NCBI GenBank assembly: GCA_025200525.1
Contig: CM045761.1
Coordinates: 138,944,223-139,008,222 of the forward strand
DNA length: 64,000 bases
DNA from: Camellia lanceoleosa
Taxonomy: Eukaryota > Streptophyta > Magnoliopsida > Ericales > Theaceae
Direction: 5' to 3'
The translations under genes and the position numbers were made by a program. Shown piece by piece: positions 1-64,000 of this stretch. Position 1 is the first letter of the stretch. Each line of letters starts with the position of its first letter. The notes beneath the pieces were generated by a model that was not told the origin of the DNA, did no database searches, and saw only the letters and a program-made list of their open reading frames with translations.

Positions 1-532
1 GACATATTATTAAATGTGTAATATATTAAGTCTTGTAATTTTCTATAATAATAATAAAGATAAAAATAAAAACCAAAAACACACACACAAAATTAGAATT
101 ACTCTTGTTGAGAATTGACAATCATTGCTATTGAGGTCTATTTTGAGAAGTATGTTAAAAATTAAGTTTTTGATTTTTTTAAAAGGATATAAAAAAATAG
201 AAAAATGATATATGATTTAAAAAAATTAAAATACTAAAACATTAATGTTTAATTAAATTTCCAAAATAGGCCCAAGACTCGTCAATTTGGACTGATAAAC
301 ATTCATTTTTTTTTATTTATTATTATTATTTTTTTTTTGGGTACTTCGGAAAGGAACTAATAAACATTCATGCATGCATCACCGGGGTTCCAAAGTTAAC
401 TGGAATTTAACTCCGCATGCCTAAATAATACTTTTCCACGAAATGACTGAGTCAGCTATTGTAACATCAATGAGAGAATCAACGCTAATTGAATGTTGTC
501 TGCCAAAAGTAACATCAACATGACTTTTTCAA

Positions 533-713
533 TTAATAAAACTATATGTTTTAATTAATGTACATACTAATATATTAATAGATGATATGATATTATTTGT
601 ATAATTTTTAGTATTTATAACTTGTATAATAAATGTGGTAAATAATAATATCATAACACTAGTTGATACAATAGTATGTATATTAATTAGTAAATATAGC
701 ACAATCGTTTTCG
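533..713. mobile_element. AT-rich stem-loop MITE-like insertion
   Basis: This ~180-bp stretch interrupts unit 1 of the local triplication and is absent from units 2 and 3. Its two halves are imperfect inverted repeats: TTAATTAATGTACATACTA near 555 pairs with the complement of TAGTATGTATATTAATTA near 680. It has no coding capacity. The family is not recognised and the exact ends are uncertain. Confidence 0.5.
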
Positions 714-776
714 ATTTGACCTTTCAATTACATTCAAGTGTTATTGGATTGCACATAAAGGAGAGTATTAGATTTA

Positions 777-925
777 GGCCAAGTTTGGAAAAAATAAATA
801 AGTGTACTTTTTGACTTTTCTTGTATTATGTGTAGAAAAAGTAGAGAGGAGATGTTGATTGATGTGACCCAAAAAAGATAAAAAGATGAAATAAGTGCAC
901 TTTTTTAGTTTAGCCAAACTTGACC
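777..925. mobile_element. Tourist/PIF-Harbinger-type MITE, TSD TTA
   Basis: A 149-bp element bounded by near-perfect terminal inverted repeats, GGCCAAGTTTGG at the left and CCAAACTTGACC at the right. It is flanked by TTA at 774-776 and 926-928. The two neighbouring repeat units carry the uninterrupted site (ATTAGATTTAGTCTC type), which confirms both the insertion and the 3-bp duplication. A TTA target duplication is typical of PIF/Harbinger MITEs. Confidence 0.8.
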
Positions 926-2023
926 TTAGTCTCAGGCAATTTGTTTTTAGAGATAAAATACGATGATTGAATGTTGTCCGCCAAAAGTAACATCACTATG
1001 ACTTTTTCAATTTGACCTTTCAATCACATTCGAGTGTTATTGGAGTACACATAAAGGAGAGTATTAGATTTTTTAGTCTCAGGCCGTTTGTTTTCAAGAG
1101 ATAAAATACGCTAATTGAATGTTGTCCGCCAAAAGTAACATCAATATGACTTTTTCAATTTGACCTTTCAATCACATTCGAGCATTATTGGACTGCACAT
1201 AAAGGAGAGTATTAGATTTAGTCTCAGGCCGTTTGTTTTTAGAGATAAAATAAAAAGAATTGATAATGAGAGAATTGATAGTGAAGGATTAGTAAAATTA
1301 TGTTTATTTTGATAATAGTTGTTAGTGTGGGGATTGTTAAATTATTTTTATATAAAATAATAAAAAAAATAAAACTATGACTTTTACTTAACAAAAAATA
1401 CAAAAACATTAAATATTAATGTTTAAAAAAAATGCCCAACAACTGAAAAAAAAATAAAAACAAAAATAAATTTTGCTGTTGACCAGTTGATCGGCCGGAC
1501 GTCTGGTAACACCAAATCCGAACCGACTACTTTGCTAATAGCATCTCTCAGCCCAAACTGCTAATCCGTTGCCCTAGGCCTATCCTAAGCCGAAGGGACT
1601 ATGAGGACTATGAAATAGGAATTTAAAAATGAAAACAAACATAAGCTAATTTTACTGTTCATCACTAACAGTTTGGAGTGGACTGCTAGTGCGGAAAACA
1701 AATGGGGCCTCACAACATTAAATTAAACCATGAGAGCTCTAACATGAGCTCTAGTGAGGTGTCAAAAAAAAGAAAAGAAAAGTAAAGTAAGCCAAAACAT
1801 CACATTATCATATGGGACCCATCATTAGAGCTCCCAAACATTTAAAGTTGATTAATATAATGTAAAAATTTCTTCACTTGATTAGAATTGATTTTATTTC
1901 TTCCCATTTAACCTCTGTGGCACCCAAGTCGCAGAAGTTTGTAAGCCGTTAGGTTGTTAGGCAAGAGGCCGCTATTGACCATTTGAGCTTAGGCAGAACC
2001 ACCTGTTGGCAGCTAAAGTAATA

Positions 2024-2768
2024 ATGGTAAGATTATTTAAATCATTATCTGATCTAGTCTCTGGCGAAGGTTCCTGAATGAAACCAATTATTATTAATCA
2101 AAGTGATTTAGAGATAGAAAAAGCATCTTAAGAATTGGAAACTACCTACTAAAGATATCGAATGCTTATATGATAAGAAATTTGAAATCAAACAAACTTA
2201 AAAGATCAAAATAGTTGAACAAATTCTACATGTTACATAAGATAATCAAAATTTTCAATTACTTGGCTGTGACACCATTCTTAAATTTCAGAAAAAATTC
2301 AATTTCTTACATCTAGGTCTTGTCCAAGTAGGCATCAAACCAATGACACGAATGCATCTTAATAAATCTATCTTATGTACTCTTGGAGATATGTGACAAC
2401 ATGATTGTGATGATTCATTGTTAGGTGTTATCAAATTCAGTCTTGCTCATGGGCCTCTTTACTTTGAATGTTTTCCCAATTTCGAAGTATCCTTAATAGA
2501 TCCCACTATTTTCAAGACTTTGACTCTTAACATCCAAACCAAACGATACAAAATGGACTCTCCATGTTTCAATATTATGGCTTGTTATTGTGTTTATCTC
2601 AAAGCTATGACCGCTTCTTGCCTTGGCTTCAAATATATTGCTCCAAACCCTAAACAATCCACTATCTTATTTCTTGCTTACCAAGAGAATGCTGAGGTTA
2701 TAGTTCCTCAAGTTATAACTTGGGAAGAAGTTTTGCAAGCTGATGCGGATGATGACGAAGATACATAG
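2024..2768 (+). pseudogene. Caulimovirid movement protein remnant, copy A
   Basis: This is the N-terminal domain of an endogenous pararetrovirus polyprotein, the 30K-type movement protein. The start is the ATG at 2024 that follows the leader; the same start exists in copy B at 27880. The best-kept part is an open stretch at 2418-2768 with the family pattern GVIKFSLAHGPLYFE followed by a region rich in L-T-L-N-I. Upstream, frames carry LGLVQVGIKP-type family residues but several stops, for example 18 codons after the start. An acidic stretch of D and E residues ends the domain. The gene is dead through stops. Identification rests on the family motif and on the order of the downstream coat protein, protease and RT domains. 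Confidence 0.8.
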
Positions 2769-3924
2769 ATAATTCCTAACGTCATCCCTGCTCTTGTCTC
2801 TCAACCCTAAACTAATCCAAATACTATTCTCCAAAATCCAAATGGATTAGCCGTACTCCATTTCCAACGATCCAGATTAATTTGTACCCAATCACAAACC
2901 TCTTCACAATCACCTTCCACAAGATATCATACTCCCGCACAAACTCCTCAACACTCTCCTTGCCACTCCATTGACATACCTTTACATTCTACCCGTCGAC
3001 AACCTAACCAAATTCCACATACAAACTATGCTGATTTTAGCCGCTTTCCTAAAGATATAGACTTTGACATCGATTCCTTATCAATCAATGTTATTCAAAA
3101 TGATTTCATGATTAATCATGACTTACTCTCAAGAGAATACAATGCTCCTTATAATCCTCATAATAGACTTTATTTTAAGCAAAACCACACTGCCGCTCAA
3201 CAACAAATAATTTGATTTGAATATTTCTCACTTTATAACAATTAAAACAACATATACCTTTCTTCCACCAGTATTTCCACCAGTACTGTCCCCGTCACCA
3301 TATAACAGTTCCCCAAAAACTCTTATCAGCTCATTTCAATGTCATCCAAAAAAACTGGTCTGTCCTCAGTAGCGAACCCATTCAATCTGTACATCTTCCT
3401 AGCAAAACCTGTATCCTTCGTGGTGCTACCTTTTATGCTAAGCCTTGTAACCGACCTCCTATGGACGGTACCCAATCCTCCAAAACAACCCCTTCAACCA
3501 GTTATGACATTATCCAAGTATATGAACAGTTAAATTACACAAATATACATCTCCAAACGATTGGTGAACAAACTACTCGAATTGAAAAATGAGTTGACAA
3601 CTTTATCTCTCTGTTCCTCCAAATCAAGCCAGACAACCTCCTATAATCCAAAACCTACCATATCCGACTTACTCTTTTACTAGTCCTTCAGATGAGTTAT
3701 TAGCATAACTTAATAAACAAAAAGACACACTTATCAAAGTCCTCAATGACAATGAACCAATCCATTATCCTATCATTGATACCTCTAATCCTTTCACTTC
3801 CAAACGAGAAAGCAAAGAGCCAGCTGCCCATAGTGGAACCATCAATGTCCTCCAAGACGACACAATGTTACAAAATCTGTATGAACAATTCACGTCCAAT
3901 ACTCCAACCTAAGTACAAGAAAGG
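2769..3924 (+). pseudogene. Pararetrovirus linker and N-terminal coat-protein region, copy A
   Basis: This continues the viral polyprotein between movement protein and coat protein. Translation in the conserved frame gives a Q/S/T/P-rich linker (2800-3000), then a D/F/N-rich segment ending near 3220. Another segment follows whose copy-B counterpart contains a VIQKNWPVLSGEP-type stretch. Several stops and frame changes are present. The segment is cut at about 3924, where a CACTA element begins; the viral sequence resumes at 17842. The assignment comes from collinearity with copy B (28613-29754), which is nearly identical and uninterrupted here. Confidence 0.65.
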
Positions 3925-3927
3925 CCT

Positions 3928-4450
3928 TTGGTGACAGACTGATTTTGTCTTCAAACATCAAATTTTCGTCACTAGAGTGATCTGTGACGAAAAAATTTTG
4001 TCACCACGTTTGTCGCCTATACGTTGCCACTGAAAGTACCTAGTGACGAAAAACAGTTTTGTCGCCTATTTTTAATTTTTGGTGACGAAATTTTTTGTCT
4101 CCAAATGTTGCATTTTTCGTCCTCTATAACATCAATTTCGTCACTAAAATTAGATAATATTTTATTTTAATTATTTTTGGCGATGAAATATTTCATCACC
4201 AAATAGATTTTAGTGACGAAAGTTTTCCTCACCAATGATATAGATTAATGTGACAAAAAAAATTCGTCACTAAAATGAGCAGAAAAGAAAATTCTTCAAT
4301 GACAAAAAAATTTTGTCACCAAATATTTCAATTTAGCGGCGAAATATTGAGCAAATGTGACGAAATTATTTGTTTGGTACTATATCATTAGTGACAAAGT
4401 TATTCGTCATGTTTTTTGAAAACTAATAGCGACATTTTTTATTTCGTCGT
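3928..4450. repeat. CACTA left subterminal repeats
   Basis: Many short direct and inverted copies of GTGACGAAA / TTTCGTCAC and variants such as GGCGACGAAA occur here, spaced by a few tens of bases. The same motifs recur at 17390-17841 at the other end of the element. Subterminal motif clusters of this kind are the binding sites of CACTA accessory proteins. Confidence 0.8.
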
Positions 4451-4624
4451 TAATAATAATTAATTTTTTTAAAAATGGGGGTACTATTTTCAAATTAAAA
4501 TTTTTCTTTTCATTAAAAATTCCTTGCGCATTTCAATAACCTGTTCAATAAAATATCTATTACAGATCAATACAAAAATCTATTCATTTTTATAAACATC
4601 ACAATCAAATTTCAGCACTATTCA

Positions 4625-4830
4625 CAAAAATATATATCAACTACATGCGGATTACCAAACATATCTCCTAATATCCACAAAAAACATGTCTACTAATATC
4701 CATAAAAATACAATATCAACCGCATGCGGATTACCAAACACATCTCCTAATATCTACAAAAAAATGTCTACTAATATCAACAAAAATATAATATCAAGTG
4801 CAGATTACCAAACATGTCCTATAATACCAA
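4625..4830. repeat. ~79-bp imperfect tandem repeat
   Basis: About two and a half units contain GCATGCGGATTACCAAACA followed by TGTCTACTAATATC and AAAAATATAATATCAA. The units start near 4643, 4721 and 4798. The stretch is AT-rich and non-coding, inside the CACTA element. Confidence 0.6.
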
Positions 4831-5040
4831 CAAAAATATAAAATTTACAACGCAATCAAAATACATGTAAGGTAATATGAACAAAAACACAAAATGAGCT
4901 AGCTTCTGCTCTCCAAATTACCAAACATGTCCATATCAAATCTCGAATTTGCACAAAAAAATAAAAAATAAAAAATAAATAAAAATAGAATGTAAGTTAG
5001 ACAATTATTATCTTATCAATTACATATAAAATTTAACATG

Positions 5041-8000
5041 CATTTCTAGACTTAGTTTTCAAATCGAGAGTCCCTGCCAGTTCTGTAAGCTTCCACAACT
5101 TACATTGATCCCTCCTGAGGTGTTTGAGGTGTTCCTTGGGCCTTCCCATGCCCGTTATACGATTTTGGCACCCGATGGCCTATTTACGAGCTTAAGTGTT
5201 GGAAAAATTCATTTTTGAACTTAGTTTTCAAATCGGGAGTCCCGTGCTAGTTCCGTAAGTTTACACAAGTTACAATGGTTGCTTCTGAGGTCATTGAGGT
5301 ATTCCTCGGGCCTTCTCATGGTTGTTTAACAATTTTGGCCCCCGATGGCCTATTTTCAAGCTTAAGAGTTGGAAAATGTGCATTTTTTGACTTAGTTTTC
5401 ACACCGGCAGTCCCGTGCTAGTTTTGTAAGTTTCCAAAACTTACATTGGCCCCTCCTGAGGTGTTTGAGGTGTTCCTCGGGCCGTCTAGTGGCTGTTACA
5501 TGATTTTGGCCTCCGATGGCCCATTTTTAAGCTTAAGTGTGAAAAAGTGCATTTTTTAACTTAGTTTTCAAACTGGGAGTCCCGTGCTAGTTCCGTAAGT
5601 TTTCACAACTTACATTGGTCTCTTTTGAGGTGTTTGAAATGTTTCCCAAGCCGTCTCATGGCAGTTACACGATTTTGTCCTCCGATGGCCTATTTTCAAG
5701 CTTATGTGTGAAAAAGTGCATTTTTGGACTTAGTTTTCAAACCGAGAGTCCCATGCTAGTTCCGTAAGTTTGCATAACTTACTTTGGTCCCTCCTGAGAT
5801 GTTTGCGGTTTTTCCCAGGCCGTCTCATGGCTGTTACACGATTTTGGCCTCCGATGGCCTATTTTTAAGCTTAAGTGTGAAAAAGTGCATTTTTGGACTT
5901 AGTTTTCAAACCGGGAGTCCCGTGCTAGTTCCATAAGTTTCCACAACTTACATTGGTTCCTCTCGAGGTGTTTGAGGTGTTCCCTAGGCCATCTCATGAC
6001 TATTACACGATTTTGGCCTCCGATGGCCTATTTTCAAGCTTAAATGTGAAAAAGTGTATTTTTGGACTTAGTTTTCAAACTGGGAGTCCCGTGCTAGTTC
6101 CGTAAGTTTCCACAAATTACATTCATCCCTTCCGAGGTGTTTGAGGTGTTCCCCAGGCCGTCTTGTGTCTGTTATACGATTTTTGCCTCCGATGGCCTAT
6201 TTTCAAGCTTACGTGTGAAAAAGTGCAATTTTGGACTTAGTTTTCAAATCGGGAGTTCCGTTCTAGTTCTGTAAGTTTCCACAACTTACATTGGTCCCTC
6301 CTGAGGTGTTCGAGGTGTTCCCCGGGCCATCTCATGGCTGTTGCACGATTTTAGCTTCCGATGGCCTATTTTCAAGCTTAAGTGTGAAAAAACTGTATTT
6401 TTAGATTTAGTTTTCAAACCAGGAGTCCCGTGCTAGTTCAATAAGTTTGCACAACTTACATTCATCTCTCCCGAAGTGTTTGAGGTGTTCCCCAGGCCGT
6501 CTCGTGGCTGTTACACGATTTTGGCCTCCAATGACCTATTGTCAAGCTTAAGTGTAAAAAAATATATTTTTGGACTTAGTTTTTAAACCAGGAGTCCCGT
6601 GCTAGTTCCGTACATTTCCACAACTTACATTGGTCCCTCCCAAGGTGTTTGAGGTGTTCCCTGGGCCGTCTTGTGGTTGTTGCATGATTTTGGTTTCCGA
6701 TGGCCTATTTTCAGGTTTAGGTGTGAAAAAAGTGAATTTTTAGAGTTTTCAAACCGGGAGTCCTGTACTAGTTCTGTAAGTTTCCACCACTTACATTGGT
6801 CCCTCCCGAGGTGCTTGAGGTGTTCCCTAGGCCGTCTTGTGGCTGTTACACGATTTTAGCCTCCGATGGCCTATTTTTAAGCTTAAGTGTGAAAAAAGTG
6901 CATTTTTGGACTTAGTTTTCAAACCGAGAGTTTCATGTTAGTTTTGTAAGTTTCCACAACTTACATTGGTCCCTTCTGAGGTGTTTGAGGTGTTCCCTGG
7001 GCTATCACGTGGCTGTTACACGATTTTGGCCTCCGATCGCCTATTTTCAAGCTTACGTGTGAAAAAGTACATTTTTGGACTTAGTTTTCAAACCGGGAGT
7101 CCCGTGCTAGTTCTGCAAGTTTCCACAACTTACATTGGTCCCTCCCGAGGTGCTCCTTGGGCTGACTCATGGCTATTGCACGATTTTAGCATCTGATGGC
7201 CTATTTTCAAGCTTAAGTGTGAAAAAAAATGCATTTTTAGACTTAGTTTTCAAACCGGGAGTCCCATGCTAGTTCTGTAAGTTTGCACAACTTACATTCA
7301 TCCCTCCCGTAGTGTTTGAGGTATTCCTCGGGCCGTCTCGTGTCTGTTACACGATTTTGGCCTCTGATGGCCTATTGTCAAGCTTAAGTGTGGAAAAGTA
7401 TATTTTTGGACTTAGTTTTTAAACCGGGAGTCCTGTGCTAGTTCCGTAAGTTTTCACAACTTACATTGGTCTCTCTCGAGGTGTTCGAGGTGTTTCCCGG
7501 GCTGTCTTGTGGCTGTTACATGATTTTGGCCTCCGATGGCCTATTTTCAAGTTTAGGTGTGAAAAAAGTACATTTTTAGACTTAGTTTTCAAACCGGGAG
7601 TCCCATGCTAGTTCTGTAAGTTTCCACAACTTACATTGGTCCCTCCCGAGGTGTTTGAGGTGTTCCTTGGGCCATCTCGTGACTGTTACACGTTTCTAGC
7701 CTCTGATGGCCTATTTTTAAGCTTAAGTGTGAAAAAGTGTATTTTTTGACTTAGTTTTCAAACCGAGAGTCCCGTGCTAATTCCATAAGTTTCCACAACT
7801 TACATTGGTCCTTCCCGAGGTGTTTGAGGTATTTCCCGGGCCATCTCGTGGCTGTTACACGATTTTGGCCTTCGATGACCTATTTTTAAGCTTAAGTGTG
7901 AAAAAGTGCATTTTTGGACTTAGTTTTCAAGTCGGAATTCCCGTGCTAGTTCTGCAATTTTTCACAACTTAAATTGGTCCTTCCCGAGGTGTTTGAGGTG

Positions 8001-8765
8001 TTCCCTGGGCCATCTCTTGGCTGTTGCACGATTTTAGCCTCCGATGGCTTATTTTCAATCTTACGTGTGAAAAAAGCGCAATTTTAGACTTAGTTTTCAA
8101 ACCGGGAGTCCCGTGCTAGTTCTGTAAGTTTGCACAACTTACATTCGTCCCTCCTGAAGAATTTGAGGTGTTCGTCGGGCCATCTCATGGATATTACTTG
8201 ATTTTGGCCTCCGACGGCCTATTTTCAAGCTTACGTATGAAAAACTATATTTTTGGACTTAGTTTTCAAACCGGGAGTCTCGTGCTAGTTCCGTAAGTTT
8301 CCACAACTTACATTGGTCCCTCCCAAGGTGTTCAAGGTGTTTTCCGGGCCGTCTCGTGGCTGTTACACGATTTTGGCCTCCGTTGGCCTATTTTCAAGCT
8401 TAAGTGTGAAAAAGTTAATTTTTGGACTTAGTTTTCAAACCGGGAGTCCCGTACTAGTTCCGTAAGTTTTCACAACTTACATTGGTCCCTCCTGAGGTTT
8501 TCAAGGTGTTCCTCGGGCCTTCTTGTGACTGTTACACGATTTTGGCCCCCAATGGCCTATTTTCAAGCTTAAGTGTGAGAAAAATGCATTTTTTGACTTA
8601 GTTTTCAAACCGGATGTCCCGTGCTAGTTTCGTAAGTATCCATAGCTTACATTGGTCCCTCCCGAGGTGTTCTAGATGTTTGCTAGGTCTTCTCGTGGCT
8701 ACTACACGATTCCCCCCCCCCCCGATGGCCTATTTTCAAGCTTATGCGTTGGAAAAGTTCATTTG
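5041..8765. repeat. Satellite-like tandem array, ~22 copies of ~169 bp
   Basis: Each monomer starts near GACTTAGTTTTCAAACCGGG, continues through CACAACTTACATTGGTCC and GGTGTTTGAGGTGTTCC, and ends with GATGGCCTATTTTCAAGCTT plus an A-rich tail. The marker ACTTAGTTTT recurs at about 5049, 5219, 5390, 5561 and onward to 8598, which gives a period close to 169 bp. Monomers differ by scattered substitutions and 1-8 bp indels; the monomer near 6740 has a small deletion. A diverged extra monomer lies beyond an inserted MITE at 8903-9080. Short open frames here are accidental. The array lies wholly inside the CACTA element. Confidence 0.9.
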
Positions 8766-8902
8766 GCCTCGTTTGGGGAGTGGCTATTTTAGCCAAAAAG
8801 TCAAAAAGTTACTAAAAGTTGTCACATCACCTCTCTAATTTTCTGTACATCTTTTCATAAAAAGCCAAAAAGTTACTAAAATAGTCTGTTCCCAAACGAG
8901 GC
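8766..8902. mobile_element. 137-bp MITE in the last satellite monomer
   Basis: The terminal inverted repeats are GCCTCGTTTGGGG at the left and CCCAAACGAGGC at the right. Internal direct copies of AAAAAGTTACTAAAA also occur. The element splits a monomer whose two halves resume on either side (GTTCATT and TTAGTTT). The target duplication is not clear, so the superfamily is left open. Confidence 0.7.
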
Positions 8903-9895
8903 ATTAGTTTCATGCTTATGTGTTGAAATAGTGCAAATTTCAAAGTAGTTTTCAAATATGGAGCCAGGCGCTTCTTTCGTAAGTTTGCACAACTTATGTT
9001 GCTCCGTCTCAAGGTGTTTGTGATGTTTCTCGAATCTTTACATGCATATTTCACTATTTTCCCATGACCTTTCACCCCTAAATGTCAAAGTATTTTTTTA
9101 TTCTACCCTAGTTGGTTAGGAAATTTCTACTAAATTAACATAGAAACATATTATACTAACAAAGCCTACTAATCCAATAAAATAAATTAGTAGAACGCAC
9201 CGAGCTGTATACCCTGACCAGGATTGATTTTGATCCACATTGATGTTTTGTTTTCATTTGCATCATATTATTCACATTAGCTAGTGATTGTTCCTACACA
9301 ATTGAAACACCAATAAAAACAAGAAAAGATAACATTATTAAGAAGAAACTTAATTTATGACAATCAACATATATAAAACATTTTACCTTGAAGCTAGCAA
9401 GAGACTTTTCACTAAACATTTTCCAAAAATATAATCTAGCAACTCTGATAACTAAATTTCTCAATAATAATTCTTAGGCTAGTTGTCCACAATGGATTGA
9501 AACATGCCAGGCTTTTTGAGTATTACTCTTTGGGGGCAATTATAAAGGGCCACTGGTTCAGTAGTTAAATTGTGGCATACTAACTTTTAGGATTGTGGGT
9601 GACACATTAAACTCTAGAAGGTGACGCGATCAGATGAAAGGAAATGCCTAATTTCAATAGAGAAACAAACTACTCTAAGCCCAAATGAGGACAAATGTGA
9701 AACATGTCAGGCTTTTTGAGTATAACCGAAAGTCTTGGTACATGCTTTGCAACCTCTATAAGAATATGGTGTCAGCTTGATGAGGGGGTAAATATTTTTT
9801 AATTAATTACCCATTTTATTTCAACATTCCACAAACAGAAAAAGTTAGGCATCAAGCTCTTGAATTTAGTAGAAATTGCTTGTTAGAACATCTCC

Positions 9896-10124
9896 AACAG
9901 GAGAGATATTTAGAGCATTTTAGACATTTTTTCTAGCCTCAACACAAAATTGAAGTCTCTACCTTATCCTCCTATGTTGGCTACATGTGGACAACCTTGG
10001 AGGCTAGACAACATAATCTCAGGAGTAAAAAAGTGTTGTTGAAATACAAACTAGGCAAAATACATAATTCACTTTTATATATTTTTGCTACACAAAATGT
10101 GCCTATGAGGTGTTAGAGGTGCTC
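9896..10124. mobile_element. Tourist-like MITE, TSD TTA
   Basis: A 229-bp element with imperfect terminal inverted repeats: GAACATCTCCAACAGGAG at the left, and at the right the complement of GAGCACCTCTAACACCTC. It is flanked by TTA at 9893-9895 and 10125-10127. Termini of the GAGCATCTCCAACA type are common among plant MITEs. It has no coding capacity. Confidence 0.7.
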
Positions 10125-10622
10125 TTAGAGTTGCTACAAAGTCTATAAATACCCAAAGTATACACTAATAGAAATTTCAGTTTCTTAATATTATTTCCCT
10201 TAATTTTCAATGTTGTACATATTCCTCCTAAGAAGCATACGTTTTTTTTTCCAAAAATCAAGATACGAATACACCATTGATACAACAAAGAAATATGTTA
10301 TTTATTTATTTATTTATTTATTTTTTGTTTTACATATTTTCATTTTCTATGTATATGAATATAACATCCACAAACCACCACAAATAATGGAATTTTTTTG
10401 TTTTATGGGAATTTAGACTATTTAGTATGCCTGCTAGTTTATTCATAGTTTATAAATATAGCCAGTTCAATATTGAGGATTCGAAAGAAGAAGGTGAAGA
10501 ATAAGTTTTCAGAGATTGCTTCCTTACTCTTTTCTTTTTTCTTTTAGAACTTAATATATTTTCTGCCATGTTTAGTATATATGCAACCTGCTTGAATGAA
10601 AGAAAATTTCAACATGTGGTAC

Positions 10623-10739
10623 CTGGGCAATGTCTTTAGCAGAAATAAGGTTAGACAAAACACAGGAAGCAAGCCATCCTTGTTTTAGGCCAAAAATTTC
10701 TAGAAGACCATCATTCACATGAGCCCCAACAAAGCCTCT
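10623..10739 (-). pseudogene. Captured diacylglycerol kinase exon (accessory domain)
   Basis: A 39-codon minus-strand exon bounded by an acceptor (TTTTATAG) and a donor (CAG then GTACCACA). It encodes a segment with DGLLEIFGLKQGW and LISAKDIAQ, which I recognise as the accessory domain of plant diacylglycerol kinases of the DGK3/4/7 type. In the intact enzyme this domain supports phosphorylation of diacylglycerol to phosphatidic acid. The exon upstream in the same gene lies at 11463-11543, joined by a ~720-bp intron. No following exon was found downstream, so only a gene fragment was captured by the CACTA element. The exon itself is open. Confidence 0.75.
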
Positions 10740-11462
10740 CTATAAAACAAAGAAGCAATTTCAATAACACCACTTTCAGCTTGAGATTTGACATAGTTTC
10801 TTTCTAAGAGTACATCAAGCAGGCAGTATAAGTTCCTATCCTAATTATCATCAAATAAAAGCAAAATAACAAACACATATGATCCTATACAAAAAAATGC
10901 AATGCATAGCTGCTCATGCAACATAAAGACACCTAATTGAGAAGAATAAGAAAAGAACAAACATGCCTCAAACCTGATATTTGAGAGAATATGTCTTTGG
11001 GAACAACTAAAGGAAGTGCCTAAATGCATCCAGGGACCATGGTCATATTTTGAAGTATCATAGCCACATAAGAGAATTCAGGAAAAAAACAATTCTAAAA
11101 TTGTAAGTTACAAGGACATTTGGGTTGTATAATGCTTTTAAAAAAAATCATATTTCTAATCTGCAATCATTGGGGTATTTTATTTTATTTTTTTGGAGGG
11201 AATACATTGAATTATTATAGAGGAACCAACCTCACACCAACTAAAGGAGAAGAAAATTCTGCTTGTCCATTCAAATGTTCTTATAGGTTTCAAAACAACA
11301 TTTGACTTCTACTAAACACATTGCATTGGTTTTATTTACCTATATGTGCATAGCTACTATAAGAACTTGTCATTAACTTTGATAAGGCCTACCAAAAAGC
11401 AACTATAATGCATCATCATTATGTTGATATCTATGGTATTTTAGGTGGCCGAAAAATTATAC

Positions 11463-11543
11463 CTTCTCCAAATACTCAGGCTTCAGATTACCCTATGGAT
11501 TTCTTCCACTTGCATAGTTATTAAGATTTAAAGCAACTATTGA
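11463..11543 (-). pseudogene. Captured diacylglycerol kinase exon with stop
   Basis: A 27-codon minus-strand exon with acceptor CAATGTCAAG and donor AAG then GTATAATT. Its translation contains IVALNLNNYASGRNP, then a TAG, then GNLKPEYLEK. The stop occupies the position where plant diacylglycerol kinases have tryptophan (NPWGNL), so a single TGG-to-TAG change killed the frame. The next exon of the same gene is at 10623-10739, in the expected order and phase. The pair shows that the CACTA element took up genomic DNA with an intron, not a cDNA. Confidence 0.75.
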
Positions 11544-12390
11544 CTTGACATTGAAAAAATAAAAACTATCAGGGTATATGAAATGAAAAAAAATCCAAAA
11601 CTAAACTATTTATATAATCCCCAGTTATACCTACAATGAGGGACCAAATATACATGCAATGAGGGACCAAATATACATATATTTGCATGTATATAATCCC
11701 CACTTTAGAGACCCCTAAAATATAATCCCCAGTTATACCTACAATGATATGAACTACTCCATGTAAGTTATTGATTGGTTTAAAAATCAACCACCCAAGA
11801 CTCAATCCCGCGCCACATCATGAGGGATGAATTGACGGATCATATATTTGAAGGGTACACTTTTTTCTTAATTTGGGTTGTAATAGCATCGTTTAGGGCA
11901 AAACTTATTTTTCGGATAACAATAATAATACTACATTTACCTTCATTTTATACCACATTTGAAATATAATCTCATGCGGCACAGCTACAACTATTATGAT
12001 ATTGTTCCATACAAAAATAAATAAACAATTGTATAAACAGTACACGAAGATGAGCAATGTTTTCATTCCTCCAGTTGGGGAAGGTGTAATTCACAAACCA
12101 TAACTAGGACTTCCTATATTTATCCATCAATTGAAAGTAAATGTTGGCAACATTTAAAATATATATATATAGTGACCAATGAGCCAAATGTTGGATAAGT
12201 CTTCTGTAGATACATATAATCAACTAATTCCATGAAAATTGGAATTGATTTTCCCACCCATTCAACTATAAATTCCCTTCATCACATAAAACAAAATGTC
12301 AAGTAATGTACAGTACACAATTTTTTTTCCACTCCAAAGCTACAAGAAAAAATCTAACCTTTTTACTGCAATTTCAGCAATGTGACACTG

Positions 12391-12494
12391 TTATCTTGCT
12401 ATATTAGAGTAGAAACCATCCACAGGTGCCTTTTCTCGACAAAATTTTGCTTTTAGGACTTCCTCCAATCTTGGAAATATCAATGAGAATGCAC
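12391..12494 (-). pseudogene. Unidentified captured terminal exon
   Basis: On the minus strand a C-rich acceptor (CCCCCCTGCAG at 12495-12505) is followed by an open stretch of 33 codons ending in TAA. It contains FPRLEEVLKAKFC and PVDGFYSNIAR. The composition looks like real coding sequence and the acceptor is strong, but I do not recognise the protein. It does not match the diacylglycerol kinase exons further along, so it may be a second captured gene or a chance frame. Confidence 0.4.
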
Positions 12495-12739
12495 CTGCAG
12501 GGGGGAAAAAAAACCCCCACAATCCCATAAATTAGCTATAATAGAAGTTTGGAGAGAGCAACCCCAACTCAATTGGGTAAGGCACAACATTTTACGAATG
12601 TATTTTGGATGAATTACTGTTAGTAATTGCAAATAAAAACAAGACATGCTTTAGCAAAACTAGATATAAAAAGCATGCAATGATTGAAATTGAAGGGTCA
12701 AATGTACATACACAATCAATGGATTAGGGCTTTGAAACT

Positions 12740-13126
12740 AATGAGAGAGAAAGGAAAAAGAGGGGAAAATGTATGAAACCACTAAAATCAAACTCATTTA
12801 GGACATCAAATCCACAAAACTTTACAAATCAAACCACTTCAACCAAACCCATTTTTCGAAATCAACACCAAATTAAATTGAAGAAATCATAAAAACCCTA
12901 GAGAACGATTGAGAAAGGGGGAAATAGAGAAAGGGGGACAGAGAGGGAAAGAGAGTGACTGAGGTAGACAAAGCGAAAAATAGACCGCGAGTGAGAGAGA
13001 GACAGACCCAGAGTGGGAGAATACTTGTAAGGATGCGGCGGTGGTGATCTGCGGGCGATGGTGGTGGCTGTGGTGGGGGTGGCGGTGGCGGTGGCGAGCG
13101 GCGTTGGTGGTGTGCATTGAGGTGAG
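12740..13126 (-). other. CT-rich leader-like sequence before the captured exons
   Basis: Read on the minus strand, this stretch has a GCC/ACC-rich start, then a long CT-rich run with CTCTCTTTCCCTCTC, then CTCTAGGGTTTTTATG. This resembles the 5' untranslated end of a plant gene with a short first exon. Overlapping open frames (about 12887-13131) are low-complexity and are not called. It lies immediately left of the solo LTR, which may therefore have separated this leader from its promoter. Confidence 0.35.
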
Positions 13127-13131
13127 GTCAT

Positions 13132-16100
13132 TGTAGACTGCCTCGAACTCCGCTCCGCGCGTGATGGCGCGAATTGTAGTTCATAGCTACTACAGTTCGG
13201 ACTCCTATCACGGTTCTGAATCTAATCTTACAAAGTGCAATGTAAGACTGATAAATCACCAAAGAGTCCAAATCTGGCAAATCGTTTTGGAAAATCGATT
13301 TTAATCAAAAAGCGCCAAACATGGACTGCTTTGCCAGATTTCAGAGTCGCCCCCTAAATATTTTGTTTTGGGAAATTTAGGAAACCCTGACTCGTGCCAA
13401 AGGCCACGTGTCCGTCATCACCAAAGTTGCCTCGGCTCGAGAACTTGGGTACGAGGGGGGAAGGTCATGAAATGAGCACCCCCGCTCACTCGATCAAAGG
13501 ATCGGCCTTTACTAAGCATGATATGTTGTTTTTGAAAACATATGTGTCCTTATTCTGGTTATTAGCTAACTTACTATGTGATGCACACAGCACACAAGTA
13601 TAGACTAAATCGTTCGATTTGGAACAAAACATCTCATGTTTGTTTTTCGAAAATGGTTTGAAGATGCTACTCGCAAGTAGGATAAAACGCGGATTTGCCA
13701 CCGTCAAGTGGGCTTAGAAAAGCATGATTTTGCCACTTCAAGTGGGCTTAAAACGCACATTTTGATGAATTGTTCCTATTCAAGCAATGAAACCTTCATC
13801 CACAGGCACTCATGCAGTTTAACACTGAAGCAGTTAGCCTCATGGCAAGCATGCTATCATGGCAGTCACTTACACACATGCAAGGATGATAAAGCGTAAA
13901 CACTCACAGTGTACTCCGAGCCAAAAAAGAAGCTAGTTAGTAATCATGCATGATCCTAGCTATGTTAACAATGCCTAATGCAACACATGCAAAAATGCAA
14001 CTAAGATAGGCTCGGTTATTCTAAGATGGCATATGAATGCAACAATTGATATATGTATTCAAATAGGAATTGAAATACAACTCAGTTTGAATGATGCGCC
14101 GAGCTCGGTGCATGTAATACAAATGAATGATGCACGCATGCAAGCATAAGGATGCTAATTGAAATATGCCCTAAACTAACCATCGAAAACTGGTAAATAA
14201 AAGGGAGAAAGACGTGGGGTTGGAAGACATGCATCACACACACGCACACTTATTACAACATTTGCCCTCTCGACGGAGGGTCCGAATGAATCAACTAATG
14301 AGCTACACTAAGCTAATTAATTACAAACCAAATGAATTTGAACAACTAGCTAATCTAAGCTAATTAAGTCCAAACCAAATTAATTAATTAAACACTTAAC
14401 TAATTAATTACAAAACAACTAAGCTAATGAACTAGTTTAGCTAAGCAATTTAAACAAATGGCCTCGGGAAACGAGAGAGATATGCATGCTCAGTCAGCTT
14501 CGCTTGGAAATCCACTACCGTGCCTCTAATGCCTCTGTTTGCACACTTCTGTATCTTTGAAAATTGTGCCAACTTCCAAAATGCTTCTGATCCACCTTAG
14601 GAATATGCTGAGGGGTAGTCGGCCAAGAGGGATGGCCATCGGCTAGAGTTTATGGCTATCGGCCAATTTTGGTAGCCGATCGGCATACTTGGTGGCCGGT
14701 CAGCAGCTTTGATGGCTGATTGGCCACTGCTTCCTACAATTCCTCCTTTTGCTGCAACAGAGCACAAATAGAGGCATGGCAGTGTATTTACAAGGAAATG
14801 TGTGCACAACCACCCTCCTTATCATTTCTTAAGCTCAAGGGAGTGCGGTACTCGGCTCTCGAGCCACTAATCACGCATCTCGATGCATGATGGCCAAAGA
14901 GGCCAAGTTGTGCAATTCAATGTCAATGAATGCACCCAAATAACACATATGACTCAATGAACCTCCACCTTATCATATATGATCAAAGGTGTCGGTGACC
15001 TAAGGAATGAGGCACGTTTCATCACTTTGAGTATGAAACATCCCTTGTTCCTTGCATTTGGATCAACATCCGATCCAAACACAATGCAATGCAACAAACA
15101 TGCAAACAACATGAGCATGCAACAATATGCTAACAACATGCAAATGTGACAACATGCAAACATAATGCAATGCAACAATATGCAAACAATATAAACATGG
15201 CGAGTGAAAGACAAGACACAAGGGCTATGTAATGCAACACCCAATGGACCTAAACCACATGTGGACAGACCTAAGGGGGTCCAAAACAATGGCCAACACA
15301 CCAAAACTTAGGCACAAAAGGGGCGAAGAACACATGCTCATGTGATGGCTCATCAGCTAGGCATAAGGGTCAACTCCTAAAAGCACTTAAAGAGTGAAAA
15401 ACATGGGAGTATGACAACACTATATGCCCTGACATATCATTCCAAATGATGCTAAAACATGCAACTACCACAAATAAAGCATGCTGGGAGGCTCAAAGCT
15501 TAAGGCTAGCGAAGGGACTTGCACCATGGCCATATCAATCAAGCCCCAAAGAGCCAAGATGACTCAAAACAGTTCCAAGGTAGGTCAAAATAATGCCAAA
15601 AACATGCTTGAACATAGCCAACACATGCTAAAATTAAAGGCATGAAGCATGGAACATACTAGGCCAACAAAGAGGATTACACTACACCTACCAAAACCAA
15701 GCATGAGATAACTTTACCAACAAAAATCAGAGTTGTATCATGGCAAAAATAAGACCAAAAACACACTGATATGGCAGCCCAAAAGCCTAAGCAAGATGGC
15801 ATACATATGGGCTCATGCTTAATGCATAAAGCATGACTCACCAAAAGCATTGAAATAGTGAAGCATGAGAGAGTATGGCTACACTACACATACTGAAATC
15901 ATGGTAGAAATGAGGCCAAAGCATGCAAACAACTCAAGTAAGCCATGCTATGGCTATACAAAGCAAGGCATGCATGACCAAAACAACATAAAACAGAGCT
16001 TAAGCATGCTAAAACATGAGTAAAAGCTTGCTGGAGTTGAGCCAAAAACATGCTAGAATGATGGTCAAAAGCATGATGCATGTTAGGCTAGTGAATGGAA

Positions 16101-17311
16101 ATGCACTACAAGTGCAAGGAGCATGCAAGAGGCTATCAAACCAACCCTTGACAGAGCTATAACATGCTAAAATAATGCCAAAAACATGCTAAGATGGAGC
16201 CTCAAAGAGGTAGAAAAACATGCTACTTTGATGAGCCATCAAAACAAGCATACAAGAGAAGAGGAGGGGGAACAACCCCCTCCTATTTTGGGACTCAAAA
16301 CACACTTTCTACCACTGAAAATCCATTGGATTTCAGTGGCTAAAAGGCCAAGAGAAGGTGATCTCAAAGGCCTAAAGAGGTAGCACAAAAGAAAGCCAAA
16401 CAAGGCACAAAAGGGGGTAGACCACCCCCAACACCAAAGATGCCTCAAACAAACACTTTAAGCACTTGAAAATGAAGCTTTTTATAGTTGAAAGTTAAGC
16501 CAAAAGAAGTATGCAAATATGGCTAAGTAAGCTATGAAAACAAAGCTTTAAAGAGGTAAAAGACTCACCCATGAAGAACCACTTCAAGACAGCAACTTCT
16601 GAGGCAAAAACCAAATCAAAACCACTCAAATGCAACCTCCAAGAACCTCAGCTCAGTAGTGAAGGTGCTTCACTAGGCATTTGTGTGCAAAAGTGTGAAG
16701 AAATGACAATTTTGAGCACAAACAAGTACAAGTATAGAGAGAGATGAAGAAATATAGAGATAAAGATATTTGTTTTGTATCTTCCAATCTCAGAACCTCT
16801 GGAAAGGGAGAGGCACCTCCCTTCTTATAGAGAATCAAGTCCCAAGCTTGTTGAACAAGCTAGGAGCTTGTTAAAATCCCTCCATGCACGTGTATGGAGG
16901 ATACATCAAGTGACCAACAGCTGGCACCAACTGGAAGAAAAATATCTGCAAAAGCAGAAAAAGGGGTCTCGGCCAAAAAATTGGCCAACCGGCCAAAAAA
17001 GGTGCCGACCGGCCATCAGTGGTGCCGACCGGCCAACACTGATGCCGACCGGCCAACACTGATGGCCGATAGGCATGAGGCCTGGCCGATGGGTTGTAGA
17101 GCTGGCCAACATGCCACCCTCTTCCCTCAGAAACAAAACCACAAGTTCTTGGTCCACAACCAAGCACAAAACAGACAAGTTGAGAGGTTCTAAGGCAAGG
17201 CGCGCAGCCGAGACCTTCAGGAACTCAAAACGAACACGAGCATGGATGATCAGCGAGTGTTCAAACGATGACATCCAAATCTTGAGGATGGTCAAAAATG
17301 GGGTGTCTGCA
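13132..17311 (-). mobile_element. Solo LTR of a Tat/Ogre-like element, TSD GTCAT
   Basis: Read on the minus strand it starts TGCAGACACCCCATTTTTGA and ends in GTCTACA. It is aligned along much of its length with the LTRs at 38501-42201 and 54217-57998, in reverse orientation. Perfect GTCAT target duplications flank it (13127-13131 and 17312-17316). No internal region is present, so it is a solo LTR left by LTR-LTR recombination. A TATA-like CTATAAGAAGG lies near 16827 on the minus strand. Copies of a GCCGACCGGCC-type motif occur at 16970-17080. At 4,180 bp it is slightly longer than the related 3.8-kb LTRs. Confidence 0.9.
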
Positions 17312-17389
17312 GTCATGTAGGGTGAGGTTTGGTGGTCAAATCTGTGTGTGAGAAGAAGAACCGATATATCAGGCGCCAATATATTCATT

Positions 17390-17841
17390 TCCCTCTAAAA
17401 ACCTTTAGCAACTAAACCATTTATTTGATGACAAAATTATTTCCTCACTAAAAGATAAAATTATTGGCCATAAAAATAGTTTTCTCACTAAATAATATTA
17501 AAATATTAAAAATTATTGGCGACGAAAATATATTCGTCATTCATAATTTTATTATTGGTAACCAATTTTTTCTTCACCAAAAGTCTGAAAATTTTGGCAC
17601 CATCCGAAAAATTAGCGGAAAATTCTTCGGTGACAAAAAAAGAATATAAATAATGATGAAAAATAATTTCGTCACCTAATTTTTTTATTATGTATGTAGA
17701 TTGGTGACGAAATTTTATTTGTCTCTAAAAGTGGTACATTTGGAGACGAAAAATTATTTTCTTCACTAAAAGGTACGTCTTTCGTGGCAAAATTTATTTT
17801 CGTCATTAGTTTTCGTCTCCAAAGACACTTTTTGTTGTAGT
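17390..17841. repeat. CACTA right subterminal repeats and terminus
   Basis: This region contains GACGAAAA/TTCGTCAC-type motifs in both orientations and ends with TTGTTGTAGTG, the CACTA terminal inverted repeat. It mirrors 3928-4450. The virus sequence resumes immediately afterwards with GGTTTCTGCCCAACC, matching GATTTTTGCCTAACC in copy B. Confidence 0.85.
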
Positions 17842-18900
17842 GGGTTTCTGCCCAACCACCAATCCGAAATTATTATCCTTGGTTTACTCTAATTGACCTC
17901 CAATTAGAAGAATGACATTTTGATACTCCTTTTCTTATTCCGGAAGTCATCTTTGAGAATGGAATATTGATGACAAATCTAATTATCAGATCTTTAATCT
18001 CGGTCAGCATATGGTAATGGTTGCCAATGCTACTCTTGCAAAACATCCCTCCAATAATAATGACGACGCTATCGCTAGAATGCTTATCTCTAGATTTTCT
18101 GGCCAACTAAAAGGATGGTGGGACAATTACCTCACCTAGGATCAACGTCAAGTAATTTTAACTGCCGTTAAACATTATCCAAATGATACTCCCATCTTAG
18201 ATCCCACTACTCAACAACCAATTAGTGATGCTCAACATTTTATCGGCAATACTCAAATTGTTCTTGAAAGATCCAAATAACTCCTTATCAATTTACAATG
18301 TCCAACTTTAACTCATTTCCGATGGTACAAAGATATATTTCTGTCCAAACTCTATCAAAGGCATGACGCCAACCAATATTTTTTTGAAAGAACGTTTTAT
18401 TGTTGGACTTCCAACACTTTTTGCTGAAAAAGTCAAAACTAGAATCCACACAAAAAATTAATGGTCAAATCCCCTACAATCAATACACTTTTGGTGAATT
18501 AATATCTAAAATATGCACTGAAGGATTATCTTTATGTTACGATATCAAGCTTAAAAATCAATTAAAGAAGGAACAAACAATTGGTTGTACTAAGCTCGAC
18601 CAATTCTATTATCAATTTGGATACAATTCTATCTTAGCTCCTGTATCAGGATCTTCCTCCCGAAGAACCCCTATCTGCAAAAATCACAAGTATTCTTCTA
18701 CAAAATATTATAACAATTTTCAAATTACAAAAAGAAACCTTCTATACAAAGAGAAAATTCAATAATTCAAATAATTCCAAATCCTACAACACAGCTAACT
18801 TCAAACCCAATTCCTCTAAGAAAAGTGCCAACTATTGGAAATGTGGTAAACCCGGTCATTATGAAAATAAATGTCTAACCAAAAAGAAAATCCACGAACT
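17842..18900 (+). pseudogene. Caulimovirid coat protein remnant, copy A
   Basis: This capsid domain of the pararetrovirus polyprotein resumes after the CACTA insertion. Recognisable family patterns are LKGWWDNYLT near 18105, CPTLTHFRWYKDIFL near 18300 and EGLSLCYDIKLK near 18520. A C-terminal zinc knuckle (YWKCGKPGHYENKC, 18833-18874) has its first cysteine replaced by tyrosine. A basic stretch precedes the knuckle. Several stops and frame changes interrupt the domain, for example LT followed by TAG where copy B reads LTQDQ. In a living virus this protein packages the genome; here it is dead. Confidence 0.8.
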
Positions 18901-19990
18901 TGATGTTTTTGATGAATTCAAAAATCAATTAGAATCAATTCTCCTTCTTGATAAAGAACCCGAATCTGATCCTGAATATTCTTTTGAAAATCTTTTCGAC
19001 AATGACTTTCATCTCAATGAAATTGATAATGATATTATTACTTCTTCCGATGACGAACCTGATGACCATCCCAAAGCCTTCCATGAATGTTCCTACCAAA
19101 CATTTAATCACTATTATAAGGTTATTTTAGAAATGAATGGTCTCAGTATTAATGTTCTAACAGCCTAAGAAAAAAATGATTCATGAATTTATTGACAATA
19201 TTGATGATCCATAAAAGAAACAAGCTATGTTCAAATATTCAAATTCCAAATAAAGAAATACTCCCAGTACAAATACTACTCAAGAATTAAAATATGACAT
19301 TTGTGATTTTAAAGATGTCCATGATCGTGTCAACAAGGTACCAACCCCACTCAATACACCTACTATCCATGATCTCCAAAATGAAATCCGTAACCTAAAA
19401 ACTGATGTTCAAAATTTACAATCTAGAGTCCTTGCTCTTGAAGAAAATTCAGCTGATGCTGATGATTTCATTGCAGATACATCCTTTCCATATGGAACAC
19501 ATCTCCAAGAATCATCCAAAAAAAATCCTGAAAACAACCACTTGTTATTAATGACTTTGTCAATCTACTCCTTAATAGTATTACATTTCAAAAATGGTAT
19601 ATTGAAATTAAAGTGGTAATACATGATTTCATTTTAACAACAACGACACTTGTTGATTGTGGTGCTGATCTTAATTGCATTAGAGAAGGTCTTGTACCTT
19701 TAAATAGTTTGAAAAAACCGACCAATCTTTGAGTACCGCTAATGGTGGATCGATGGAAATCAATTATAAAATATCTCATGCCCAAATTTGTAATCAAGAT
19801 ATTTGTCTAAATACTGAATTTCTATTAGTCAAAAATATGTCTCAATTAATCATAGTAGGAACCCCTTTCCTTAATATGATTGCCCCCTTTACTATTACTA
19901 ATGAAGGTATTTCTACTGTTCTTATAAATTAAGACATAGTTTTCAAATTTTTATTTCATCCACAAGAACATGAAATCAATACATTAAAAA
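18901..19990 (+). pseudogene. Acidic spacer and retroviral-type protease remnant, copy A
   Basis: After the coat protein comes an acidic, D/E/N-rich spacer (18900-19100) and a coiled-coil-like stretch near 19370-19450. The aspartic protease region follows, with VDCGADLNCIREGLVP near 19650-19690. The usual D-T/S-G active-site triplet appears as D-C-G, and copy B has the same cysteine. A later piece (19729-19932) contains a hydrophobic LIIVGTPFLNMI flap-like segment. Frames are broken in several places. Position between coat protein and RT supports the call. Confidence 0.65.
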
Positions 19991-21480
19991 CAAAAACAAA
20001 TTTGTCTACTTCCAGAAGAAATTTCCTACAAAGTAATAGATCAAGAATTACAATAACGTCGAGTTAAATCTATTATTCAAAAAATTCAAATTTTATTCAA
20101 AAAAGATTTATGTTCAGAATTACCCCATGTCTTTTGGCACTGCAAACAACATATGGTTCATTTACCATATGAGAAAGATTTCAATGAATGACATATTCCA
20201 ACCAAAGCCCGACCTATCCAAATGGACAAAACATTGATGGAACATTGCAAACAAGAAATTAATGATCTTTTAAATAAGAAACTAATCCGACCAAGTAAAT
20301 CTCCTTGGTCTTGTCTTGCTTTCTATGTTAACAAAAATGCTGAATTAGAAAGAGGAACATCTTGATTCAATTATAAACCTCTCAACATTGTCTTACAATG
20401 GATTAGATATCCTATCCTTAACAAAAAAAGATTTATTAAACAACTTATTTGAAGAAAAAATCTTTTCAAAATTAGATATCAAATCTAGATTATGGCAGGT
20501 CCAAATTACTGAGAAAGATCGATACAAAACAGCCTTCACTGTACCCTTTGGCCACTATGAGTGGAATGTTATGCCTTTTGGCCTCAAGAATGCTCCTTCC
20601 GAATTTCAAAATATAATGAATGATATTTTTAATCTATACACAACAGTCACAATTGTCTATATTGATGATGTGTTAATTTATTCTAATTTAGTGTCCCAAC
20701 AGAACAAACATTTATACAAATTCTATCATATTATTAAAAATAATGGTTTAGTTCTTAATGTCAAGAAAATGCAACTTTTCCAAACCTCTATACTATTTTC
20801 TCGGCCACATAATTCAAAAAGGCACAATTATTCTCATCCAACGATCAATTGAATTTTTCAGTAAATTCCCTGATGAAATACATGACAAAACTTAATTAAA
20901 ATGCTTTTTAGAAAGTTTACATTATATATCTGAATTCTAAAAAGATCTTCATAAGGATACTAAAATTCTTTATTCTTGCTTAAGGAAAAAACCCTACTCC
21001 TTGGACATAAGAACATACATTTGGTGTCCAACGCATCAAACAAAGGTCCAAATTTTTACTCTTATTATGTTTACCTATTCCAACTGCTTACAAAATTGTT
21101 GAGATAGATGCTAGCAATATTGGCTACGATGGCATACTCAAACAACCCTATAAAGGTAAAAAACAATTAGTTTGATTTACCTTTGCTATCTGGAAAGGTC
21201 CCCAAACACGGTATTCTACCATTCAGAAAGAAATTTTATCTATTATTTCTTGTATCAAGAAATTTGAATCTGATTTACTTAATCAAGAATTTTTATTACG
21301 CGTTGATTGTAAAGCTGCCAAGGAAGTTCTCGAAAAGGATGCCAAGAATATTGTTTCTCGACAAGCCTTTGCTCGCTAGCAAGCAATTTTATGTGTTTTT
21401 TTATTCCAAAATTGAATATCTTCGCAGAGACTCAAATTCACTTCCTAACTTCCTCACTCGTGAATTTTTGTAGGGATCTC
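19991..21480 (+). pseudogene. Caulimovirid reverse transcriptase and RNase H remnant, copy A
   Basis: The best-preserved part is open at 20388-20852 and carries RT blocks FSKLDIKSRLWQVQI, TAFTVPFGHYEWNVMPFG and the catalytic YIDDVLIYS box (20659-20685). Upstream blocks near 20200-20350 keep KARPIQMDK-type residues around stops. RNase H follows at about 21090-21480, with VEIDASNIGYDGILKQ, the E of QKEILSI and a later VDCKAA. Stops and a frame break separate RT from RNase H. In the virus these domains copy pregenomic RNA to DNA. Confidence 0.85.
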
Positions 21481-21568
21481 CAGACACCTCCGTATCAAGA
21501 CCTCAACCCCCACCAAAGGTTTTTTAAATATCAGTATATTTTCAATCATCATCGTTGTCGATCAATCC

Positions 21569-22788
21569 GTGTTCAAAGATATTATTTTTGGATGGTGCAT
21601 AATTTTTCAAGATACTTTCTCCAAAGGAGGACCCAATTTTAAGATCACATCTACTGGTTCAGCAGACCATGGTTACTATACCCATGATACTATATATCCT
21701 ATTGTTCCAATAACAAATAATCATATATATCATTTACAACAACACTCCAATACCAAACCAGAAAGCCTTATTTCCCATTATTTTTCTAATAGTTGGCATT
21801 ATATTCAACATTCTAGCCAACATTCCCGTTTGTGTTATGAAAAAATCCTTGAAGAAACCAAATCCATCTCCGTAAAACATGTTTATTTTAAGGAAAACAA
21901 AAGTCTTCTCCAATATTCAAAGCTTCACATTCTCAAGATCATTTCTCCAGCTGAATAGGGTCATCCAACTATTTTCCCAAAATTTTCTGACCCTAATATC
22001 AAACCTAATCAATACAATTATTATGATTACCAACAAGCTTGGTTCTATGTCTTTTATTTTCAAAATCGGTTCTTCCAACATTCTTGGTGGATCCGTTTTG
22101 GACCTAATTTTGCAATCACCACTGGTGATATTCCCACTTGGTTCGAACCTTGGTGGCATCAATTTGGACTTCAATTTGTCGCTTTTCCAGAACCTCTTAC
22201 AGACTCTTACCATATTTATCGAAAGGAAGTTGGTCATCATTTTTCTGAATTTTTATACTTTGTCATTGACTTCAAATTCCCATGGATTATGGCCTGGCAA
22301 TACACTATCTCCGTTATGTTCAACACTCAGTACCTTACTTGCCAAATTGCCTCCAAATGGTGGGAAAATTACAATATTCCTTCCAAACAATATCCTGATC
22401 AATTGCTCACATTCTACAAACAACGGAAACAAAAGATATCCATGAATTTTGCTCCTTCCATGTTATCTTCTAGTCCAAAATCATCCAAATCTTTTGATTA
22501 TGATGTTTCAAAGCTGAACTAAAGAAAAAATTAAAGTACAAGTATCCCTCAATTTCCAAACTTGAATTCGAACATAAATAATTAAAAAAAGCTATCAAAA
22601 TGAAAATGATCTTATTGGCTGAAGCCGAATGCCTTTCTGATTCAGATGATGAAATCGTACTGGAATCACTTTCCCCAATTGTCACTCAACGACGCCCACA
22701 AATAACAATTTCTCCAGTCACATCTCTAATCACTTCTCCACATATTTCCACTTAAAACCTTGATGATGACTTTTCCAACACGTGTTAA
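21569..22788 (+). pseudogene. Pararetrovirus downstream ORF, nearly intact, copy A
   Basis: A single frame runs from 21569 to 22522 (318 codons) with only one in-frame TAG (21956-21958). One frame change near 22522 then leads to a lysine-rich and acid/serine-rich tail ending near 22788. The protein is aromatic-rich, with conspicuous SWWIRFGPNF, TWFEPWWHQFG and WIMAWQYTISV patterns. Such W-rich downstream ORFs occur in several plant endogenous pararetroviruses; their function is not established, and I infer a role by position only. It is much better preserved than the polyprotein upstream. Copy B lost this region. Confidence 0.6.
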
Positions 22789-22949
22789 GGTGTGGACCTA
22801 AATAATTTATAATTCGTGTGACCTCCGCCAGAACTCCATCCAAAGCAAATATTCAAGGACAAAACAATATCAATAAAGTAGATTCTCATATCAATAATTC
22901 TTAAGTGACTCCAAGCAATACTATGGTCCAACTCATAAAGTAAAGATTC

Positions 22950-23220
22950 CATGCGCAAAGATTCCATGCACCGACAAAGCAAAAAAGCAAAGCAAAGCAG
23001 ACTCATCATTATCTCTTTAGACTTCAAACATTTTCAAATCTGGCTCTCCTCTTCTATAAAAGCTAGCCATTCCTTCCGCACAAGATAGGCTTATAGAATT
23101 CTAAATATTATGTGTAAGTATGAGTGTGCTCAGTGTGCTAGTGTGCAGAGTGAATGCTTTGTCCAATTTGCTTCCACAATTGTAATCCTTTGTAAGATTC
23201 CTTTCATTTTGTGTTCTTAT
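22950..23220 (+). promoter_or_regulatory. Viral-type promoter and leader
   Basis: A TATA box, TTCTATAAAAGC (TATA at about 23054-23062), sits after AGACTCATCATTATCTC and TCTGGCTCTCC. A probable transcription start lies about 30 bp downstream near 23088 (CGCACAAG). The following bases (23100-23220) are GT-rich and unstructured, like a leader. Position just after the last viral ORF is where pararetroviruses place the promoter of their terminally redundant RNA. Confidence 0.5.
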
Positions 23221-23279
23221 TTTTGGTTTTAATATAATTGTGATGTTGGTTTATTATGCTTTTGATTTATGAATTAAGT

Positions 23280-23480
23280 ATTAAAATTAAAGATAGTTCT
23301 CAATATATTTCTGATTCACTAGAAGAACTATCTAATCTAAGATTGTTATTATCTCTTGCATCAGGATAATCAATTATTAATTTTAGCCAAAGAATTTCTA
23401 CACTAAAAAGAAAAATGAAAGATGAACAAACTTCTTTAAAATGTCTTCAAAAACAGTTACAATCTTTAATTTGCATCTAA
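23280..23480 (+). pseudogene. Degenerate small coiled-coil frame after the viral promoter
   Basis: One frame of about 66 codons with a single TAA in the middle is rich in L, K, E and Q, with LEELSNLRLLLSL before the stop and LKRKMKDEQTSLKC after it. This suggests a coiled coil. It lies about 190 bp after the presumed transcription start. It could be a small 5' viral ORF or the beginning of a polyprotein; no family is recognised. An intact start codon is not evident. Confidence 0.35.
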
Positions 23481-23536
23481 TCCTCATCACGAAGATTATA
23501 ATACTTGGGTCTCCTCTTTTTTTATTTATTTATTTA

Positions 23537-23780
23537 ATAATTGTGCCTTTATGTATTATGTGGCCGAGAAATTGTATAGAGATTTAGAAAAGTTCCATTT
23601 TCTTGGCACTAAGAACTAAACCATTATTTTTAATAATATGACAGAATTTGTATAAATGTTTGCTATGTTGGGACTCTAAATTGGAATAAATTAACACATC
23701 ATCAATATAGACAATTGTGAATGTCGTATATGGATTAACAATATCATTCATTATATTTTGAAATTTGAAAGGAGCATTCT
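23537..23780 (-). pseudogene. Inverted fragment of pararetrovirus reverse transcriptase
   Basis: On the minus strand this stretch reads through KNAPFKFQNIMNDI, VYIDDVLIYSNLE and HIIKNNGLVLSAKKM. It is closely similar to 20590-20830 of copy A but not identical. It is a third, inverted piece of the same virus family, truncated at both sides. Its left edge abuts AT-rich sequence after the small coiled-coil frame. Its right edge abuts the start of a Tekay-type LTR. Confidence 0.85.
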
Positions 23781-24560
23781 TATAACATTTTCGGTTTAGA
23801 CCCGACCCGTTTATTGTTTTGGATTCGGGATTCCTTGTCTTATTTGGTTGTTTATATCTTGATTCATCTTATTCTTGATTGAGTTTGGTTGTTTGGATAT
23901 CTTTATTGTGTTTGGAACAGGTCGGGAGTTTGTTTTTCAATAGAATTGTTGCCCAGATTTTGGTCTGTTCGCTCAAGAGATCCTTTGGTCACTCGAGTGG
24001 TCTTTAAGAACATCCAGTATATTTGCAGGTCTGCAAATATACTGGGAGTGCATTTTTTTCACTTGAGCGGCATTTCTTGCCCTTGAGCGATCTTGGCTTG
24101 AGTGTTCTTTCTTGTGCTCGAGCGGTTTTTGGGAACTCTTAGTACTTTTGCAAGCCTGCAAAAGTACTTGGAGGTGGTGTTCTTCACTTGAGCGGTCACT
24201 TTGTTCGCTCGAGCGGTCTCACTCATTGTGTCTAGTTGCTCGAGCGGTCTGTTTCGTAAAACTCACTTTTTGAGTCACTTTTTCATATATCTCTCTAAAC
24301 ATTTCAAAACCCTAAATTTAGACATTCTCTCTCTAAACTTATCTTCAACTTCCAAATACTCTCAATCTATTAATCTCTACACCCTAGTCCCTTTGATGTG
24401 GTGTGTGCCATTTGTGTGTGTGCGTGTATTGTGTAAAGTACTCGGGGTTGGTGTTCTTCTCTCTGTAAACTCATCTTCAATCTCCAAATACTCTCAATCT
24501 ATTAATTGCTCGAGCGGTCACCCTAGTCTCCACACCGTACTATATAAATGAAGCACCATT
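23781..24560 (+). mobile_element. Truncated Tekay-type LTR
   Basis: Starting TATAAC, the sequence aligns with the complement of the Tekay LTR at 30218-32255, for example GACCCGAC, then TTTGGAACAGGT, then CCCAGATTTTGGT. It shares the unusual repeated CTCGAGCG motif (about 24115-24260 and near 24507) and the TGTGTCTAGTTGCTCGAGCG stretch. An internal duplication repeats CTCCAAATACTCTCAATCT at about 24350 and 24484. It is only about a third of the LTR length, so it is a broken copy. Its right limit is approximate. Confidence 0.65.
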
Positions 24561-25604
24561 GGTACCACTTTACCTTTTCGTTTCATCATCACAAACAAAT
24601 GATTTTATCATCATTTAAAAGCCCAGTTGATGCAGTGTGGTTAGATAACAAGTCGATGGATCAATTTAATAGTTTCAATTAAATTCGACAATTTAGGAGA
24701 ATTTCCAAAGTTATTGGATCAGCACTGAAGGACCCATAATCGATCTGAAACAACCTAATTCCAAAACTTTTACATCATATGCTTTTTTATCAATTTTAAA
24801 TTACTTCATGATCATTAAGCGCTTAATCAACTGGGATTCAGTTAGATGAGACACAATCCTAACACTTTATTGGGATGTTAAAATTCGAGTATTAAACAAA
24901 CAACTACTTTTCACGTTACGGCCAATTTGTTGGTCAAGTGGTACCAATTGGCTTTCAATTTGTCAGGCCATCCTCATTATTATCTTGATGATCTAAGTCG
25001 GTTCATCAAAAGCAAGATGAACCAAATTTTTCTACTCATCTGACGTGTACTACAATTAACTTTCATGTCTACAATTGATTATATGTGAACGAAGTCTGAA
25101 TTTGATGCTTACTACAGTTATCTTCAAATTTATAATTTAAGCCCTTTCCATAAATTCCACTTTTTTATCCAAATCAACAAAAAATAAATGAATATTTAAA
25201 GAATAGTAATTTAGCAGAATTTCTCAATATAAGTTCTATTTTTTTCCTTTTGCAAATTTATTCTCACCATATTTTTGTCTAAATTCAGCAATTTCACACA
25301 TAAACCAAAGTTGTCAATCATGTTGACTCAATGGTTTGGAGCAATAGGTAAGTAAGATTTACTAAATAATTATACAAATAGAATAAAAGAAATTTGGAAC
25401 ATTAACATAAAAAATTCAAACAATTCACGGGGGTATTTAGAATTACTCTTGCATGGAGGTTTTTTTCTCACTGCCTCGAGGTTTATTTTTCTTCATATGT
25501 GGAGACTCATACACTTCTTGCGTGGAGGTTTTTTTTTTTTTTTTCTTTTTTTTTGTTTAATTCCTTTTGTGATCTATTTTATATTTCGATATATTTTATT
25601 AGAT
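24561..25604. other. Unassigned AT-rich spacer
   Basis: I see no open frame, RNA gene or clear transposon terminus here. There is a poly-T run near 25530-25555. The phrase TGGAGGTTTTTTTC recurs at about 25457 and 25525. The stretch ends where the duplicated flank starts (25605). Confidence 0.5.
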
Positions 25605-25942
25605 GACTTATTATTAAATGTGTAATATATAGAGTCATATAATTTTCTATAATAATAATAAAGATAAAAATAAAAACAAAAAACACACACACACAAAATT
25701 AGAATTACTCTTGTTGAGAATTGGCAATTGATTATTGCTATCAAGGTCTATTTTAGGAAGTAGGTTAAAAATTATTTTTTTTAAAAAAATTTTAAATTGT
25801 TTTTAAAAGAATATATATATAAAAAAAAGGAGGTGATATGACTTAAAAAAAATTAAAATACTAAAAAACTAATTTTTAATCAAATTTCTAAAATAGGCCC
25901 AAGACTCGTCAATTTGGACTAATAAACATTCATGCATGCATG

Positions 25943-26708
25943 ATTTTGATAACCGGACCGGACCGACCGGTTGAACCGTCGACCGGTCGGGATTTTGGTC
26001 CGGGTATATCCTCTAAACCGTTTGAAGTCAAAAATTTGCCTAATTAGAGAGAATCGGGAAAACCGGTCAACTCGGAGACGGTTCGCCAAGTCGATGAAAG
26101 TGAAAATTTTGAATTTTTTTTTTGATATTTTTCTAACTTTTTTGTTCTTTCTTTCTTTCTTTTCTTTCTTATTATATATTATATATAAGAAAATTTTAAT
26201 TGAAAACTCTCTTTTAAGGGGTCTCCTCTTGTGAGGAATCTTATTAAGAGTTTGAATTTGTTGTGAAAATCTCTCCCTATTTATAAGAAAAAAAAATTTC
26301 AAAAAAACTCAAGAAATTCATGTGGTATTTTAATCAAATTTATTGGAGGTAAACTTAAAATTTTAATATCTCTTTAAAATTTTTGTTGTTCTTTTAATCA
26401 AATTATTTGAATTAAAATCATATAGAGGGAATATTAAATATTTGATTTTCTCTTCTAAAATTAAAATTAATAATATTTTAAAATATATTATTATATTTTT
26501 TAATAAAAAATATTAAAAGAAATATTTAAGATAATTTAATATTTTTAATTTATAATTTTATTATTTATATTTTTATTTAAATATAATTTTAATATATTTA
26601 ATGCGTCACGATTCAATTCTAATTTAACCTGACAATTAAATCGGTGATTCGTTTACTCAATTCTTTCTTTTAATTCGCTTACTCATCTAATTTTTTAAAC
26701 ATTGCATC
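25943..26708. mobile_element. ~765-bp insertion rich in ACCGGT motifs, absent from copy A
   Basis: In arm A the phrase CATGCATGCATCACCGGG is continuous. Here CATGCATGCAT is followed by GATTTTGATAACCGGACC and the host sequence resumes at GTGCATCACCGGG. The left 170 bp is full of ACCGG/CCGGT motifs. The rest is AT-rich. A 9-10 bp target duplication of ATGCATGCA type is possible but degraded. It may be a MULE-like or other non-autonomous element; no transposase is seen. Confidence 0.55.
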
Positions 26709-26949
26709 CGTGCATCACCGGGTTCCAAAGTTTAGTTAGAATTTAACTCCGCACGCCTAAATAATACTTTTCCACGAAATGATTAAGTCACGAAATGATT
26801 AAGTCAACTATTGTAACACCAATGAGAGAATCAACGCTAATTGAATGTTGTCCGCCAAAAGTAACATCAATATGACTTTTTTAATTTGACCTTCCAATCA
26901 CATTCGAGTATTATTAGACTGCACATAAATAGACTGCACATAAATGAAA

Positions 26950-27412
26950 GTGTTCAGTGTGTTTGTTTTGAGTTTTTTTGAATTAAATTTTTTAAAAGTT
27001 AAATTTTTTAATTTTTGTGTTTTTTTTTTTAAATTTTTTTTTTCATTTTTAGTAGATATTTTTTAAATTTTAAATATTTTTTTTTACTTTTTAGATGTAC
27101 CTTACTTAGATATATCTAAAAAGTAAAAAATTTGAGAAAAAATATTTTAAAAAATTAATAAATACATAAACATATAAAAAATGTACTGAATTCTCGCATT
27201 TTTTTTTAAATATTTTGAGTATTTAGTGAATTTTTAAAAGGTTTTCTTCACAATTTTTTTTACATTTTAGATACATCTAAGTTAGATATGTCTAAAAATT
27301 AAAAAAATTGCTTAAAATATTAAAAAAAATCAGTAAAAACAAATAAAAATGAAAAATAAGAAAGTAGAATTTTCTGAAAAGTGTTTTTTGAAAATTGAAA
27401 CCAAGCATAGTG
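26950..27412. mobile_element. AT-rich MITE-like insertion
   Basis: The left end GTGTTTGTTTTGAGTTTTT is partly complementary to the right end TTGAAAATTGAAACCAAGCA. The centre has inverted copies of a GTACCTTACTTAGATATATC-like block (27105-27130 and 27265-27290). It is absent from the first arm. The family is unresolved and the ends are approximate. Confidence 0.45.
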
Positions 27413-27879
27413 ATTAGATTTAAGCGGTGTTTGACAAGTTGGATTCTAATTAATTTTTAACTAAAATTTATAAAAAGATAAAATAAATTAAAATATTTAA
27501 TAAGATAAAATGTCACATAAAATTCATAATCATTTTATTTTTTCTCTTATAAATATCATATTTAACTATAAAAAAAATTCAATCATCTTTCTAAATACAA
27601 AAATTTTAGCCTACTAAAATAGTCAAAATCTAAAATATCCTACTAAAATAGAAACTTTACAAAAAGCCACTTAGTCTCACAACATTAATTTAAACCATTT
27701 AAAGCTGATTAACATAATGTAAAAATTTCTTCACTTGATTAGAATTGATTTTATTTCTTCCCATTTAACTTTTGTGGCACCAAGTCGTAGAAGTCTGTAA
27801 GCCGTTAGGTTGTTCGGTAAGAGGCCGCTATTAACCATTTGAGCTTAGGCAAAACCACCTGTTGGCAGTTATAGTAATA

Positions 27880-28612
27880 ATGGCAAGATTATTTAAATCA
27901 TTCCCTAATCTAATCTCTGGAAGAAGTTCCTTAATGAAACCAATTATTATTAATCAAAGTGATTTAGAGATAAAAAAAAAGCGTCTTAAGAATTGGAAAC
28001 TGCCTACTATAGATATCGACTGCTTATATGATAAGAAATTTGAAATCAAACAAACTTACAAGATCAAAACAGTTGAACAAATTCTACATGTTACACAAGA
28101 TAATCAAAATTTTCAATTACTTGACCGTGACACCATTCTTAAATTCCAGAAAAAAAATTCAATTTTTTACATCTAGGTCTTGTCCAAGTAGGCATCAAAC
28201 CAATGACACAAATGCATTTTATGTACTCTTCGAGATATGCGACATCATGATTATGATGATTCATTGTTAGGTGTTATCAAATCCAATCTTGCTCATGGAC
28301 CTATTTACTTTGAATGTTTCTCCAATTTCGAAATATCATTAATAGTTCCCACTATTCTCAAGACTCTTACTCTTAACACCTAAACCAAACGATACAAAAT
28401 GGACTCTCCATCTTTCAATCACTACGGTTTGTTATTGTGTTTATCTCAAAGCTATGACCACTTCTTGCCTTGGCTTTAATATATTGCTCCAAACCCTAAA
28501 CAATCCACTATCTTATTTCATGCTCACCAAGAGAATGTTGAGGTTATGGTTCCTCAAGTTATAACTTGGGAAGAAGTTTCACGAGCTGATGCGGATGACG
28601 ACGAAGATACAT
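27880..28612 (+). pseudogene. Caulimovirid movement protein remnant, copy B
   Basis: This is the counterpart of the copy-A movement protein. The start ATG at 27880 is followed by an open stretch to 28176 (MARLFKSFPNLISG and onward to LLDRDTILKFQ). A run of eight A at about 28153 shifts the frame just before the LGLVQVGIKPMT motif. The GVIKSNLAHGPIYFE-type motif is recognisable near 28270. Comparison with copy A shows different stops in the two copies. The N-terminal half is therefore better kept here, and the C-terminal half in copy A. Confidence 0.8.
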
Positions 28613-29754
28613 AGATAATTCCTAACGTCGTCCCAGCTCTTGCTTCTCAACCCTAGACTAATCCAAATACTATTCTCCAAAATCCAAATGGATCAGTCAT
28701 ACTGCATTTCCAATGATCCAGATTAATTCGTACCCAATCACAAACCTCTTCACAACCACCTTCCACAAGATATCATACTCCCACACAAACTCCTCAACAC
28801 CCTCCTCACCACTCCATTGACATACCTTTACATTCTACCCGTCGATAACCTAACCAAATTCCACATACAAACTATGCAGATTTTAGTCGCTTTCCTCAAG
28901 ATATAGACTTTGACATCGATTGCTTATCAATCAACGTTATTCAAAATGATTTCACGATTAATCATGACTTACTCTCAAAAGAATACAATGCTCCTTATAA
29001 TTCTCATAATAGACTTTATTTTAAAAGAAACGATACTATTGCTCAATAACAAATAATTCGATTTGAATATTTTCTCACTTTACAAGAATTAAAAGAACAT
29101 ATACCTTTCTTCCATTGGAATTTCCACCAGTACTGTCCCCATCACCATTTAACAGTTCCCCAAAAACTCTTATCGGCTTATTTCAATGTCATCCAGAAAA
29201 ACTGGCCTGTCCTTAGTGGTGAACCCATCCAATCTTCGTGGTGCTGGTTTCTCTTTTTATGCTAAGCCTTGTAACCGACCTCCTATGGACGATACCCAAT
29301 CCTCTAAAACAACCCCTTCAACCAGTTATGACATTGGCCAAGTATATGAACAGTTAAATTACACAAATATACATCTCCAAACGATTGGTGAACAAACTAC
29401 TCGAATTGAAGAACAAGTTGACAACTTTATCTCTCTATTCCTCCAAATCAAGGCAAACAACCTTCTCTAATCCGAAACCTACCATATCCGGCTTACTCTT
29501 TTACCAGTCCTTTAGATGAGTTATTAGCATAATTAAATGAAAAGACACACTTATCAAAGTCCTCAATGACAATGAACCAATCCATTATCCTACCATTGAT
29601 ACCTCTAATCCTTTCACTTCCAAATGAGAAGGCAAAGGGCCAACTGCCAATAGTAGACCCATCAATGTCCTCTAAGACGACACAATGTCACAAAATCTAT
29701 ATGAACAATTCACGTCCAATACTCCAACCGAAGTACAAGAAACATCAATGATTT
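28613..29754 (+). pseudogene. Pararetrovirus linker and N-terminal coat-protein region, copy B
   Basis: Collinear with 2769-3924 of copy A and uninterrupted by the CACTA element. A Q/S/T/P-rich linker is followed by a D/I/N-rich part and a segment reading FNVIQKNWPVLSGEP near 29185. An open stretch at 29186-29470 in another frame ends with a coiled-coil-like HLQTIGEQTTRIEEQVD. Bases 29740-29760 give the empty CACTA site. Frameshifts are common. Confidence 0.65.
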
Positions 29755-30217
29755 TTGCCTAACCACCAATCCGAAATTATTTTCCTTGTCCTACTCTAAT
29801 TGACCTCCTATTAGAAGAACAACATTTTGATACTCGTTTTTCTTATTTCGGAACTGATTTTTGAGAATGGAATATTGATGACAAATCTAATTATCAGATC
29901 CTTAATCTCGGTCAGCATATGGTAATGGCTGCTAATGCTACTCTTGCAAAACATCCCCCCAATAATAATGACAGCACTATCGGTAGAATGCTTATTTCTA
30001 GATTTTCTAGCCAACTAAAAGGATGGTGGGACAATTACCTCACCCAAGATCAACGTCAAGTAATTTTAACTGCCGTTAAACGTGATCCAAATGATACTCC
30101 CATCCTAGATCCCACCACTCAACAACCAATTAGTGATGTAGTCACCACTTTTATCATTGCAATAACGAAACATTTTATCAGCCATACTCAAATTGTTCTT
30201 GAAAGATCCAAAGAACT
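29755..30217 (+). pseudogene. Coat protein remnant, copy B, part 1
   Basis: This matches 17850-18285 of copy A. It keeps GQHMVMAANATLAKHPP and LKGWWDNYLTQDQRQ within an open stretch (29919-30217). It is cut at GATCCAAAGAACT by the Tekay element; the GAACT is duplicated at 59266-59270, where the coat protein continues. The LTQDQ here is intact where copy A has a stop. Confidence 0.8.
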
Positions 30218-32255
30218 TGTAACGGCTCCAAAATAATACAAATAATCCAACTCATAAGAGAAATGACCATAATAGAATCAGTATACTTTCATTCATCAGA
30301 GTTCATATTACAAAAGATAATACATGCAATACACATTCATAAATGTTCATCCTGAATCTATAACATGTAACACCAGTTAATAACAGCAAAATAAATGCTC
30401 TACCGGCTTACATCTTTCCAAGACATTACTTGGTTACAACAAAAGAGAGTCATAAGCTCTGTACATATAAAGCCCTTGGCTTGAATAAACATTTAAACAC
30501 TCAAACAACAAAATAGAGCCTCCAACTCCTATGTCCTCCCGGGCTACGTCCTTGGAGGAAGCACGTCACCGGTACCTAAAAATAGTTTCCCAAGTAGGGT
30601 GAGCCAAAGCCCAGTAAAAACAGTCTATCACAGTATATGAGGTTTAACTAAGTTATAAGTGTTAGAGGTACATTCAATATTTATGACAAACGCACATGTT
30701 TTACATGACTACACGGTATCGATATTCACATCTCTATTTATTCCTATTTATTCATTTCAAGTTAATTCACTTCACTTCAATTCATAGGCCAATTTTACAA
30801 TTCTCCAAATAACCCAATTGAGACTACATCTCAGTGGTTCTCAATTAACGTAACTCATACAAACACTTCAATCTTGCCATTTTATAGAAATTTCGTCCGC
30901 GGGATCGGCACCCATGTATACATATGATTTCGGGACTTTTACCCTGGACACTCCGGCCAATTTAATTTTAATGGAGTCCATTCCCTATCTCCTCCCAAAA
31001 CATGGAGTACATCCCATTTTTTCTCCCAAAATGTTATACATATACAATGTATTTAAAAGTACCGTCATATTCAATGACACAATTAAATGATTAGTTGCAA
31101 TTCACCTATTCCCCTGCAATTTCTACAACAATCACAACTATCCTCCACCAATAGCCCAATACAGATATTTCTAAACAGATATACAACCTTTATAACAGAT
31201 AATTCATCACATTTCCATAGGTGAGTGATTAAACAAATCCAACTACAATATTCGTTCATACATCCTCCCAATTTCACATTTCTAATACCAATTCCATTAT
31301 TTATACAAAATAATTATTCCTGACATTTTAGGGAAAAACTTTCCATTTTTCCAAAAATTGATCCAAAAGTCAAAACCAACTATTTTAACACAAGATAATC
31401 TCATATCCAAACCCCATGATCAATTATATAACACCACATAGAAACCCCTCTTTTTAAACTTGAATCCAAATCCTAGGTTTACTCAAATACTCCCAAAATT
31501 TCACCATTTATACATAACAACAAATAACTAGGTTAAAGATCATATTAAGGTGTAGAATATCCCTACCTCAAGAGTAGATGTCCATAGGAGAAGTGGAGAA
31601 ACCTCAAAGATGCCCAAACTTGACTTTATTTGGATCAAATGGAAGCCCACGTGATGTTTTATCTTTTTATCAAAGGGAATAGGGTAGAGAGACCCTTAGA
31701 TCCTAGGGGATTTGTAGAGAGAAGTCAAATTTCAGAGAGAGAAGGAGCTGATCTAGGGTTTTTGAGTAAAAAGATACCAAAAAGTGATGTAAAAATGAGT
31801 TGCTGCGAACTGATATAAGTGAGGCTTGTTCGAGCGAAAAAGTTGTCGCTCGAGCGACTAGACACAATAAGTGTCCTCGCTTGAGCGCAAGAAGTGTCAC
31901 TCGAGCACAAAATACGAATTCCCAGAAGTTTTGCAGACAAAAGACCGTCGCTTGAGTGCAAGAGTTCTCGCTCAAGCGAACAACAATACCCTCCTAGAAT
32001 CACTGCAGGCCTGAGAAAATACTGGAAGATCACAAAGCTCACTCCAGTGCAAGATTCTTTGCTCGAGCGAAGAAACCAAAATCTAGGCAACATTAATCTA
32101 GACCAACTAGCAACCAACCTATTCCAAACATGCCCAAAACATTGCAATACTCAAACTCAAAGAGTGGAAGGAAAAAAGACATGGATAACAATATTAAACC
32201 ATGAAACCCGAGTCCGGGATACAACAATAGTCGGGTCAAAATCGAGATCGCTATA
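30218..32255 (-). repeat. Tekay 3' LTR (left)
   Basis: In element orientation it starts TATAGCGATCTC and ends CGTTACA. It matches the right LTR (37736-38500 joined to 58004-59265) along its length. The segment 31828-32075 is dense in CGCTCGAGCGA-type motifs. Confidence 0.92.
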
Positions 32256-32270
32256 ACCTTCCCCCTTAAA
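32256..32270 (-). promoter_or_regulatory. Tekay polypurine tract
   Basis: On the minus strand the sequence TTTAAGGGGGAAGGT lies directly before the 3' LTR start. This is the expected place and composition for the plus-strand DNA primer. Confidence 0.85.
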
Positions 32271-32659
32271 TAATTTCATCCCCGAAATTTTAAATCATGT
32301 TTCAAAGTCATATTTAGCCAATTTCCAAAATGATTACAAATCAATTCTCAGCACCATGATCCACATACCGGTCATTCAATCCCTCTACATGATGAACAAA
32401 TTCACAATATACATCTCAACATATATTACCAATATGCATCTCCTGTAGTTTTAAACCAATTTCAATACGTATATCTCATATTTCCAAAACACATTCAATG
32501 TTTATGATCAATTCGCATTTCCAAACTTAAACAACATATACAATGTTCATATTAAGCTTGTGTTTCTGAAACATATTCAACATATACAAAGTTCTCATAA
32601 TTCAAAACATATACAATGTCTTTATAGTTCATGAACAAAACTAAAATCTCAACATATGC

Positions 32660-33097
32660 TCAAACATCAACAAATAAGTCCGGATATTTCTCACGGGCTT
32701 TCGATTCACGCTCCCAAGTTGCTTCATCAACCCCGTGATGTTTCCACAACACTTTGACTAAGGGAATTGTCTTGCTATGCAAGACTTGGTCCCGTCTATC
32801 CAAGACTCTCACTGGTCTCTCCTCATATGAGGTATCCTTATCTATCTCTAAGTCGGTCCAGTCCAACACGTGCGATGGATCCAGTTCATACTTCCGAAGC
32901 ATACTAATATCAAACACGTCATGCACTCCGGAAAGATGTGGCGACAACGCCAAACGGTATGTAACCTCCCCAATCCGCTCAAGGATCTCAAAAGGGCCAA
33001 TAAACCGAGGGGATAACTTCCCACTCTTCCCAAATCTCATAAGACCCCGCCTAGGTGATATCTTCAAAAAGACATGATCTCCCATCTCAAAAGACAA
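32660..33097 (-). pseudogene. Tekay integrase C-terminus with chromodomain-like tail
   Basis: An open minus-strand stretch of 145 codons. It begins with the conserved integrase C-terminal block (FEMGDHVFLKISPRRGLMRF, then GKLSPRFIGPFEILERIGEV). It ends with VKVLWKHHGVDEATWERESK, the degenerate chromodomain-type tail typical of Tekay/Del elements, which is thought to guide integration into heterochromatin. It is the best-kept part of pol here and finishes with a normal stop before non-coding sequence and the polypurine tract. Confidence 0.88.
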
Positions 33098-33990
33098 AGG
33101 TCTCCTCCTACGGTCGGCATAGCTTTTCTGACGACTCTAAGCCGTAACCAACCTCTTACGAATAAGTGCCACTTTTTCTGTCGTTTCCTGAATCAACTAT
33201 GGGCCCAACAAAGGTGCATCACCCACCTCAGCCCAACACATTGGAAATCTACACGGTCAGCCATACAAGGCCTCAAATGGTGCTGACTAAAAGCTATTGT
33301 TATAGGCAAACTCCAATAAGGGTAAGTGTTTCTCCCATGACCTCTTAAAATCAAGGACACAACCTCGAAGCATATCCTTAAGGATTTGGATGGTACACTT
33401 GGACTGCCCATCAGTCTGAGAGTGATATGCGGTGCTAAAGGTCAATTTAGTGCCCAAGGCACTCTGCAAGCTCTGCCACAACTGAGCTGTGAAATGCAGA
33501 TCTTTATTCGAAACAATCATCACAGGGAGATAGTCTACTGAATCTTTATGTGAAATGCAGATCTTCATGCAACCACACTATGTTCCTAATAGAAAGATCA
33601 GCAAGATAGTCTACTGAATCGTTTACCTGCATAGCTATAAAGTGCGCCGACTTAGTCAACTGGTCAACTACCACCCAAATGGCATCACTACCCTGTTGAG
33701 TCCTCGGAAGGCCCACAACAAAATCCATCGTGACATGCTCCCACTTCCATTCAGCTATAGGCAAGGGTTGAAACAAACCCGTTGGCCTCTGATGCTCAAC
33801 CTTTACTTGTTGACAAGTAAGGCACTTCGATACAAACACAGCTATATCCTTCTTCACACCCCTCCACCAAAACTGGTGACTAAGATCATGATACATTTTT
33901 GTGCCTCCTGGATGCACCGCAAGGCGCGAATGATAAAACTCTCAGAGTACTTCCTCTCGGCAAGATTCCAGCACGAACAAGTGGTCATGG
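33098..33990 (-). pseudogene. Tekay integrase core, broken
   Basis: A zinc-binding start (HSRLAVHPGGTKMYHDL, then CLTCQQVK) precedes the core with MDFVVGLPRTQQG. The later block reads TAYHSQTDGQSKCTIQ, where functional elements have glutamate after DGQS; the catalytic glutamate is lysine here. A ~70-bp stretch with CAGATCTT and ATAGTCTACTGAATC is partly duplicated (about 33495-33560 and 33556-33620) and breaks the middle of the domain. Further stops precede the C-terminal block. Confidence 0.85.
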
Positions 33991-34640
33991 TATCTTACAC
34001 TCTGGTCACCATACACGGTCAAGCCCTTCTTTACCTTCCCATTGGAGATCTTCTCCCAGAGGGATTCTACCTCAAGGTCACCCTTTTGCACTTCTGACAC
34101 TCGATTCACAAGTGTAGGTTGTGCAACCATTGAAAATAAGGCTGCAAACTCAACAGACTCACCCAAACGCAAGTCAAACTCACCAAGAGTACCCAACATT
34201 TCCCATTCCCGGATGGCGATACTAGCTACACTGCTAATCGACTTCCTACTGAAGGCGTCAGCCACAACAGTGGCTTTCCCTGGATGATAATGCAACTCGA
34301 AATCATAATCCTCTATGAACTTCATCCACCTTCTCTGTCTGAAATTTAGATCCTTCTGTGTAAATAGGTATTTCAGACTCTTATGATCGGAAAACACCTC
34401 AAATTTCTCTCCATACAGATAATGCCTCCAAATCTTCAAGGCAAAAATCACCGTTGCTAACTCTAAATCGTTAGTAGGGTAATTACTCTCATGAGTTTTC
34501 AACTGCCGCGAACCATAGGTTACTGCCTTCCCATCTTGCATCAAGACACAACACAAACCTTCTCGTGAAGCATCACAATATACTGAATAGCCCAAACCCC
34601 TCTCCGGAATAATCAAGACTGGAGCAGTGGTAAGTCTAAC
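33960..34640 (-). pseudogene. Tekay RNase H
   Basis: An open minus-strand region of over 220 codons. It carries [34 protein letters not shown], the E of [28 protein letters not shown] and ADAFSRKS, all hallmarks of Ty3/gypsy RNase H. It removes the RNA strand during reverse transcription in a live element. It continues into the spacer before integrase. This domain has no internal stop. Confidence 0.9.
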
Positions 34641-34649
34641 CTTAAGTTC

Positions 34650-35570
34650 TTAGAGTGACTTCTCACAAGTCTCACTCCACACAAATTTGTTCCCTTTCCT
34701 CGTCAATCTAGTCAAAGGTGAGGCTAGCTTAGAGAAACCCTTCACAAACCGACGGTAATACCTGGCTAACCCCAAGAAACTATGGATCTCGAAAGCATTC
34801 TTTGGTTGTACCCAATCTTGCACTGCCTCTATCTTGGATGAATCTACAGTCACCCTTTCCCTGGACGCCACATGGCCTAAGAACTTAACCTCTTTCAGCT
34901 AGAATTCACAATTCCCAAACTTAGCATATAGCTTATGGACTCTAAGCAACTCAAGCACCACTCGCAAGTGTTCTTTGTGCTCCTCCTCAGAGGGTGAGTA
35001 AATCAAGATGTCATCCATGAAGACGACCACAAAATGGTCTAAGAACTCTCAGAAGATTCAGTTCATCAAATCCATAAACATAGCCAGGGCATTGGTTAGC
35101 CCAAAAGGCATCACTAAAAACTCATAATGGCCATACCGCATACGGAATGCCGTCTTCGGGATATCTTCCTCCCTTACTCTCAACTGATGATAACCCGATC
35201 TCAGGTCTATTTTAGAGAAACAAGAAGACCCTTTCAACTGATTAAACATGTCATCTATATAAGGCATTAGGTACTTGCTCTTAACAGTTACCCGGTTCAA
35301 CTTTCAGTAATCAATATAAAATCACAACGCTCTATCTTTCTTTTTGGAAAAAAGAGCCGATGTTCCCCAAGGCGAAATACTAGGGCGAATAAAACCCTTG
35401 TCTAATAGTTCCTGGAGTTGAATCTTCAACTCACTCAACTTAGCTGGTGCAAACCGATATGGTGCCATAGAAATCGGTGCCGTGCCAGGCACTAAATCAA
35501 TAGAGAACTCGATCTCTCAATGAGGTGGTAAACTAGTAAGGTCCTTGGGAAAGACATCGGGATATTCACA
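34650..35570 (-). pseudogene. Tekay reverse transcriptase, several stops
   Basis: RT blocks in order are [34 protein letters not shown], catalytic [14 protein letters not shown] and [19 protein letters not shown]. In-frame stops occur where relatives have arginine (MN-R-IF-R-EF, both CGA to TGA) and tryptophan (EF-W-LKEV, TGG to TAG). Such C-to-T/G-to-A changes fit decay of methylated cytosines. The active-site box has F-M-D-D rather than the common F-I-D-D. Confidence 0.9.
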
Positions 35571-36300
35571 AACCACCCTTGGTAACTCAATCTAAACTTC
35601 ATCACACTCACTACTCAAAAAGCTAGCAAGAAGACAACCAAGTTCACTCCGCCTACGCGAATCATATACCGGTGATAGGCCTATATCCACCCGGTCCCCC
35701 AAGAAATAAAAACAATCACCACTCAAGGTACATATAGTCACCCTACGACGGTAGCAGTTTATAACATCCCAGTATGACGATAACCAGTCCATACCAAAAA
35801 TAACATCAAAACTAGACATGTCAAATAATACAAATGCAAAAGGTAATCAACGATTGGCGACCTCGATCTCACAACCCCGACATCCGTGTTTCAAAATAAC
35901 TTCACCACCAATAGGTGACTCTACACAAATAGGAGATGCTAACTGTGCCAACTCTAACCCCAAAATCAATGCAAATGCAGATGAGATAAAAGAATGGGAT
36001 GCACCCGTATCAATCAACGCATTAGCAATTGAATTGCAAAATAAGAAGGTACCTCTCACTACTGAAGGAGCGGGTACAAGATCCGGCGCTGTAACAGTAT
36101 ACACATGCCATGTAGGTCTCTGTTCAACCTGCTCACCCCTTGGAGCATAAGTCTGATGCGTTGATTGAGCCAAAGAGGCTTCTTGATTGGCCCTCGAGGC
36201 CTGTGGTGACTGTGTAGACTGGTGGCTTTGTGTCTGCCTCGAACTAGACGCACCAGATATGACAGCCAACTATGGGAAAAACCTCTTCAAGTGTCCCTTT
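35571..36300 (-). pseudogene. Tekay aspartic protease
   Basis: An N-terminal Q/S/T-rich spacer is followed by ALIDTGASHSFISSAF, the classical retroviral-type protease active site with D-T-G intact. A later part reads FDVIFGMDWLSSY with RRRVTI. A TAA separates the two halves near 35848. The protease would cut the Gag-Pol precursor. A run of bases with in-frame stops follows toward RT. Confidence 0.88.
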
Positions 36301-36388
36301 GCCCATCGATAACAAGTGAGCTTGGCCTCTATTGACTCGCCCTAAGAACGAGCCAAGACGATCTTATGCCGCCACGCCTCCTCCTCTC

Positions 36389-37332
36389 TCAGAGGTAAGC
36401 TGGAGACTTGTGGTCCAACTGACCACATTTGAAACAAGTCACATCACCCTGACCACCACTCCCAGAACCTGAACTCGGTATTGGAAAAGTGGACCTCGAC
36501 TGAGCTTCTTGGGACAACTGTGGATTAGAACCCTTTTGCCTCTTACTGTCCCCCTGATTGTCCTGACTCCTCCTGGAGGTCCTCATTCTCTCCTCTTCCA
36601 TTTGCATGATAGTCTCGAGATGGGTCGCCGCCTCCACAAGGTACCCATAATCTCTAATCATGGATCTGGCCACTCTAAACATGAGCCCGATCCTTAATCG
36701 TTTCTCGAACTCCAGACACGGCGTTCCTCGGTGCAAACCTCAACAAACTGGTGAATGTGGCCTCAAACTCGACCACCGGCATGTTCAATTGCACCAACTT
36801 GGAGAATTGATCAGTCAACTTCTTCCTTATTGTAGTAGATAAGTACTTGTCTTGGAAGGCATGAAAAAGCCTCCCAAGTCCCTCCAATGCGCCCTCGCGC
36901 ATACTTCCACCATTGACCCGTGTCTCCCTTTAGTTAGAAGGATGCCATGGTCACTCTCAAACCCTCGTCTTCGATGCTGAGCATCTCAAATGTCTTCATC
37001 ATCTGTTCTAGCCACTCATCAGCCTTCAGTGGCTCCTTAGGATCACCCAAAAACTCGTCCGGATTCGACTGAAAGAACTCTGTCTTCAGAAAAGATGGCC
37101 CTGCTTCAACTACTTGGGCCTAGACTTGATTCTCAGACCTGAGAATGTCTACGGACTCCCACAATGCTCTGGCCATTTGGCGGGCTAAGGCGCCCATGGC
37201 CCGTTGACCAACTGGTTCGGCCATATTAGCTTGACCAACTCCTTCCTCCTGTGCCGGAATATCATCCGGTATCAGCATCTCCTGTCGCCTAGGCCTACCA
37301 CGCCTACCACCACCACGTCCATGTCCTGACAT
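36389..37332 (-). pseudogene. Tekay gag, frameshifted
   Basis: The start is the minus-strand ATG at 37332 (MSGHGRGGGRRGRPRRQE), a basic N-terminus usual for this clade. The capsid part (ADEWLEQMMKTFEML, TGQWWKYAR, FEATFTSLLRFAP) is spread over three frames. The zinc knuckle near 36390-36440 reads CFKCGQLDHKSPAYL, with glycine changed to aspartate and the final cysteine to tyrosine, so it would not bind zinc. Gag forms the particle that carries the RNA. Confidence 0.85.
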
Positions 37333-37720
37333 CCTAATGAAGGTAACAAAAAAGATTAGCACATTCATAAATGTGCCGAAACTAACTCACTCACATCATA
37401 ATGCAATAGACAACACTAATTCAATCCACATAAACATGTAGTCATGTAAACACATACTAATTTCATTTCCAAATAATGACCGTCCTGCGGCGTTGCTAGA
37501 GTTCCAGTTAGAAACGGCAGTGATCAAGTGCCTTTCCAACAAGACTCCCAAAAACCCGTGGACCCGATCAACATCCTAGAAATTAAATCCCATACTTATA
37601 TAATCACATAAGCATGTTATCACATAAGTATAAAATACATACTAACGTCTTAACTAAGCGAGACAAACCCATTGTGGTAATAACCACTTCCCACATACCC
37701 AAAGTATTCAGACCCGGTAC

Positions 37721-37732
37721 GCTCTGATACCA
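37721..37732 (-). promoter_or_regulatory. Tekay primer-binding site
   Basis: On the minus strand TGGTATCAGAGC follows the 5' LTR end (CGTTACA plus a short gap). This is the standard complement of the 3' end of initiator methionine tRNA used by many plant LTR elements. Confidence 0.9.
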
Positions 37733-37735
37733 AGT

Positions 37736-38500
37736 TGTAACGCCCCCAAAATAATACAAATAATCCAACTCATAAGAGAAGTGAGAATAATAGAATCAAT
37801 ATACTTTCATTCATCAGAGTTCATATTACAAAAGATAATACATGCAATATACATTCATAAATGTTCATCCTGAATCTATAGCATGTAACACCAGTTAATA
37901 ACAGCAAAATAAATGCCCTACCAGCTTACATCTTTCCAAGACATTGCTTGGTTAAAACAAAAGGGAGTCATAAGCTCTGTATATATAAAGCCCTTGGCTT
38001 GAATAAACATTTAAACACTCGAACAACAAAATACAACCTCCAGCTCCTATGTCCTCCTGAGCTACGTCCTTGGAGGAAGCACGTCACCAATACTTGAAAA
38101 TAGTTTTCCAAGTAGGGTGAGCCAAAGCCCAGTAGAAACAGTCTATCACAGTATATGAGGTTTAACTAAGTTATAAGTGTCAGAAGTACATTCAATATTT
38201 ATGACAAACGCACATGTTTTACATGACTACAAGGTATCGATATTCACATCTCTATTTATTCCCATTTATTCATTTCAAGTTAATTCACTTCATTTCAATT
38301 CATAGGCCAAGTTTACAATTCTCCAAATAACCCAACTGAGACTGCATCTCAGTGGTTCTCAATTAACGTAACTCACACAAATACTTCAATCTTGCCATTT
38401 TACTGAAATTTCGTCCGCAGGATCGGCATCCATGTATACATATGATTTCGAGACTTTCAACCTGGAGACTCCAGCCAACTTAATTTTAATGGAGTCCATC
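37736..38500 (-). repeat. Tekay 5' LTR, inner part
   Basis: This part matches 30218-30985 of the left LTR. It is split at GGAGTCCATC by the nested Tat/Ogre-like element. The left LTR keeps the empty site (GGAGTCCATTCCCTATC). The remainder is at 58004-59265. Confidence 0.92.
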
Positions 38501-41500
38501 TGTAGACACCCCATTTTTGACCGTCCTTAAGACTTGGACGTCATCGCTTGAACACTCGGTGATTATCCATGTTTGTGTTTGTTTGGAGTTCCCGGAGTTC
38601 TCGGCTACGTGCCTTGCCTCAGGACCTCCGAACTTGACCGTTTTGTGTCTAGTTTTGCACCAAACACTTGTGCTTTGCCTTAGAGGGGCATGGAATGCCT
38701 TCTGATGCATCCCCACACACCACCGGCAGTGGCTAGAGGCCACCGGCTGGTTGTTGTTGCCACCGGCACTACATTGTGCCGATCGGCACTCTTTTTGGCA
38801 AAATGTCACTCTTTGCCGGCCGGACACTGTGCAGTTGCTTTATGAGATATTTTCAGACAGCTGTATAGTTTTGGTTCCCCTCCATACACGTGTATGGAGG
38901 GATGACCCTCTTGGTTAGCTTAGTTTGTAAGCTTTGCAAGATTTGCTTGCCTATAAGAGGACCACTCCTCTTCTTGGCTTAGGGTTACAAATTTTAGACA
39001 TTTTAGACAGACCAAGCTCTGGCTTTTAGGATAGATACACATCCTATCTCTCTTCTTCTCTCTTGTTTTGTACACTAGGTGTTTGTGTCTTATTATTGTT
39101 CACCAACACCTAGTGTTTCACCTTCCTCTTGGAACTGAGGTGCTAAGGGCTTGTTCTTAAAGTTCTTGACTAGTTTGGAGCTCAAGGAACCAACAACTCC
39201 AACCTTTGTGAAGGTGGTCTTCAAGGGTAACAAAACTTACTTTATTTACCCCATTCTTGCACTCCATTTTTGCCTAGTTTAAAACAGTTTTTGTGCTTAG
39301 TCTATAACACATAAAAGTTCTATTTTTTAAGCCTCTTTATTGTTTATTAAGAGTGTTTTGTGGTTTGAGCAAGTTCGACCACCCTTAGGCCTTGAAAAGG
39401 CCCATTTTTGTGCCATTTTGTGAGAGATCCGAGACTTTGGTGTTAGGATCTCTTCACCACTGAAATCTTGAGGGATTTCAGTGGTGAAGATGATGCCTTA
39501 GAGTCTCAAGAAGGAGAGGACCACCCCCTCTCCTTGATGTCCTTGAAAAGGACAAGATTTGGCTTCTTGAGGGAGCTTGTGCTTAAGTGTGTGTTGAGCA
39601 TGTTTGGTTTGTTTTTCATGCTTATATTGCCATGATATAACATGTTTCTAAGTTGGTTTTAGTACTCCTTGCATGTTTTGCATGGTTGCTTTGTAATGCC
39701 TCTTTGGTCCCTTAACATGCCTAGGTTGTTAGCCCTAGTTTGAGCATGCTTTAGGCTTAGACTCATGAATGTTTTATGCCTATTTTGACATGTTTTAGCT
39801 CTGTCCATAGTCATTTGGGTTGATCTTGGCATGCATTATATAGCCCCTTTGTATTTGGCTTGTTGGCCTCAAGAGCATGAGAGTGTAGCATGTCTTGCTT
39901 GCTTTATTTTTGATGGTTTGGAACCATTTAACATGCTATTTCAGTCCCTTTAGCATGCTTGTTCGATTGCCTTGCATGCCTCTTTAATGCCTTAAAAGCA
40001 TGTTGAATGCTCCATGTATCGGTCATGTTGCATGCCTTTGTGCTTAAGCCTCTTAAATGCCATCTAAGTAGCCATTTGGCTTTGTTTTAACATGCTAAAA
40101 CTCTGTTTTAGGTTGTTCAATGCATGCCATATTTGTTTTGCATAAGTGTAGTTCAATGCTTCCATGACTTGCCTCAAGTGTTGAACCTATGTTGCATGCA
40201 TTTGTTTATCTTGCTTAACATGATTTGGCATCATTTCATAGCATGATTTTTAGAGCCTAAATTGCATGCTAGTTGTCCATTGTTGTGCCCCTTTAAGTGT
40301 GCTTAAGGGTTGTTTGTTATGCTTAAGTGTTGGTGTCTTAACTTGTGCATGTGTGCATGTGTGTTTGGCCCTCATGATTTAGCATTTTGGCCACTGTTTT
40401 GAGCCTTTTTAGAGTTGCCCAATTCACGTCTAAGTCCATCCTCCATTTGATTTGCATGCTTGCTTTGTATGCTTACTTGCATGTTCGCATTGTATTGCCA
40501 TATTGCATACTAGTTGACATGTCTAGGATTGCATCATATTGGCATACATGCTAAGCCTCTTGAAGTAAAGCATGATGGAGGTTTGGCACCCTTGTTTGTT
40601 TGTTTGCATTACATGCATTTGAAATCAAAATTGCACTCTTGGTTCTTTGGGCCATCATGCATCGAAATGCGTGATTGGTGGTCCAAGAACCGAGGCACAT
40701 CTTCCTTTGAGTCAAAAACATGATAAGGAGTGTGTTTGGTGCATACATGCTTTGAATTACATTGCCATGCAAGTTGTGTCCTCTGCTGCTGTGAGTTGCA
40801 GGTTCTGCAGGCATTTTGTGCCGACCGGCACTGTTTAGTGCCGACCGTGATCTCTTGGAAGCGATGGATGAATTCAGTGCGGTGGCCACATCCTTCGGTG
40901 GTGTTCTACCATAGCGGTGGTGATCTCCAGTGCCAAGGAAGTATTCTGAAGTTTTGGCGATCTTGAGGAGGAAACAGAAAACAGAGGCAATCATGCATGG
41001 CGATGCGATTAGAAGCGAGTTAGGCGTGTGTTGCATCTTGCCCTCATCCCGAGGCGAATTACTGTTTAATTAGATTAATTATTTTATTTAATTAATTTAA
41101 TTAATTTGTAATATTTAATTAGCTTGCGTAGTTAATTAGTTACTCGGTTTTGTATATTCTTTTGGTCCCTCCGAGTGAGGGCATAATTGTAATAAGTGTG
41201 TGAGTGGGTGTATGTTTTCCAAACCCCATTTCTTTCTATCCCTTTTATTTACCCGCTTATGTTGGTAGATTAGGGCACGTTTATTTTAGCATACCTTATG
41301 CAATGCATGCGCATCCATGCATTTGTTTACATGCATCGGGCTCGGTACATCATACAAACTGCATTGTATTCTAAATTCCAACTTGAATACGTGCATCAAA
41401 TGATTGCATTTCACGTGCCATTTTAGGGTTAGCCGAGCCTACTCTAAATCGCATCCTTGCCTGTGTTGCATTAGCCACTTAACATGACCTAGGGACATGC

Positions 41501-42201
41501 ATGTCTGCTAACTAGTTTCTTGTTTTGGCGCGGAGTACGATGTAAGTATTTTACGCTTTAGCATACCACATGCGTGTGAATGCTGCCATAACAGTATGCT
41601 TACCATGCGGCTAAGTGCTTGTATGAGATAAACTGTTTGAATGCCTGTGGGTGGAGGTTGGATTGCTTGAGTTGGGAAAACTCATTGAAATCCGTGTTTT
41701 AGCCTACTTGCGAGTAGCAAATTCCAAAGCATTTTCAAAACGAACGGATATGCAATGTTTGTTTCCAAATTAGGCGATCTAGTCTATACTTGTTTCTTTG
41801 TCATAACATAGTAATTCTAGGCTAATAATTGGAATAAGAGCATGTAATGTTTTCAAAAACGGATATCACGGTTAGTAGAGGCGGTCTTGGACGGGCGAAG
41901 GGTGCTCATAGTGACCTTCCCGATCGTACCCAAGCTCGAGCCAAGACCACTTTGGTGATGAGGGACATGTGGCCTTGACCGAGTCGGGGTTTCCTAAATT
42001 TCCCATTTTAAAATATTTAGGTGGCGACTCATGTCGCAAAGCGATCCATGTTTGGCACTACTTTTCAAAACTGTTTTTCTTCAAAACGATTTGCGGTTGG
42101 ACTCTTTGGTTCAGATGAACCGACACAAAAGGAGTCCGAATCGTAGTGACCCCAATCTGAACAGGCAGGACTTAAACCCTCCCGATGCATCTGGGGGCGA
42201 C
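38501..42201 (+). repeat. 5' LTR of the PMD-carrying element
   Basis: It aligns end to end with 54217-57998. The first 2.3 kb differ by a few percent, mainly substitutions. The last 1.36 kb (40840-42201) carry dozens of 1-5 base losses relative to the 3' LTR, and the terminal ACGTCTACA is reduced. A TATA-like CCTATAAGAGG lies near 38951. Short open frames here (such as 40514-40723) recur in the 3' LTR and are not genes. Confidence 0.9.
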
Positions 42202-42215
42202 TGGCGACTCTGGGA
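42202..42215 (+). promoter_or_regulatory. Primer-binding site, arginine-tRNA type
   Basis: TGGCGACTCTGGGA directly follows the 5' LTR. A TGGCGACTC start is what Ogre elements use with tRNA-Arg. The second half is less certain. Confidence 0.7.
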
Positions 42216-42902
42216 TTTTAAAGAGCTTGACTCGAACTCGTGATATCTGTTTTGACTACACTTATGTGTTTCTTTGCATTGCATGTGCATTGGTGCGCCT
42301 AGGACACCGTGTTGGTCATCTGCTATTCTGGCGGTTTCTTTGGAGGCTTGTCTTGTCAAGGCATGTCCATAAGGTCGACGGTTCTTGAGCTCTGCAAGAT
42401 GGGGAACACAAACCCCGGTTTTACCTGGGCACCCTTTTCGACCATTCAACCTAGTGCATATCGAAATCCATAGTGACCATTCCAAACTAGGACAGGTTGC
42501 TTACCCGATATTAGGTTGTTTGAAACCGTTGCGTGCGTAGTGAAACCCTAGCTCTTGACAAAAATAGGACAGGGAAACCCTACCCCAACATAGGGGTGTA
42601 TTGGCTCTCTTTTACTTGCTATGTGCTTTGAAAGTGTATCTCTACAGGGAGTGCATATACCAGTTTGCAAGATTTGGATATCGAACGAGGGCACCGATGT
42701 TGTTGTGAATCAGTTATATCTGCGGGTATCGATTGATTTGATGAGTGATTCTGGGAGCAGTGTTGATAATAGAGCGATTGTTCGCTACACCGTGTTTGAT
42801 CTGTTTGAAATTTGAAATCTTGCTTGTTTTCCGTTTGATTCGAGATTCGGAGAGTTGATCCAGAACAGCTAGTGTCTTCTCCTTGCTGAGGCAGGACTAA
42901 AC
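42216..42902 (+). other. Untranslated leader of the PMD-carrying element
   Basis: Between primer site and gag there is no sustained open frame. The sequence contains CTAGGACAGGTTGC and AAAATAGGACAGGG phrases and no recognised domain. It would include the packaging signal of the element, but none can be pointed to. Confidence 0.5.
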
Positions 42903-43888
42903 ATGACGCAGAACTTAGAAGAGATTGTGGTCATGACGGCCGCGTTGAGTCAAGGAACCACCCTACAGATTAAAAGCTGTTGATATGCCGATCCACCAGT
43001 CGCTGCCGCACATCAATCTGACTCCTCAACTATATCAGCTCGTGAGCCCACCACATTTGAATTAATGGGAATGATAGGTGATCTTCAAAGATCCGTGGCG
43101 GATCTCGCCTATGGGATGTCTGTTTGCCGTCACCGCACCATATCTTGGGAGGCTTTATACCCCAGAGCCCCCCATCTTTGGGACGAATTGTAATTGAACT
43201 CACCAACCGGAGATGGCCTCCAACTATGGCAATGACGACAAACCAAGTTCTAGACGGTGAGGCCGAGACAAAGGTAAGATGAAGGCGAATCCGACCCTAT
43301 CGAACAAGCTCGTAGGCGAGAGAGGCTTTAAAGGGAATGAACAAGCAACAGATATCCGCAGTTACGACAAAAGCTGTGGAGGATGCTTTCCCTACTCTGC
43401 CTGAGGGCAGTTCCAGTCAATCAGAGAATCGGGATAGGCCTCGTCATGCCAAGATAGTTCTTCCCGCTCCCAGCCTTGCATCCGGAAAGGATCAGAAACC
43501 CAAGGCCGCACCCGCCGATCCGTTCGCTAGTGCATCTAGCAAGAGTGCTCAGACTCCAAAGTACCTGCCCCGGGGGCGCAGGGTCTTCCATGCTCTCTAC
43601 ATGCCATTGTCCAAGGCACTTCAAATCCTTGCCGAGAAGGGACACCTTAAACCTCTGGAGCCTCGGCCTCTCCCAAAGAATCTCCCCGCTACGCATGATG
43701 CTTCCCTGTACTATGCGTACCATCAGCAGACTGGCCATGCCATTGATAATTGCTTCCGCCTCCGTCATGAGGTACAAGACTTGATTGACAACGAGGTTAT
43801 CCTCCCACCCACCTCAGCGAAGTCCGTCACCCGCTCAGTTGTTGGATTTCGAGGACACAGATGCTGCAAGTATGTAATCGGAAGGTGA
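42903..43888 (+). pseudogene. Tat/Ogre-type gag remnant
   Basis: A frame from the ATG at 42903 (MTQNLEEIVVMTAALSQG) soon meets stops. A second frame, open from 43337 to 43888 (183 codons), holds the C-terminal gag block. Here FHALYMPLSKALQILAEKG is followed by HLKPLEPRPLPKN and then YYAYHQQTGHAIDNCFRLRH and EVQDLIDNEV. In Tat/Ogre gag the block CAYH..GH..C..L is a zinc-binding-like signature; its first cysteine is tyrosine here. Most of the N-terminal capsid region is missing. After 43888 pol should begin but does not. Confidence 0.75.
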
Positions 43889-44984
43889 ATCGCCTGCGGG
43901 CAGTGTCTGGTACATTTTTGGATGCGGCGTTTGGCACGCATTTTTGAGCACCTGCCAATACTAATTTTGTAAATCCTAACTTGGGTATCGAGTCAGTCTT
44001 TTGTTTTGTTTTTGAGTCTGTCTCTCTGTGTTGAGTCAGTCTTTTGCTTATAGAGTCTGTCTTGCTGTAACAAGTCAGTCCCTTTTGTATAGTATACCAG
44101 GTGATTTCGGGGTTGTTGCCTCAAACACCGTTTTGTCTTCCAAATAGTTGTTTTTGCTTTTTGAATTAGTTTCTGCCGAGGAGCCAGTTATGCCAACAAA
44201 TTTGAATGAAACAGCTGCGGCTATCATGGGCCGAATTTGTTGCTATTCGAGCCAGCCGTACCAGAGAATTCGGATGGAACGATAGTGCATTTCGCCTACA
44301 CTCTTGTGCCCTAAACATCGTCACAATGACCTAAGCTTTTCAGAAAAACCTTTTTCAAACACTGCGGTGATAAAAACAAAGAGGAAGGAATTCCTCGGGT
44401 TTTTGTAAATTTTTGATCATCTTGAGAGAAAGAGAGGCCTGCTAAGCCCATAATGAACGAAATCATGTTTGTTAGTGTGAGTACTGAGAAGGACCCTAGC
44501 TTTGATCCAGATTGGTCCCACACTATCTTCAGCGTGAGCGATTTGTCGCTTTCTTAAAAACTTTCAAAAAAATGTTTTGCGCGGTCCTGCAAAGACATGT
44601 GTGGAATCGCTCTTGAGATTGCGCAGCCTAGGATCGCTCTCAGCCTCGAGACTCGACCCCTCATTTTCGAACCTTGGACTCAAACTCAGAATGTTCAACG
44701 GTTAACTACAACGTGAGGCCTGTGAGACCAGATTCAAAGCAGTCCTCGAGCAAGAGGCACCAAAGTCAAACCAAGAAGATCGATCATCGAAGCCCCTCCC
44801 TCAAACTAGGGGCAAAGATCGAGAAGTCAAGAGCCGAAGATGAGTTCTCTGAATCAACACCACTCTCACGGATACGGATGGCACCAAAACCCTAAAACCA
44901 TTTGGCATGGTCTTGCTACACTTTTACCCTTTGAGAGGCTCGCTGGGCCGAAAACCGGGAAGGGCGACCCAGGCAAAAGTTAGA

Positions 44985-45140
44985 GCAAGCAAAAAAATAC
45001 ATACAAAAGAAAAAAAAAATACAAAAAAAGGAAGAACAAAGGAAGAAGAAAAAGAAAAGAAAAAGAAAAGAAGCAAAAGCCTAAAAGAAAAGAAAAGAAA
45101 AATGCAAAAGAGAAAAAAAAGAAGAAAAGAAAAACAAAGC
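44985..45140. repeat. Purine-rich low-complexity run
   Basis: AAAGAAAAG-type sequence with almost no pyrimidines on the + strand. The lysine-rich open frame across it is a composition artefact. Confidence 0.8.
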
Positions 45141-45544
45141 TCGCAAGGTCGAAAACCTGCAACAGGCGCCTTGGCAAAAATTAGAGCCTAAACAGTGAAG
45201 GTTAAAATACCCGAGTGTACCTTAACCGGAACTACGTAAGGCTTGATTCCCATGTTTGGGATACGTAGGCAACTTCATCCTGAAGTCCAGCCCCCAACGC
45301 TTCCATAGCGTCTCAGTCCATGTCATGGTTTTGATCACTCGTGCCTCCTCCGAGTCCAATGTCTCGATCGCAGCAACCTAGGGCTACGTGATTAACTTCC
45401 TCTTGAAGTCCAAACCACCAACACCTTCCAGGTGACTGTGTCCATATATTGATTCAAACCGTTCAAACCGTCTTCGTCTCCTCCGCGCCCGAGGATCCGA
45501 TCATCGTCAAGAAAAACTGGCTTACAACATGCCGCGGCATCATC

Positions 45545-45672
45545 CAAACAAGGGGCAACTTTCCGTTGCCATCCATTGCCATAAGTTGCCCTAAGTTACC
45601 ATCCAAACCAGGGGCAACTTTCCGTTGCCTTTATCCCCCTTTAAGCCAGGGGCAATTTTCCATTGCCTCCGA
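45545..45672. repeat. Minisatellite of GGGGCAACTTTCCGTTGCC
   Basis: Three copies (about 45550, 45608 and 45651) lie in CCA-A-CC-rich spacing. Each copy is a hairpin-prone GGCAACTTTCCGTTGCC, with GGCAAC and GTTGCC as arms. Confidence 0.75.
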
Positions 45673-46666
45673 TCCGAGGTTGCATATCTCGAGGGTAAGT
45701 TCTATGCTCGTTTGAGCATTGACTGTTTGCAAAAATAGTTTTTGAAAATTTTCACTGAGGTTGACTTATTTTCTCGAAAACTGTTTTATTTTCAAAATTG
45801 GACCATGTTTGGACCCAAAAGGAGAATTTTCAGTGCTCATAGCCTGACTTGCATGATTTCAAATCAAAAATTGAATAAGTGTGCTCATCTAACTCTCATC
45901 TTTGATCAAAACTGTTTAAAAAAAAAAAAAAACAACAAAAAATGGTCAAAATGACGAACTAGGGGCACGATTAAGTCAGGTCCTCTGTCTTCCCCCCGTT
46001 AATATGCTTTGCCAACAGGGCGCTCTATCCGCCAGAAGGAATAGCCGTGAGCTAACAGCGTTGGGTGTGAACCCGCGACTTCCTATTCATCTGTCATTCA
46101 CCACTCTGGGAAGGGATGCAAAATGAGAGAATAAAGAATAGAGAGGAGTAAGTTGAGAGAAAAGTGAGAAAAGAGTTTTGAGAGAAAAACCGAGCCTGAG
46201 GGTCGAGTGATGTGAGTATCACAAATAAAAAAGGGTGGGAAATAATACCCGGAGGAATTGGCTTCTCGAGATCTGAGGTCCTTGTGTAAACATGTCTGTG
46301 TGCCGTGTCTTTTGATTTGTCGACCTTGATTTTTGCTTTGAGTCTTTTCCAAGTGTGTCTCGTTGTGTTAGGTCGTGTGCCTTTTGTTTCTTTGTTTGAG
46401 TCTGTCTCGCCGTGTTCTGTGTTAGGCTCAATACCCCGGTTGAAAACCCATCCTCTTCCAAAAGGTAATCACTTGTGCTCAGAATGCTGTGTCATTCTCT
46501 ACATCCGTGCAAAGCAAGAGAAGGAAAGGGAAAATTTGGGACATCCGAGTGTGTTTCAACCTGGCACGTGTCGACTTTGTCCGTCTGATCCGTCAGATTG
46601 GGGCTATTTGTTTGGGGTTTGCTGTGTGCAGAATGAACCAAATGCTGCGTTATGGGCTAAATGCAG

Positions 46667-46727
46667 ATCAACCCCCAGGAGATCAATCCCCAGCAGATCA
46701 ATCCCCAGCAGATTAGTCCCTAGCAGA
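46667..46727. repeat. Short tandem repeat AGATCAATCCCCAGC
   Basis: Four degenerate 15-17-bp copies in a row inside the element's non-coding region. Confidence 0.7.
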
Positions 46728-47374
46728 GTATGGGTTGTGTGCTCGGATTGAGCAGTGATTTGTATGAGCTGTTTTGCTGTTTAGTCGGTTGGTTATCTGA
46801 TTAGTACAGTGCAAGTGTTCAATTGTCAAACAACAGATCAATATCATTTACATTTGAGGTGTAATGTGATGCAATGCAGTGTAAAGTACGAAAGATGCAG
46901 ATATGTGCAGATATAACATTCTTTTTTAGATAAAAAAGTTTGTTCCATTTCATAATCTTTTCAAGTACATAAGTTTTAAGTAAAGCAAAATCTGCTTGCG
47001 GCAGTACACAGTACTCTATCTACCAAAAAGAGAAAAGTACAAGAAAAGAAAATAAAAGAAAAATAGCAGAAGTCTGTAATCGTCATCAATGGCCTCGCGC
47101 CGGGGGATCCGTCCTCGCCCTCTTCTGGCGAAGCACAGAGCATCGTCGAAGTGTCATTGTCGGGCCGAGCCAGCTGCCCGGCCTCCTCCTCGAGGCCTCG
47201 CCTCCGACTCGCCATCCTGGCTGGAGCTGCGATTGCTCCCCACATGGCCACGCCCCCTGCGGTGCGGGGAATATCCTGCCATCCCGAGTAGAAATGGGAG
47301 GTCCAGATGGGCGCCGCCACCCACGAGGAATCGGGAAGGAGGTGAAAAGTACAAAAGGCAAATGTCAAGACACA

Positions 47375-47545
47375 TGAAGCGGTTTATCGGTCTGCGAATC
47401 ACCGTGAGCGGTTTATCGGTCACGAGAATCACGATGGCGATTTATCGTCACGAGAATCGTGGCGGTTGAAAGCAGTAGAGTCACGATGTATATGAATCTG
47501 ATGTATGAATGCCGTGAGCGATTAATCGGTCTGAGAATGTAGTAT
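47375..47545. repeat. Degenerate repeat of GGTTTATCGGTC
   Basis: Four imperfect copies of CGGTTTATCGGTC..GAGAATC-type sequence at about 47381, 47410, 47438 and 47518, between exon 5 and the possible last PMD exon. Confidence 0.55.
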
Positions 47546-49624
47546 ATGAATCTGATGTGCCAAGGGCCGTGAAACGATTTACGGATGTTGTGTCATGCAC
47601 CAGATTATGCGAAGCAGTTTGTATATGGTTTGAAGCTATGTCAGAGAAAACGTACCGGAAGGCCGTAGAAGGCTAGGAACTCGAACGTCCGCTGCAACAT
47701 CCCTGCCATGGAGGCATTCAGCTCCAATGACTGCCGGGTGTACTCAGAGGAAGCCTGCAAAAGTATTAGATACATCAATATTCTGTGGAATATCGAATGA
47801 ACTGAACTGAAATGACAATGCAAGATGCAGAAATAAAGTGGTACATACCGGAGGCAAGTCGGGGATACCGACAAACTCATGACCCGTAGGGAGGAGCAAA
47901 GGGATCGGTAGGTCTCCCCACTCGCCTCAGATGTCAGCGTGGTAGGCAGAGCGGGCCAGCCCGTCCCTCGTCCCCTCTGCACTCCCCTCCTGCCACGAGC
48001 TCGAGCTCTCTGTGACAATCCCCCTCCTGCTCCCACCTCTGCCCTAGCCGCCGGCGCCGCAGATCTCTCTGGGTCAGCTCAGCGACCACCACTCAGCGGC
48101 CGCATGATGAAGGTCCGGACGTACTCTGAGTAATCGCCCTCGCCTCTGAAGCTGCCTGCCTCCCAGCCGATGGTGTAGTCCGCCATCTGCTCAGCGGTGA
48201 AACGCTCGGTGTCCCTCATATGCTCAGGAGGATGCACCGGGACTATCTGCTCAGGTAACCCTGAGGTCTGACGCAAGAAGCGCTCACCCAGGTACCAAGC
48301 CCGACAGACCGGGCCCTCTAGCAAAATCCGGTAACGCGAGGTCTCGATCGCGTCGGCAAACCGATCCCGCACCATCGCTGGCAGAGGAGCCCATGGCTGC
48401 CAGGTGATCTGAAATTGAAATACAGTTTATTGCCTACTGGTATTGCAAATATACAGTGAAAAAGTGAAGTTTAAATGAACTGCAAGTAAAACATACCTCG
48501 GCAGAGGTGATGGTGTCGAAGAATCGACGGAAGAAACTGAAAGTCTCCCGCGGCCGCCGTGTGCACCTCCCGTCATAACGGCGTGAGAAGGGAATGACCA
48601 GCGGAGTCTCCGTCTCCGGTACTGGCTCCAGCCTGGGAAAGTAGGCGTAGACCCACAACTGCAAGACAGATGTCAGTATGATTATCAGATACAGCAGAAT
48701 ACAGAGTAAAGCAGAAATAGCAGAGCCGTGTGTTGTGCAGTGTATTGAGCAGAGTGTCTGATGTGAGCGATTATGCAGTGAACATTGTCGATAGAGTAAA
48801 GCAGGAGTATGTGTGTGTCGTGTATACGATTATCTGACAAGTATAAAGCAGGACTACGATGTGTGCAATGTGCAGTCTGAAAAGTCTGTAACATAAATGT
48901 AAAAGCAGAGGGGAAGACATACCTCCCAAGCTCGCCAAGAACCTCACAAACAGCTGTCACGCCGGAAACGAGCTCATATAGTCAGAGAGAGTGGCGAGCC
49001 GCGCCCAAGTCATAACGCGAAGATGTCGGGACGTCCACCAAGGTAGCGAGAGGCACGTGTTCGCCGGTCGGCGAATAGGGTGGTCCTCAGCAAAAACATC
49101 GAAGCCGCATATCTTGCTCTCTGGCCACCTCGGTCGCCAGCTGCGTCAACAAGAAGAGGCGCACACTGCGCACTCGAATCGCACCTCGAACCAAGAATAG
49201 CGGACAAAGCCTGGACGTGCAAGAGGCGGAGCCGCGCCAAGTAAGTGGATCTGAGCGGCGGTCCACTCATCCATGTCGGTGTCGAAGGGGATCGGATCAC
49301 CCCCTACCCCGATGCCGGTGAGCACCGAGAAATCGTAAGGGGTCATCGTCATGTCCCCCGCCGCGGATAGGTGAAATGAATCGGTGGTGTCCCACCACCT
49401 CTCTGCCAGGGCGGCTAAAAGAGGCCTGCAGGCAGTAAGTCGGGTCAGACCCCTGCAGAAGGAACCGAAGCCCGCCTCATCCACGATGTATCGGACCGCC
49501 TCGGGAAGCTCCGAGTACCAATCTCGAGCCGCAACATTCCCATACCCGCGGATGGTATGGGAATCTACCTATTTACAAACAAATGGTTGCAAAGCAATAT
49601 GAAATGTACAGTTCTGAGGAAACA

Positions 49625-50035
49625 TGTTAAAGTCGATACAAATCTAGCATGCGTGCACGTTTTTCAGATTCAAACAGAAACCGGGTGCCGGTGTGCTTAC
49701 AGTAAACTACAATATGTGATGCGTCAGTGTGTTTTTGAGTAGTGCAGTGTAAACATGGTGCACGTGTGCACATTTTTCAGATTCAAGCAGATATCGGGTT
49801 CTGATGTACGATGGGTGGACTACGGCTGTGGCGTGTCGGCTCTGTGGATCAGTGTAAATATAGCATGCGTGCAAGTTTTCAAAATTCAAATGGGTACCAG
49901 GTGCCGGTATGTTTCAGTGAATTGTCAATGAGTGATGTTACAGCGTGTCTATGTGATTCAGTGCGAGTCTAGCATGCGTGCGAGTTTTCAGATTCAAACA
50001 AGTACCGGGTATCGGTGAATTTGCAGTAAAATACG
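49625..50035. repeat. Minisatellite in PMD intron 1
   Basis: Four diverged copies contain AGCATGCGTGCACG, TTTTCAGATTCAAAC and ACCGGGTGCCGGTGT, spaced 100-130 bp. They lie wholly within the 668-bp first intron (49569-50236). Confidence 0.7.
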
Positions 50036-50799
50036 GTGTGCCGTGTATATGGGTGATTAAGGCTAGTGCAGTGTGTATGCGCGTGTCGGTCCTAAAATAG
50101 ATATCAGTTGTGAGTTTGTCTACGATCAACTACAGTATATCAGTGTATCAGAGCTAAGCAATTAAGGGTTATGTCGGCTATGGCGATTGGATTCTGATTC
50201 TACATTACAGAAAGTAAAGCAGAGCAGAACGGTTACCTCGGAAGCGCCGAATGAGAGATGAGAGGCAGGCTCGCGTAGCAGAAGCTCTGGGTCCAATGCC
50301 CTGTCGAAACTCCTGAACTGGCGAAGTCCATTGGGTGGTAGCACGTGGATCGCCGGGCGATAGGTCACCGGATCGAACGGGCGCTCACTCAGCGGGAAGA
50401 GCTCAACCCCGGGATCCATCTCGTGATCCGGGGGAGTCCCGACATGTGGAACATCGTCAGCCATGGTAGTGGTAGTGAAAAAATAGCCGGAAAGGAAAAC
50501 CGGGGCGGAATGCGAAAAGTCAACTGGAAAAGTCAACCCCGAGCGGGCCGAAAATGGCCGGAACGGCCGGAAGATGAAAATACACGGAAATGTAGAGAAA
50601 ATCGAGGGGAACAGGTCCCGAAAAGGCGAAAATAGCAAAGGAGATCCCGAAATGAGATTTCGATCAGGTGGAAATGTCTGAAACGCGAAGAATATCGCGA
50701 ATCCGTTTGTAAAATGGTGCGAAAACATGAGGAAATCGACGAAAAATCGAGAGAACAAAGCTCTAGAGGGAGAGAGTGAAGGATTTCGGCGGAAGAGGA

Positions 50800-50850
50800 A
50801 GTGGAAAATAGGGTTTAGAAGCCCTATTTTATAAAGCTTGAGGTGAAATG
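50800..50850 (-). promoter_or_regulatory. TATA promoter of the PMD gene
   Basis: On the minus strand TTTATAAAATAGGG (TATA at 50826-50835) is followed by a CT-rich leader of about 340 bases to the ATG at 50464. Leader pieces such as CACTCTCTCCCTCTAGAG are usual for plant genes. An imperfect inverted repeat (AAAATAGGGTTT with AAGCCCTATTTT, 50808-50832) overlaps the TATA region. Confidence 0.6.
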
Positions 50851-50869
50851 GCAGATCTGCCCCCGATCA

Positions 50870-51110
50870 GGCATTTTCTGCCGGTCGGCACTATTTTGTG
50901 CCGGTCGGCACATTATTGTGCCGGTGGAGAAGTTTAGGCAGCCGGTGGCAACCGGTGACCTCCCCACCCAGCCGGTGGTGTTCCCAAAGCCTTGTTTAGG
51001 CCATGTGAGTAGTTTTTGGTCTTCATAGCTCAAGAAAGTGCAAGAAAATGCACCCCCGATGCTCAACCGGCCTCCGTTTTGACTTCGGACCGTGTCTACT
51101 GTGCGTAACA
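50870..51110. repeat. LTR-like GCCGGTCGGCAC segment
   Basis: GTGCCGGTCGGCAC and GCCGGTGG motifs resemble those in the LTRs of this element (for example 38755-38825 and 56560-56660). They lie just upstream of the PMD promoter. This could be an LTR piece of a relative, or sequence that arose by duplication within the element. Confidence 0.45.
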
Positions 51111-51289
51111 CTCAAATTCAAGCAAAGACTATATCCTTTTTGTATCCTTTTCTCTTTTATAAGATTCAAAAGTTGCCCCGCGTGCGTCACGCGCATCCAT
51201 CACATTGTCCGGCGCATCGTATCGCGCCATCTTGCACGTCCCTTGCGACTTGCACCGTTTTGCATTGTCGTGTGGCATGCGTGTCATAC

Positions 51290-51540
51290 TTTCTCATTTT
51301 GCATTTCATTTTGATCCACGTGAGGTGTACTACCTCACGTGCTTCATTTTGCATTTCATTTTGATCCACGTGAGGTGTACTACCTCACGTGCTTCATCTT
51401 GCATTTCATTTTGATTCACGTGAGGTGTACTACCTCACGTGCTTCATTTTGCATTTCATTTTGATCCACGTAAGGTGTACTACCCCACGTGCTTCACTTT
51501 GCATTTCGTTTTGATCCATGTGAGGCGTACTACCTCGTGT
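51290..51540. repeat. Five-copy 50-bp array of a G-box palindrome
   Basis: Each 50-bp unit is CTTCATTTTGCATTTCATTT, then TGATC, then an inverted repeat with arms CACGTGAGGT and ACCTCACGTG around GTACT. Copies start at about 51291, 51341, 51391, 51441 and 51491; later copies carry a few changes. Each good unit has two CACGTG cores, the G-box bound by plant bZIP and bHLH factors. The array is 450-700 bp upstream of the PMD TATA box. Confidence 0.85.
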
Positions 51541-51653
51541 GCTTCATCCTGCATTTTGTTTTGCATTCTTGCATCTATGAGGTATGCATGCCTCGTCTTG
51601 TATCTCATTTTGTGCTTCTTTGCGCTGACCTGCGCGCCTCATTGTTTTCCACC

Positions 51654-52730
51654 GGTCTGGCGAGACCTTAAACACGTGCGGTCTAGGAGACCTTAAATCC
51701 TTTGAAGGTGCAAAACCTTTGGCGCATGCATTGTCATGTATCATCATCTCAACAGCAGCGCATTGCCGCGCATTTTGAAACCACGCCACCCGGGTCTGGT
51801 GAGACCTTAAACACGCACGGTCTAGGAGACCTTAAATCCTCGGGAGGTGCAAGACCTTCGGTGCATTAAGGTGTGCACCTCATCGCATTCGGCATGCATC
51901 ATATCGCACTGTCTTGTGCACTCGCGTTGTTTAATGCATCGCGCCGTTTGGCGCACCCTCATTGCACTTCATTTTCCATCCTTTGAGGCACGCGTACCTC
52001 ATTGCACTTCTTTTTCCATCTTTTGAGACACGCACGTCTTGTTTACCCCATTTGCATCCGCATGCGTGTCTCATTTGCATCGCATTCGCTTAAAGTGTTG
52101 TGTAATCATTGCCCTGGGTCTGGCGAGACCTTAAACACGCACGGTCTAGGAGACCTTAAATCCTCGGGAGGTGCAAAACCTTCGGTGCATTAAGGTGTGT
52201 ACCTCATCGCATTTGGCATGCATTGTATCGCACTGTTTTGTGCACTCGCGTTGTCTTACACCTCGCGCTGTCTTGTGCACCACATCTCAATTCATGCATT
52301 GCCCCCCCGGGTCTGGCGAGACCTTAAACACGCACGGTCTAGGAGACCTTAAATCCTCGAGAGGTGCAAAACCTTCGGTGCATTTGGCGTGCACTCCATC
52401 ACACTATTGTGCACACCTCATTGCATTTGGCGTGCACCTCATCGCACTATTTTGCACCCCTCATTGCATTTGGCATGCACTTCATCGCGTTGTTTCGCGC
52501 ACCTCATCAGTTGCCCCCCGGGTCTGGCGAGACCTTAAACACGCACGGTCTAGGAGACCTTGAATCCTCGGAGGGTGCAAGACCTTCACTACTGTTGCCG
52601 CATCTCAATTCATGCATTGTCATGCATTCGTGAAGCCGCGCGTTGCCGCGCATTTCAAAAATAACATGCATTGTCATGCATTGCATCCTGGTCTAGGAGA
52701 CCTTAAATCCTCTGAAGATGCAATTCCTTC
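51654..52730. repeat. Interspersed repeat with GGTCT..AGACC hairpins
   Basis: Units of about 75 bp contain GGTCTGGCGAGACCTTAAAC, then GGTCTAGGAGACCTTAAATC, then GAGGTGCAAGACCTTCGG. They start near 51654, 51793, 52117, 52310 and 52521, with a partial unit at 52690. Both GGTCT..AGACC parts can form small hairpins. Spacers are rich in GCATTTGGCGTGCACCTCAT-like phrases. Confidence 0.8.
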
Positions 52731-54202
52731 GGTGTTTGTCGTGCCCGAACGACTTTCGGTGGTCTGGTAAAGCCACCTGTCTGTGTTTGCGGTGAGTTCC
52801 TAGGAGACCAATGGGGATGGGGAAAACTAGAGTTTGAACGGCTTATGCCTAGAACGCAAAGGTTTGAGATTTCCGAGACTAAAGTCTGGTTTAAATACCC
52901 AGGGGGTGTACCCTCGGCTTGAAATCTGTATGGAAGCCCCATAGGTTGAAGCGGCATGTTTACGCCTCAATTCTGGATACCGAACCAACCTAGTATATCG
53001 CCCTGTTGGGAGAATAGGAAAAATCGCAATCGCAGCCATTGCATCATACTGCATTGTCATGCATCATCTTAACTATTGCATATGTCATGCATCTCAAACA
53101 AAAAAAAAAAAAAAAAAAAACATATTGCACATGTCATGCATTCCAAATTCAAAATTCAAAAAACAAAAAAAAAAAGAACATGCATTCGTCATGCATCATC
53201 ATTGTAGTATAGTGCATATGTCATGCATTTTCTGTAGTTGCATGCATTCACTGCATCATCCTCCATTTATGGCTTGCGCCTTTCCTTGTTGAGCTTGGTC
53301 TGGTATGTGCCCTTACTTTTCACGTCGAAGCATGGTTCATGTGCATCGCGCCTATTCCTTGATGAACTTGGTTTGAGGTTGCGGCACCTTTTCTGTGTTA
53401 GACATGGCTTGTATGTGTGCATGCCCTTCCTAAGCGAGATACGGTTTGGCCCGCACGCCATAATCGCATATTACATTGTAGTGAAATTATTGCATCCAGC
53501 ATTAGGATCATTGTTCTTTCCTCAGCGGGTCGTCACCCCACTTATGTCAATCCACCCAATACTTGTTCTTGTGTCCGTCTACATCACTCATAGTTCAGAC
53601 ATCGTTCTATGGTAGACGGACTCGTTACTTCCATCAATCTACTTGACATTTGTGTGGTTTCGAACCGCTCCGGTTTGAATCATGATTCAATTGCTCTGCA
53701 TGTAGTTTGCATTGTTTCAATTGCATTGCATTATCATTTGCATTATTCATACATCATTTTGTATATATTGCATATCATTTTGCATTTCGCATTGCCATGC
53801 ATATGGCTAACAATATTGTACCTGTTAAGTTTGCTTTCTTTGCAGGCACGATATTGTATGTACGGCTCATTTGAGGTCGATGCAACCGGACGAGCCGCAC
53901 AGGTATTGTATCCTCCGCGTGAGACGTACTGAGAATTGCATAATTCTCTTACATCCTTTCTGCATTATAGTGTAGATTGGCATATGCTAGCTTATAACTA
54001 TTGCATGCGTGCTTCATTACAGCTTTCTTTGCATAATCATAAGTTATGCTCGGCTTCTTGCATCATCTTGCATTTTGCCCCTGCCTTCGGGCGCATACCT
54101 TATTTGTCTTGCATGTTTGTCCAAGTCTTCGACCTTGTCAAAAATGGGTCGTCTCTGGGCTTTGACATTCACTCCCGTCATTGTTATGACTTTCGAGTTC
54201 TG
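52731..54202. other. Non-coding 3' region of the PMD-carrying element
   Basis: The sequence is rich in TGCATTGTCATGCAT phrases and A-runs (53100-53120, 53158-53175). A perfect hairpin GAGAATT-GCAT-AATTCTC lies at 53931-53948. The stretch TTTGACATTCACT..GTCATTGTTATGACTTTCGAG (54155-54200) is conserved just before the LTR of the second Tat/Ogre-like element (61530-61585). No sustained gene is visible. Confidence 0.5.
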
Positions 54203-54216
54203 TCAAAGAGGGCAAC
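54203..54216 (+). promoter_or_regulatory. Polypurine tract of the PMD-carrying element
   Basis: TCAAAGAGGGCAAC directly precedes the 3' LTR. The second element has CCAAAGAGGGGAAAT at the same place (61587-61601). Confidence 0.75.
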
Positions 54217-57200
54217 TATAGACACCCCATTTTTGACCGTCCTCAAGACTTGGACGTCACCGCTTGAATACTCGGTGATTATCCATGTTTGTGTTTGTTT
54301 GGAATTCCCGGAGTTCTCGGCTACGTGCCTTGCCTCAGGACCTCTGAACTTGACCGTTTTGTGTCAGGTTTTGCACCAAACACTTGTGCTTTGCCTTAGA
54401 GGGGCATGGAATGCCTTCTGATGCATCCCCACACACCACCGGCAGTGGCTAGAGGCCACCGGCTGGTTGTTGTTGCCACCGGCACTATAATTTGCCGGTC
54501 GGCACTCTTTTTGGCAAAATGGCACTCTTTGCCGGCCGGACACTGTGCAGTTACTTTATGAGATATTTTCAGACAGCTGTATAGTTTTGGTTCCCCTCCA
54601 TACACGTGTATGGAGGGATGACCCTCTTGGTTAGCTTAGCTTGTAAGCTTTGCAAGCTTTGCTTGCCTATAAGAGGACCACTCCTCTTCTTGGCTTAGGG
54701 TTACAAATTTTAGACATTTTAGACAGACCAAGCTCTGGTTTTTAGGGTTAGGATAGATACACATCCTATCTCTCTTCTTCTCTCTTGTTTTGTACACTAG
54801 GTGTTTGTGTCTTATTATTGTTCACCAACACCTAGTGTTTCACCTTCCTCTTGGAACTGAGGTGCTAAGGGCTTGTTCTTGAAGTTCTTGACTGGTTTGG
54901 AGCTCAAGGAACCAACAACTCCAACCTTTGTGAAGGTGGTCTTCAAGGGTAACAAAACTTACTTTATTTACCCCATTCTTGCACTCCATTTTTGCCTAGT
55001 TTAAAATAGTTTTTGTGCTTAGTCTATAACACATAAAAGTTCTATTTTTTAAGCCTCTTTATTGTTTATTAAGAGTGTTTTGTGGTTTGAGCAAGTTCGA
55101 CCACCCTTAGGCCTTGAAAAGGCCCATTTTTGTGCCATTTTGTGAGAGATCCGAGACTTTGGTGTTAGGATCTCTTCACCACTGAAATCTTGAGGGATTT
55201 CAATGGTGAAGATGATGCCTTAGATTCTCAAGAAGGAGAGGACCACCCCCTCTCCTTGATGTCCTTAAAAAGGACAAGATTTGGCTTCTTGAGGGAGCTT
55301 GTGCTTAAGTGTGTGTTGAGCATGTTTGGTTTGTTTTTCATGCTTATATTGCCATGATATAACATGTTTCTAAGTTGGTTTTAGTACTCCTTGCATGTTT
55401 TGCATGGTTGCTTTGTAATGCCTCTTTGGTCCCTTAACATGCCTAGGTTGTTAGCCCTAGTTTGAGCATGCTTTAGGCTTAGACTCATGAATGTTTTATG
55501 CCTATTTTGACATGTTTTAGCTCTGTCCATAGTCATTTGGGTTGATCTTGGCATGCATTATATAGCCCCTTTGTATTTGGCTTGTTGGCCTCAAGAGCAT
55601 GAGAGTGTAGCATGTCTTGCTTGCTTTATTTTTGATGGTTTGGAACCATTTAACATGCTATTTCAGTCCCTTTAGCATGCTTGTTCGATTGCCTTGCATG
55701 CCTCTTTAATGCTTTAAAAGCATGTGTTGAATGCTCTATGTATTGGTCATGTTGCATGCCTTTGTGCTCAAGCCTCTTAGATGCCATCTAAGTAGCCATT
55801 TGGCTTTGTTTTAACATGCTAAAACTCTGTTTTAGGTTGTTCAATGCATGCCATATTTGTTTCGCATAAGTGTAGTTCAATGCTTCCATGACTTGCCTCA
55901 AGTGTTGAACCTATGTTGCATGCATTTGTTTATCTTGCTTAACATGATTTGGCATCATTTCATAGCATGATTTTCAGAGCCTAAATTGCATGCTAGTTGT
56001 CCATTGTTGTGCCCCTTTAAGTGTGCTTAAGGGTTGTTTGTTATGCTTAAGTGTTGGTGCCTTAACTTGTGCATGTGTGCATGTGTGTTTGGCCCTCATG
56101 ATTTAGCATTTTGGCCACTGTTTTGAGCCTTTTTAGAGTTGCCCAATTCACGTCTAAGTCCATCCTCCATTTGATTTGCATGCTTGCCTTGTATGCTTGC
56201 TTGCCTTGTATGCTTACTTGCATGTTCGCATTGTATTGCCATATTGCATACTAGTTGACATGTCTAGGATTGCATCATATTGGCATACATGCTAAGCCTC
56301 TTGAAGTAAAGAATGATGGAGGTTTGGCACCCTTGTTTGTTTGTTTGCATTACATGCATTTGAAATCAAAATTGCACTCTTGGTTCTTTGGGCCATCATG
56401 CATCGAAATGCGTGATTGGTGGTCCAAGAACCGAGGCACATCTTCCTTTGAGTCAAAAACATGATAAGGAGTGTGTTTGGTGCATACATGCTTTGAATTA
56501 CATTGCCATGCAAGTTGTGTCCTCTGCTGCTGTGAGTTGCAGGTTCTGCAGGCATTTTGTGCCGACCGGCACTGTTTAGTGCCGACCGACAGTCTACTGG
56601 AAGCCGATGGATGAATTCAGTGCCGGTGGCCACATCCTTCAGCCGGTGGTGTTCTACCATAGCCGGTGGTGATCTCCAGTGCCCAAGGAAGTATTCCTGA
56701 AGTTTTGGCAGTCTTCAGAGGAGGGAAGCAGGGAAAACAGAGGCAATCATGCATGGCAGTGCGATTCCGAGCGAGTTCCGGGCGTGTGATGCATCTTGCC
56801 CTCATCCCGAGGCGATTTACTGTTTAATTAGATTAATTATTTTATTTAATTAATTTAATTAATTTGTAATATTTAATTAGCTTGCGTAGTTAATTAGTTA
56901 CTCGGTTTTGTATATTCTTTTGGTCCCTCCGAGTGAGGGCGCAAAGCTGTAATAAGTGTGTGTGAGTGGGTGTATGTTTTCCAAACCCCCATTTCTTTCT
57001 ATCCCTTTTATTTACCCGCTTATGTTGGTAGATTAGGGCACGTTTATTCTTAGCATACCTTATGCAATGCATGCGTGCATCCATGCATTTGTTTACATGC
57101 ATCGGGCTCGGTACATCATACAAACTGCATTGTATTCTAAATTCCAACTTGAATACGTGCATCAAATGATTGCATTTCACGTGCCATTTTAGGGTTAGCC

Positions 57201-57998
57201 GAGCCTACTCTAAATCGCATCCTTGCCTGTGTTGCATTAGCCACTTAACATGACCTAGGGACATGCATGTCTGCTAACTAGTTTATTGTTTTGGCGCGGA
57301 GTACGATGTAAGTATTTTACGCTTTAGCATACCACATGCGTGTGAATGTTGCCATAACAGTATGCTTACCATGCGGCTAAGTGCTTGTATGAGATAAACT
57401 GTTTGAATGCCTGTGGGTGGAGGTTGGATTGCTTGAGTTGGAAAAACTCATTGAAATCCGTGTTTTAGCCTACTTGCGAGTAGCAAATTCCAAAGCATTT
57501 TCAAAACGAACGGATATGCAATGTTTGTTTCCAAATTAGGCGATCTAGTCTATACTTGTTTGCTGTGCGCATAACATAGTAATTCTAGGCTAATAATTGG
57601 AATAAGAGCATGTAATGTTTTCAAAAACGGATATCACGGTTAGTAGAGGCCGGTCTTCGGACCGGGCGAAAGGGGGTGCTCATAGCTGACCTTCCCCGAT
57701 CGTACCCAAGCTCCCGAGCCAAGACCACTTTGGTGATGACGGACATGTGGCCTTCGGCACCGAGTCAGGGTTTCCTAAATTTCCCATTTTAAATATTTAG
57801 GTGGCGACTCAGAATCCGCAAAGCGATCCATGTTTGGCACTACTTTTCAAAATCTGTTTTTCTTCAAAACGATTTGTCGGATTTGGACTCTTTGGTTCAG
57901 ATTTAGAACCGACACAAAAGGGAGTCCGAACTGTAGTGACCCCAATACGAACGGAACGGGACTTAAACCCTCCCGGATGCGTTCGGGGGACGTCTACA
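54217..57998 (+). repeat. 3' LTR of the PMD-carrying element
   Basis: It starts TATAGACACCCC (G-to-A at the second base compared with TGTAGAC) and ends GGGGGACGTCTACA. At 3,782 bp it appears more complete than the 5' LTR. A TATA-like CCTATAAGAGG lies near 54666. It is followed by the CCATC target duplication. Confidence 0.92.
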
Positions 57999-58003
57999 CC
58001 ATC

Positions 58004-59265
58004 CCCTATCTCCTCCCAAAACATGGAGAACATAGAGTACATCTCCTTTCTTCTCCTAAAACGTTATACATATACAATGTATTTAAAAGTACCATCATAT
58101 TCAATGACACAATTAAATGATTAGTTTCAATTCACCTAATTCCCATGCAATTTCTACAACAATCACAGCTATCCTCCATTGATAACCCAATACAGATATT
58201 TCTAAACATATATACAATCTTTATAACAGATAATTCATCACATTTCCATAGGTGAGTGATTAAACAAATCCAACTACAGCATTCATTCATACATCCTCCC
58301 AATTTCACATTTCTCATACCAATTCCATTATTTATACAAAATAATTATTCCTGACATTTTAGGGCAAAACTCCCTATTTTTCCAAAAATTGATCGAAAAG
58401 TCAAAATCAACTATTTTAACACAAGATAACCTCATATTCAAACCCCATGATCAATTATATAACACCACATAGAAACCCCTCTTTTTAAACTTGAATCCAA
58501 ACCCTAGGTTTACCCAAATACTCCCAAAATTTCACCATTTCTGCATAACAACAAATAACTAGGTTAAAGATCATATTAAGGTGTAGAATATCCCTACCTC
58601 AAGTGTAGATGCCCAAAGGAGAAGTGGAGAAACCTCAAAGACGCCCAAACTCGACTTTATTTGGATCAAATCGAAGCCCATAGGATGCTCTATCTTTTTA
58701 TCATAGGGAGTATGGTAGAGAGACCCTTAGGTCCTAGGGGATTTGTAGAGAGAAGTTGAATTTTAGAGAGAGAAGGAGCTGATCTAGGGTTTTGAGTGAA
58801 AAGACACCAAAAAGTGATATAAAAATGAGTTCCTGCGAACTGATATACGCGAGGCTCGCTCGAGTGAAAGAGTTGTCACTCAAGCAACCAGACATAATAA
58901 GTGTCCTCGCTCGAGCATAAAATACGAATTCCCAGAAGTTTTGCAGACAGAAGACCGTCGCTTAAGCGCAAAAGTTCTTGCTCGAGCGAACAACAGCACC
59001 CTCTTAGAATCACTGCAGGCCTGAGAAAATACTAGAAGATCACAAAGCTCACTTAAGCGCAAGATTCTTCACTCGAGCGAAGAAACAAAAATCTGGGCAA
59101 CATCTATCTAGACCAACTAGCAACTAACCTATTCCAAACATGCCCAAAACATCCCAATACTCAAACTCAAAGAGTGGAAGGAAAAAAGACATGGATAACA
59201 ATATTAAACCATGAAACCCAAGTCCGGGATGCAACAATAGTCGGGTCAAAATTGAGATCTCTATA
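58004..59265 (-). repeat. Tekay 5' LTR, outer part
   Basis: This continues the LTR interrupted at 38500 and matches 30990-32255 of the left LTR, including the CTCGAGCGA-rich tract (58855-59080). It ends CTCTATA before the GAACT target duplication (59266-59270). Confidence 0.92.
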
Positions 59266-59270
59266 GAACT

Positions 59271-59900
59271 CTTTATCAATTTACGATGTCCGACTTTAAC
59301 TCATTTCCGATGGTACAAAGATATATTTCTCTTCAAACTCTATCAAAGGCATGACGCCAACCAAGATTTTTGGAAAGAACGTTTTATTGCTGGACTTCCA
59401 ACACTTTTTACCGAAAAAGTGGTCAAATCCCCTACAATCAATACACTTTTGGTGAATTAGTATCTAAAATCTACGTTGAAGGATTATCCTTATGTTACGA
59501 TATCAAGCTTAAAAATCTATTAAAGAAGGTACGAACAATTGGTCATACTAAGCTCGACCAATTCTGTTATCAATTTGGATACAATTCTATCTTACCTCCT
59601 GTATCAGGATCTTCCTTCCGAAAAACCCCTATCTGGAAAAATCGCAAGTATTCTTCTACAAAATATTATAACAAATTTTCAAATTACAAAAAGAAACCTT
59701 CTATAAAAAGAGAAAATTCAATAATTCAAATAATTCCGAATCCTACAACACAGCTAACTTCAAACCCAGTTCCTCTAAGAAAACTGCCAACTATTGGAAG
59801 TGTGGTAAACTCGGTCATTATGAAAATAAATGTCTAACCAAAAAGAAAATCCATGAACTTGATGTTTTTGATGAATTCAAAAATCAATTAGAATCAATTC
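59271..59900 (+). pseudogene. Coat protein remnant, copy B, part 2
   Basis: The viral capsid domain resumes here. It contains CPTLTHFRWYKD-type residues (as RCPTLTHFRWYKD), DFWKERFIAGLPTLF and an open stretch 59370-59837 with EGLSLCYDIKLKN. A 29-bp deletion relative to copy A lies near 59420. The zinc knuckle at 59792-59833 reads YWKCGKLGHYENKC; as in copy A the first cysteine is tyrosine, and here proline is also changed to leucine. Acidic sequence follows. Confidence 0.8.
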
Positions 59901-60930
59901 TCCTTCTTGATAAAGAACCCGAATCTGATCCTGAATATTCTTCTAAAAATCTTTCCAACAATGACTTTCAACTCAATGAAATTGATAATGATATTATTAC
60001 TTCTTTCGATGACAAACCTAATGATCATCCCAAAGCCTCCCATGAATGTTCCTACCAAACCTCTAATCACTATTATAAGGCCATTTTAGAAATGAATGGT
60101 CTCAGTATTAATGTTCTAATAGCCCAAGAAAAAATGATGGTCGAATTTATTGACAACATTGATGATCCAGAAAAAGAAACGACAAGCTGTGTTCAAATGT
60201 TCAAATTCCAAATAAAGAAATACTCCTATTACAAATACTAAAGAATTAAAATATGACATTTATGATTTTAAAGATGTCCATGATTGTGTCAACAAGGTAC
60301 CAACCCTACTTAATACACCTATTATCCATGATCTTAAAAATGAAATTTGCAACCTAAAAACTGATGTTCAAAATTTACCATCCACAGTCCTTGCCCTCGA
60401 AGACAATTCAGCTGATGTTGATGATTTCCTTATTGATACATCATTTCCATATAAACCACATCTCCCAAAATCATCCAACAAAAATCCTGAAAAACAACCA
60501 CTTGTTATTAATGACTTTGTCAATCTACTCAATAGTATTACATTTAAAAAATGGTATATTGAAATTAAAGTGGTAATACATGATTTCATTTCAACAACAA
60601 TGGCATTTGTTGATTGTGGTATTGATCTTAATTGCATTAGAGAAGGTCTTGTACCTTTCAAATATTTTGAATAAACTGATCAATCTTTGAGTACCGCTAA
60701 TGGTGGATCTATGGAAATCAATTATAAAATATCTCATGCCCAAATTTGTAATCAAGATATTTGTCTAAATACTGAATTTCTATTAGTAAAAAAACATGTC
60801 TCAATTAATCATACTAGGAACCCCTTTCCTTACTATGATTGCTCATTTTTCTATTACTAATGAAGGTATTTCTACTGTTCTTATAAATCAAAACATAATT
60901 TTCAAATTTTTATTTCCTCCACAAGAACAT
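59901..60930 (+). pseudogene. Acidic spacer and protease remnant, copy B
   Basis: Collinear with 18901-19990. The spacer is D/E/N-rich with stops. The protease region has FVDCGIDLNCIREGLVPF near 60608-60660, with D-C-G as in copy A and alanine changed to isoleucine. The LIILGTPFLTMI segment lies near 60800-60840. Confidence 0.65.
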
Positions 60931-61411
60931 GAAATCAATACATTGAAAACAAATCTTATTTACAAACAAAAACAAATTTCCTACAAAGTAATAGATCAAG
61001 AATTACAACAACCTCGAGTTAAATCTATTATTCAAAAAATCCAAATTTTATTCAAAAAAGATTTATATTCAGAATTACCCCATGCCTTTTGGCACTACAA
61101 ACAACACATGGTTGATTTACCATATGAGAAAGATTTCAATGGACGATATGCTCCAACCAAAGCTCGACCTATCCAAATGGACAAAAAATTGATGGAACAT
61201 TGCAAACAAGAAATTAATGATCTTTTAAATAAGAAACTAATCCGACCAAGTAAATCTCCCTAGTCTTGTCCTGCTTTCTATGTTAACAAAAATGTTAAAT
61301 TAGAAAGAGGAACCCCTTGATTGGTTATCAATTATAAACCTCTCAACACCGTCTTACAATGGATTAGATATCCAATCCCCAACAAAAAAAGATTTATTAA
61401 ACTGCTTATTT
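60931..61411 (+). pseudogene. Reverse transcriptase N-terminus, copy B, truncated
   Basis: An open stretch to 61263 includes SYKVIDQELQQPRVKSII, ELPHAFWHYKQHMVDLPYE and TKARPIQMDKKLMEHCKQE, the region just before the RT fingers. The frame then meets a stop and the sequence breaks off at 61411 within the phrase TTATTTGAAG, where copy A continues into KLDIKS. The catalytic box is absent. The following sequence belongs to a different element. Confidence 0.8.
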
Positions 61412-61601
61412 GAAGCCCTGAACTACGCTGGTTTGATTCCTTGCAAAGGGATGTGTACGCAACCCTTGGGTTCAACCAACTGCATCTGCATTTCATTTGT
61501 TTGCCCAAGTCTTACGGCCTCGTCAAAATGGGTCATCTTCGGGCTTTGACATTCACTTGTGTCATTTCATGACTATTCGAGCTCTGCCAAAGAGGGGAAA
61601 T
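61412..61601 (+). mobile_element. 3' internal end of a second Tat/Ogre-like element
   Basis: It starts inside the tail phrase (GAACTACGCTGGTTTGATTC, then GGGATGTGTACGCAACCC), which in this lineage lies downstream of pol. It then shares TTTGACATTCACT and TTTCATGACTATTCGAG with 54155-54200 and ends with the polypurine tract CCAAAGAGGGGAAAT. Everything upstream of the tail is missing. Confidence 0.75.
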
Positions 61602-64000
61602 TGTAGATGCCCCATTTTTGACCGCCTTAAGACTTGGGCACTTCATTTCGAGCACTTGATGATGAAAGTTACATTATGCAAATCGTTCGAATCTTTAGCA
61701 AAAGAATTTGGTTTCTAGCTCTAATCCCAAACCTTACGCCCCATTTTGGCCAAACTATTTTAGAGCTTAAAACCCTCTTTTCAAAATATTTTTCCTACAA
61801 TATTCCGAGGCTCGCATTTCGATTAAAATATTGTACTTTCTAGTAAACTGAGTAAGGACAAAGTAGAAATAAATAAAAGGGAGGTAAACTCTTTGAAAAA
61901 TCTTTAAAAACATCTTATTTATAGGTTTGAAGTTGAAGGAAATAGGAGGGGATGGAAGAAAACTAGTTGGGGAAAAGGTTGAGCATCAAACCATTAAGAA
62001 AGAAATGAACATCCTTCACAAAATTAGGTATATCTCTTTGTACACTTAGAATTTAGATGTGAGGCCACCACCATTGGAAAGTGGACTTTTGGGGCTTCAA
62101 TTTAGACTCAAGAATCACCTAAAATTGAGTCCAGATGAGGAAGATACATCTGTTTGAAGTCGGGCTTAAAAGCAGATTTTTTTTGCAAGTAGTTGGTTAG
62201 TCAATTAAGGTGGCTGCCCAGCTAATGAGAAATCCGGCCAATTAAAGTGGATGGTCAGCCATGTTTAGTGCAAGAAGATATTTTTCAACTGCTAGCTGTC
62301 TTCATGCATGGGATGTTGGCCAGTTATCTTTTTCTTGATATTTTCGACTGGAGAAGCTCATTTTCTATAAATAAAGGGCCTTTCCTTTGGTTTTAAGGTT
62401 GCAAAATCAATTTCCAAGAGCTTTTGAAAACAACCAAAAATCTTCTCTACCCTCCCAAATATAGATACAAGTTAGATACACCATTGGAGCTTAGAACTTG
62501 ACTCTTTTGCTGAGATTTGAACTTCATTTCAGAGGCTTGAGGGTGCTTTGAATCACGTTTGCTTAACTAAGAACATCCTCTCTTCAAGATGTATAACCTT
62601 TGTCATCTTGCTTTTTGTTTACACCACTCTTTTCTTCACTTTTTCTTGCTATTTGTGCACTGTTTTGGACTAGTTCTAAGTGCTGGAACTTGTGATTTAA
62701 GAGCTACCAAAGGTGGAGGGGTTAACCAGCCTTGCTTGAACCTTATCCCATAGCTCATATCCTTGTTCTTCCAACTTATTTCTCTGATTTTAGCCACTGT
62801 TTTTGGGCTGTTTTTAGACTGTTTTTGGACTATTTTCAAAGACTAAAATATGTGATTTGAAGTTGTGAAAAGTGGAGTGGTTAGCCACCCTTCCTTAAGC
62901 TTGCTTACTGGCTTTGTTTTCTTCCATTTTTGCTTACTTTTTATAGCCTTTCAAAATGATTTCAGCATCGTTTTCTTAGTTTTTAGGGCTGTTTTAATTG
63001 TTTATTTAGTTTATGCTTTGAATATTATACTTGTAATGTTGTAAGTCCTCATGGATTTGTGTGTTTAGGCCATAGACACCAATTCATTTGCGTTGATAGT
63101 TTTATTTACCAAGTTTTCATGTAAATAGTCTCATTTTTGTAATAATCAACTTTTCATAATCATCTCTACAACCTCCCTCATTTTTTGTTTCGTTTGATTA
63201 AGAGTGGCATTCAACACTAGATTACAGTTTAAAGCATAAGAAAGAGACCCCTCATGTGCTAAATGGTTTAATTCCTTCGGAGATTCATTACCAGGGCATT
63301 ACATCTCTGTTATGTTGAGAACGATCTCTTGTTCAATACCTCTCTTAGTCGCCGGTGCATTACTTCTAAGGGACTACTTTTCTAACTTAGACCCTTGGAA
63401 GTCACAAAGAAAGGCTTCATTATAACTTGTTATCGAGTTTGATTTGGGGTCATTGTAGCCCTTTTCGGGTTTGGCCTTGAGTTCATTATTGCTCGTAAAT
63501 GGGTTTGATTCCTTCTTCCTGATTTCCCTCAAAGAACAGGACTCAAAGAGTTCATTTCTCAGGTTAAGTTATGCTTGCTTATCTTTATTGCTTCTGGGCA
63601 TAGTGGACGTAGCTATCACTTTTGGACAAAATGGAATAAAAGATAAGAAATGGAAAGGTAACATGGAAAAGGTAATAAAAGGAGTAATAAAATTGGTTGA
63701 AAATCGGCGTAAAGAAATAATAAAATTGGTTGGGTTCGGTCGGACGTTATACCAAATCCATCGCTTCTCGAATCATCACATACTATCTTGGGATGTTTGG
63801 TGGTTTTATGAAGTGAGTCAACCCACTTTCTTGAGTTAACTCTATGATAGAGAGAAGGTCATGTTTGTTTGTTTTATTGCTTTCACTGAATTGTCGTCTC
63901 ATTGCCTCTTAGATCGTCATGCAATAGATTTGCACTGTTGACAATTTAAGAAACGAACCGGTTCTCTCCTTGAGCATTTACGTGATAGGAGGGAGCAGGG
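61602..64000 (+). repeat. LTR of the second Tat/Ogre-like element, running out of the window
   Basis: It starts TGTAGATGCCCCATTTTTGA, matching the head of the other LTRs for about 40 bp, and then diverges, so it is a different family. A TATA box (TCTATAAATAAAGGG near 62365) and a following GGTTTTAAGGTTGC stretch mark the likely transcription start. A short repeat of AATAAAATTGGTTG lies at 63684-63732. Open frames (such as 63471-63839) show no recognised domain. The end of the LTR is not in the window. Confidence 0.7.

What the first reader, a model, noticed from the sequence alone, without database searches (positions are those of the whole stretch)
38501..57998. LTR retroelement with pol replaced by an antisense plant-mobile-domain gene
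The element has complete termini, a target duplication, a primer site, gag remnants and a polypurine tract, but no pol domain. Where pol should be it has a multi-exon PMD gene on the other strand. PMD proteins (MAIN, MAIL1) act in silencing of transposons and genome stability in Arabidopsis, and PMD domains are known inside some plant transposons. A mobile element spreading such a gene could be a way to interfere with host silencing; that last point is inference.
Basis: partly seen in the sequence, partly recalled or inferred. Interest (0 to 1): 0.9.

Follow-up and report, generated by a model that had tools for sequence, protein, structure and literature searches.

The report
Pol-less retroelement family carrying PMD gene
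An abundant family of "jumping genes" in a camellia has lost the genes it needs to copy itself but has kept, on its opposite strand, a relative of plant genes that silence jumping genes, and evolution has protected that gene's protein sequence, so it probably does something for the element.

Summary
In detail: a complete LTR element, 38501-58000, with 5-bp target duplication CCATC and no pol found, carries an antisense plant-mobile-domain (PMD) gene of at least four exons. It is a family, not a chance insertion: two other copies are collinear across the interior, and three copies (one of those two included) have their own perfect 5-bp duplications. The host is Camellia lanceoleosa (contig lengths). 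PMD codons are under purifying selection in copies chosen without looking at PMD (dN/dS 0.17-0.25 in exons 1-3; wrong frames 0.91-2.17). A capsid-less mini-Gag (306-382 aa in 123 of 123 scored matches) is also constrained. "Pol replaced by PMD" is wrong: a relative with gag and reverse transcriptase has the same antisense PMD further on, and a second full-gag copy has it where predicted. This family lost capsid and pol but kept PMD. PMD in Ogre elements, antisense genes in Retand, and pol-less families with selected genes (Athila) are in print; the combination, with protein-level selection on an antisense intron-bearing PMD, is a new variant. A counter-silencing role is untested. The window's own copy is broken.

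The parts
38496..38500 (.). target-site duplication CCATC, left copy
   Evidence: sequence
38501..42201 (+). 5' LTR (starts TGTAGACACC; its last bases before the PBS are shortened in this copy)
   Evidence: L041 shows TCTACA plus a short spacer before its PBS
42202..42214 (+). primer binding site, TGGCGACTCTGGG
   Evidence: sequence; aligned with eight other copies, of which two (L002, L006) vary at it; that it fits tRNA-Arg is recalled, the Ogre/tRNA-Arg link is stated in PMC9289625 (passages)
42820..43888 (+). capsid-less mini-Gag gene, frame-shifted in this copy; longest open frame left 43316-43888
   Evidence: left border is read from the selection scan only
44932..45292 (+). patches shared with the region after integrase of a pol-bearing relative (pol was lost upstream of here)
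46106..46249 (+). second stretch shared with the region after integrase of pol-bearing relatives (L074, L077)
48082..48408 (-). PMD exon 4; a premature stop at 48079-48081 in this copy
48497..48658 (-). PMD exon 3
48923..49568 (-). PMD exon 2, main PMD domain; about 20 bases short and frame-shifted in this copy
50237..50464 (-). PMD exon 1 with start codon at 50464
50822..50833 (-). TATAAA-containing site about 370 bases before the PMD start: candidate antisense promoter
   Evidence: T[A/T]TAAAATAGGG in 33 of 37 copies
51294..52595 (.). tandem repeats upstream of the PMD gene (50-base unit x5.4 at 51294-51563, about 80-base repeats 51649-52595)
54206..54216 (+). polypurine-like tract AAGAGGGCAAC
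   Evidence: sequence
54217..58000 (+). 3' LTR, ends GTCTACA
58001..58005 (.). target-site duplication CCATC, right copy
   Evidence: sequence

Best explanation
This is one decayed copy of an old, abundant non-autonomous LTR retrotransposon family, probably of the Tat/Ogre type, in Camellia lanceoleosa. An ancestor with gag, pol and, downstream of pol, an antisense intron-bearing PMD gene lost the capsid part of gag and pol. Shown: the family's architecture, its target duplications, the lack of RT in the three copies read through, a relative with gag and RT and the same antisense gene, and purifying selection on the PMD protein and on the Gag remnant. Inferred: copies are packaged and reverse-transcribed in trans by pol-bearing relatives. 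The PMD gene is transcribed from its own antisense promoter; its introns survive retrotransposition because in the genomic RNA they are reverse complements and cannot be spliced. Its protein is a nuclear accessory factor that helps the element that encodes it, most likely by acting on the host pathway in which MAIN/MAIL1 (PMD proteins) work, or on the element's own transcription.
For: Family: two copies (C10, C8) collinear across the interior; 9 of 12 copies picked by 5' DNA alone have PMD sequence at the expected distance, two of them interrupted; 13 of 123 mini-Gag rows have one of 150 PMD rows 5.4-6.4 kb downstream, all on the opposite strand, where 0.37 co-locations within 30 kb are expected by chance. 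Mobility: 5-bp duplications CCATC, ATGTG, GTATC, CCATG in 4 of 5 copies looked at. Selection on PMD: window plus 7 copies not picked by PMD, dN/dS exon 1 0.17, exon 2 0.25, exon 3 0.24, wrong frames 0.91-2.17; 37 copies, internal branches 0.166, terminal 0.311, wrong frames 1.1-1.7. Gag remnant 0.32, wrong frames 1.0-1.1. Splice donors kept in 36, 36 and 34 of 37 copies, first acceptor in 34. Gag- and RT-bearing relative with antisense PMD; second full-gag copy, at the predicted place.
Against: No RNA or protein data. 3 of 12 copies picked by 5' DNA have no PMD at the expected place, so PMD is not needed in every copy that moved. Many copies are broken: exon 2 is open in 13 of 30 protein-picked copies. 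Only one pol-bearing copy was available for the tree, so a single origin of the pol-less form is not proved, and one copy (L054) groups with it. LTR and PBS identity between the pol-bearing and pol-less forms was not tested. The strict acceptor pattern before exon 3 fits only 18 of 37. A TATA box proper is in 14 of 37.
Confidence: 0.75

Rival explanations
1. Selection acts only in pol-bearing relatives; pol-less copies are frequent deletion or template-switch products that carry PMD as a passenger.
For: Pol-bearing relatives are abundant (121 RT rows scored of 109,742 first-look candidates, open frames up to 2,547 aa) and two full-gag copies carry the same gene. The Athila paper reports recombination between pol-bearing and pol-less families (passages).
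Against: Scored mini-Gag matches share the same capsid-less form (123 of 123 rows are frames of 306-382 aa), and six of seven other 5' loci align across it at 78.5-82.2% DNA identity, the seventh (L005) ending before it, which fits an old shared deletion; PMD diverges more from the pol-bearing copy (dS 1.0-1.4) than among pol-less copies (dS 0.54-0.70).
Confidence: 0.2
2. The useful product is RNA: antisense PMD transcripts pair with the sense genomic RNA and feed siRNAs, a self-limiting or host-imposed control; the protein is irrelevant.
For: In tea, 175 PHAS loci lie at PMD genes, of 476 21-nt and 43 24-nt PHAS loci in all (PMC10673657, passages), and tea PMD proteins are close relatives. 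Vicient and Casacuberta propose the dsRNA role for antisense ORFs (PMC7264820, passages).
Against: Differences concentrate at third codon positions and dN/dS is 0.17-0.25 in the PMD frame against 0.91 or more in the two others; an RNA role would not protect codons. Both roles can coexist.
Confidence: 0.1
3. A host MAIN-like gene captured by chance in one element copy.
For: Gene-like features: four or more exons, start codon and splice sites; relatives are annotated MAIN-LIKE 2 or MAINTENANCE OF MERISTEMS.
Against: 150 scored matches of the exon at 90-100% identity in the genome, same place and strand in independent insertions, 5-bp duplications in other copies.
Confidence: 0.02

Closest known systems
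Ogre (Tat clade) elements with a PMD extra ORF (Neumann et al. 2019, PMC6317226, passages)
   Same: PMD (PF10536) reported in 57% of Ogre elements; a pol-bearing relative here (L074) has RT, an RVT_3-type RNase H and integrase
   Different: This family has no pol and no capsid; orientation, introns and selection of the PMD gene are not given in the passages I saw
Retand/Grande antisense ORFs between pol and 3' LTR (PMC11963269, PMC7264820, passages)
   Same: Antisense gene between pol and 3' LTR, tandem repeats in that region, Grande gene23 with its own promoter
   Different: Those encode TRP28 or other proteins, not PMD in the passages seen; here pol is absent and the gene has introns
Pol-less Athila families (PMC2410132, passages)
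   Same: Whole families without pol whose remaining ORFs are under purifying selection
   Different: There gag and env; here a capsid-less Gag and an antisense PMD
RLG_Quinta/RLG_Cereba pair of wheat (PMC11302176, passages)
   Same: Non-autonomous family that keeps a Gag ORF and is thought to be mobilised by a pol-bearing relative
   Different: Quinta encodes Gag plus a DUF1 and targets centromeres; no PMD mentioned in the passages seen
MAIN/MAIL1 of Arabidopsis (PMC7156037, PMC5418596; search listings with abstract starts)
   Same: PMD proteins; the host proteins act in transposon silencing
   Different: Here the gene is repeated and lies inside a transposon

Membership tests
LTR retrotransposon | paired LTRs, PBS, PPT and target-site duplication | tested here: met
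   duplications in three other copies
Tat/Ogre lineage | RT-based phylogenetic placement | not tested
   the element has no RT; no reference Ogre RT was at hand
Tat/Ogre lineage | second RNase H (aRH) between RH and integrase (Neumann 2019, passages) | tested here: inconclusive
   absent in the element; in the pol-bearing relative L074 an RVT_3 match (E 7.6e-9) precedes H2C2 and rve
Tat/Ogre lineage | PBS fitting tRNA-Arg | tested here: inconclusive
   TGGCGACTC read in the window and six of eight other copies, varied in two; the tRNA itself was not looked up
Tat/Ogre lineage | PMD extra ORF (57% of Ogre elements) | tested here: met
Retand lineage | antisense TRP28 (PF04195) ORF | tested here: inconclusive
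   no PF04195 in 16 window ORFs scanned; other ORFs not scanned
non-autonomous (pol-less) LTR family | no RT/INT in the family's copies | tested here: met
   no RT and no match to pol pieces in the window's interior, L039-L040 and L041-L042, with positive controls; other copies not read through
non-autonomous (pol-less) LTR family | pol-bearing relative in the same genome | tested here: met
non-autonomous (pol-less) LTR family | same LTR ends and PBS as the helper | not tested
host MAIN/MAIL gene | single or low copy number outside transposons | tested here: not met
   150 of 150 scored exon matches at 90-100% identity

The most novel reading that the evidence does not exclude
The family keeps the antisense PMD as a counter-silencing protein: a retrotransposon-borne decoy of the host MAIN/MAIL1-PP7L machinery, kept even after pol was lost because it must protect the very copy that encodes it; the many PMD-derived phased siRNAs of tea would then be the host's answer aimed at this gene.
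Probability: 0.2. Interest if true: 0.85.

Novelty: new variant of a known kind. Interest (0 to 1): 0.55.

Why it matters
It gives codon-level evidence, which I did not see in print in my searches, that an antisense PMD gene inside a retrotransposon is selected as a protein, and in a family that has lost pol. That makes a standing question (why do Tat elements carry PMD genes?) directly testable, offers a source for the PMD phased-siRNA loci of tea, and warns that some Camellia proteins named MAIN-LIKE or MAINTENANCE OF MERISTEMS are probably transposon genes.

Tried and rejected
Rejected: chance insertion of a host gene; a longer form with 26 kb between 5' end and PMD on C255, which turned out to be a family copy nested in another copy's PMD gene; a perfect TATA box in every copy (14 TATAAAAT, 19 TTTAAAAT, 4 without, of 37). 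Led nowhere: no solved structure matches a close tea relative of the PMD protein (P0083, 0 matches); a genome-wide pairing of helper-type PMD with RT rows, because the genome search did not complete (15 tries); a pattern count of copies (not completed). No copy number is claimed: first-look candidates (9,446 for the 5' stretch, 20,713 for the PMD exon, 45,556 for mini-Gag) are unscored; scored rows are 40, 150 and 123, the best ones only. By my count of the listing, 78 of the 123 mini-Gag rows have no stop inside and 45 have one to three. Dropped before counts: of 12 copies picked by 5' DNA, 5 were left out of the selection test (L050 and L056 interrupted, L052, L053, L055 without PMD there); the 30 copies were picked by exon-2 similarity, so exon 2 there is biased; exon 4 gave no dS. 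Besides the 13 close pairs, one search lists three opposite-strand pairs at other distances and two same-strand pairs. Of four full-gag copies followed, two (C3, C5) show the antisense PMD; in C8 a reversed family LTR, and in C6 a neighbour with a PMD on the same strand as that gag (40% identity), lies where it should be.
Full report
Where it is. The window lies in a 3.0-Gb plant genome at C4:138944223-139008222. Proteins named Camellia lanceoleosa in public sources lie on contigs of exactly 186,582,824, 207,072,543 and 162,822,108 bases, the lengths of C7, C4 and C13 here, so the host is taken to be Camellia lanceoleosa (Theaceae).

The element. It runs from 38501 to 58000 with CCATC on both sides. 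The LTRs are 3.7-3.8 kb and differ by K2P 0.027 over 3,700 aligned bases, about 1-2 million years with rates that I recall. Inside are a PBS-like TGGCGACTC, a Gag remnant on the plus strand, a PMD gene on the minus strand, tandem repeats upstream of that gene, and a purine-rich tract. No RT is found with two different pol queries, each of which finds other elements.

It is a mobile family. Copies at C10:70.71 Mb and C8:135.95 Mb align with the window from LTR through Gag remnant and PMD to the other LTR, pieces over 1 kb at 77-88% identity; in the C8 copy the 3' LTR is interrupted by a reversed family LTR. Perfect 5-bp duplications flank copies on C10 (ATGTG), C2 (GTATC) and C3 (CCATG); for a fifth copy, on C14, the left end was not found. 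Of 12 copies picked only by similarity to the first 600 internal bases, 9 have PMD sequence at the expected distance, two of these interrupted, and 3 do not. Among 123 mini-Gag and 150 PMD matches, 13 pairs lie 5.4-6.4 kb apart, all with PMD downstream and on the other strand; five more pairs within 30 kb lie at other distances, three on opposite strands and two, both cross-pairs of neighbouring copies on C11, on the same strand.

The antisense gene. Other copies show an open exon 2 (222 codons in L026) flanked by conserved donor and acceptor sites; exons 1 to 4 can be joined in phase 0. The protein so read from one natural copy matches the PMD profile at E 2.2e-32, positions 17-312 of 347. 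A T[A/T]TAAAATAGGG motif lies about 370 bases before the start codon in 33 of 37 copies, which suggests a promoter; this is sequence evidence only.

Selection. In the window plus seven copies whose PMD was not used to choose them, pooled dN/dS is 0.17 (exon 1), 0.25 (exon 2), 0.24 (exon 3) and 0.35 (part of exon 4); the two wrong frames give 0.91-2.17. In 30 copies picked by similarity of exon 2 (the window included), the unpicked exons 1 and 3 give 0.10 and 0.20. On a tree of 37 copies internal branches give 0.166 and terminal ones 0.311, wrong frames 1.1-1.7. The C-terminal Gag remnant in nine copies gives 0.32, wrong frames 1.0-1.1. Single copies decay after insertion: exon 2 is open in 13 of 30.

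The Gag remnant. In the copy L039 it is a 325-aa frame; in the genome 123 of 123 scored matches, the best of 45,556 candidates, have frames of 306-382 aa, some with internal stops, and none is a long gag-pol frame. No Pfam family matches it. Only its last third aligns with a full Camellia Gag that has the capsid domain PF03732. So the capsid part is gone and the nucleocapsid-like end kept.

Where pol went. One full Camellia Gag (P0053) finds 77 scored matches in the genome. Downstream of one (C8:97.09 Mb) lie RT, an RVT_3 RNase H, zinc-binding and core integrase matches, then stretches shared with window 44932-45292 and 46106-46249. At C3:204.96 Mb a full gag is followed by an RT 85% identical to that one (frame 1,025 aa; its integrase was not read) and then, collinear with window 46106-50464, by an antisense PMD at 59-67% identity in which more than half of exon 2 is not matched. 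For the C5:41.05 Mb copy the shared stretch predicted where the PMD should lie; one further kilobase read there holds it on the minus strand at 43-58% identity; its RT was not read. In the other two copies followed, a reversed family LTR (C8) or a neighbour with a same-strand PMD (C6) lies at that place. PMD therefore did not replace pol.

Age and spread. In a tree of 31 of the 120 listed PMD relatives plus L026, rooted on two Rhododendron proteins (37-38% identical to the query), proteins of C. sinensis, C. lanceoleosa and C. fascicularis interleave in several supported clades. So the gene family probably diversified before these species split. True host MAIN/MAIL1 orthologues were not identified for this tree.

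How it probably works (inference from here on). Pol-bearing relatives supply RT and integrase in trans; the mini-Gag may help RNA enter particles. The antisense gene keeps introns because the genomic RNA is read from the other strand. A gene that helps all relatives equally would be expected to decay in a pol-less family, so its conservation argues for a benefit to the copy that encodes it. PMD proteins of Arabidopsis work in transposon silencing (abstract starts of PMC5418596 and PMC7156037 in the listing; also stated in PMC10673657), so action on that pathway is the favoured guess. In tea, 175 PHAS loci lie at PMD genes, of 476 21-nt and 43 24-nt loci in all (passages of PMC10673657); convergent sense and antisense transcripts of this family could explain them, which I could not test.

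Against what is known. PMD in Ogre (PMC6317226), PMD as the most frequent non-canonical domain of plant Gypsy elements (PMC9289625), antisense genes in Retand and Grande, pol-less Athila families with gag and env under purifying selection and Quinta/Cereba are in print; of all these papers I saw passages only. In my searches of the held library I saw no report of a pol-less family with a selected antisense PMD gene; most subscription journals are missing there, and Steinbauerova et al. 2011, known to me from citations and recall, was not read.

Noticed in passing
window 59355-60674 (+): ORFs with a CCHC-like motif (CGKLGHYENKC) that recall a caulimovirid coat protein; no Pfam match in three ORFs. 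Resemblance is from memory; described only.
   Followed up: partly
window 33942-36739 (-): Broken Gypsy element with RVP_2 protease and RNase H matches; translated frames from about 31001-32261 are 72-74% identical to about 58031-59271, just right of the element.
   Followed up: partly
G000:C255:182800-208236 (L043-L045): A family copy inserted into the PMD gene of another family copy.
   Followed up: yes
public Camellia proteins, e.g. P0089, P0095, P0097: Proteins named MAIN-LIKE 2 or MAINTENANCE OF MERISTEMS in C. lanceoleosa are 81-88% identical over 84% of the element's PMD protein: probably transposon genes annotated as host silencing genes.
   Followed up: partly
about 440-590 bases before the PMD start (window about 50904-51054): The upstream stretch is as conserved as exon 2 (0.915 against 0.908 majority share); inverted CCGGCAC..GTGCCG motifs lie at its lower edge: possible regulatory element.
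   Followed up: no
L052, L055 (C6:133.78 Mb, C13:83.64 Mb): Copies with the family's 5' end but sequence from around the start of the 3' LTR where PMD should be: possibly shorter derivatives without PMD.
   Followed up: no
C11:37.29-37.31 Mb: Two family copies in opposite orientation, their PMD exons about 12 kb apart, seen from the paired rows.
   Followed up: no
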